From assembly GCF_000332355.1 (NCBI RefSeq), contig NZ_KB235958.1, positions 3,734,756 to 3,777,124 of the forward strand: a stretch of DNA of 42,369 bases. The letters run 5' to 3'. Of this stretch, positions 1-42,369 are shown piece by piece. Each line of letters starts with the position of its first letter. The stretch's first letter is position 1. The notes beneath the pieces were generated by a model that was given only the letters and a program-made list of their open reading frames with translations, did not search any database and was not told the DNA's origin. Made by a program: the position numbers and the translations under genes. The stretch comes from Baaleninema simplex PCC 7105 (GTDB lineage: Bacteria > Cyanobacteriota > Cyanobacteriia > Cyanobacteriales > Geitlerinemataceae).

Positions 1-193
1 AAGTCACGCACCCTACGGACTGTTGGCGGTGTACATTGGCGGTGCGTGACGAGCGCTCGGTCTCAGGATTTACACCCGATTTTTCAAGTCACGCACCCTT
101 GTCTGTTGGCGGTGTACATTGGCGGTGCGTGACGAGCGCTCGGTCTCAGGATTTACACCCGATTTTTCAAGTCACGCACCCTACGGACTGTTG
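1..193. repeat. Tandem copies of an 83-85 bp intergenic repeat
   Basis: Two nearly identical units lie head to tail (1-85 and 86-168), followed by the first 25 bases of a third (169-193). Each unit holds a 10-bp inverted pair, GTCACGCACC and GGTGCGTGAC, separated by about 27 bases, so each can fold as a hairpin. The second unit differs by a small deletion in the loop. The window edge may cut a longer array. An inverted copy lies at 2728-2804. Confidence 0.9.
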
Positions 194-206
194 ACTGCTT
201 CGCGGT

Positions 207-1457
207 TTACTGTAAATTTGGGGCGGACATTTCTTGCATGACGGTTTCGATGTTCACTTGAAAATAGGCTTCTCGATTGCCCAGTTGTCGCGCCAGTTCT
301 AGGCCGCGTCGGAAGGCTTCTAAGGCGGGGCCGTAGTTTTGGCGTCGCTGTTGCAGTTTGCCGATGCGATCGTACGTAACCATCAAGCCGTAGGTGTCTC
401 GCGCCAGTTGGTGGACGTCAAGTTGGGTGCGATAGACCTGAAGTGCCGCGTCGAATTCGTTATACCGTTCGTAGAGCAAAGCTAGGCGATCGAGGGCTTC
501 TTGGGCGCGGTAGAACTGCAAGGCTTCCCAGGCCAGGCGATAGGCGTCTTGAAACTGCGTCACGGCGGCGTTTAACTGTCCGATCGCAGCATAATCGTCG
601 CCGATCGCGAGCTTTAATGCCGTGACTTTGGCAATATCGTTGAGAGTGCGGTAGTAGGTTTCTAATTCCTGTTTGACGGCGATCGCGTCTTCGTATCGGC
701 GGAGTTGGTCGTAAATATAAGCCAACTGCGTTAAATAATAGGCTTCTGACAAGCGATCGCCCCGAGAAACCGCCATCTCCCGCAGTTCGCGATAAGCCGC
801 CGCCGCTTCCTCGTAATCCAAATCCTGCAAAGCGATACGGGCGATTTGCCGCAGGGTTTCTTCCTCCGTGATGGGATCGTTGCGATCGCGGGCGATCGCT
901 AACACCCGTTCGAGTAAGTCCAAGGCTGCCTGACGGGCCCCGACTTCTTCGTAGGCTTGGGCTAAACGCTGCAACACCTCCACGTTGGGGGTTTCCCGTT
1001 CCTCGAGCTGTTCGGCTTGCAGTTGGCGCAACCGCTGCGTCATCACTTGCGCTTGATAGAAGTTTTCCTGCTGCCATGCGATACTACCGACGCGAAGCAG
1101 AGCTTCCAACTCCGCTGAAGTCCCTAAAAACCGCCGCAAGCGGATTTCGCGGTTCCACAACTCGAAGGCGGTGGCGGCGTCTCCTTGCGCTAAAGCCGCT
1201 TGTGCGCGAGCGTTGAGGGTATCGAGAGCGCGATCGAGCTGGCGTCGTTCCTCCGGTTTCAGTTCCGTTGCTCCCTCCCACACCGCTTCAGGAATCAGGG
1301 GATCGGGTTCCGTCAGTTCTAGGGGACTGGGGGGAAAACTGTTTTCGGGTTCGGCGCGAACCCCAAGCGCAAACGTCAAACTCCCGAGGAGCGTCGCCAC
1401 AGCGAGGACGTTGGCTGATACAGTAAGAAACCGAAATCGCAAATGCAAAAAAGCCAT
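207..1457 (-). CDS. Exported tetratricopeptide-repeat (TPR) protein
   Basis: A 416-residue protein starting at the ATG at 1457. Residues 1-35 look like a Sec signal peptide: basic start (LHLRFRF), a hydrophobic stretch (VLAVATLLGSLTFALG), and a likely signal peptidase I site after VRA. The mature part is almost entirely helical TPR units, about seven, from roughly residue 118 to 400. Recognisable consensus stretches include AYEEVGARQAALDLLERVL, YEEAAAAYRELREMA and YGPALEAFRRGLELARQLG. TPR proteins are scaffolds for protein-protein contacts; no catalytic domain is visible. It is divergent from the phytase-like gene with only about 16 bp between the starts, so the two may share a control region. 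The partner is unknown. Signal peptide and TPR calls are firm; the role is not. Confidence 0.85.
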   Translation of the reverse strand: MAFLHLRFRFLTVSANVLAVATLLGSLTFALGVRAEPENSFPPSPLELTEPDPLIPEAVWEGATELKPEERRQLDRALDTLNARAQAALAQGDAATAFELWNREIRLRRFLGTSAELEALLRVGSIAWQQENFYQAQVMTQRLRQLQAEQLEERETPNVEVLQRLAQAYEEVGARQAALDLLERVLAIARDRNDPITEEETLRQIARIALQDLDYEEAAAAYRELREMAVSRGDRLSEAYYLTQLAYIYDQLRRYEDAIAVKQELETYYRTLNDIAKVTALKLAIGDDYAAIGQLNAAVTQFQDAYRLAWEALQFYRAQEALDRLALLYERYNEFDAALQVYRTQLDVHQLARDTYGLMVTYDRIGKLQQRRQNYGPALEAFRRGLELARQLGNREAYFQVNIETVMQEMSAPNLQ

Positions 1458-1473
1458 TGATGTGGGGTCGATC

Positions 1474-2697
1474 GTGCTTGTAAATCAGTTATTGACCGTG
1501 CTGCGCGTCCGACGCCGCGCCTTGTTCCGAGTTGTCGGACTGTTCTGTGTTGCCGTTGCTGCGAGTTCCCTCGTCGGATGTAGTTTGCCGCAAGTCCAAG
1601 CCGAAAATCGGCTGTTTCTCGATCTGTCGGTGGATTATCTCGACGACTCCCAACTGAGCGAGATCGAGTTCGAGGGAACGCCAGTCGGCGGACTGTCCGC
1701 CCTGACCTACGATCGCCAACAGGGAGTATTTTATGCCCTCTCAGACGATCGCGGGATGTTAGCTCCGGCTCGATTTTATACTTTAACCTTGACCCTCGAC
1801 AGCAGCGACCCGAACTCGCCCGAGATTGCCGACTTGTCCGTGACAGATGTTACCGAACTGACAGACGCATCCGGGGAACCGTTTGCTCCCGGTGCGATCG
1901 ATCCCGAAGGATTGGCGTTGTCTCCCGACGGAACCCTGTTCGTATCTAGCGAAGGCGTCGCCAGCGAGGGCATCGCGCCGTTTGTTGCCGAGTTCGATCG
2001 CTCCGGTCAGCTAATTCGCCAACTCCCCTTACCCGAGTATTTTATTCCCGACAGTGTCGGTGAGGCGCAGGAACTGGGCGTTCGGGACAACCTAGGATTC
2101 GAGGCATTAACCGTCGGCGGTTTGGGAAGTGGGGAACCCTATCGGGTGTTCGCCGCCACCGAATCGGCACTGCAACAAGATTTCGATCCCGACACCGACA
2201 GCATCGAGACGATTAACTGTCGTCTGTTACATTACGTCGTTATCGCAGAGCGATCGCAAATCGTCGCCGAACACCTGTATCGCCTCGATCCGCCCCCGTC
2301 TTCCCTGACGATTAGCCACGGCTTAGTCGAACTGCTGTCTCTCGACGGTGCGAGCGCTTTAAACCTCAATGGAAGCGGCTATTTTCTGGCGTTAGAACGT
2401 AGTTTCGGCGCGTCTGGGTTTGGGGCAAAACTGTTTCAAGCTAACATTGGCAGTGCCACCGACGTTTCGACGCTCACTTATTTACGGGGCGATCTCGACG
2501 GCATCGATCCCTTAGCCAAACGGTTGCTACTGGATTTAAACGAGTTAGACTTCGATCTCGACAACCTCGAAGGGATGACCTTCGGTCCTCGTTTACCAGA
2601 CGGTTCCCAGAGTTTGTTGTTCGTTAGCGACAATAACTTTCGCGACGAACAGAAAACAGAGATCTTGCTATTTCGGTTGCGTAAAACGCCGTCATAA
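1474..2697 (+). CDS. Phytase-like (esterase-like) beta-propeller lipoprotein
   Basis: About 407 residues. No ATG precedes the signal sequence. I chose the GTG at 1474, which has a GGGG run about 6 bases upstream; GTG at 1462 or 1498 is also possible. The N-terminus has basic residues (RVRRR), a hydrophobic core, and a lipobox ending LVGC, so a lipidated periplasmic or outer-surface protein is likely. The rest resembles the 'esterase-like activity of phytase' family (PF13449): GLSALTYDRQQGVFYALSDD near the N-terminus, then IDPEGLALSPDGTLFVSSEG, NLGFEALTVGG, and the closing NLEGMTFGPRLPDG with LLFVSDNNF. Such proteins are predicted propellers that may release phosphate from extracellular esters; activity here is inference. 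The reading frame continues upstream antisense to the TPR gene, but that part has no coding character. Confidence 0.8.
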   Translation: MLVNQLLTVLRVRRRALFRVVGLFCVAVAASSLVGCSLPQVQAENRLFLDLSVDYLDDSQLSEIEFEGTPVGGLSALTYDRQQGVFYALSDDRGMLAPARFYTLTLTLDSSDPNSPEIADLSVTDVTELTDASGEPFAPGAIDPEGLALSPDGTLFVSSEGVASEGIAPFVAEFDRSGQLIRQLPLPEYFIPDSVGEAQELGVRDNLGFEALTVGGLGSGEPYRVFAATESALQQDFDPDTDSIETINCRLLHYVVIAERSQIVAEHLYRLDPPPSSLTISHGLVELLSLDGASALNLNGSGYFLALERSFGASGFGAKLFQANIGSATDVSTLTYLRGDLDGIDPLAKRLLLDLNELDFDLDNLEGMTFGPRLPDGSQSLLFVSDNNFRDEQKTEILLFRLRKTPS

Positions 2698-2727
2698 TTG
2701 ACAATTGACAACGTTTTTTACAGTCAC

Positions 2728-2804
2728 CAGTCCGTAGGGTGCGTGACTTGAAAAATCGGGTGTAAATCCTGAGACCGATCGCTCGTCACGCACCGCCAAT
2801 GTAG
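2728..2804. repeat. Inverted copy of the 83-85 bp repeat
   Basis: This is the reverse complement of the unit at 1-85, from the GTCACGCACC arm through GGTGCGTGAC. One change (GAGCGATCGG for GAGCGCTCGG) turns the centre into part of a GCGATCG-like site. Together with 1-193 it brackets the TPR/phytase-like gene pair in opposite orientation. Confidence 0.85.
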
Positions 2805-2821
2805 CCGAAGTCAGGTCAATA

Positions 2822-2897
2822 CTTCTCCCCTTCTCCCCTTCTCCCCTTCTCCCCCTCTCCCCCTCTCCCCCTCTCCCTTACTCCCTTACTCCCCCTC
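2822..2897. repeat. Polypyrimidine microsatellite upstream of cpcT
   Basis: An uninterrupted pyrimidine-rich tract made of 7-9 base units (CTTCTCCCC, then CTCTCCCC, then CTCCCTTA). It ends about 14 bases before the cpcT ATG, so it occupies the place of the 5' leader and may affect translation or slip during replication. No Shine-Dalgarno sequence is visible within it. Confidence 0.85.
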
Positions 2898-2910
2898 GAC
2901 TTATTTGCCC

Positions 2911-3513
2911 ATGACACATTCGACAGATTTAAAAACTTTAGCGAGTTGGATGGCTTCAGATTTCAGCAACCGCCAACAAGCCTTTGAGAACCCACCCTTG
3001 TTCGCCCAAGTCCGGGCTTGTATGCGTCCGCTCCCGCCGGACGTCTTGTCGGGGGTGAGTTTTTATTTAGAACAAGCTTACGAATACGCCCTCAACCGTC
3101 CCTATCGAACACGAGTGTTGAATCTCCAAGTCGTTGGCGACGGAGACGAGAAAAAAATCGTCATTACTAATTACGCGATCGCCAACGCCGAAGAATTTTT
3201 CGGAGCCTCCCGAGAGCCACAGCGGTTGAGTTCTTTAACGAGCGATCGCCTCACCGCCCTATCGGGTTGTAACTTTATCGTAGACTGGACGGGACGAAGT
3301 TTTAAAGGAACCGTCGAACCCGGAAAAAGATGTCTCGTCGAGCGAAACGGGAAAACCACCTATCTCGATAGCACCTTTGAAATCTCAGCCACTCACTTTA
3401 CGACCCTCGATCGCGGTTACGATCCCGATACGGGCGAGCGGGTTTGGGGATCGGTGGCCGGTGCGTTTGAATTCGAGCGTTTGACGAGTTTCGCCAACGA
3501 AGTTCGCACGTGA
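2911..3513 (+). CDS. cpcT: Phycocyanin chromophore lyase CpcT (CpcT/CpeT family)
   Basis: A 200-residue protein from the ATG at 2911; a TTG two codons earlier is less likely. The whole chain matches the CpcT/CpeT lyase family as I know it: TLASWMASDFSNRQQAFENP at the start, RACMRPLPPDVLSGVSFYLE, then GCNFIVDWTGRSFKG, VEPGKRCLVERNGKTTYLDS and the C-terminal LDRGYDPDTGERVWGSVAG. Family members attach phycocyanobilin to Cys-153 of the phycocyanin beta subunit on the cytoplasmic side, before phycobilisome assembly. Length is normal for the family. It stands alone on the plus strand, not next to cpc genes. The polypyrimidine tract immediately upstream is unusual as a leader. CpcT rather than CpeT is preferred because of the close match at both termini. 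Confidence 0.92.
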   Translation: MTHSTDLKTLASWMASDFSNRQQAFENPPLFAQVRACMRPLPPDVLSGVSFYLEQAYEYALNRPYRTRVLNLQVVGDGDEKKIVITNYAIANAEEFFGASREPQRLSSLTSDRLTALSGCNFIVDWTGRSFKGTVEPGKRCLVERNGKTTYLDSTFEISATHFTTLDRGYDPDTGERVWGSVAGAFEFERLTSFANEVRT

Positions 3514-3548
3514 GGAGTCGCCAGAGAGCGCCCGTACCCGAGCTGTAG

Positions 3549-4814
<1,266 letters not shown>

Positions 4815-4904
4815 GGAGAAAACGGGTGTCCGATACCTCGGTTTGTCCCGTGCTGTCAGGCTGGGGCGATCGATCGCCGAATTTTTGAAAACGACCGGTA
4901 GACC

Positions 4905-6038
4905 ATGCGTATTGCCCTATTCACCGAAACATTTTTGCCGAAAGTCGATGGCATCGTCACTCGTCTGCGCCACACCGTCGAACACTTGCAGCGGTTGGGC
5001 GACGAGGTCTTGGTGGTTTGTCCCGACGGAGGGTTGACCGAGTATAAAGGGGCGCAAATTCTCGGCGTACCGGGATTTCCCCTGCCTTTGTATCCCGAGT
5101 TAAAGTTGGCCGTTCCCAACCCCTCGATTCGTCCGGTGTTAGAGGAGTTCGCGCCGGATTTGATTCACATCGTCAATCCGGCCGTGTTGGGGTTGGGCGG
5201 ACTGTACTATGCCAAGTCGATGAAAGTGCCGCTGGTGGCGTCGTACCACACCCATTTACCGCAGTATCTCCAGCATTACGGGTTGGGAATGTTTGAAGAG
5301 GTGCTTTGGGGATTGCTGCGGGGCGCCCACAACCAAGCTCAGTTGAATTTGTGTACGTCGACGGCGATGGTGGAGGAGTTGAGCGCCCACGGTATCGAAC
5401 GGGTAGACTTGTGGCAGCGCGGCGTAGATACAGAGATGTTTCAACCGCACTTGGCCAGTCAGAAAATGCGCGATCGCCTGAGCCAAGGTCATCCTGACGC
5501 GCCGCTGCTGCTCTACGTCGGTCGGTTGTCGGCGGAAAAAGAGATCGATCGCATCCGCCCCGTGTTAGAAGCCATTCCCAACGCGCGACTGGCGTTAGTG
5601 GGAGACGGCCCGCACCGTCAGGCACTCGAGGAACATTTTGCCGAAACGCCGACCAATTTTGTCGGGTACTTGAAAGGATTGGAGTTAGGGGCAGCTTATG
5701 CCTCGGCGGATGCCTTTATTTTTCCATCCCGCACAGAAACCCTAGGACTCGTGCTGTTAGAAGCGATGGCGGCGGGTTGTCCGGTGGTGGCGGCGGGAAC
5801 GGGCGGTATTACTGATATCGTCACGGACGGCTCGAACGGGTATCTGTTCGAGCCCGCCGACGAAGAAGGGGCGATTCGCGCGACGCAACGCCTGCTCGAT
5901 AACACGCAGGAGCGAGAAACGCTACGAGCCAACGCACGTCGAGAAGCCGAACGTTGGGGTTGGGAAGCAGCAACTCGCAACCTGCAACAGTACTATCGCC
6001 GTGTCGTGACGGTCGATCGGCTTCCGTCGGCGGCGTAA
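4905..6038 (+). CDS. sqdX: Sulfoquinovosyltransferase (SQDG synthase), GT4
   Basis: A 377-residue GT-B glycosyltransferase of family 4. It transfers sulfoquinovose from the SqdB product to diacylglycerol at the membrane face, completing SQDG. Evidence: the N-terminal MRIALFTETFLPKVDGIVTR, ASYHTHLPQYLQHYG in the acceptor half, GVDTEMF at the domain junction, LYVGRLSAEKEIDR with the conserved phosphate-contacting Arg and Lys, and the EX7E-like stretch PSRTETLGLVLLEAMAAGCP. It ends in a short Arg-rich helix. It lies 90 bp after sqdB, and a hairpin-plus-T-run terminator follows. The start is the only ATG that gives the conserved first strand, though the ribosome site is weak. Confidence 0.95.
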   Translation: MRIALFTETFLPKVDGIVTRLRHTVEHLQRLGDEVLVVCPDGGLTEYKGAQILGVPGFPLPLYPELKLAVPNPSIRPVLEEFAPDLIHIVNPAVLGLGGLYYAKSMKVPLVASYHTHLPQYLQHYGLGMFEEVLWGLLRGAHNQAQLNLCTSTAMVEELSAHGIERVDLWQRGVDTEMFQPHLASQKMRDRLSQGHPDAPLLLYVGRLSAEKEIDRIRPVLEAIPNARLALVGDGPHRQALEEHFAETPTNFVGYLKGLELGAAYASADAFIFPSRTETLGLVLLEAMAAGCPVVAAGTGGITDIVTDGSNGYLFEPADEEGAIRATQRLLDNTQERETLRANARREAERWGWEAATRNLQQYYRRVVTVDRLPSAA

Positions 6039-6099
6039 GAGATTGAGATCCGAGCGTTTTAACAAAATCGACGTTAATTCTGTCAATTTTTTACTAATT

Positions 6100-6141
6100 T
6101 GGAGTAGAGTGTCTGTTTGGATGCCTCTACTCTATTTTTTT
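6100..6141 (+). terminator. Rho-independent terminator after sqdX
   Basis: A stem pairs 6100-6109 with 6125-6134 (core GAGTAGAG / CTCTACTC), with a 15-base loop, followed by seven T residues (6135-6141). It lies about 60 bp beyond the sqdX stop and fits the end of the sqdB-sqdX unit. The following GAGATGCACC resembles the end of the small repeat element at 34431-34584; this may be chance. Confidence 0.75.
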
Positions 6142-6453
6142 GAGATGCACCTCAAGGAAGATCCTGTTCCCCGTTCCCCCTTCCCTCTCCACGATCGACT
6201 GTTTTACAAAGATTATATAAAATTGATTTTCCTCAGCATTCCTTTACACTTCTTGAAGATAGTGTTAAGACAAGCTGCAATCTCGATGAAGTTTCGTCTG
6301 AGAGTTAGATAATAAAACTAGAAAAACAGTCAACTGAGATTTAAGGGGATCGTCGAGTAAAACCCGGACTGTATCGAGGGTTGAGTCCTGACGATCGCGG
6401 TAATTCTCAGACGAACCAACTATCTCAAACCGATTATATTTGAGGAGAAGGTT
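6142..6453 (+). promoter_or_regulatory. Leader of the EF-G-like gene with an inverted repeat
   Basis: No convincing gene is present; an 89-codon open frame (6043-6312) has no coding character. An 11-bp inverted pair, TTCGTCTGAGA at 6293-6303 and TCTCAGACGAA at 6405-6415, could close a long-range stem about 38 bases before the ATG. A good ribosome site, GAGGAG (6442-6447), sits 6 bases before the start. Any regulatory role is inference. Confidence 0.4.
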
Positions 6454-8478
6454 ATGACCGAAACCGTTCGATCGAATTGGCGAAATATTGCAATTGTCGG
6501 TCCCTACTTAAGTGGAAAAACAACGTTACTCGAAAGTCTATTGTTCGTAACGGGGGCAACGACGCGTAAAGGCAGCGTGGCCGAGGGAAACACTGTCGGC
6601 GACAGCGCCCCAGAAGCACAACAGCGACAAATGAGCGTGGAAGTGTCCGCCGCCTGCACCGAGTATGGCGGCGTTAACTTTACCTTTCTCAACTGTCCGG
6701 GGTCGATCGAGTTCGCCCAAGAAACCGATAACGCCCTCATCGGCGTGGGTTCGGCGGTGGTCGTCTGCGAACCGGACGTCAGCCGCGTTCTAACCCTAGC
6801 GCCGCTGTTTAAATTCCTCGACGATTGGGAAATTCCCCATATCGTTTTTATCAACAAAATGGATCGCCCCACCTCCAGCTTTAGCGAGGTGTTAAACGCG
6901 TTGCGCGAGGTGTCGTCTCGTCCCCTGGTTCCCCATCAATATCCCATTCGCCAAGGGGAAAACGTCACCGGATTTATCGATCTCGTCAGCGAACAGGCGT
7001 TTCAATTCCACGAAGGAGCGCCGTCAGACCCGATTCCGCTGCCGGAAAGCCTTAAAGAAGAAGAACATATCGCGCGGCAGGAAATGCTCGAAAGCCTTGC
7101 CGACTTTGACGATCGCCTGCTCGAAGAACTCCTCGAAGACATCGAACCGCCCCAAGAGGAAATCGTCAAAGACCTGAAAATGGAACTCGGTGCCGACCTC
7201 ATCGTTCCAGTGTTTCTCGGCGTGGCCACCGAAGATTACGGCGTGCGCCACCTGCTCGATGCCTTGCTGCGGGAAACCCCCGAACCCAGTGAAACGGCCA
7301 AACGTCGCGGCATCGACGCCAAACCCGATAAACCCATCGCCCAAGTTCTCAAAACCTACTACACTCCTCAAGGGGGCAAACAGTCCCTCGTGCGGGTGTG
7401 GAACGGTACGCTCACCGATGGCATGACCCTCGACGGCAGCCGCATCGGAGGGATTTACCGCCTGATGGGAAGCGACCAAAAGAGCTTACAAGAAGCGCAA
7501 ATCGGCGAAATCGTAGCATTGGGACGGCTCGACACCGCCCAAACGGGAGACACCCTCAGCGACGATGGCAGCGTGGAACTGCCTAAAGCTCAAGCGTTAG
7601 CGCCCGTGTTTGCATTGGCGATCGCCCCAGAACGGCGTAAAGACGAAGTGAAAATGAGTTCGGCCCTGTCGAAACTCGTCGAAGAAGATCCCGCCTTGAC
7701 CTGGGAACAACACGCCGACACCCACGAAATCATTTTATGGGGTCAGGGGGAAATTCATATCAAGGTGGCGCTCGATCGCCTGCGGCGGAAGTACAACCTT
7801 CCCATGACGACGCACCTGCCGAAAGTTCAGTACAAAGAGACGATTCGGAAATCGACTTCCTCGATTCACGGACGGTACAAACACCAAAGCGGCGGACACG
7901 GACAGTACGGCGACGTATATCTCGACATCAAACCTCTCGAACGGGGATCGGGATTCGAGTTTAACGAAACTATCGTCGGCGGCGTGGTTCCCAAACAGTA
8001 CATTCCCGGCGTCGAAATGGGGGTTCGGGAGTATCTCGATAAAGGGCCGCTCGGATTCCCCGTCGTGGACGTGGCGGTGACGCTGACGAACGGTTCCTAT
8101 CACTCCGTCGATAGTTCCGAACAAGCGTTCAAACAGGCGGCGCGCGTGGCAATGCAGGCGGGAATGCCCCAATGTCAGCCCGCGTTACTCGAACCCATCG
8201 CCTCCGTGGACATTTCTACACCGAACGAGTTCACCTCGAAGGTGTTACAACTGATTAGCACGCGGCGCGGACAGATTCTCGGCTACGAAGCGATCGCCGG
8301 ATGGAAAGGCTGGGACAAAGTCTCGGCGTACCTACCGGAGTCGGAAATGCAGGATTTGATCGTCGAACTGCGATCGCTGACAATGGGAGTCGGCTTCTTC
8401 AACTGGCAGTACGATCGCTTGCAACAGGTTCCCGAAAAACTGGTCGAACGGATTCTGTCGCAGTTGTCTGACGAGTAG
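6454..8478 (+). CDS. EF-G-like translational GTPase paralogue (non-canonical)
   Basis: A 674-residue protein with the five-domain EF-G layout. The P-loop is GPYLSGKTT (residues 16-24), and the G4 motif NKMD lies at 134-137. Domain IV/V stretches are recognisable, such as GHGQYGDVYLDIKPL, KQYIPGVEMGVREYLDKGP and RGQILGYEAIAGWKGWD. It is not the main elongation factor: the G3 box, normally DTPGH, reads NCPGS, so both the Mg-coordinating Asp and the GTP-activating His are absent, and switch I is poorly conserved. This fits the group of divergent EF-G-like proteins that many cyanobacteria carry beside the canonical fusA. It may bind ribosomes with altered or no GTP hydrolysis (inference). It stands alone, with a strong ribosome site and an unusual leader. 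Confidence 0.85.
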   Translation: MTETVRSNWRNIAIVGPYLSGKTTLLESLLFVTGATTRKGSVAEGNTVGDSAPEAQQRQMSVEVSAACTEYGGVNFTFLNCPGSIEFAQETDNALIGVGSAVVVCEPDVSRVLTLAPLFKFLDDWEIPHIVFINKMDRPTSSFSEVLNALREVSSRPLVPHQYPIRQGENVTGFIDLVSEQAFQFHEGAPSDPIPLPESLKEEEHIARQEMLESLADFDDRLLEELLEDIEPPQEEIVKDLKMELGADLIVPVFLGVATEDYGVRHLLDALLRETPEPSETAKRRGIDAKPDKPIAQVLKTYYTPQGGKQSLVRVWNGTLTDGMTLDGSRIGGIYRLMGSDQKSLQEAQIGEIVALGRLDTAQTGDTLSDDGSVELPKAQALAPVFALAIAPERRKDEVKMSSALSKLVEEDPALTWEQHADTHEIILWGQGEIHIKVALDRLRRKYNLPMTTHLPKVQYKETIRKSTSSIHGRYKHQSGGHGQYGDVYLDIKPLERGSGFEFNETIVGGVVPKQYIPGVEMGVREYLDKGPLGFPVVDVAVTLTNGSYHSVDSSEQAFKQAARVAMQAGMPQCQPALLEPIASVDISTPNEFTSKVLQLISTRRGQILGYEAIAGWKGWDKVSAYLPESEMQDLIVELRSLTMGVGFFNWQYDRLQQVPEKLVERILSQLSDE

Positions 8479-8603
8479 GGAGTAGGGGAGCTTCTTCAGG
8501 GAAGAGTGAAGAGTGAAGAGTGAGGAGAGCAAACAGGAAACAGTGTCTCATCATCTCATCCCCTCACTGGTGACTGGTGACTGGTGACTGAAACACTGTT
8601 TCC
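8479..8603. repeat. Short tandem heptamers between convergent genes
   Basis: This gap between convergent genes holds GAAGAGT-type repeats (around 8503-8525) and three GTGACTG heptamers (around 8571-8588). Similar GTGACTG repeats recur near 32550. These are low-complexity tandem heptamers of a kind common in cyanobacterial intergenic DNA; no gene is visible. Confidence 0.6.
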
Positions 8604-11600
8604 CTATTCCCCGTTCCCTGTTCCCCGTTTCCTGAAAAAGTTCTCCGGCTTTTCCACTCGAAGCTGTTCGAGGGCGACTTTGACGGGTTCGAAGCAGGAC
8701 ATTAAGCGATCGAGGGCTTCAGAAAGCACCTCTAAATTTCCCGAGACAGCTTCGCGCTCGATTTCCGCGCAAATTTCCGAAACCTGAGTTGCGCCGACGG
8801 TGGCACTGGTAGATTTGAGGGTGTGGGCGGTGCGTTGGAGGGAAATGGCGTCGTTGGAAGCGATCGCCTCCCGCATCACGTTTGAGAGCTTCGGAACTTC
8901 CTTGAGATAGAGATCGATCGCCTCGACGAAAGTTTTAACGTCTTGTTCTCCGAGTAACTCTCGCAAGACCTGCAACGCCTCGCGATCGAGAACCTCTTCG
9001 ACCTCTGCCGTTTCCGCTGCCGAAGTACGTTTGCGAGTGTCAGTTTCCAGTGCGGGATCGGTCGGCTGTGACGGCACGTCCGAAGGGGCGATCGCACATT
9101 GGGCTAAAGCTCGTTCCAACTGATTGGCACGGATCGGTTTGCTGACGTAATCGTCCATTCCCGCCGCCAAACACGCCTCGCGATCGCCTTGCATGGCGTT
9201 GGCCGTCATCGCCACGATGCGGGGTCTGGGAAACGGAATCTTCACCGAACCGTTCGTCAGGCGTCGCGTCGTCTCCAACCCGTCCAACTCCGGCATTTGC
9301 ACGTCCATCAGCACCACATCGTACGGTTGTCGCTGCAAAGCGTCGAGAACCTCCAAACCGTTGGCGGCCACGTCGGCGCGATATCCCATACGTTCCAAAA
9401 TTCGCAGCGCCACCTTTTGATTGACGGCGTTGTCCTCAGCCAATAACACTCGCAACGGCGATCGCGTCACCTCCGACGACGCTTGCCGCTGGCTCTCCCC
9501 CCCAGACGGCTGCAAACGCGCCTGACGGGGTCGAATACTCTGAGGGTGTCCGCCGAGGGCTTTCGTCAGGACGTTATACAACTGCGATTGCTTGATGGGT
9601 TTGTTGAGAAAGGCCGTAAAATTCAAATCGACCTCAGCCGAACCGATTTCCGGAAAGCCTATCGAGGTAAACATCACCAAGGGCAAGTCTTTCCCCTGGG
9701 GCAGCGATCGAATGGCTCTGGCCAGCGCGACCCCGTCCATCTGGGGCATTTGCATATCCAACACGGCAATATCGAACGTTTCGCCCCGCTCGAGACGTGC
9801 CAGCGCGTCTCGTCCCGAAGCAGACGCATAGGGCTGCATTCCCCAACACTGGGTTTGGCGCGTCAAAATTTGGCGGTTCGTGGCGTTGTCGTCTACGATC
9901 AACAACCGCTTGTTCGACAGTTGCTCTTGCGGTTGGCTCAAATCCACCCATGTCGAACTCGGAAGCACCACCGCGCGAATCGTAAAGTAGAAAGTCGAAC
10001 CGACTCCCACCTCGCTCTCGAACCACATTCGACCGCCCATCAACTCACTCAAGCGTCGGCTGATGGCCAGCCCCAACCCCGTTCCGCCGTACTGTCGCGT
10101 CGTCGAGGCATCCACTTGAGAAAAGGGTTTGAACAGTCGAGTCATGCGGTCTTGCGGGATGCCGATCCCCGTATCCCGTACCGAGAATTGCAGTTCGACG
10201 GTTTCGGGTTGTCCGTGGGGGGTCGGGGTCGTTCTAGGGCGTCTCGACACGGCGACGACCACCTCTCCGACTTCCGTAAACTTCACCGCATTGGCGAGCA
10301 AGTTGACTAAAATCTGACGCAGGCGCGTCACGTCGCTCGAGATAACGGTCGGCACGAGGGGATCGATCGAACACACTAGCTCTAACTCTTTCTGAGCCGC
10401 TTTCGTCACCAATAAATCGAGAGCGCCTTCGACACAACTGCGTAATTCAAAGGGGTGTTCCTCGAGTTCCAAGCGTCCAGACTCGATTTTCGAGAAGTCC
10501 AGAATATCGTTGATAATCGTCAGCAGCGCGTCGCCGCTGATGCGGATCGTTTCGACGAAATCCCGTTGGTCGGGGGTCAAATCCATATCCAACAACAGGC
10601 CGGTCATGCCGATAACGGCGTTCATGGGCGTGCGGATTTCGTGGCTCATCGTCGCAAGAAACTCGCTCTTGGCGCGGTTGGCGGCTTCGGCGGACTGTCG
10701 CGCCTGTTCGAGGGCGGCGTTTTGTTGCGACAGCATTTGTCGCTGTTGTGTTTCGGCTTCTAGCAAGCGAGCTTGAGCCAGGGCGATTCCCACTTGGTCG
10801 GCCACGGACTCGACGAGTTCGATTTCGTCGGGCGTCCAATGGCGGAAGCGCACGCACTGGTGCAATCCGATCAGTCCGTTAACCGACCCTTGGTAGGAGG
10901 TTCGAATCGCCAACATGGATTTGAGGTTGATTTGGCGACACAGCGGCGCAATGGGTTTGAGAAGGGGGTCTTCGTAAACGTTGGGCGAGGCGAGGGCGCG
11001 ATCGCTTTCGATCAGTCGCGTCATGTAAGCGTTATCGGCGATCGGCACTTCCAAATGCAAGATCGAGCTACAGCGATGACCGAGATATTCTGCCACAAAG
11101 GGCGCTTGAGGGTCGGGATCTTCCCGGTAGGTATGCAGCAGACAGCGATCGACCTCTAGCGCTCGACCCAAGAGCGTACAGGTAATTTGAAAGATTTCTT
11201 GAGTATCGAGTTTCGAGCGAATGTCTTGAGTAATTTGTTTGAGTAAAAGCGCCCGTTGAAACGCTCGCTGTAACTTCACGCCGGCCTGGTTGCGTTCGAT
11301 TTCGCCGCCGACCCACTGCGCCATTAACCGCAGCAGTTCGCGATCGCCGGTCGTAAACGGAACCGTGCGCCCCTCTGGACTCGAAAAGCTAATGGTTCCG
11401 TACAGAGCGCCCTCGACGAAAATGGCCGTCCCGATATAGGCTTGCAAGCGGCGGTTTTGGTAGGCAACGGTGTCGCACCAGGGAGACTCGGACATTTGTT
11501 CGACGGCGACGACTTCGTTTTGACCGGCTTGCAAGTTGTCGAAGACGATTTCGTCGTAGGTTTGGCGCAAATCTAGGGCGTCTCCTTTCATTGGAGCTAA

Positions 11601-14600
11601 CGCCGCGTTGCTCTCGGGAAGTCGAATCGCTAACAGTTCGTAGCGGTTCGCGTCGATGCGCCCCACCGTCCCGATTTCCATGCCGAATCGCTGACATCCC
11701 ATTTCCAACATCCGCCCCAAGCGAGCGTCGAAATCCAAGTCGCGATCGGCCGTCACTTCGTACAGGGCGCGAATGGTGGCTTCGCTGTCGCGCAACCGCG
11801 CCTCAGCTTGTTCCCGTTCTCGCAGTTCGGTTTGCGCTTGGGCGTACAGTTCCGACTGTTGGATGGCAATGGCCAGTTGAACGCTCAACTGGCGCAACAG
11901 TTCGGTTTCCGAGTCTTTCCACTGGCGGGGACTGCGACAGTTGTGGGCGATTAGCAACCCCCACAGTTGCGGGGGAGTTTCGTGGAGGTGAGGGTCGCGA
12001 TCGACGCTCGGTTGCAGCAGAACGGGAACGACTAAATTCGCCCGAACGTCTAGCTGGCGGAGTAAATCGACGTGACACTGGGGTAACTCGCTCGTCTGAA
12101 TATCGACGATCGCTCCGATGCGACCCTGTTGGTAAGGGGAGACTTGAGTTTTGCCGAAGCAGGGATCGTGGATGTAGCGTCCCAACAGTTGGGAAATTCC
12201 CGGTTCTACGGACTCGACGACGACGCGACCGCCCCAATTTTCATCGAAGCGGTAAATCACCACGCGATCGGTTTCGAGAAAATCGCGAACTTCCTTGACG
12301 GCCGTTTGCAAGACGGAGTCTAAATCCAAGGACTGGCGAACGCGCTGGGAGAGGGTCGCTAACAGGCGTTCTCGACGCAGTTGTTGCTCGAGGGCATCTT
12401 CGGCGTATTTGCGATCGCTGATATCTTCGGCGATTCCCACGACGCGATAGACAGTTCCGTCGTCGTCGGTTACGGGAAAGGCGCGATCGCGAATCCAGCG
12501 CACCCGACCGTCAGGAGGAACGATACGGTATTCCTCGTTGTACGTCCCGAGAGACTGCTTGGCGAACGCCGCCACCACGCGATCGCGATCGTCGGCGTGT
12601 ATCGCGTCGACGAAGGCTAGCGGACGTGCGTAGACGGTTTCTCGCGCCATCCCCCAAATCTGCTCGTAAGCAGGACTCAAGTACAGCATCTGGTTTTTGC
12701 GGGGATCGGTCATCCAGAAGACGCTTTCGATGTTCTCGGCGAACTGGCGGAAGCGTTCTTCGCTTTCCTGTAAGCTTTCTGTGGCGTGACGGGCTTCGGT
12801 CACGTCGCGACAGGCACACACGAGAATTCCGTCTTGCGTCAGGGATAACGAAACTTCTTCAAAAAAGCAGGTACCGTCTTGGCGTTTGGCGATCGCCTCT
12901 CCCCGCCAGTGTCCCTCGCGCACCAAGATCGGAAACACGTCCCGTTCGAGACGGGCGATCTCGTCGGCATCGTAGACAGTATGCCAGGTTTTCCCTATCA
13001 GTTCTTCAGGGTGTTCGTAGCCGAAAATCTTGAGGTGGGCGTCGTTGAGATAGAGATACTCGCCGTCGGCGTTGAGAATCGCGATGCCGTCCATCGCCAC
13101 TTGGACGGCCAGCAACTGCTGGCGCAGGGTTTCTTCGGTCGTTTTGCGATCGGTAACACTCAAACCCGCCCCGCGAAAGCCGACGATTTCCCCGGTTTCG
13201 TCGAGGAGTGGGACGCCGTTGACTTCTTCCCAGACTACGGTTCCTTCGGGGGTCACGTCCCGATGCTCGAATTTGAAGCTGGTTTTGCGTTCGGAGGCGT
13301 CTCGGACGATCGCCTGAATGCGAGGGATATCCTCTTCGGGCATAAATTCTAGAGGAGAGCGACCGAGGAGCTGCTCGGGACTGTAGCCTTTGACAGCTTT
13401 GACCCGATCGGTGAGGAAGGTATAGATGAGATCGGCATCGACTTCCCAGAGGTATTCTCCTGCTGCGTCGGACACGTCGCGGAACCGTTGTTCGCTTTCT
13501 CGCAGGGCCGCTTCCCATTGCAGGCGTTCGGTGACGTCGCGGTTGATGCCGAGAGTACCGATAACGTTGCCGCTGTCGTCGGTGAGGAGAACGACGAGTG
13601 TTTCGCACACGCGGGAGGTTCCGTCTTTACACGTGAAGGTGACTCGTCCCGTCCAGCGACCGTTAGCGATCGCCCCGTCGAGCATGGGTCGGACGAAGTC
13701 GTCTCCGTCGGGATGGAGTCGGCTGAGGGACGCTCCGAGGATTTCGGATTTGCTGTAGCCGAAGAGGGTCTCGGCGGCAGGGTTCCAATCGACGATCGCC
13801 CCTTCGCTATCGGTGAGGACGACGGCGTCGGAGATGTTTTCAAAGGTGAGGGCTTGACGGCGCAGTTGGGTTTCGATTTGTTTGCGATCGCGGATGTCGC
13901 GTACGAAGACGCAGTTGAGGGCGCGATCGCCGAATTCGAGATAGTTGAGGCTGACTTCGACGGGGATCGATTCTCCGTCTCGGGTACGGTGGAGGGATTC
14001 GAGGGTTAGGGAACCGGTGTGGTGTAGGAATTCCCACCGATCGTTCCAGTCGGATTCTTCGAGGGTTTCGTCGATATCGAAGACGCGCAGGGTTAACAGT
14101 TCGGCTTGGGAATACCCCAGAAGGTGACAGGCGGCGTCGTTGGCGTAGACGACACGGGCATCGGCATCGATCCAAAAGATGGGATCGGCGGCGCGATCGA
14201 CGGTAAACTGCGTTAAGCTCAGGGAGTCTTCCGTTTGCTGGCGTTCGGTAACGTCGCTGAAGCTCCAAACGTATCCAGCGAGGCGATCGTCGATCGAATA
14301 GGCTCGAGAGGAACGCTCGAAGACGCGCCCGTCTTTGAGGGTCAGGCGATCGACAGATATCGGGTTGGGATTCGCGTACAGTTCTTCGACCCGAGATTGA
14401 AAGCTTTCGACATCCTCGAGAAGTTCGAGAACGTGGTTTAAGGCCCGGCGATCGTCCCCCGCTTGCAAGATGTCGTCGGGGATTCCCCACAGAGCTTGAA
14501 ACTGAGGGTTGTAGGCGACGATGTGACGGTCGGTATCGACGATGAGAATACCGCCTTCGGTAATGTTGAAGAGGGCTTCGAGGATCGCCTGTTGTTGGTG

Positions 14601-15029
14601 AAGTTGGCGATGGGTTTCGCTGGGGGGGGTCTCGAGCTGTTGTGAAGTTTCCCGTTCGCGATCGCGCTGCGACCCCGGAACGAGACTTCGCAGCAGGGGG
14701 AAGCGGGGGACAGCAGCCCCGAGAACGAACAACAGCATCGAAGCACCGGCGAGGTCGAGGAAACTCGAGAGCCAAACGTCGGGATTTCCAAAGTCCCAAA
14801 GGTCGAGCGTTCGGCTCGTTCCCACGAGGGCGAAGACGGCCGCCACCAGCCAGAGGAGAACGGGTCGCGCGGTGTCTCGCCGACTCATGAAGACGGCGAT
14901 CGCAGCGGCGAGGAGCAGGTAAGAAAGAGCTAACGTCCCGTCGGCTAGACCGTGAAGCCAAGCCCAAGGTTCGCTTGCCAAGACGATGGGATTCGAGGCA
15001 GGGAGATCGAACGAACGCAGGACAAGCAT
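8604..15029 (-). CDS. Hybrid histidine kinase: ETR1-like membrane domain, 6 PAS, 3 GAF (one CBCR-like), 2 REC, HPt
   Basis: A 2,141-residue sensor. I start it at the ATG at 15029, just before the membrane part; 32 upstream codons are open but Arg-rich. Order: three membrane helices (about 25-110) resembling the ethylene-binding domain; six PAS (starting near 150, 270, 393, 516, 640, 760); GAF1 (about 883-1050); GAF2 (1083-1240); GAF3 (1257-1425); HisKA with SHEIRTPMN, His1463; HATPase ending [14 protein letters not shown]1 with Asp1758; REC2 with Asp1909; HPt with AHTLKS, His2069. Every phosphorelay residue is present, so transfer His-Asp-His-Asp is possible. GAF1 has DPCF (Cys957) and QCH (Cys985), 28 residues apart, as in DXCF cyanobacteriochromes, suggesting a bilin chromophore. 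No output domain or adjacent regulator is present. Light sensing is inferred from motifs only. Confidence 0.9.
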
Positions 15030-15210
15030 AGGGAACTGACTGAAACCGATCGAGAGTAAAAAACTGCGATCGCGAGATCGCGATCGGAATGACAAGGTAC
15101 TAACGTAGCACTCGGGCGATCGCACGGAGAATCCTGTCTATTTCTATCGTGACATACGCGCTCTCTGAGAGTCGCGGGTACAAATACGGAGAAGTCGGGA
15201 TCGACGGGGG

Positions 15211-16926
15211 TTAAAACAGGTCAGTTTCCGCCGAACGGTTGTCCGAGGTCTCTTCCGGGCTGTTTTCGTCGTCGTCCCAATCGTCGTCGATCGCTTCTGC
15301 ATCTAGCACCATCGGTATAATGTTGCCGTTTTCGGAGCTGCTGTTTTCGGGGCTGCCGTTTGCGCCTTCGGCGTCGGCGTGACTGGGAATGGCTTCTAAA
15401 ATCGCGTCGAGAACCCGCGCCACGGGAACCAGTTTCAACCCCAAGTCGGGGGGATTTTGACCTCGGGGAACGATCGCCCGTTTGAATCCGAGTTTAGCCG
15501 CTTCCCGCAACCGCAATTCTAACTGCGACACTTGACGGACTTGTCCTCCCAAGCCCACTTCGCCGATGAGGACGGTGTGGGGATCGACGACGCGATCGCG
15601 AAATCCCGATACCACGGCGATGGCGATGCCTAAATCGGCGGCGGGTTCTTCGACGCGAATGCCGCCGACGGAAGCTACATACGTATCTAACTTCGAGAGG
15701 GGAACGCCGACTCGCTTTTCTAACACGGCGAGAATTTGTTGCAGGCGGCTGCTATCGACCCCCGTGGCACTGCGACGGGGCGATCCGAAACTGGCCGGAC
15801 TCACCAAGGCTTGTAACTCGACGACGAGGGGGCGCGTGCCTTCGCAGGCGACGATGGTGGAGGTTCCCGAGACGCTTTCGTCGCGACTGCCGAGAAATAA
15901 CTCCGAGGGGTTGGCTACTTCCCGCAAGCCGTTCGACACCATCTCGAACACGCCGATTTCGTGGGTGGCTCCGAAGCGGTTTTTCATCGATCGCAGCAGG
16001 CGGTGACTGGCGAAGCGATCGCCCTCGAAAAACAGTACGGTATCGACTAAGTGTTCTAATACCCGAGGACCGGCGATCGAGCCGTCTTTGGTCACGTGGC
16101 CGACGATAAATAAGGTAATATTTTCTCGTTTTGCCACCTGCATCAACGCCGAGGTACATTCTCGTACCTGTGCCACGGAACCGGGAGCGGACGTTAGCGA
16201 AGCGAAGTAAATGGTCTGAATACTGTCGATAACTGCTAAATCGGGTTTGAGGGATTCTAATTCCCGTAAAATTATCTCTAAGTCGGTTTCGGGAAGTAAG
16301 AAAAAATTGGTTTCGACTTCCGAAGACGGGCGATCGTCTGGGGTTTCGTCCCGTTCTGTCCGAGGTTCTATGTTTTTTTCTAACCTTTCAAACGATCGAT
16401 GCTCCGAGCCGTTCTGCTCCTCTTCCTCTGCCTCGTCTGCGTCTTCTTCCATCGTCGCCACCAGGAGCCGCTGCGCCCGCAACTTGATCTGCTGTCCCGA
16501 CTCCTCGGCTGAAACGTAGAGAATGCGGGTGGTTCTTGCCAACTGACTGGCCGTTTGCAACAATAGTGTCGATTTCCCGATTCCCGGTTCGCCGCCGATC
16601 AGAACCAGAGAGCCGGGGACGATGCCCCCACCGAGGACGCGATCGAGTTCTCCATATCCCGAGGGCGATCGCGTGACGCTGGCGTCGGCAATTTGAGAAA
16701 GTAACACCGCCGCTCTCGGCTCTCCGTCCGATTTGTCCGCAGACTTACCCGGCGTCAGATCCCGATTCCACGCCGCCGCACTGACCGGACGACTCGAGGC
16801 TAACATTGTCGGCGGCTCGGTTTCGCTCAGAGAGTTCCAGGTGCCGCAATTCGTACAGCGTCCGAAGTACTGAGGAAACTCAGCACCACATTCATTGCAA
16901 ATATAATACGTTCGAGACTTGGCCAT
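15211..16926 (-). CDS. radA: DNA repair protein RadA (Sms)
   Basis: A 571-residue RecA-like ATPase with the family's three parts: an N-terminal C4 zinc finger (CNECGAEFPQYFGRCTNCG, residues 10-28), the ATPase core with Walker A GGEPGIGKST and the RadA-specific KNRFG motif, and a Lon-protease-like C-terminal domain (GIRVEEPAADLGIAIAVVSG). RadA is a branch-migration helicase that processes recombination intermediates. It is about 110 residues longer than the E. coli protein. The extra length is an acidic insert of about 50 residues after the first ATPase strands (ATMEEDADEAEEEE onward) and an Asp/Glu-rich tail. It is divergent from rpaB, with 155 bp between them. Confidence 0.96.
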   Translation of the reverse strand: MAKSRTYYICNECGAEFPQYFGRCTNCGTWNSLSETEPPTMLASSRPVSAAAWNRDLTPGKSADKSDGEPRAAVLLSQIADASVTRSPSGYGELDRVLGGGIVPGSLVLIGGEPGIGKSTLLLQTASQLARTTRILYVSAEESGQQIKLRAQRLLVATMEEDADEAEEEEQNGSEHRSFERLEKNIEPRTERDETPDDRPSSEVETNFFLLPETDLEIILRELESLKPDLAVIDSIQTIYFASLTSAPGSVAQVRECTSALMQVAKRENITLFIVGHVTKDGSIAGPRVLEHLVDTVLFFEGDRFASHRLLRSMKNRFGATHEIGVFEMVSNGLREVANPSELFLGSRDESVSGTSTIVACEGTRPLVVELQALVSPASFGSPRRSATGVDSSRLQQILAVLEKRVGVPLSKLDTYVASVGGIRVEEPAADLGIAIAVVSGFRDRVVDPHTVLIGEVGLGGQVRQVSQLELRLREAAKLGFKRAIVPRGQNPPDLGLKLVPVARVLDAILEAIPSHADAEGANGSPENSSSENGNIIPMVLDAEAIDDDWDDDENSPEETSDNRSAETDLF

Positions 16927-17081
16927 AGTGACGGCGACAGCGTGCCTTCAATCGTTAAAAAACCCTGAAAGATAGCCCAGCAAAGGATTTCAACTGAGAT
17001 TCGACCGCTCGATAGGGTAGTATCTTAATGTAGAGTAGCAAAATTTAACGATCGATTTGAATTAAAGGGGTTTGAAGGACA

Positions 17082-17813
17082 TTGGATAGTCAAAAAGAAA
17101 AAATTCTCGTGGTTGATGACGAAGCGAGCATTCGCCGTATCCTCGAAACGCGCTTGGCCATGATCGGTTACGACGTGGTAACAGCAGCCGACGGTGAAGA
17201 GGCGCTCGATACGTTTCGCGATGCCCATCCCGATTTAGTCGTCCTAGACGTGATGATGCCCAAATTGGACGGCTACGGTGTCTGTCAAGAACTTCGCAAA
17301 GAATCAGACGTTCCAATTATCATGCTTACCGCACTCGGCGACGTGGCCGATCGCATCACCGGATTAGAATTGGGTGCCGACGATTACGTGGTCAAACCGT
17401 TTTCGCCTAAAGAACTCGAAGCTCGGATTCGCTCGGTCTTGCGCCGCGTGGATAAAACCAACAGTTCTGGAATTCCGAGTTCGGGTGTCATTCAAATCAA
17501 CAGCATTCGCATCGACACCAACAAAAGACAGGTGTACAAAGGCGACGAACGCATTAGGCTCACCGGCATGGAATTTAGCCTGTTAGAGTTGTTAGTGAGT
17601 CGTTCGGGCGAACCGTTTTCGCGATCGGAGATCCTTCAGGAAGTGTGGGGATACACCCCAGAACGTCATGTGGATACGCGCGTGGTAGACGTTCATATTT
17701 CCCGCTTGCGAGCGAAACTCGAAGACGACCCGAGCAATCCCGAATTGATTTTAACGGCTCGGGGAACGGGATATCTGTTCCAACGCATCATCGAACCGGG
17801 CGAGGAAGCGTGA
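17082..17813 (+). CDS. rpaB: OmpR-family response regulator RpaB
   Basis: A 243-residue regulator with a receiver domain (Asp12/13, phosphoacceptor Asp56 in VVLDVMMPKLDG, Lys in VVKPF) and a winged-helix DNA-binding domain (LTGMEFSLLELLVSRSGEPF, then RHVDTRVVDVHISRLRAKLE). The near-invariant N-terminus KEKILVVDDEASIRRILETR identifies the RpaB (Ycf27) group, the essential cyanobacterial regulator of high-light, photosystem and redox genes that is normally paired with the kinase NblS. No ATG is available; TTG at 17082 is the likely start, with AGGGG 11 bases upstream and GAAGGA closer in. The kinase is not in this window. Confidence 0.95.
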   Translation: MDSQKEKILVVDDEASIRRILETRLAMIGYDVVTAADGEEALDTFRDAHPDLVVLDVMMPKLDGYGVCQELRKESDVPIIMLTALGDVADRITGLELGADDYVVKPFSPKELEARIRSVLRRVDKTNSSGIPSSGVIQINSIRIDTNKRQVYKGDERIRLTGMEFSLLELLVSRSGEPFSRSEILQEVWGYTPERHVDTRVVDVHISRLRAKLEDDPSNPELILTARGTGYLFQRIIEPGEEA

Positions 17814-18055
17814 GGAGAGGGGGAGAAGGGGAGAGGGGGAAAACTAATATTCAAATAGCCTTTCGGATTGTTCGTTATCTGTTCCCGATTTGCGTCTGTC
17901 TATTTCGATGCCTCAGCTTCCCGTTTGCAGTTGCCCGTTTTTAGTCTCCAAACCCTCCATTTTCCCGGTTGCGATGGTGAAGTCTCCCAAATTCCCAGTC
18001 TCAAGTCCATTCGATTTCCTAGTGGTCGTTTCCGAGTCTTCTGTGCCGATTCTCC

Positions 18056-18715
18056 ATGTCTAAATCTGATTCGACGGTAGTATTGCGACGGTTGCCGATC
18101 GTCGTCGGTGTGTTGGCGGGAACGCTGCTGTTCGCCAACCGCCTGTTAACGCCAGATGCCGAACTGACGAACTGGCAATCTCGCTCTGATGCGGTGGGGG
18201 TCGTTATCAGTGCGCTGTTGGTGTTGACGGGGTTGTTGTGGCAGCGGGTTCAGCCGAAACCTCCCGAAGCCGTCGTTCTCGAAGGTGAAGAAGGGTTTGA
18301 GTTGGCGTCGGATTTACCGGATGCCGTCAAAACGGAGTTGGCCTGGGCTTCTCATTTACTGCTGACGAATACCGTCACGAAGTCGATCGTGGTGTGGTAC
18401 GACGATCGCCTGTTGTTGCGTCGCGGCGTCTTGGGACGCAACGCCCACGTCAAACCCGGCCCGATCGTCGAACGGGTGTTAGACAAGCAAAAACCCGTTT
18501 ATTTGGTCAAGCTCGATCTCTATCCGGGTAAAGTTGAATTCGATTATTTGCCCAATAACACACAAGGCTTGATTTGTCAACCCCTCGATCGTAAAGGCGT
18601 GTTGGTGTTGGGAGCCAACGCCCCGCGCAGCTACACACAGCAAGACGAACGCTGGATCGAAGGCATTGCAGAGAAGTTAGCTGCAACGCTCGATCGCGAA
18701 CTCACTGTGTCGTAA
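18056..18715 (+). CDS. CCB2/CCB4-type cytochrome b6f cofactor-assembly protein
   Basis: A 219-residue membrane protein. Two hydrophobic helices lie near the N-terminus (LPIVVGVLAGTLLFANRLL, about 12-31, and VGVVISALLVLTGLLW, about 47-63), followed by a soluble domain. The pattern GVLGRNAHVKPGPIVERVLD and the closing QQDERWIEGIAEKLAATLDR match the CCB2/CCB4 family (PF11152) as I know it. That family helps attach heme ci covalently to cytochrome b6 in oxygenic phototrophs. The GT39-like gene begins at the very next base after its stop, so the two are probably co-transcribed. The 242-bp gap before it carries only a purine-rich tract and no obvious gene. Confidence 0.75.
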   Translation: MSKSDSTVVLRRLPIVVGVLAGTLLFANRLLTPDAELTNWQSRSDAVGVVISALLVLTGLLWQRVQPKPPEAVVLEGEEGFELASDLPDAVKTELAWASHLLLTNTVTKSIVVWYDDRLLLRRGVLGRNAHVKPGPIVERVLDKQKPVYLVKLDLYPGKVEFDYLPNNTQGLICQPLDRKGVLVLGANAPRSYTQQDERWIEGIAEKLAATLDRELTVS

Positions 18716-20380
18716 ATGCAGCGTCGTCATTCGACTCACCCAGCCGTGCGAGCGATCGCCGTTTGCCTCGTCCTCGGGGTAGGAGCGGCGTTGCGGTTTT
18801 GGAACCTCGATTTCAAACCGCTCTGGCTCGACGAAATTCTCACCGCCGGGTTCAGCTTGGGACGGTCGGGATCGGAGGTTCCCCTCGATCGCTTCCTGCC
18901 CGTAACGGAACTGCGGGAGTGGTTTTCCCTCGACCCCGACGCCACCTGTGCCGACATCAGCCGCACCGTCACCACAGAATCGACCCATCCGCCGTTATAT
19001 TTCTGTTTGACTCATCGCTGGTTGCAGTGGAGTCAGGTGAGTTTTGACAGCTTGACGTGGCAGTTGCGATCGCTCCCGGCGATGTTGGGGGTTTCGGCGA
19101 TCGCTGCCGCGTACTGGCTCGATCGCCTGGCCTTTTCCTCCCGAACTGGCCTTGTCGCCGCGACGCTGATGGCAGTTTCGCCCTTTGCCGTGTACCTGTC
19201 TCAAGAAGCGCGACACTACACCCTACCGCTGTTGCTCGTGACCCTAGCACTGGGGGGACTCATCCAGTTCGTGCGCCATCTCGTCGAGGGCAAGTCACTC
19301 CCTTGGGGAACCCGCTGGGGATGGATAGCGGCCAACACCCTCGGCTTGTACGCGCACTATTTCTTTGTCATCGCTTACGCCGCACAGTTCGCCACGCTGG
19401 TTAGCGTTGTCATGACCCGACGCCCTGCCAAAACTGCTCGCCTGACGTGGCTGACGAACGGGCTAATTTTTCTAACTCCCCCGTTGCTGTTTCTACCCTG
19501 GTTGCCCCAACTGCTGAGTCACGTCGATCGCCCGGAAACGGACTGGTTTCGGCCGTTCGAGCCGAGTTGGACCGATGGCTTTGCCCCCCTGGTTCAAACC
19601 CTCGCCAGTTGGGTGGTGATGGCGATCGCGCTTCCGGTGGAAAACCAACCCCTGGCGGTTGCCGTACCGATGGGAGTCGTCATCCTGGGTTTTACCCTGT
19701 GGTTGGGGCGCGTGGCGTGGCAAGGATGGCGCGATCGATGGCGACGAGACGACGGACGCTTAGAACTGTTAACGCTGGCCAGTTTCACCGTTTGGACGTT
19801 ACTGGCCTTCGGCGCGATCGTCTACGGTTTGGGTAAAGATATCACCACCGCCCCGCGATATCACTTCCTTTACTACCCTGGGATCTGTGCCTTACTCGCG
19901 GCGGCGTTGACCTCCCGAGGTTCCCCACGTCGCCGAGGGGTGGCGATCGCGATCGTCGGATTGCTCAGTTCGGCGTGCGTCGTCAACAACCTCGCCTTTC
20001 ACAAACCCTATTATCCCCGTCAAATCGCTCGAAGCTTCAACGTAGACCCCGAGTTACCCACCGTTACCGTCGTCGGATATCAGAACTTACAAGAAATCGC
20101 CTTGGGGTTGAGTTTTGCTCTAGAATTGCCGCCGACATCGGAATTCGGCCTGTTCGATCGCGCCTCGGGATACGACGCCCTCTGGCAAACCCTCGCAACC
20201 CGTTCTCTCTCGACGGTTCCCCCGTTAGAACTGTGGGTTATCGCGCCGGGACTCCGACAAGCTGAATATCCCGAAAGGTTAAATTTTTCGGAGGTTTTCT
20301 GTCAGCGAGATATCGGCGAATATCACCGTCTCGGGATTCCCTACCAACGCTATCGATGTAGCCGCAATTTTCCAGGCTAA
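18716..20380 (+). CDS. GT39-like (PMT_2 type) integral membrane glycosyltransferase
   Basis: A 554-residue protein with roughly ten hydrophobic helices. The first extracytoplasmic loop carries WLDEI (around residue 39), the Asp-Glu signature of ArnT/PMT-type enzymes that use polyprenyl-phosphate sugars, and THPPLYF follows at about residue 90. LSQEARHYTLPLLLVTLALG is the common pattern around the fourth helix. A soluble C-terminal part of about 120 residues follows the last helix. The acceptor cannot be told from sequence; lipid or protein glycosylation and cell-wall decoration are all possible. The ATG directly abuts the stop of the CCB-like gene, implying translational coupling. Confidence 0.8.
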   Translation: MQRRHSTHPAVRAIAVCLVLGVGAALRFWNLDFKPLWLDEILTAGFSLGRSGSEVPLDRFLPVTELREWFSLDPDATCADISRTVTTESTHPPLYFCLTHRWLQWSQVSFDSLTWQLRSLPAMLGVSAIAAAYWLDRLAFSSRTGLVAATLMAVSPFAVYLSQEARHYTLPLLLVTLALGGLIQFVRHLVEGKSLPWGTRWGWIAANTLGLYAHYFFVIAYAAQFATLVSVVMTRRPAKTARLTWLTNGLIFLTPPLLFLPWLPQLLSHVDRPETDWFRPFEPSWTDGFAPLVQTLASWVVMAIALPVENQPLAVAVPMGVVILGFTLWLGRVAWQGWRDRWRRDDGRLELLTLASFTVWTLLAFGAIVYGLGKDITTAPRYHFLYYPGICALLAAALTSRGSPRRRGVAIAIVGLLSSACVVNNLAFHKPYYPRQIARSFNVDPELPTVTVVGYQNLQEIALGLSFALELPPTSEFGLFDRASGYDALWQTLATRSLSTVPPLELWVIAPGLRQAEYPERLNFSEVFCQRDIGEYHRLGIPYQRYRCSRNFPG

Positions 20381-20526
20381 CTACAATGACTAACAGAGCC
20401 GTCAATCTCTACTGAGGCGATCGCACTGTCTCGACTCCTCCTCATTCCCCAATCTTTTCGTCTCACCCGTGCCTCTCTACCGAGTCAACCCTACGATTCC
20501 TCGACGCCCTATCTTCAACCGCCATC

Positions 20527-21114
20527 ATGCCTGTTAAAAAATCCCATTACGAAAGCGCCCTCGCTCACTATTGCGAAACTCACGCCGCCGTCGAACTGCT
20601 CCGACAACACCGCCCCTATTTTGAAGCGATTCCCAGCTTGCGTCGTCCCGACGAAAGTGCGATCGTCTTGCCCTTTCCGCTAGTGCGTTTGCGGGAACCC
20701 ATCTCTCAATCGGGATTGAACAGTTTGAACGTTCGAGCCGGTGAAACGGTCTGTCTTCCTTGTGAATTGGGGATGTTCATGTGCGAGCCAGACTGGAAAG
20801 TAAAAATCGGCATCGAGATTTTTATCTTCGTTCATCGCCCTCAAGAAGACTTGTCGGATTTGCTGTTGCGTTGGCGACAAACCCAAGTGTTGCTCGATAA
20901 GGGCTACGAGTGGGTGATGCCCCACCGCTACCGTCATATTTACGGCGACGCCGCTCAGCGTATTTTTCCCTTGTTCGTGCTGTTTGACGAAACCCCCGAA
21001 CGGATCGTCAGAGGGTTGAACGGGGCAGCGTTACCCTTCGTTATCGAACGCTCCGACCGGAGCCAAAGCGATCTCGAGGAGGAAGTGTTTTCCGCCGAAA
21101 GCCCCTCCCTGTAG
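20527..21114 (+). CDS. Conserved-looking hypothetical protein
   Basis: A 195-residue soluble protein from the ATG at 20527. I do not recognise a family. It begins with an amphipathic helix (SHYESALAHYCETHAAVELL), has a mixed central part with two close Cys (CLPCELGMFMC), and ends in an acidic tail. No signal peptide, membrane helix or catalytic motif stands out. Codon use and HIP1-like sites match the neighbours, so it looks native. It lies 146 bp after the glycosyltransferase and upstream of tRNA-Leu. Function unknown. Confidence 0.65.
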   Translation: MPVKKSHYESALAHYCETHAAVELLRQHRPYFEAIPSLRRPDESAIVLPFPLVRLREPISQSGLNSLNVRAGETVCLPCELGMFMCEPDWKVKIGIEIFIFVHRPQEDLSDLLLRWRQTQVLLDKGYEWVMPHRYRHIYGDAAQRIFPLFVLFDETPERIVRGLNGAALPFVIERSDRSQSDLEEEVFSAESPSL

Positions 21115-21184
21115 CGGCGTGAGAGCCACAACATCTTCTCGCAGCAGACACCTCGACCTCGGGCGATCGCCTTCAAAAACCGTA

Positions 21185-21214
21185 TTGTTTCGAGTGTAGG
21201 CTTCGTGCTACAAT
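21185..21214 (+). promoter_or_regulatory. Candidate sigma-70-type promoter for tRNA-Leu
   Basis: TTGTTT (21185-21190) and TACAAT (21209-21214) are separated by 18 bases, a good -35/-10 match. It lies about 120 bases before the tRNA. No transcript evidence is available. Confidence 0.45.
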
Positions 21215-21335
21215 GAGATAGTGGTGACTGTCAGTCAAACAGCACTGTTGTTTGATTCCGAAAGACAGTTAACTCGAGGCGCAAACGTCTCGGGTTTGGT
21301 GTCTCTAGAGCGACAGCGACAGTTAGTCCTCAGAC

Positions 21336-21417
21336 GCGGACGTGGCGGAATTGGTAGACGCGCTAGATTTAGGTTCTAGTACCGCAAGGTGTGAAGGTTC
21401 AAGTCCTTTCGTCCGCA
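21336..21417 (+). tRNA. tRNA-Leu (anticodon UAG)
   Basis: An 82-base cloverleaf with a long variable arm. The acceptor stem is GCGGACG / CGTCCGC with discriminator A at 21417. The anticodon stem is CTAGA / TCTAG around the loop TTTAGGT, giving anticodon UAG (reads CUA). The variable arm is TACCGCAAGGTGT-like, and the T-loop is GGTTCAAGTCC. CCA is not encoded. Confidence 0.95.
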
Positions 21418-21596
21418 TTTTAAAAATTTCGATCCAAAATTTCGACCGAATACTGTTAGGGCTTACGCACTTCAGCGTTAACCACACTAAATGTAGCGAT
21501 CGGTGGGCATTGCCCACCCTACAAATGGTGTAAAGGCGGTCGTTATGACTTCGAGAGTCAGCGTTACAACTGCCTGCAAAAGGCTCTGAAGCTGTC

Positions 21597-21633
21597 AGAT
21601 TCCCAGCATCTTTAAGATGCCGGGGATCTTTTA
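21597..21633. terminator. Palindrome with T-rich end downstream of tRNA-Leu
   Basis: A 16-bp stem (21597-21612 with 21614-21629, two mismatches) centred on GCATCTT/AAGATGC, followed by TTTTA. It could terminate transcription on the plus strand. It is clearly related to the perfect palindrome at 23753-23785, so it is also a member of a repeat family. A second small palindrome, GTGGGCATTGCCCAC, lies at about 21503. Confidence 0.5.
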
Positions 21634-21667
21634 ATAACAGGCAGATTTTCTAACAGCTTGCCTCGAA

Positions 21668-23467
21668 TTACAAGGTTTGTTCTAACTGATTCAACAACCC
21701 TCGAACGTACTCCAACGCATTTTGAATGGTTGCCGTATCTTCCAAATCCACATCGACAAAATGACGCAGAGCTTCGACCTGGTTCCACTGACTGCCCGAG
21801 GCCAACAATTCCAAATAACCTGGAACGAAATCTTTACCCACTTCCCGATATTTTTGATAACAGGCCAAACTGACCAAGGTTGACGCCGTATATTGATAGC
21901 AGTAGAAGGGTTTGAAGAAGACGTGGCCGATCCGCGCCCAGTCGTATTGATGTTCGTCGAGGAGTTCTACCGAATCCCCACAGAGCTTGCGATACAAGTC
22001 CATCCAGGTGTCGTTGACGAACTGGCGATCGAAACTGCTTTCTTCAGCGCGATCGTGAAGCATCAACTCCAAGCGGCTGATGGTACTTTGCCGGAACAAC
22101 AAACTCAACTGATCTTCGAGTTGTCGGGTAATCAACGCGCGGCGTAATTTCGCATCGTCTCCAGCTTGGTTTAACAAGTGGTCTAACAATAACAACTCGT
22201 TAAACGTCGAGGCGACCTCTGCCAAAACCAGCGGCGGATTGCTGTTGAAATAGGATTGTTGGCGATCGATCCAATCAAAATGCAGCCCGTGACCCATTTC
22301 GTGAGCCAACGTAAACAGTGAAGTGTAATCCTCCGTGTAGGACATTAACAAATAACTGTGTTTCCCGTGGAAATAGGCACAGAACGCACCGCCTCGCTTC
22401 CCAGGACGCACTTTCGCATCCACCCAATTATTGAGGAAAAATTCTTCGGCCCGCCGTGCGTAGTTGACATCGAATTGTTCTAAGGCTTCCAACAACGTCG
22501 TCACGCCCGTTTGATAATCGATGGGGGGTTCGGTTTCCGTCGTCCAAGGGGCATAAATATCGCAAATGCGAATTTTTTGACCCAAGGCTTTGCCTTTTAA
22601 ACGATAGTAACGATGGAACAAATCGAAGCGACTTTGCATCCCGTCCATAATGGCACGAAAGACGGGTTCGGACACTTCGTCGGCGACGAGTTGCTTGTGC
22701 AACGTGGATTTGTACGATCGCATCTGACTTTCGATGCGATGGTCTTGGGTGACGGCGTTGAGGATGTAGCCGTAGAGGGAATTGTGCTGTTTGAGAACCC
22801 GACGAACCGACTGATAGGCGTTGAGGCGAGTATCGGCGTCGGGGTGAAACAGCAGGGCACTGAGTTCGGCTTCCGTGTCGGCGGTTTTCCCGTCGGGAGT
22901 GGTGACGGGATCGTATTCCTGTTCCCCCAGGTGAACCGATCGCAACTTCACGAAAGCTTCTCGTCCAGTTAGCAGATCGCGGTTGCGGGTTTGTTCGACT
23001 TCCTCGGTGAGGGTGTGGGGGCGAACTTCCGCGATGCGATCGAGATAGTGGCGATAGTTCTTCAGTTCCGAGGATTGTTGCAGTTCGTTGAAACTCGTTT
23101 CCGCGATCGCTTGCAGTTCGAGATCGAAAAACAACAGTTGGTTGTCAACCTGCGTCAACGCCTCCATCACCTTGTCTTCAAACTGATGGGCTTCGCTGTC
23201 GCGGGTGTCGGCGGCGAATTTCAAAGCGGGGAAGGCGTAGAGATAGCCGGATTTCTGGTGAATCGATTCGAGTTCCCGCAGACAGTCGGCGACTTGGACG
23301 GGAGACAGTTGCGCCACGTTTCCGCGATACTGTTCCCGAAATGCCGACGCTCGCTGTTGCAAGTTTCGCAAGTCTTCTTCAAACTGAGGATCGTCGAATC
23401 CCGCGTATAGATCTCGCAGATCCCATTCTTGCGTGTCGGAAATTTGCTGAATCGAGGATCGAACCAA
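21668..23467 (-). CDS. M3 family oligoendopeptidase (PepF-like)
   Basis: A 599-residue zinc metallopeptidase. The active site HEMGH lies at residues 389-393, and the third ligand Glu417 is in LAEVASTFNE, the pattern of M3 peptidases. SYTEDYTSLFTLAHEMGHG and the C-terminal YQYTASTLVSLACYQKY are typical of the PepF branch. These enzymes cleave short peptides in the cytoplasm; no signal peptide is present. The start is a TTG at 23467, with GGAG 6 bases before it and no nearby ATG in frame. It is a single-gene unit, convergent with the tRNA side. Confidence 0.92.
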   Translation of the reverse strand: MVRSSIQQISDTQEWDLRDLYAGFDDPQFEEDLRNLQQRASAFREQYRGNVAQLSPVQVADCLRELESIHQKSGYLYAFPALKFAADTRDSEAHQFEDKVMEALTQVDNQLLFFDLELQAIAETSFNELQQSSELKNYRHYLDRIAEVRPHTLTEEVEQTRNRDLLTGREAFVKLRSVHLGEQEYDPVTTPDGKTADTEAELSALLFHPDADTRLNAYQSVRRVLKQHNSLYGYILNAVTQDHRIESQMRSYKSTLHKQLVADEVSEPVFRAIMDGMQSRFDLFHRYYRLKGKALGQKIRICDIYAPWTTETEPPIDYQTGVTTLLEALEQFDVNYARRAEEFFLNNWVDAKVRPGKRGGAFCAYFHGKHSYLLMSYTEDYTSLFTLAHEMGHGLHFDWIDRQQSYFNSNPPLVLAEVASTFNELLLLDHLLNQAGDDAKLRRALITRQLEDQLSLLFRQSTISRLELMLHDRAEESSFDRQFVNDTWMDLYRKLCGDSVELLDEHQYDWARIGHVFFKPFYCYQYTASTLVSLACYQKYREVGKDFVPGYLELLASGSQWNQVEALRHFVDVDLEDTATIQNALEYVRGLLNQLEQTL

Positions 23468-23523
23468 GGCGGACTCCTTTTGTGGAAAGCGATCCTTTCT
23501 ATTGTAAAGAGAGATGGGGAGTC

Positions 23524-23597
23524 GTAGGGTGCTGTGACGCGGGCATTAAAATCTCGCCGAAATCCGGTGAATGGAATTTACCGCGTCACGCACCGCC
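23524..23597. repeat. Diverged relative of the GTCACGCACC hairpin repeat
   Basis: It has the same outer arms as the repeat at 1-193 (GGGTGCtGTGACGCG and CGCGTCACGCACC) but a different interior. It lies upstream of the M3 peptidase. Confidence 0.55.
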
Positions 23598-23655
23598 CCC
23601 AACCGGGGAGTGATGAGGAGAGGAGATGAGGAGAACACCACATCACCATCTCACC

Positions 23656-23857
23656 CTTAGTGGTGCAGAAAAGTCCTGAAACCCTTGTTAGAAAAGATAT
23701 CGCCGTATTAAAGGTTTGGCCGCAAAATCCCAGATCGGTAAATGGCTGCCGGAGATCCCCGGCATCTCCGAGATGCCGGGGATCTGGCTCGAGGACTAAT
23801 ACAGATCTTATGTGTTTTGTCAATCCCAGATCTCGAAAAGTTTTCTGCACCACTAAG
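23656..23857. mobile_element. MITE, 202 bp, with 17-bp terminal inverted repeats and 10-bp target duplication
   Basis: The ends are perfect inverted repeats, CTTAGTGGTGCAGAAAA and TTTTCTGCACCACTAAG. The flanks are a perfect 10-bp direct duplication, CCATCTCACC, at 23646-23655 and 23858-23867. No transposase is encoded. The centre holds a perfect 15-bp palindrome arm pair (23753-23767 and 23771-23785). A diverged relative lies at 39411-39597. The intact ends and duplication suggest a fairly recent insertion mobilised in trans; a 10-bp duplication would fit IS4-type transposases (inference). Confidence 0.88.
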
Positions 23858-24123
23858 CCATCTCACCTCATCAACCCGATTAGGAATTTTGCCACGAATC
23901 ATTTAATATTGGTATTGTTTACAGTCTTGTTATTATTTAAAAGCCATCAACTGATATTTCGATATTATTGAATAGCTTTAGATTGTTTAAAATTCAATAA
24001 ACATAAAAACCAAGCTTGTAAAAGCATATAAATAAATCCAAATTTTTGTAAATAGAGCCAGTATTTAAAAATCGCCTATGATACGCTGAAACCACAATTT
24101 ATTGATTTTGGTGCAAAACCATC

Positions 24124-24273
24124 ATGGCAGATACAATTAAAATGGCCGAGCCTTTAAGAATGGCTGATGCTGACCCTAGCAAAATCAAATCTGCTAATAC
24201 GAGCGTTGGCGATGAGTGCCTCAAATCTTCGAGCGCCCTGTACGCCAAGCTGTCTAAATACAACAAAAAATAG
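24124..24273 (+). CDS. Small 49-residue ORF with its own terminator
   Basis: The ATG at 24124 opens a frame of 49 residues: MADTIKMAEPLRMADADPSK at the start, one Cys in VGDECLKSS, and a basic end LYAKLSKYNKK. It lies in AT-rich DNA and is followed 84 bases later by a strong terminator, which argues for a real transcript. No recognised family; no signal peptide or membrane helix. The ribosome site is weak. It could be a small regulatory protein, a peptide precursor or a chance ORF. It is convergent with the TPR/methyltransferase-like gene. Confidence 0.45.
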   Translation: MADTIKMAEPLRMADADPSKIKSANTSVGDECLKSSSALYAKLSKYNKK

Positions 24274-24356
24274 ATAGCCTTTTCAAGTTTTCACTCACCA
24301 GTAAGGATACGATACTATCTATTGGCATTCAGTTTATCCTTGCTTTATTCAAACTC

Positions 24357-24391
24357 AACACACTAATTTGCTTGCAAATTAGTGTGTTTTT
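24357..24391 (+). terminator. Strong rho-independent terminator
   Basis: A perfect 14-bp stem, 24357-24370 with 24375-24388, loop CTTG, running into a T tract. It lies after the 49-codon ORF on the plus strand. Confidence 0.85.
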
Positions 24392-24427
24392 ATCAGTGCT
24401 TCGATCGCCACTAATGGAGAGTAAACT

Positions 24428-25891
24428 TTAGCAATTTTGCGAATCGAGATAAGACTGCAAGCGATCGCGAGAGAGTTTATTATTTTGTAAGTCTCTAAAA
24501 TGCTGCCGGACTCGTTCGGCAGAGGGTGTTGAAAGATTTGGAAAGGGAACGAATCCTCGTGGAACGTTGGCTTCTTGCGTCAAGCCAAACCAATTAATCG
24601 GCTCCGTTTTACTCTTTTCGAGTGATTCTCCCGTATAGATTGTAGATAGTGGTCGATCGGCTGCATCGAACGCCGCTAAAACGCGACGTAAATGAGGGCT
24701 GTTAAGCTCGCCGATGATGTTGACAAATAAGAGTGGGGAAGTTTGGCGGATGGTTTTGATAAATTCCTGACTCGCAAACGAAGCGGGAAAATCTGCATTG
24801 CCCTGGTAAACGTCACATTGAAGGAAGTTAAACCGTCGGCGATTGGCGTTCAAAAACGCGATCGCATCAGCTTGTATAATTTCCAAACGACCCGTATCGA
24901 TATAATGCTGAACTAACGGAAAGAACGTCAAACACATCCGAATTACCACCGGATCGATTTCTACGACAGTCAAGCGCAACTTGGGAAAGCACGCCAAACT
25001 CATCGTGACTCCCGCACCCGCACCGAGTCCTAATACCAATCCCGACGATTCGGGCATTTGACAGCCAACCAAGAGAAAAGCAGAGGCAAAATAACTTTCA
25101 GATAACGGCCCCGGACCGCAGCGACAGTTCGCCTCCCATTGGCAAGCCGAGGGAGATTTGGTCGCACTTCCTTGGGACTGTTCGCCGATACATAAAAAGC
25201 GCGTTTCCGGCTCGTCCAGAACCCACACCGTACCGAACAATCCTTCTTCTTTGGCTAAAGTGACTGTTTCTTGAGGGTTGAGTTCGCGCCATTTTTCGTA
25301 AGTGGCTCCGGCTTCCTGTCGTCGATCGAGCTGCATCAAGATCCGGGCTTTATTTATCAGAGCTTCTGAATCTTCCGGATCGAGTTTTAAAACAGCTTCG
25401 TAAGCCGCTAAACTCTCGCGATAGCGATGCTGCTGTGCGTAGAGGACACCCAAATTGTAAAAGGGTAATAAGATTTGAGGAAAGCGATCGCTCAAGTCTC
25501 TATTAATCTCGATCGCGCGATCGATATTGCCCTGATGCCGTGCAACCGAGGAGTCAACCAGACCTTCTTCCAACCACGGATCGAGAAGCAATCCGTCTTC
25601 TCGCGCTCGCTCGATCGCCTCTTGAGAACTCGGAATCTCGGCGTTTTCCTCAGACCAACAATCGTTTAAAACAATAAAGAATTCATTCAGATAGCCACAG
25701 GAACAGGTTTTAGAAACACTTTTAAAAAGAATCGCTCCCACTTGTTGCTGGGGAACGTCGGGGAGGCGATCGCTCTCGATGACAGCCTGACAAGCCGCAC
25801 AGGGATGATGGTTATAGCAAGAGCGCGCGTCTTCCTCCGAACTCGGTCGATAAGCATTCTGCAAAGACAATCCAGGACGATAAGGAAACAT
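24428..25891 (-). CDS. TPR protein fused to a spermidine-synthase-like methyltransferase domain
   Basis: About 487 residues from the ATG at 25891; the frame is open for 25 more codons but that part looks non-coding. The N-terminal 100 residues are Cys-rich (CYNHHPCAACQ, then KTCSCGY), possibly metal-binding. Residues about 110-225 form TPR units (FYNLGVLYAQQHRYRESLAA, then EALINKARILMQLDRRQEAG). The C-terminal half has a Rossmann core, GLVLGLGAGAGVTMSLACF then LTVVEIDPVVIRM and LEIIQADAIAFL, as in polyamine synthases and class I methyltransferases. Catalytic residues for spermidine synthesis are not clear, so the reaction is unknown. It stands alone in AT-rich surroundings. Confidence 0.7.
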   Translation of the reverse strand: MFPYRPGLSLQNAYRPSSEEDARSCYNHHPCAACQAVIESDRLPDVPQQQVGAILFKSVSKTCSCGYLNEFFIVLNDCWSEENAEIPSSQEAIERAREDGLLLDPWLEEGLVDSSVARHQGNIDRAIEINRDLSDRFPQILLPFYNLGVLYAQQHRYRESLAAYEAVLKLDPEDSEALINKARILMQLDRRQEAGATYEKWRELNPQETVTLAKEEGLFGTVWVLDEPETRFLCIGEQSQGSATKSPSACQWEANCRCGPGPLSESYFASAFLLVGCQMPESSGLVLGLGAGAGVTMSLACFPKLRLTVVEIDPVVIRMCLTFFPLVQHYIDTGRLEIIQADAIAFLNANRRRFNFLQCDVYQGNADFPASFASQEFIKTIRQTSPLLFVNIIGELNSPHLRRVLAAFDAADRPLSTIYTGESLEKSKTEPINWFGLTQEANVPRGFVPFPNLSTPSAERVRQHFRDLQNNKLSRDRLQSYLDSQNC

Positions 25892-26661
25892 AGGGAGTAT
25901 CGTGAGTTTTCTGGATATACGATGATTTTCTATTTTTAAATAACACGAAAATCGAAATTTTAGCACTAAAATCCTGAATTTTGTGTCATCTAATCTACAT
26001 TGATATTACAAACTTAGAATCCCCAAACCCTATCTATGAAATTGTCTGAATTCAACGAGCTTACCCTGAGCGCGATCGAGTATGACTTCAGATTAAACCT
26101 CATGCGATCGCAGATTGCCATAACTAACTGGCGATCGTCGCCGCATTGCCGATCGCGTACCCAGATCCCAAATGGGATATCAGGCGATCGAGATCGATAA
26201 TATCCGTGAAATCCACAGCCTTGCTTACGTGATTTTACTGAACTTTGCTTCCGTTAAATTACAGTTGACTGATATCCTCAATACAATATACGATGACAGA
26301 TATATTAACAAACAATGAAATAAAAATTAAAAATTGCGAGTTTTTATATATCGCTTAGAAATCATTTACAGTCGATCGTTTCTCGAACGATAGTCGTGTC
26401 AGACTACCAAGAGGAGAAAACCAATTCAATCGGTACATCTCAAAAATGTAAATCGATCGGATGTAAGCTTTAGTACTCGATTTAGCTGCTGTTGGGTTGC
26501 AGCTTCGCTCGACCCCTGGACGACAGCGTTGCCGAAGTCCAACCTACCCCAGGCTCCTATTTTCACAAAAGTTGAGATGCACCCAATCCAATGGTAGAGA
26601 AAGACTCGAGGGGGGGACTGCGATCGACAGAACTCGCGTATGACTCCAAGAAACACGACCC
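25892..26661. other. Intergenic region with a repeat element
   Basis: About 770 bp without a confident gene. It holds several GCGATCG-type sites, a doubtful 54-codon ORF (26036-26200), AT-rich DNA around 26260-26360, and the repeat element at 26432-26584. The following kinase gene starts at 26662. Confidence 0.5.
26432..26584 (-). mobile_element. Small non-coding repeat element (inverted relative of 34431-34584)
   Basis: About 153 bp whose reverse complement aligns along its length with 34431-34584. It shares the core GGTTGGACTTCGGCAACGCT, the AACCCAACA segment and the end TTTACATTTTTGAGATG. The ends are imperfect inverted repeats (GGTACATCTCAA and TTGAGATGCACCC). No ORF belongs to it. A clear target duplication is not visible for this copy. 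Confidence 0.75.
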
Positions 26662-28476
26662 ATGAATCGCGATCTCTTATCCCTCAAACAAACTACACCT
26701 CTGAACTCCCATCGCACCAACCGAATGGAAGTGGCTTCACAATGGCTCGATCGACTGTTTCGTTCGGCGAGTATTCGTAATAAAATTGTTGCCGGATATC
26801 TCGTTGCCATTGTCATCGCTGGATTTTCAACCCTGTCAGCGCGGCTAGTTGAAGAATATGCCAACGAAGTCGTCGAGGAACGTGCCGAAACCGTGGAAGA
26901 GCGAGCCGAGACGCTCAACAAACTGAACCTAACTCTCCTCGAGATTCACGACGTTCACTATCGTCTGCTGGCGACGCTCGATCGCCCCGATTCACTCGAG
27001 GGCAAAATCGAGCGGCTCATAGCCGATCGACGCATCTTACAGCAACTTCTTCAAGAGACGAGAGAGTGGTCTGATGAGACCGAAAGCGGACTCGACGATC
27101 CGTCCCTACATCGCGTGCAACAGCGCTTTTCCCAATGGCTCGACGTCGCCGAACCGACAGTTCGCGACTATACCCAACAACTGTTTGAAAGTGTCTCTCT
27201 CCTCGAAGACACTGCGTCAGATCCCGATCGCCTCGAGTCGGGACGACAAGCGTTGATGCGCTTGAACGAAAGTGACATTACGGTTGTTTTCGGCGATCGC
27301 CTCGACACTCTGGTTCAAATTACCTACGACTACACGAACGCCAAAGAAGAAGCCGTTCACGAGGCGTACGAAGGCGTTGAAGAACTCGAAAGCCTCATGC
27401 TCTCCCTCGGACTGCTCGTCACAGTGGTTAGTGCGGTGGTTTTAGCTCTGTTTATGGGCGCAGCCATCGCTCGTCCCCTCGAACAAACCACCGAGATCGC
27501 CAAACGTGCCATTGCCGAGTCGAATTTCAAACTGCAAGCCCCCGTCATCACCGGTGACGAAGCCGGACAACTGACAGTCAGTTTAAACCAGCTCATGCAA
27601 CACGTCAGCACGATGTTGAGCGAAATTCAAAAAGCACAAGTCCAACTGGTTCAAACTGAAAAAATGTCCAGTCTGGGGCAGCTCGTCGCAGGCATCGCCC
27701 ACGAAATTAACAATCCTGTCAACTTCATTCACGGAAACATCGTCCATACCCAAGAGTACGCCGAAGACCTGATCGAGCTGATCGCACTGTACCGTCGAGC
27801 TTATCCCCAGCCGACGACAGAGATCGAAGCTGCCCTCGATCGCATCGACTTAGACTATCTCATCGCAGACTGGCCGAAACTCCTCAAATCAATGCAGTCT
27901 GGAACGGAGCGAATTGACAAAGTTGTTCGCGTCTTGCGAACGTTTTCGCGATTAGACGAATCGGAAGTCAAACCAATCGACCTACATGAAAGTCTCGATA
28001 GCACGCTGCTCGTCGTCAACAGTCAACTCAAAGTGACATCGCCGAAATTTCATCTCGAAATTGTCAAGAATTACGGAACGTTACCCAAAGTCGAATGCTA
28101 CGCAGGGAAGCTCAATCAAGTCTTTCTCAATCTCATCGAAAACGCCATCGACGCACTTCAATCTGACCCCCAAAACGATCGCCCAATTCTAAACATTTCA
28201 ACAGACTGTCGAGGAGGTAAAGTCTACATCGAAATTCAAGACAACGGCTCGGGAATTCCTCCAGAAATTCAAAACAAAATCTTCGATCCCTTTTTTACGA
28301 CCAAGCCAGTCGGTCGAGGTACGGGTTTGGGACTATCGACTTGTTACGACATCGTTCGCCAACACCAAGGACAGATCGAAATTAGTTCTCACGTCGATCG
28401 AGGCACGGAAGTTACCGTTATTTTGCCAGTGAAACCCGTATTTCTGTCGCCCATGTCAGTTTTAAACATATCTTAA
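26662..28476 (+). CDS. Membrane sensor histidine kinase with HAMP domain
   Basis: A 604-residue kinase. Helix 1 is at about 38-60 (IVAGYLVAIVIAGF), then an extracytoplasmic helical sensor region of about 190 residues with coiled-coil character (VVEERAETVEERAETLNKLN), helix 2 at about 250-270, HAMP, and the HisKA domain with GIAHEINNPVNFI, His347. The ATPase domain shows N-box LNLIENAIDAL, G1 DNGSGIPP, F-box IFDPFFTTKPVG and G2 GTGLGLSTCYD. It starts at the ATG at 26662; a second ATG at codon 22 is possible. No response regulator is adjacent downstream; an IS follows. The stimulus is unknown. The sensor region resembles four-helix CHASE/methyl-acceptor-like modules (inference). Confidence 0.9.
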   Translation: MNRDLLSLKQTTPLNSHRTNRMEVASQWLDRLFRSASIRNKIVAGYLVAIVIAGFSTLSARLVEEYANEVVEERAETVEERAETLNKLNLTLLEIHDVHYRLLATLDRPDSLEGKIERLIADRRILQQLLQETREWSDETESGLDDPSLHRVQQRFSQWLDVAEPTVRDYTQQLFESVSLLEDTASDPDRLESGRQALMRLNESDITVVFGDRLDTLVQITYDYTNAKEEAVHEAYEGVEELESLMLSLGLLVTVVSAVVLALFMGAAIARPLEQTTEIAKRAIAESNFKLQAPVITGDEAGQLTVSLNQLMQHVSTMLSEIQKAQVQLVQTEKMSSLGQLVAGIAHEINNPVNFIHGNIVHTQEYAEDLIELIALYRRAYPQPTTEIEAALDRIDLDYLIADWPKLLKSMQSGTERIDKVVRVLRTFSRLDESEVKPIDLHESLDSTLLVVNSQLKVTSPKFHLEIVKNYGTLPKVECYAGKLNQVFLNLIENAIDALQSDPQNDRPILNISTDCRGGKVYIEIQDNGSGIPPEIQNKIFDPFFTTKPVGRGTGLGLSTCYDIVRQHQGQIEISSHVDRGTEVTVILPVKPVFLSPMSVLNIS

Positions 28477-28594
28477 TTTAGTTGTATAACAAAATTGATA
28501 CAAAAAGGAAATCGGGAACAGAGAATCATGTTTTTTCTAGTGTTTTAATTTCTAGTATTTTAATTTTTGATGATTCATTTGGGACTGCTATATA

Positions 28595-30256
28595 GGGTTT
28601 GCTGAAAAAGTTATCAAAAGCTGGGGGTGGAAAATGAACAAGAAGCCGTCTTACTCAAGGTATAAATCTGAATTGACTTAACTCGTCCACTTTATAAGTT
28701 ACAATAATATTTCTCGACAAAATTATGAAGTTTGGGAAAAATTGACACAAAAAAAGACAGTAAAACTGCCGGCTCAGCTTCACCAGGTTCATCACTAAAA
28801 AGGTCAGAGCGATGGAGGTTTCCGAAGTATTAGGCAGTTTAGCCATAACACGACTTAAGCTGAATCTTCTTTTGGCTTGTCCAAATTTCCCCTCGATTGC
28901 ATTACGAATGCGCTCATCTTCCTGGGCTTGTTTTTTGGCTTCTCGGCTGAGGTTTTTAGGAGGTCTTCCTAAAGGCGGTCCGCTGAGACGAATTCCTCTT
29001 TCTTTACACCAAGCTCGATTAGCTCGGGTTCGATAAATTCGATCGGCGTGAACCGATGAGGGGTAAACTCCCATATAGTCTTTGTAAGCTTCGACTTGCG
29101 AGATTAAATCTCCACTTTCATTATAATTATCCCAACTAATTTTTTCGAGAAATACATATCCTTCTACACAACTGACTGATAACTTAGCCCCGAATTCCGT
29201 AGGACTTGCTGCCTTGCCTCTGACGATTGGACGGAGATGAGGTTGTGTTAAACTGACGATGCGATTTTCGATTTTATTTTTATGATTTGACCACATCCAC
29301 TGCTGTTGACGGGTAATTTCACTGGAGACTAATAAATTCCTGTATTGCCTTCGGCTTAAGCATTCTAGGCTCGCTCCTTTCTCAATTAATTTCTCAATGT
29401 TTTGGAAGTTTCGTTGAAGATATTGGAGTTGTTTTTTGACAGCATTTCTTCTTTCTTTGCGAGAGGGTCTCCTCTTTTTGGCAAATTTGAGATACTCTTT
29501 TCGGGCGAGTTTTCGGTGGGTTCAGGTTTTTTAGACAGTTGGCCCTTCAGGGATTTATATAAAATGTCTAGGATGAGTTCGGTGGTTTTCCTCGCTTGAT
29601 TTAACAGTTCGACATCGGTGGGGTATTTGATATCGGCAGGTGCGACGGTCGCATCGATTAAGAGTTTCCCTCTATTTTCTTTTCTTCTTTCGACTCCTTC
29701 TGACTTTTTTGTGCTAGATTCCTCCCGTTGAAATCCTCGAGCTTGTCTGACAATTCTTCGATTTATTTTTTGAAGTAGAGAGCGACCAATCCTTTGCCGA
29801 AAATGAACCATCATTGAAGCATCAAAAGGCGCTTCATTTCGATAACTCTTTTCCCCGATAAAATACTGTAGGTAAGGGTTTTCTTTAATTTGTTCGACAG
29901 TTTCTCGGTCGCTTATTCCCAATTTTTCTTTAATAATTAAGGCTCCCAGTGCCATCCGAAATGGTTTCGCTGGTGCTCCCATTTCCTCAGAAAAATTCTG
30001 GGCATATTCTTCCTCAAATTCTGCCCAGGGAATGAGGTTCGCCAAAATTACCCAACGATTTTCTTCACACAACTTGCCTTCAAAAGGAAGTTCAAAGGCT
30101 TCTTCGGGCGCGTCAGGATTTTGTGATTTTCGATACATTTTTTCTTGCCGGATGCACGGGAATTTCCAATTTTACCTCTTTTTCGGGTTCTCGAAGCCAC
30201 GTCAAGACTCCTCTAAGCCTTACACCGTAAGCTTTTCACTTCTTTTCAGCAAGCCC
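28595..30256 (-). mobile_element. Insertion sequence, about 1.66 kb, IS5/IS1182-like
   Basis: The ends are GGGTTTGCTGAAAA (28595) and, on the other strand, GGGCTTGCTGAAAA (ending 30256), a 14-bp inverted repeat with one mismatch. TATATA flanks both sides, so the target duplication is probably a short TA-rich sequence. It carries one transposase frame, broken by a frameshift. It sits between two kinase genes and does not interrupt a recognisable gene. Confidence 0.85.
28655..30138 (-). pseudogene. Frameshifted DDE transposase of the IS
   Basis: The 5' part (30138 down to about 29525) encodes the N-terminal domain seen in IS5/IS1182-type transposases (AEFEEEYAQNF, GALIIKEKLGISDRETVEQI, MVHFRQRIG, LLIDATVAPADIKYPTD). 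After about residue 205 the frame runs into unrelated sequence and stops at 29386. A second frame picks up at about 29525 with HRKLARKEYLKFAKKRRPSR, continues through KQLQYLQRNFQNIEKLIEKG, and ends at 28655 with the catalytic half (VHADRIYRTRANRAWCKERG, then IEGKFGQAKRRFSLSRVMAK). The shift is near the CCC at about 29520. An A6 run is nearby, but slippage there gives an immediate TGA, so an inactivating indel is more likely than programmed frameshifting. Confidence 0.85.
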
Positions 30257-30375
30257 TATATATTTTATTTCTAACAAAACCTGAATTTGGGATGAGTTGG
30301 GGAGAGTGCGAGCTAACGTAATAGACACTCTAGCGATTGCAAAAGCTCGTATCTGGTAAATTAATATTAGTGAGA

Positions 30376-30515
30376 TGCACTCCATTTCAAATACTGATTT
30401 TTCCCAATCCGAAAAGCTCTTCCATCCCCCTAACCCCCTTCTCCTTTAGGGGAGCTAAGGAGGGATGTTGTGAAAACTTCTTAAAGCCCCGCGTATCGGT
30501 AAAGGAGGGAGTATT
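30376..30515. repeat. Copy A of a repeat with central C/G-run hairpin
   Basis: It shares with copies B (35631-35798) and C (38581-38700) the order: TTTCAAATACTG-like start, AAAAGCTCT/AAGTCCCTCT, a CCCCCTAACCCCC run, an inverted G run, GGATGTTGTGAAAACTTCTT, and (with B) TATCGGTAAA with GGAGTAT. It is non-coding and occupies most of the gap after the IS. Confidence 0.75.
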
Positions 30516-30576
30516 AAAGCAAAATTTGGGTCGGTACGATTTTGAACGAGTCAGTCTCAGCCGGATGTTTTGTGCG

Positions 30577-32484
30577 TTAAGTTCCCGTTTTTTCCTCGTC
30601 TTCCGAGAGCGTTTCTTCCTGGGGAACGAGGGCAAAAATCTTATCGAAGCGAAAATCCTCGAGCCAAACCGTCAATCGCTCGGCTAAGGCGGCCGACTCC
30701 TCGGGGATTTCATCAATGAGCGAACGAACGATCGCATCGTTGGCGGACATCGCCCCATATCGCAGTCGCATCCGCCACTGAACCGGCATCGACGCCAAAT
30801 CTTCCGAAGTCAGTTCCAGAGAGGGAAGCACGCTCTCCGACGCCGTGTCCTCTACCATCTCGTACAGGTAGCGTACCCCCAAATGTCGGGCGATTTTCTC
30901 GAAGATCTCCTCTTCCCGAAACGGCTTACGAAGGAAATCGTCGCATCCGACAGCTAACACCGACGCTCGTTCCTCCTCAAACGCACTGGCGGTTAAGGCA
31001 ACGATCGCCGTGGGACTTTTCGCCCCCGTCTTCTTCTGCTGGGCTTTAATCTGTCGCGTCGCCTCGTAACCGTCCATCACGGGCATCCGCACGTCCATCC
31101 AAATCAAATCCGGTTGCCACGCCTTCCACTGTGCGATCGCCGCCTGGCCGTCTTCGGCAGAGCGCACCTCGAACCCCGTCACTTCCAACAATTTCACCAA
31201 AAACTGACGGCTTTCGCGGCGATCGTCGACGACCAACAATTTAGGAACGGGGCGATCGGCGAGCGGTCTGACGACGCGGCGTTTGGGGGTCTCGGACGAG
31301 TCGCCGATCTCGATCGGCTGCGTTTCCACCGGTACGATAATATCGAACTGAGCGATCGTCCCGACCCCGAGAACGCTATCGAGGGTGATGTCTCCCCCCA
31401 TCAACTGCACCAACTGACGGCTAATCGGCAAGCCTAACCCCGTTCCCTCTTCCGAACGATATCCGGTTTGCGTTTGCACGAACGCCTCGAAAATCGTTTC
31501 TAACTCCTCTGGAGCGATACCGGGGCCAGTATCCTCGACCTCGAAATACAAGCGAACGCGATCGCCACTTTGGGGAACCGCCCCCACTCGTAACGCGACG
31601 CTTCCAAACTCGGTAAACTTAATGGCGTTACTGAGCAAGTTGATCGCCACTTGCCGCAACTTCCCCTCGTCTGTACGGATGCACGGTGGCACGTCGTCGC
31701 TACAGTAAACCTCGAAACTCAACCCTTTCGCTTGCGCTCGCCACGCCAACATATCCGTGACCCCTTGCAAGAGGCGATCGAGACGCACCGGGGCTTCTTT
31801 AAGCGTGACTTTTCCCGCCTCGATTTTCGAGAGTTCTAGCACGTCGTTAATCAAGGTCAACAAATGCTCGCCGCTGCGACAGATAATCCGTAAATACTCC
31901 CGTTGTTCCTCGGTTAGCGTTTTATCCCGTTCCATCAATTGACTGAACCCCAAGATCGCGTTTAATGGAGTTCGCAGTTCGTGACTCATCTTCGCCAGAA
32001 ACTGGCTTTTGGCCTGACTGGCACCTTCGGCGTGACGTCGGTTCCGAATTTCTTCCTGTAAGCGGCGGCTGCGATCGGCTAGAGCCTGGGTCAAACGTCG
32101 CATTTTCAAATGCAATTGCAAACGCGCCAGCACTTCGTCCCGTTGAAACGGCTTGGTAATGTAATCGACCGCTCCGAGAGACAAGCCTTTGACTTTATCG
32201 ACGGGATCGGACAACGCACTCATAAAAATCACGGGAATTTCCCGCGTGAGGGGGTTGTTTTTCAAACGACGGCAGGTCTCGAATCCGTCGATTCCCGGCA
32301 TGAGAATATCGAGTACGATCAGGTCGGGCAGTTGTAAGGCTGCCACTCGTAGCGCACTTTCTCCATCTTGAGCGACGCGCAACGCAAATCCTGCCGCTTC
32401 TAAGTGAGCCGACAAAACGCTGAGGTTTGTTGGGTTGTCGTCTACGATAAGGACGACTGCATTGGGTTGGGGTTCGGGAGTCAT
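30577..32484 (-). CDS. REC-HisKA-HATPase-REC hybrid histidine kinase
   Basis: A 635-residue soluble hybrid kinase. The N-terminal receiver has Asp59 in LIVLDILMPGIDG, followed by a coiled-coil linker (about 125-155), HisKA with KMSHELRTPLNAILGFSQL and His168, an ATPase domain with LLSNAIKFTEFG and GTGLGLPISRQL, and a second receiver with Asp464 in WMDVRMPVMDGYE. A 110-residue helical tail follows. There is no membrane segment or sensor domain, so input probably comes by phosphotransfer to the first receiver. The cyclase gene ends 89 bp upstream on the same strand and begins with a similar receiver, so the two may form one operon and pathway (inference). Confidence 0.9.
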   Translation of the reverse strand: MTPEPQPNAVVLIVDDNPTNLSVLSAHLEAAGFALRVAQDGESALRVAALQLPDLIVLDILMPGIDGFETCRRLKNNPLTREIPVIFMSALSDPVDKVKGLSLGAVDYITKPFQRDEVLARLQLHLKMRRLTQALADRSRRLQEEIRNRRHAEGASQAKSQFLAKMSHELRTPLNAILGFSQLMERDKTLTEEQREYLRIICRSGEHLLTLINDVLELSKIEAGKVTLKEAPVRLDRLLQGVTDMLAWRAQAKGLSFEVYCSDDVPPCIRTDEGKLRQVAINLLSNAIKFTEFGSVALRVGAVPQSGDRVRLYFEVEDTGPGIAPEELETIFEAFVQTQTGYRSEEGTGLGLPISRQLVQLMGGDITLDSVLGVGTIAQFDIIVPVETQPIEIGDSSETPKRRVVRPLADRPVPKLLVVDDRRESRQFLVKLLEVTGFEVRSAEDGQAAIAQWKAWQPDLIWMDVRMPVMDGYEATRQIKAQQKKTGAKSPTAIVALTASAFEEERASVLAVGCDDFLRKPFREEEIFEKIARHLGVRYLYEMVEDTASESVLPSLELTSEDLASMPVQWRMRLRYGAMSANDAIVRSLIDEIPEESAALAERLTVWLEDFRFDKIFALVPQEETLSEDEEKTGT

Positions 32485-32573
32485 CGATCGCGCAGAAGAG
32501 GAGCAAGGAAGCAGAGAAGAAACAGTTAACAGGTAACTGTTTTCACGGGTGACTGGTGACTGTCTTCATCTTC

Positions 32574-34088
32574 TCATCTGCGTCCGACGAGCCAATAAGT
32601 CGTCATTTCCCCTTTACCTTTGACAGAGACTAAACCCCGCTCTTCAAACATAAAGCGATCGGTGAGGCGATGGTACGTATCTCCCGTGACTTGAATGCGC
32701 CCCGGAATTCCCGTCGATTCCATGCGACTGGCGACGTTGACGGTATCTCCCCAGAGGTCGTAAATAAACTTTTTAATGCCGATGACACCGGCGACGACTG
32801 CACCGCTGTTGATGCCGATGCGAATTTGAATCGGCGTATCTGAATAGGGTTGAAAGGATTCGATCGCATCGAGCATATCTAAGGCCATGTTCGCGATCGC
32901 GTCGGCGTGGTCGTCCCGAGGCACTGGGAGTCCACCGGCGACCATATACGCGTCTCCGATGGTTTTAATTTTTTCGAGGCCGTGTTTTTCGGCCAGGCGA
33001 TCGAAAATCGAGAAAATTTGATTGAGGAGATTGACGATTTCTACCGGAGACACGCGAGATGACAGTGCGGTAAATCCGACGATATCGGCGAACAACACCG
33101 TGGCGTCGTCAAAGCGATCGGCGATCGCACTTTCGAGTTGTTTGAGGCGATCGACAATGGCTCGCGGCAAAATATTGAGCAATAAGTGTTCGGATTTTTG
33201 CTTTTCAGCTTTGAGGGCTTCATCGGCCAGTTTCCGTTGCGTAATATCGTCGAGAACCCCTAAAATTCCGATCACTTCCCCTTTTTCGTTATGAATGGGC
33301 AGTTTGTTGATGTCGAGCCATACTCGCTTCCCGTCCGGTCCGGTTTTTTGCTTGGTGGCGACGATGTGAAGCTCGGGAGTATCGGAGTCGATAATTTTTC
33401 GGTCTTGTTCGCGAAACTGGTCGGCAATGGCGGGATCGGCAAACATATCGTAATCCGTTTTTCCCACCACCTCGTCGGGACTGCTGAGTTGAGCTGCGTC
33501 GGCCCAGTTTTGGTTGCAGCCGAGAAAGACTAAATCCGTATCTTTCCAGAAGACCTGTTGCGGAATGTTATCGAGGATCAGCCGCAAGTACTGTTCTTTT
33601 TCTCGTAAGGCGGCTTGTGCGCGAGAGCGATCGCGAATTTCTTGCTGGAGCTTGGCATTTTGTTCGGCCAGTTGCTCTTGCAGTCGCTTGAGTTTGAGTT
33701 GGTTTTCAATCCGCGCCAGCACTTCAGCAAACTGAAACGGTTTAGTAATATAATCGACCCCCCCCGACGAAAACGCCTTGACTTTGTCCATTACGTTGTC
33801 GAGCGCACTGATGAAAATGACCGGAATTCCTTGCGTTTTAGGATTGGCTTTGAGACGGCGACAGACCTCGAACCCGTCGAGTTCCGGCATATTGATATCG
33901 AGTAAAATCAAGTCGGGCGGTTCGGTTTCGGCGACCACCAGGGACATCTTCCCCGTCGTTACGCTGCGGGTTTCGTACCCTTTACGGGACAGCATCCGAG
34001 AAAGCAACCGTAAATTTTCGGGCCGATCGTCAACGAGTAACAACGTGGCTTTTGGCTCGGTAGGAGAGTCTGGGGAAATGTGGGTCAT
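32574..34088 (-). CDS. REC-PAS class III adenylyl cyclase
   Basis: A 504-residue protein. The receiver has Asp64 in LILLDINMPELDGFE; a coiled coil (about 130-160) leads to a PAS domain (about 165-285, LRLILDNIPQQVFWKDTDL to GVLDDITQRK). The C-terminal cyclase domain has the metal Asp335 in FADIVGFT and Asp379 in KTIGDAYM, the adenine-recognising Lys375 and Asp444 (YDLWGD), and Asn451/Arg455 of NVASR. This residue set favours ATP over GTP and is close to class IIIa enzymes. It likely makes cAMP under phosphorelay and PAS control in the cytoplasm. It is upstream of and parallel to the REC-HK-REC gene. No obvious haem or flavin motif is seen in the PAS. Confidence 0.93.
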   Translation of the reverse strand: MTHISPDSPTEPKATLLLVDDRPENLRLLSRMLSRKGYETRSVTTGKMSLVVAETEPPDLILLDINMPELDGFEVCRRLKANPKTQGIPVIFISALDNVMDKVKAFSSGGVDYITKPFQFAEVLARIENQLKLKRLQEQLAEQNAKLQQEIRDRSRAQAALREKEQYLRLILDNIPQQVFWKDTDLVFLGCNQNWADAAQLSSPDEVVGKTDYDMFADPAIADQFREQDRKIIDSDTPELHIVATKQKTGPDGKRVWLDINKLPIHNEKGEVIGILGVLDDITQRKLADEALKAEKQKSEHLLLNILPRAIVDRLKQLESAIADRFDDATVLFADIVGFTALSSRVSPVEIVNLLNQIFSIFDRLAEKHGLEKIKTIGDAYMVAGGLPVPRDDHADAIANMALDMLDAIESFQPYSDTPIQIRIGINSGAVVAGVIGIKKFIYDLWGDTVNVASRMESTGIPGRIQVTGDTYHRLTDRFMFEERGLVSVKGKGEMTTYWLVGRR

Positions 34089-34934
34089 AGTACCTGACGA
34101 AAGAAGCTCGCTCCACTACTGCGATCGATCGCACTTTGTTCTCCACCTTGTCTCGGGGCGTCTTGACGACCGGCCAAGATATCCGAGGAGTCGCACTGTC
34201 AATGCAATTAAGGGGTAACACCCTCTAGGGTAGTCTAGAGGAATCGGCCGAGAATATCGATATGGCTAAACTTACCCGCGCCCTTGCAACGGGCGAGCGT
34301 CTGAAAAGACATCACGTCTTTCTACATATAACTTAAGGCTTGCAAAACCGTCACGAACGGGCAACGGCGAACGACCTCTGGCTGGGTTGAGGTTCGAGCG
34401 AATACCGATGCTGAAAAACGAGTCGAGTTGGGTTCATCTCAATGGATGTAAAAATATGAATCTGGGATAGGTTGGACTTCGGCAACGCTGCCGTCCAGGG
34501 GTGGAGCGATCGCGAAACCCAACAACAGCTCAATTCACTGCAAAGACTCCGATCTGATAAATTTACATTTTTGAGATGCGCCCTTCGAGTTGTTTTGTTT
34601 AGGGCGGACGCATTGACGCGATTTATCCGACAGGCGCAGTTCCCAGCTTGCTAAATTGTATCGAACTTTAGCTGTTAACACTATCTGTAGCGCAAAGGAT
34701 ACCAATCTTTCTCTATATTTAGTGTGTATGGGCGTTAATTGTGTCAGTTTTGTTAGAGTATAACACGCTCGATTTCATGGGTTCGGTCTGTTTTCAATCT
34801 GGTAACGACTGACGAACTCCGATCGCCGTTTGAGAACGCGATCGCATTCTTCTTCTCGCCTCTTGTCAAAGTGAGTTTTCTCGATTAGACTCGACGAAAA
34901 TTTCAGTTTATTTCTCATCGTTGAGGATAAATTC
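34089..34934. other. Intergenic region, 846 bp
   Basis: No gene is supported. It contains the repeat element at 34431-34584, a small GC hairpin near 34277-34296 (CGCCC/GGGCG), and AT-rich DNA before the acidic-protein gene at 34935. A promoter for that gene must lie at the right end, but no clear -35/-10 pair stands out. Confidence 0.5.
34431..34584 (+). mobile_element. Small non-coding repeat element with 8-bp flanking duplication
   Basis: It matches the inverted copy at 26432-26584. The flanks carry a perfect 8-bp direct repeat, TCGAGTTG, at 34423-34430 and 34585-34592, consistent with a target duplication. The ends are partly inverted (CATCTCAA and TTGAGATG). It lacks an ORF, so it would need a transposase in trans. 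Confidence 0.75.
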
Positions 34935-35465
34935 GTGATAAAAACCCTGAATTGGTTGGCTCTAACAATGTCTATGTTAACAGTCGCCTCGTTCCTGTTA
35001 GCAATTGGAACTTGCCCTACACTCTCGCAGCAAGCCCAGGCTGCCGAAATCGATCGAGATAACGATGCGATCGCACAAGGATACGAAGAAGACTTCGACG
35101 AAGAGGAATTCAGCGAAGAAGACTTCGACGAAGAGGAATTCAGTGAAGAAGACTTCGACGAAGAGGAATTCAGTGAAGAAGACTTCGACGAAGAGGAATT
35201 CAGTGAAGAAGACTTCGACGAGGAAGAGTTTGACGAAGGCTTCGACGAGGAAGAGTTTGACGAAGGCTTCGACGAGGAAGAGTTTGACGAAGAGGAATTC
35301 AGCGAAGAAGACTTCGACGAGGAAGAGTTTGAAGAAAGCTTTGACGAGGAGTTTGACGAAGAGGAATTCAGCGAAGAAGACTTCGACGGGGAGTTTGACG
35401 AAGAGGAATTCAGTGAAGAAGACTTCGACGAGGAAGAGTTTGAAGAAGAGGAATTCGAGAACTAG
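34935..35465 (+). CDS. Exported hyperacidic Phe-Asp-Glu repeat protein
   Basis: A 176-residue protein from a GTG at 34935, with GAGG about 8 bases upstream. Residues 1-37 form a Sec signal peptide (hydrophobic LALTMSMLTVASFLLAIG, cleavage after AQA). After a short linker, about 125 residues consist almost only of Asp, Glu, Phe and some Ser and Gly. The decamer EEFSEEDFDE recurs seven times, with shorter FDEGFDEEE and FEES variants. Phe every 4-5 residues separates acidic clusters. The DNA repeats are nearly identical 30-mers, so the tract grew recently by slippage or recombination. It may bind Ca2+ or other cations, or coat a surface; this is inference. No known domain. It is a single-gene unit with its own terminator. 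Confidence 0.8.
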   Translation: MIKTLNWLALTMSMLTVASFLLAIGTCPTLSQQAQAAEIDRDNDAIAQGYEEDFDEEEFSEEDFDEEEFSEEDFDEEEFSEEDFDEEEFSEEDFDEEEFDEGFDEEEFDEGFDEEEFDEEEFSEEDFDEEEFEESFDEEFDEEEFSEEDFDGEFDEEEFSEEDFDEEEFEEEEFEN

Positions 35466-35505
35466 AGAACTCTAGAAAATCTACTAAAGCGATAGATTAT
35501 AACGA

Positions 35506-35535
35506 CTCGGTATCTCTAAAGATACCGGGCTTTTA
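35506..35535 (+). terminator. Terminator after the acidic-repeat gene
   Basis: A stem pairs 35506-35515 with 35520-35529 (CGGTATCT / AGATACCG core), loop CTAA, then CTTTTA and more T residues. It lies about 40 bp past the stop. Confidence 0.75.
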
Positions 35536-35630
35536 TATTTTTTTATTTCCAGATTTTTCCAAATATAGCAACTCAAAAAATCGTAACTTTAGAAAAACTT
35601 CAGAGAATTCTCTTCATGCAAGTATCATAT

Positions 35631-35798
35631 GGAATCCGAACTCAAATACTGGTTTTACCCAACCTGACAAGTCCCTCTATCCCCCCAACCATCCCCCCTT
35701 CGCCCCCCTTTCAAAGGGGGGCGAAGGGGGGATAGGGGACTAAGGGGGGATGTGGTGAAGATTTCTTGAAACTTATTCTATCGGTAAAAGATGGAGTA
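35631..35798. repeat. Copy B of the C/G-run hairpin repeat
   Basis: It aligns with copies A and C. The centre is a near-perfect palindrome of CCCCCCTTCGCCCCCCTTT and its complement, able to form a very stable hairpin. It abuts the end of cbiO, so it may also act as a transcription stop or stabilise the cbi mRNA 3' end. Confidence 0.75.
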
Positions 35799-36620
35799 TC
35801 AATACTCTTCACAACTCGATCGCTTCACGATCTGAGAACGTATCTTGTCCGCTGAAATACCGTTGTCTTCCAACATTGTTAGTAAATCTACCGCTAACGG
35901 TAAGCCAAGCCCTAGGGTTCTGAGTTCTTGGTGTCGATCGAACAGGTCTTCAGCGGGGCCTTCAAGAACGATGCGTCCGCAGTCCATTACCATCAGCCAA
36001 TCCGCCCAAGCATAGATAAAATCCAGGTCGTGAGTAGCGATTAAAGTCGTCGTTCCAGCGACGTGAATGCGTTCGAGGCGGCGAAACAGCGTGCGGGTTT
36101 GCGCCGGATCGAGATAAGCCGTCGGTTCGTCCATCAGCAGGAGTTGCGGTTGCAAAACCATCACATCGGCGATCGCCACTCGCTTCTTTTGACCCAAACT
36201 CAGATGGTTAATCGGCGTATTCGCCAACTCCAACAAATCGAAATCCTCTAAAGTCCGCTGCACGCGATCGGCAATCTCCGATTCAGGTAATCCCAGATTA
36301 CACAGACCGTAGGAAATATCCTCTTCCACCGTCGTCGCCACGAGCTGATGTTCCGGGTCTTGGAACACCAAACCCACCTGCTGGCGCAGCGTCCGCAGAG
36401 ATTTGCGGCTGTAATCTAGCGGTTTTCCCTGCCAGTACAACTTACCGCGATCGGGACGAAACAGACCGTCCGCCAACCGTAACAGCGTACTTTTCCCGCA
36501 GCCATTGCGACCGATGAGACCGCAGCGGCGACCGGGAGGAATGCGTAACGAGAGTTCTTGTACGGCGGGTTTTTTGGCGCAGGGATAGGTGTAAGTGACG
36601 CGATCGAACTCAATTGGCAT
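35799..36620 (-). CDS. cbiO: Cobalt ECF transporter ATPase CbiO
   Basis: A 273-residue ABC ATPase from the ATG at 36620; the frame is open upstream but that is the antisense-like tail of cbiQ. Motifs: Walker A GRNGCGKST, Q-loop FQDPEHQ, signature LSLGQKKRVA, Walker B LLLMDEPTAYLD, H-loop ATHD. The C-terminal extension is typical of energy-coupling-factor ATPases. It powers Co2+ import with CbiQ, CbiN and CbiM. The start overlaps the end of cbiQ by 11 bp, so translation is coupled. It is the last gene of the riboswitch-controlled operon. Confidence 0.95.
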   Translation of the reverse strand: MPIEFDRVTYTYPCAKKPAVQELSLRIPPGRRCGLIGRNGCGKSTLLRLADGLFRPDRGKLYWQGKPLDYSRKSLRTLRQQVGLVFQDPEHQLVATTVEEDISYGLCNLGLPESEIADRVQRTLEDFDLLELANTPINHLSLGQKKRVAIADVMVLQPQLLLMDEPTAYLDPAQTRTLFRRLERIHVAGTTTLIATHDLDFIYAWADWLMVMDCGRIVLEGPAEDLFDRHQELRTLGLGLPLAVDLLTMLEDNGISADKIRSQIVKRSSCEEY

Positions 36621-37407
36621 AATAGATTCCCGTGGCGATCGCCAACAACAGACACCCCGCCATCGCTTCCGTACTGTAACGCCAACTGGGTTTGTGACGG
36701 CGAGCGTGCCAAACCTGCAACTCTCCCGTAAAGTTCCGCGACTGCAACCCGAGAGAGATTTGGCGATAACTATCCAACGTTCGCACCACAAGCTGACTGA
36801 CTACCAGTCCCAAACTGCGAAGACGAACCCGCCAAGTCAGATATCCCCCACGCGATCGCTGAGCCGTCACCAAGTCCGTGGCCGTTTCCGCCAACATAAA
36901 AATAAAACGATACATCAGTGCCAACAATTCCACCATCAAGCTGGGACAGCGAAGTTGGCGCAACACCCGCAAAATCTCCACAAACGGAACTGTCAACAAA
37001 ATGAAATACAAACAGGAGGTCAGCGTCAAGGCGCGAGCGAACACCTCACTCGCCTGTTGCCATCCTTGCACGCTGAGATAGAGATAAACCGGCCCGACAA
37101 CAACCCCTTGCATCACATCCGGTTGCACCGCACTCCAACGACTCGTCGCCGTCACCCCCAGCAACAACGCCGGAACGCTCGTCAGCCAAAAGCTGAGGGG
37201 CAACAGTAACAGTCGAGCGTAAATCTTCGCCGGAATCTTTGCGTAGCCGACAATCCACACCGCCAGCCAAAGGGCGATCGCACCTTGAACCCAAGGCACA
37301 GACCCATAACCGAGAATAAAGAGAACGGCAGCAAAACTCAACTTATGCTCGGGAGGCAAGTGTCGAAGTCGGTTGGTATAGACGAGAGAATCAATCTGAT
37401 GGTGCAT
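36610..37407 (-). CDS. cbiQ: Cobalt ECF transporter transmembrane component CbiQ
   Basis: A 265-residue membrane protein from the ATG at 37407, preceded by GAGGGTG; a TTG three codons earlier is also open. It begins MHHQIDSLVYTNRLRHLPPE, the usual CbiQ start, and has about five to six hydrophobic helices. Two cytoplasmic coupling stretches contact the ATPase; the Ala-Arg-Gly-type motif appears here as AQRSRGGYL, and a second helix carries SLGLQSRNF. It links CbiO to the CbiMN substrate module. The gap from cbiN is about 70 bp. Confidence 0.93.
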   Translation of the reverse strand: MHHQIDSLVYTNRLRHLPPEHKLSFAAVLFILGYGSVPWVQGAIALWLAVWIVGYAKIPAKIYARLLLLPLSFWLTSVPALLLGVTATSRWSAVQPDVMQGVVVGPVYLYLSVQGWQQASEVFARALTLTSCLYFILLTVPFVEILRVLRQLRCPSLMVELLALMYRFIFMLAETATDLVTAQRSRGGYLTWRVRLRSLGLVVSQLVVRTLDSYRQISLGLQSRNFTGELQVWHARRHKPSWRYSTEAMAGCLLLAIATGIYYAN

Positions 37408-37476
37408 CACCCTCAAGCCACGTCCGCCGCCGTACCCGCCGCCAGGACATCGTTTCCCAGAGCGTTCGGGGATTTA

Positions 37477-37791
37477 TCATTCTTTGCCAGATTGTTTGCG
37501 CTCCGTTCGTCCTCGATAAAACCCGATCGCATAGCCGATAACCCCCGCACCGATGGCGGCTTGAGAGACAAACAGCAAACTTTCGATTTCACCGCTCGGC
37601 GGCTCGAACACCCCTCCAAACCAGGGTTCGTAATCCGGTTGAATTTCGCCAATCGCCTCTTCTGCTTCGCCGTCAGCCCCGCCGTATTCGCCTTTGACGA
37701 AAATCAGGGGAAGTACCGCCAGGGCAATCACGGTAAAAACGATGAGCCAGTTTCCTTGTTTTTGGGGTTTTTGTGTGGGTTGCGTTTCCAT
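37477..37791 (-). CDS. cbiN: Cobalt transport protein CbiN
   Basis: A 104-residue protein with two membrane helices (NWLIVFTVIALAVLPLIFVK, about 14-33, and a second at about 74-92) and an acidic periplasmic loop with GADGEAEEAIGEIQPDYEPW. CbiN loads Co2+ into CbiM through this loop. Length and position fit the family. It starts 3 bp after the cbiM stop, so coupling is likely. Confidence 0.94.
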   Translation of the reverse strand: METQPTQKPQKQGNWLIVFTVIALAVLPLIFVKGEYGGADGEAEEAIGEIQPDYEPWFGGVFEPPSGEIESLLFVSQAAIGAGVIGYAIGFYRGRTERKQSGKE

Positions 37792-37794
37792 CTC

Positions 37795-38550
37795 TTAAGC
37801 TCCTGTTTTCAAAACCTTTAACGTCTGTAATTCCTCGGTGGCGTAGGATTGCAGCCAATTCCAGACCAACACCGTCAGGAGACCTTCGCTGATGGCGAGG
37901 GGAATTTGAGTGAGGGCAAAAATCCCCGCAAACTTCACGAAAGCGGCGACGAAACCCCCGCTGGCAGCGGGAAAAGCCAAAGCCAGTTGAACCGAGGTGA
38001 CGATGTAAGTAACCAAGTCTCCCAAAGCCGCAGCTAGGAACACGGCGAGTTTTTGCTTGCCGCTGTTGGCAAAGAGGCGATAGACGCCGTAAGCTACCCA
38101 AGGGCCGACGATCGCCATCGAAAAGACGTTCGCGCCTAGTGTCGTCAAACCGCCGTGAGCTAATAAAACTGCCTGGAAAATCAGGACGAGACTGCCAAGA
38201 ACGGTCATCACCGACGGTCCGAACAGAACGGCTCCCAATCCCGTCCCCGTGGGGTGGGAACAGCTCCCCGTCACTGAGGGAATTTTCAAGGCGGAGAGGA
38301 CGAAGCTAAAGGCTCCAGCTAGAGCCAGTAACAGTTTGAGTTCGGGATTTTCGCGAGCAATGCGAGCCAGCGATCGCAATCCCAAAATGAAAAACGGTAA
38401 AGATACAATCCACCAAAATGCAGCCCAGCCAACGGGTAAAAATCCTTCCATAATGTGCATGGCTTGGGCGGGTGGAGCGGCTCCCACAACCAGGTAAAGG
38501 CTCAAAGCCGCCATTGCGACTAACTGTAAGATTCGAGGGTTTGGTTTCAT
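37795..38550 (-). CDS. cbiM: Cobalt ECF transporter substrate-binding component CbiM
   Basis: A 251-residue membrane protein. Residues 1-30 form a signal peptide ending PAQA; the mature protein then begins MHIMEGFLP, the free Met-His N-terminus that ligands cobalt in the CbiM/NikM family. Further conserved stretches are [20 protein letters not shown] (with the binding His) and [20 protein letters not shown]. It is the specificity subunit, so with the upstream cobalamin riboswitch the substrate is Co2+ rather than Ni2+. It is first in the order cbiM-cbiN-cbiQ-cbiO. Confidence 0.96.
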
Positions 38551-38580
38551 TGATGGTTCCTGAAGCGGTTGATTTGAGTG

Positions 38581-38700
38581 GGTTTGGGTTCAAAAGTTCT
38601 TCACTACATCTCCCCAACCCCCCTTCTAAAGGGGGGCTTAGGGGGGGGATAGAGGGTCTTGTCTGGAGATGAGGAACTGTTGTTTGAAATTCGGATTTTG
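38581..38700. repeat. Copy C of the C/G-run hairpin repeat (inverted)
   Basis: On the minus strand it follows copies A and B: ATCCGAATTTCAAAC, GACAAGACCCTCTATCCCCC, the inverted G run, then AGATGTAGTGAAGAACTTTTG. It lies in the cbiM 5' leader, between the riboswitch and the start codon, so its hairpin could influence readthrough or translation. Confidence 0.7.
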
Positions 38701-38919
38701 TATGAGACGATCGTGATAACGGTAATTTCTGACAATACGTGAAGTGACTAAGACGAGCGAACTCATCTGAGCTTCAACGCAATTTTTTAAAACGACCCGT
38801 CTGATGCAAGTTTTTCTACTCGTTTCGGAGTTTTGTAGGGATTCTCCAAAAACGAGAAAATTGCGATCGCGTAAATTCTAAAGCTGTTATCATCCGTACC
38901 TCGCAGATGTTGAAAAATA

Positions 38920-39125
38920 CAAACCACGTATCGGCGGGCATTCTGACTGAGAAAAAGAGAGGGTTCGATCTTGGATAAAAGATCTTAAGCTCAGATTCGT
39001 TAGATTTCCAAACTTAGGCTCTCAACCTTCGACTCTTTTTCATTACAGCTGCGGGACAGCGGCAGATTTGCACTGCTCTTTCCCCGTTTTCTCTAGGGGC
39101 TGCTCCCCCCTAGAACCGATAATCT
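38920..39125 (-). promoter_or_regulatory. Cobalamin (B12) riboswitch upstream of cbiMNQO
   Basis: Read on the minus strand, the core consensus is clear: GGGGAAAGAGCAGTGCAAAT with CTGCC (39087-39061), GCTGTCCCGCAGCTGTAA (to about 39043), and after a variable part the B12 box AGTCAGAATGCCCGCCGATA (about 38950-38930). The 5' hairpin CTAGGGG/CCCCTAG precedes it. High adenosylcobalamin should shut off the cobalt importer. About 370 nt separate the aptamer from the cbiM ATG, partly filled by repeat copy C. The exact expression platform is not resolved. Confidence 0.9.
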
Positions 39126-39410
39126 TCCACATCCTATCATCTAAGAAACCCTGTGGAGCCTTCGAGATCCGAAAATCAACGGATCTTTACCGTTTTCGAC
39201 GAGGGGAGGTGCGATCGCTAGAGTTAAGATTGTTTACATTTCGATAAAATGTAACATATTATTCACAAAGATTGACAATCACATAAATTCGTAGTAAATA
39301 ATCGTAAAAAATAAAGAAAAGCTAGAAAGAGAAATAGTTAGAATGAGTGGGAACCTCGAAAAATTCATTATTTGAGTTCAGATTAAAAAAATAAAATGGT
39401 CTTTCATATC

Positions 39411-39597
39411 CTTAGTGGTGCAGAAAAGTCCTGAGACCCTTGTTAGAAAAGATATCGCCGTATTAAAAGGTTGCCCGCAAAATCCCAGATCGGTAAATGG
39501 CTGCCGGAGATCTGGTTCGAGTTCAAATACAGATTTGATATAGCCAGCCCAACTGACTCGTAAAATATTGTAATCTGAAAGTACTTTAGCACGGCGA
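39411..39597. mobile_element. Diverged or decayed relative of the 202-bp MITE
   Basis: From CTTAGTGGTGCAGAAAAGTC at 39411, the first 100 or so bases match 23656 onward almost exactly. The central palindrome is missing (a 27-base loss between AGATC and TGG), and the right end is diverged (weak match ending near TTTAGCACGG, 39597), so the element is probably immobile. The terminal repeat is intact only on the left. It lies upstream of the pentapeptide gene. Confidence 0.75.
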
Positions 39598-39658
39598 TCC
39601 CAACTACAGAGAGTGTTCACAACTCAAATGATTTTGCTATGGCAATAGAAAAAAACTG

Positions 39659-40861
39659 ATGGCAAATGCAGAACAATTAAATCGATTGAAGACAAAAGAA
39701 GTAGAAGTCTGGAATCAGTGGAGATTTAGAAATTCTGGAATACAGATAGACTTACAGGAAGCCGATCTCAAGAAAGCCAGCCTAGAGAGAGCCAACTTGA
39801 AAGAAGCTAACTTGAAAGGAGCTAACCTACAGAGAGTCAAGCTAAAAGGAGCCAATTTGGAGAGAGCCGTTCTGAGGGAGGTGAACTTGAAAGGAGCTAA
39901 CTTAGAGGGAGCCAACTTACGAGAAGCCGAGTTGGAGTATGCTGACTTGAAGGGAATAAACCTGGAGGGAGCGATCTACACACCAGAAACGAAGTGGCCC
40001 AGTGATTTCCAGCTTGAAGAGCGAGGTATGTACTCAATCGCTCCTAATGCTGAGTTGGAGGGAGCCGATCTACAGAGAACCGAGCTTCAAGGAGTGAATT
40101 TACAGGGAGCCAATCTAAAGGGAGCCAACTTGAGGACAGCCCGTCTGGGAGGAACCGATCTAGCGAGAGCGAATCTGGAAAATGCCAACCTGGAGAATGC
40201 CAACCTACGGGAAGCGAATCTGGAAAATGCCAACCTGAAGGGAGCAAATTTAAGAGGAACTGATTTGACGAGAGCGAACTTGGGAGAGGCGAACCTTTAT
40301 CAAGCCAGCTTACGGAGAACCAAACTACGGGGAGCTTTCCTGTGGAGAGCCAATCTAGAGGAAGCGAACCTGGAGTATGCCTATCTATGGGAAGCCAATC
40401 TAGAGGAAGCGAACCTGATGAGAGCGAACTTAAAGGATACCACCTTGGAGCTAGCTAACTTGACGAGAGCGAATCTGGAGAGAGCGGATCTGGCGAGAGC
40501 TGAGCTAGGGGAAGCAAACCTGACGAGAGCGAACCTGGGGTATACCTACCTGTGGGAGGCTGAGCTGACGAGAGCCAATCTGGAAAAAACGAACCTAACG
40601 AGAGCGAACCTAGAGAATGCCACCTTAAAAGGAGCCTTCCTATGGGAAGCCAATCTGGAGGAGGTTAATCTAAAGGGAGCGAGTCTAAAGGGAGCAGCTT
40701 TGTGGAAAGCGAATTTGAAAGGAGCGAATTTAGAGGGAGCTGACTTACAGGAAGCTGAGTTAGAGGAAGTGAACCTGAAGGGAGCGAACCTGGATGAAGT
40801 GATTTATACAGGGTCTTCGGAGTTTGTGGTTATAAATGTATACCATAATACAAAAAATTGA
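39659..40861 (+). CDS. Pentapeptide-repeat protein, 5' part of a split gene
   Basis: A 400-residue product beginning MANAEQLNRLKTKEVEVWNQ, then about 70 pentapeptide units of the A(N/D)Lxx type (for example LERANLKEANLKGANL) that should fold as a right-handed quadrilateral beta-helix. A non-repeat spacer (YTPETKWPSDFQLEERGMYS, about residues 108-127) breaks the helix. The last 16 residues (from GSSEFVV) come from the 121-bp MITE at 40811, which also supplies the stop. Before the insertion, the gene ran on to 41440 as a 550-residue protein. Pentapeptide proteins act as scaffolds or DNA mimics; the role here is unknown. Whether the shortened product folds is not known. Confidence 0.88.
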   Translation: MANAEQLNRLKTKEVEVWNQWRFRNSGIQIDLQEADLKKASLERANLKEANLKGANLQRVKLKGANLERAVLREVNLKGANLEGANLREAELEYADLKGINLEGAIYTPETKWPSDFQLEERGMYSIAPNAELEGADLQRTELQGVNLQGANLKGANLRTARLGGTDLARANLENANLENANLREANLENANLKGANLRGTDLTRANLGEANLYQASLRRTKLRGAFLWRANLEEANLEYAYLWEANLEEANLMRANLKDTTLELANLTRANLERADLARAELGEANLTRANLGYTYLWEAELTRANLEKTNLTRANLENATLKGAFLWEANLEEVNLKGASLKGAALWKANLKGANLEGADLQEAELEEVNLKGANLDEVIYTGSSEFVVINVYHNTKN

Positions 40862-40931
40862 AAATTCGAGAGCCAAAACCCTTGAAATCTCGTGAAGTTA
40901 GTTTTTCTGTCACCCTAAACTCCGAAGAGCC
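40811..40931. mobile_element. MITE, 121 bp, ISL3-like ends, inserted in the pentapeptide gene
   Basis: The ends are inverted: GGGTCTTCGGAGTTT on the left and GGCTCTTCGGAGTTT (minus strand) on the right, 14 of 15 matching. The flanks are a perfect 8-bp duplication, TTTATACA, at 40803-40810 and 40932-40939. The ends resemble that of the ISL3-type element at 41615 (GGGTCTTCGCAAAACAAGG), and ISL3 elements make 8-bp duplications, so an ISL3 transposase probably moved it. Element plus one duplication is 129 bp, a multiple of three. Confidence 0.92.
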
Positions 40932-40939
40932 TTTATACA

Positions 40940-41440
40940 CCAGAAACGAAGTGGCCCGGTGATTTCCAGCCTGAAAAGCGAAGTATGTACTCGATCGCTC
41001 CTAACGCTGAGTTAGAGAGAGCCAATCTGGAGAGAGCAGAGCTGAAGGGAGCGAATTTAGAGGAAGCGAACCTGAAGGAGGCCAACTTAAGGGGAGCTGA
41101 GTTGGAGAGAGCTAATCTCTGGAAAGCCGATTTGTGGGAGGCCAACCTAGAGGAAGTGAACCTAAAGGAGGCCAACCTAAAAGCAGCTAAGTTGGAGAGA
41201 GCTAATCTCTGGAAAGCCGATCTAGAAGGAGCGAACTTGAAGGATGCTAATTTAAGGGGAGCGAACCTGAAGGGAGCTTGGTTGAGAGCCGTAGAAAATC
41301 TCACCCCAGAACAAATCAAAGCAGCGTGTAACTGGCAGAAAGCCATTTTAGATCGAGACTTTCGAGTAAGACTAGACGAAATATCGGAACCTAAAACACC
41401 GTTCAAGCAAAGATTTTCTGAATCTTCACTAGATGAGTGA
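40940..41440 (+). pseudogene. 3' part of the split pentapeptide-repeat gene
   Basis: It continues the frame of 39659 directly after the MITE and its second target copy: DEVIYT joins PETKWPGDFQPEKRSMYS without shift. It has about 22 further pentapeptide units and the common C-terminal cap NLTPEQIKAACNWQKAILD. An internal ATG at 40985 could start a 151-residue fragment, but no ribosome site is visible. It repeats the spacer YTPETKWP seen in the 5' half, showing an older internal duplication. Confidence 0.85.
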
Positions 41441-41533
41441 GTGTTCGATCGCTCGAACCCCAATCGCTCTGATGCTCAAACACTTCACCTTTTGATTTTT
41501 TCTTTACAAATACCTTTTAGTTACGTTTCTTCA

Positions 41534-41614
41534 ATGGTTGAAATAAAATTCCGATCTGGTCGTTTAACTCCTGCGGAACAGGCAATCATAACGGCTGGCT
41601 TTTCTCGTCATTCC
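41534..41614 (+). pseudogene. N-terminal fragment, possibly a GNAT acetyltransferase, cut by an IS
   Basis: The ATG at 41534 begins MVEIKFRSGRLTPAEQAIIT and stays open for 27 codons, up to AGFSRHS, where the ISL3-like element begins. The start resembles the first strand and helix of some cyanobacterial GNAT proteins. The rest would lie beyond the IS, outside the window. The assignment is tentative. Confidence 0.4.
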
Positions 41615-42369
41615 GGGTCTTCGCAAAACAAGGTGATAAGAAAAACTTATTAAGTAAAGCAAGACAGAAAGCGCATTCGCATATTTTCAAAATTTATAAA
41701 GCCATAAGCTTGACGCTTTATCAGTTTAAGACGATTATTAATACCCTCCATAACACCATTGGTTGTTCGGCTCAAGAAATAATTACATATTGTGTTAAGA
41801 TGATTGCGAATTGTCTTGACAGCATCACCATAAATACTCTGTGCTTTACACAGCCATTCTTTAAATTTATTTTTTCCGCTCTCTGGGTCTTGAGTTGTTT
41901 CATAAATTTCTCTAAAATCCTCTTTAAGCTGATAAGCTTTTCGTAAACGTTTTGACTGTTTTAAAACGGCCTCTAATTTTTCCAATTCCTCTTCTTTTAA
42001 GTCTTTTTGGTTTTTCAGCAATAACCATTTGGCTCCTTTGATTTTGATTTTAAACTTCACCTGCTTTCGGATTTTATTTAGATTGTCATTCACCGCTTTC
42101 ATAACGTGAAATCTATCGACGACAATTTGGGCATTGGGAAACACTTTTTCGATAAGCTTTGGAAATCCTCCCCACATATCTACACTGACTTCTTCGACTG
42201 CCTCTCTGACCTCTAACGGTTGCTGTAGAAGAACTTCAGCGATTTCTTCTTGTTGGTGAGAGTCGATGACTTCTATCAATTCTCCTTTCTCTAAATCGCT
42301 CACTACCGTCACTAAATTTTTGTGACCTTTATGTTTTGCTATCTCGTCCAAACCCAACCTTTTACTTGT
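41615..42369 (-). mobile_element. ISL3-family insertion sequence (partial, runs off the window)
   Basis: The left end is GGGTCTTCGCAAAACAAGGT at 41615, and the transposase reads leftward toward it. The presumed 8-bp target is GTCATTCC at 41607-41614; the other copy lies outside the window. The right end is not visible. Confidence 0.8.
41650..42369 (-). CDS. ISL3-family transposase, 5' end missing at window edge
   Basis: The frame is open to the window edge; its visible N-terminal part is TSKRLGLDEIAKHKGHKNLV, so the first ATG-like codon inside the window is not the true start. The DDE_Tnp_ISL3 pattern is clear: LGLDEIAKHKGH (first catalytic Asp), VEEVSVDMWGGFPKLIEKVF with Asp, IVVDRFHVMKAVN, and the C-terminal TTNGVMEGINNRLKLIKRQA with Glu. 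About 239 residues are visible of a usual 400 or so. It is probably functional in this part, with no stop or shift. Confidence 0.92.
   Translation of the reverse strand, partial: TSKRLGLDEIAKHKGHKNLVTVVSDLEKGELIEVIDSHQQEEIAEVLLQQPLEVREAVEEVSVDMWGGFPKLIEKVFPNAQIVVDRFHVMKAVNDNLNKIRKQVKFKIKIKGAKWLLLKNQKDLKEEELEKLEAVLKQSKRLRKAYQLKEDFREIYETTQDPESGKNKFKEWLCKAQSIYGDAVKTIRNHLNTICNYFLSRTTNGVMEGINNRLKLIKRQAYGFINFENMRMRFLSCFT

Follow-up and report, generated by a model that had tools for sequence, protein, structure and literature searches.

Hyperacidic protein chains in general bind divalent cations. Several described systems resemble, each in part, the locus considered here. Like the pentapeptide-repeat proteins (PF00805), its product has a five-residue period, 15-bp units at the DNA level and a central hydrophobic residue; unlike them, it departs from the repeat pattern of that family and contains four-residue spacings. 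With the acidic transcriptional activation domains it shares the clustering of acidic and aromatic residues, both of which are necessary in those domains according to PMC10550315; those domains, however, are eukaryotic and nuclear, and the analogy is one of physical chemistry only. As for the acidic proteins of biomineralisation, the Asp-free repeats of the ortholog described below argue against an Asp requirement. Our literature search found no paper on an acidic Phe-repeat protein of this kind, which is not proof of absence, and the available part of a paper on strain PCC 7105 itself (PMC6682694) holds nothing bearing on the gene.

The gene lies in a stretch of 42,369 nucleotides of the genome of Baaleninema simplex PCC 7105, a mat-forming cyanobacterium, which was analysed as a whole and is called the window below. 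A sequence-only reading had drawn attention to it, and the claims of that reading are taken up where our results bear on them.

A hyperacidic chain with evenly spaced phenylalanines

The composition of the predicted protein bears out the claim that the open reading frame is hyperacidic and built from repeats (Table 1): the 128 residues from 49 to 176 comprise E64 D24 F26 S8 G4 Y1 N1, with a net charge of -88, and 89% of them are Asp, Glu or Phe. Lys and Arg are absent from this region, and His and Cys from the whole mature chain, in which a single Arg and no Lys occur. The periodicity of Phe, which had likewise been noticed, is without exception, all 25 of the 25 Phe-Phe gaps being 4 or 5 residues long, against 13 of 25 in the best of 20,000 composition-preserving shuffles. 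Split after each Phe, the repeat opens with a six-residue block and otherwise consists of 20 pentads, 5 tetrads and a terminal EN; the pentads read DEEEF in 12 cases, SEEDF in seven and EEEEF in one. Seven EEFSEEDFDE decamers had been counted, of which six are exact and the seventh carries one mismatch (EEFSEEDFDG). Their 30-bp DNAs are near-identical as stated, differing at no more than three positions and including two identical pairs; the TRF arrays in the repeat, however, measure 15, 12, 27, 42, 69 and 99 bp, so that the repeat is built on a block of 15 bp (12 bp in some cases) and not only on the 30-bp unit first proposed. Strong order of the Phe residues at the angles of a helix or a flat strand is absent from the repeat: the amphipathicity order at 100 degrees is 0.07, and in the range of 160-180 degrees it does not exceed 0.15, with peaks at 75 degrees (0.64), which is the 4.8-residue period itself, and at 155 degrees (0.35).

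Table 1. Features of the acidic repeat gene and its neighbours, in positions of the window
Feature	Position	Strand	Basis or remark
Hyperacidic protein CDS, apparently exported	34935..35465	+	176 aa, GTG start, stop 35463-35465 included
Signal-peptide-like N-terminus, residues 1-36	34935..35042	+	cleavage between AQA and AE inferred by eye
Mature protein start, residues 37-48 = AEIDRDNDAIAQ	35043..35078	+	aligned counterpart in the ortholog = ETIDRDNGSISQ
Acidic Phe-periodic repeat region, residues 49-176	35079..35462	+	sequence, repeat splitting
Promoter-like TTGTCA-17-TAGACT	34863..34891	+	consensus scan; scan counts not above shuffles
Shine-Dalgarno-like GAGG	34923..34926	+	read from sequence
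Intrinsic-terminator-like hairpin, then T tract	35506..35529	+	-14.1 kcal/mol, z -5.3
Receiver-PAS-class III nucleotide cyclase, divergent neighbour	32574..34088	-	adjacency common to the ortholog locus
Receiver-HisKA-HATPase-receiver hybrid kinase	30577..32484	-	counterpart also after the cyclase in the ortholog locus

The apparent export of the protein, also part of the sequence-only reading, agrees with our judgement by eye of its N-terminus, which combines K3 and a hydrophobic core with a predicted cleavage site. A lipoprotein start was not recognised there by eye, the sole Cys (residue 27) being preceded by IGT, which we take not to be a canonical lipobox. Elsewhere in the same genome (L002, C4:1171363-1171626) there is a second acidic repeat protein, which has a lipoprotein-like start (LGAC) and tandem EEGMTEEAPA decamers.

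No family had been recognised for the acidic protein, and none emerged from our searches: Pfam, NCBIfam and the PDB sequences gave no usable match, the sole Pfam row at E<=1 being ExoU_C at E 0.41, below the cut-off (the HMMER filters drop many rows above 0.1). At that threshold Pfam thus gave no row for RTX or EF-hand repeats or for the pentapeptide repeat PF00805, and neither Pfam nor NCBIfam matched an S-layer or anchoring domain. Single-sequence AlphaFold, which is weak evidence for disorder, returned a model with pLDDT 56.3 and pTM 0.21, in which residues 2-25 form a helix and short low-confidence helices occur elsewhere, with no strand.

The 15-bp units and the five-residue period with a central Phe could be taken as traces of a decayed or acidic pentapeptide-repeat beta-helix, the more so as a true pentapeptide-repeat protein is encoded nearby (39659-40861, + strand, by a Pfam run on that ORF) and three weak matches of our protein search (L036, L037 and L040) look pentapeptide-like by eye. 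We nevertheless consider this origin very improbable: the pattern [ASCTVI][DN][LF] fits 0 of the 26 Phe sites of the acidic protein against 46 matches in a 400-aa protein of the window, the four-residue gaps break the register, and neither a PF00805 row nor a strand in the low-confidence model supports it.

An ortholog with different repeat units

The sole ortholog found belongs to Geitlerinema sp. BBD 1991-9 (LWRO01000019.1; L043/L024, genome G002), and its authors (PMC4918915) place BBD 1991 near PCC 7105 by 16S. By eye, its signal-peptide-like N-terminus ends between AKA and ET after residue 34; the sequence-only reading had named a signal peptide disrupted in all relatives as grounds for abandoning its claim, and the one relative found keeps an AxA signal peptide. 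The mature N-terminus, with an IDRDNxxIxQ motif common to both proteins, is also the site of the best DNA match between window and BBD outside the repeat (45 nt, E 2e-6). In each species the acidic gene and the same receiver-PAS-cyclase gene are divergently oriented, with 846 bp between them in the window and roughly 475 bp in BBD, and a hybrid kinase of the same kind follows the cyclase. By N-terminus, architecture and gene neighbourhood, the two form one orthologous group. The repeat units, in contrast, differ between the two species: those of BBD are almost only EEEEF and GEEF (one EEEF), with Asp absent, and their Phe gaps up to a frameshift run 4,5,5,4,5,4,5,4,5. The sequence-only reading had suggested that repeat number varies among strains; what the present comparison shows is a difference in repeat units between two species.

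The BBD gene, in its assembled form, departs from the acidic frame after codon 96, residues 35-96 having a charge of -37, and then encodes a 58-residue basic tail (+14). Next to the shift the acidic frame is taken up again, with similar third-position variation, and extends up to GLEDIEGVVEEYGEEVLEEIGQ and then a stop; in this frame the ortholog differs from the window protein in having a longer acidic C-tail. According to PMC4918915, the genome was assembled with k up to 92 from HiSeq PE100 reads. Since single 100-base reads cannot span the repeat, a misassembly is plausible; the shift could also be a real mutation, in a gene that is possibly decaying.

Flanking signals are found in both species. 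Upstream of the BBD start lies TTGTCA-17-TATTTT, the DNA match between window and BBD around TTGTCA being weak (E 0.086), and the BBD gene, too, has a terminator-like hairpin. Consensus scans gave no excess over shuffles, either in the window region (3 promoters against a shuffle mean of 1.9, 1 terminator against 2.3) or around the ortholog (2 promoters against 0.9, 1 terminator against 0.9). The signals carry weight because they are similarly placed in both species and because of the hairpin z-scores. Apparently, the acidic repeat gene is monocistronic.

Silent variation among the repeats

The repeats of each gene vary chiefly at third codon positions. At codon positions 1, 2 and 3, the variable columns number 1, 1 and 5 of 5 each among the window pentads (n=20) and 0, 0 and 5 of 5 each among the BBD pentads that precede the frameshift (n=6). 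The tetrads are less one-sided, with 1, 2 and 4 of 4 columns variable in the five window copies and 0, 1 and 3 of 4 in the four BBD copies. Four DNA versions of the BBD pentad yield one peptide in the acidic frame, as against four peptides in either other frame. The repeat copies are non-independent and no p-value is claimed for this codon-position bias; taken as a pattern, the data speak for purifying selection that acts on the acidic frame, and the open reading frame is probably a real gene.

The +1 frame (35005-35475) is basic and weakly HC2-like, matching PF07382 (Histone H1-like HC2) at E 2e-6 with 28.5 bits, under the curated cut-off of 40 for that family. Its opening over 156 codons, together with this match and the passage of the BBD assembly from the acidic into the basic frame, might suggest that the +1 frame is the real product or that both frames are used. 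Within the repeat, however, the openness follows from codon composition, because GAR, GAC, TTY, AGY and GGN codons cannot form a stop there. Further, most of the DNA variation leaves the acidic-frame peptide unchanged but alters that of the +1 frame, and in both species it is the acidic frame that has the signal-peptide-like start. We therefore give very little credence to a +1 product.

A narrow phyletic distribution

A search with the protein in 291 genomes of the order matched 18 genomes at E<=0.001, with true homologues in the own genome and in G002. The other 16 loci, all of which were opened, were rejected as low-complexity, with at most 22 Asp/Glu per 70 residues around the match centre in any frame; the L027 and L036 matches run over stop codons, and the three pentapeptide-like loci named above are also among those rejected. 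A query with the BBD piece matched 3 of 388 genomes, namely the own genome, G002 and G096, the last with an unrelated exoprotein. An N-terminal profile matched 3 of 388 genomes in the order (own, G002 and one spurious) and 2 of 386 in the phylum (own and one spurious), the spurious cases, so judged on reading, being G190 in the order, presumably a rubrerythrin-like protein, and G483 in the phylum. When genome contigs were scanned with the protein, none of 164 pattern matches was confirmed in a scan so insensitive that it missed the BBD ortholog in the same collection; tblastn of plasmids, with the low-complexity filter on, gave no match.

The shared cyclase offers a second view of the gene's age. 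Among 520 stretches related to it, the best 80 were examined for an acidic ORF (at least 22 Asp/Glu in 40 residues), which was present in one of the 80, that of BBD (L043); many of the 80 hold less close cyclases, and some have little upstream DNA. At the four next-nearest loci (L044, L045, L047 and L048, Sodalinema/Phormidium-like) no acidic ORF lies beside the cyclase, a statement that covers that site only, and roughly 236-293 bp separate the cyclase match from the next gene, which we take to be ispG-like. The cyclase tree places the window and BBD closest to one another, with support 89/94, below the star threshold, and sets these four loci apart in a starred clade. The simplest reading is that the acidic gene was gained in the lineage of the window and BBD; its loss in the four-locus lineage is possible.

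Presence in just two of the searched genomes, the lack of the gene at that site in the four next-nearest cyclase loci, and the frameshift of the BBD copy as assembled would all fit a young minisatellite ORF of little or no function, a GAA-rich repeat, now drifting, that expanded downstream of a signal peptide in a single lineage; so would the occurrence of acidic/aromatic tracts with a five-residue period in unrelated genes, to which we turn below. Drift of this kind is at odds with the third-position bias among the repeats of both species, which extends to the BBD stretch after the shift, and with a signal-peptide-like start, mature N-terminus, cyclase neighbour and hairpin common to both. 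On balance, we regard a repeat of little or no function as unlikely, though as an account that deserves serious consideration.

Comparable tracts in unrelated proteins

A class search in 388 genomes matched 10, including the own genome, and all 11 non-self matches, in nine genomes, were opened. An EEYAEEEY protein with a signal-peptide-like start by eye (L129, genome G738), which turned up in 1 genome among the 36 of its family, resembles the window protein in being acidic with periodic aromatics (Tyr/Trp), the gaps being 4, 5 or 9 in the measured stretch; no N-terminal or synteny relation to the window protein was shown, and it is treated as an analogue. L127 (genome G096, 31-3138, - strand), the exoprotein matched by the query with the BBD piece, carries a TPS secretion domain, an FGDDE acidic tract and a CHAT domain in one open frame. 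Its tract, in a protein that has a secretion domain, is likewise acidic, and the Phe gaps are mostly 4 or 5, but it is a linker between two domains and not free-standing. In the class search, similar tracts occur in an AMIN-domain protein (L138) and a Uma2-like protein (L131), and L130 combines a hydrophobic segment with an EEYAP tail. RbfA has an acidic Phe-periodic C-terminal tail at L134, L136 and L139, differing in sequence among the three genomes (Pfam was run on L139). The remaining matches are a DFxQA-type tract (L132), a SEAEL repeat (L137) and what we take to be Hsp70-like ends (L133 and L135).

The acidic/aromatic pattern is thus unusual but not unique, recurring in unrelated cyanobacterial proteins, perhaps since short GAA-rich repeats expand easily. 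The RbfA tails and the Uma2-like protein are apparently cytoplasmic, so that an extracellular role does not follow from the pattern by itself.

Gene neighbourhood and metal handling

The acidic gene of the window is convergent with cbiO, and its 3' end adjoins a cbiMNQO set (35799-38550) that has a cobalamin riboswitch upstream (38916-39135, - strand). This position, together with the general affinity of hyperacidic chains for divalent cations, could point to a metal- or mineral-handling protein, such as a periplasmic Co2+/Ni2+ buffer or a Ca-carbonate nucleator. The convergent orientation argues against it, as does the BBD locus, where the ortholog is not beside cbiO: its downstream neighbour is presumably an ispG-like gene, and the best CbiO match of the BBD genome is on another contig. 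The lack of His and Cys in the mature chain, the absence of an EF-hand or RTX row in Pfam and the Asp-free repeats of the ortholog also weigh against metal handling, and we judge it rather improbable. Co-function with cbiMNQO was set aside as the main reading because this neighbour is not shared with the ortholog. Mineral nucleation and a surface layer, both raised as possibilities from the sequence alone, are inferences; Asp-dependent nucleation in particular is weakened by repeats with Glu and no Asp in the ortholog, and no matched S-layer or anchoring domain speaks for a surface layer.

Because of the cyclase neighbour, we also looked for the CRP/cAMP site TGTGAN6TCACA with at most 2 mismatches; the window holds 6, against 12.9 expected, which gives no support. 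A link of the adjacent cyclase to the regulation of the acidic gene is possible.

Several other elements of the window deserve mention. A very strong C/G-rich palindrome between the acidic gene and cbiO (35676-35760; -63.3 kcal/mol as RNA, z -6.4) may be a REP- or MITE-like element. A transposase is spread over two ORFs carrying its DUF772 and DDE parts (28655-30138, - strand), an ISL3-type transposase lies near the window end (41650-42357, - strand), and a second repeat ORF of similar look (40985-41440, + strand) follows the pentapeptide-repeat protein.

Discussion

We tentatively favour, with somewhat less than even confidence, a lineage-restricted gene whose product would be an intrinsically disordered polyanion, exported by Sec and acting by cation-dependent self-association or adhesion in the envelope or mat matrix; the export, disorder, cation binding and self-association of the protein are what we infer. 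That two relatives with different units keep the charge and the Phe spacing points to physical chemistry as the function, that of a polyanion with weak stickers. Counted in favour of such a polyanion are the ortholog, with its like architecture and synteny but different, Asp-free units, and the similar tracts carried by other proteins with export features (L129, L127 and L138). Selection would keep the physical pattern, that is, dense negative charge and one Phe per 4-5 residues, and not the exact sequence. After signal cleavage the chain would reside in the periplasm or the outer matrix, where its acidic spacers may bind divalent cations or cationic polymers and its evenly spaced Phe residues may act as weak stickers; together, spacers and stickers would bring about the proposed cation-dependent self-association or adhesion.

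A wider conjecture, which we think doubtful and offer as speculation, is that exported acidic chains with aromatic residues at intervals of 4-5 positions have arisen repeatedly among cyanobacteria as cation-switched extracellular stickers, which would form condensates or gels at seawater-level Mg2+/Ca2+, with a strength tuned by repeat number. The examples that could be named for such repeated evolution are the Phe of the window protein, the Tyr of L129 and the Phe of the L127 and L138 linkers. A bolder side reading starts from the lack of stops in the +1 frame of the repeat: an indel would then convert the chain into an acidic/basic diblock, which is what the BBD assembly reads.

The sequence is extreme and tidy, yet narrow in its distribution. 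Should the polymer reading be wrong, the locus would be a lineage-specific minisatellite gene of little consequence. The gene also provides a modest example of how silent variation among the repeats of a low-complexity protein can make the selection acting on it readable. If the favoured polyanion is real, it would be a very simple natural bacterial polyelectrolyte, made mostly of three residue types at regular spacing and located outside the cytoplasm, and it would offer a clean system for relating charge and sticker spacing to cation-triggered assembly in microbial mats.
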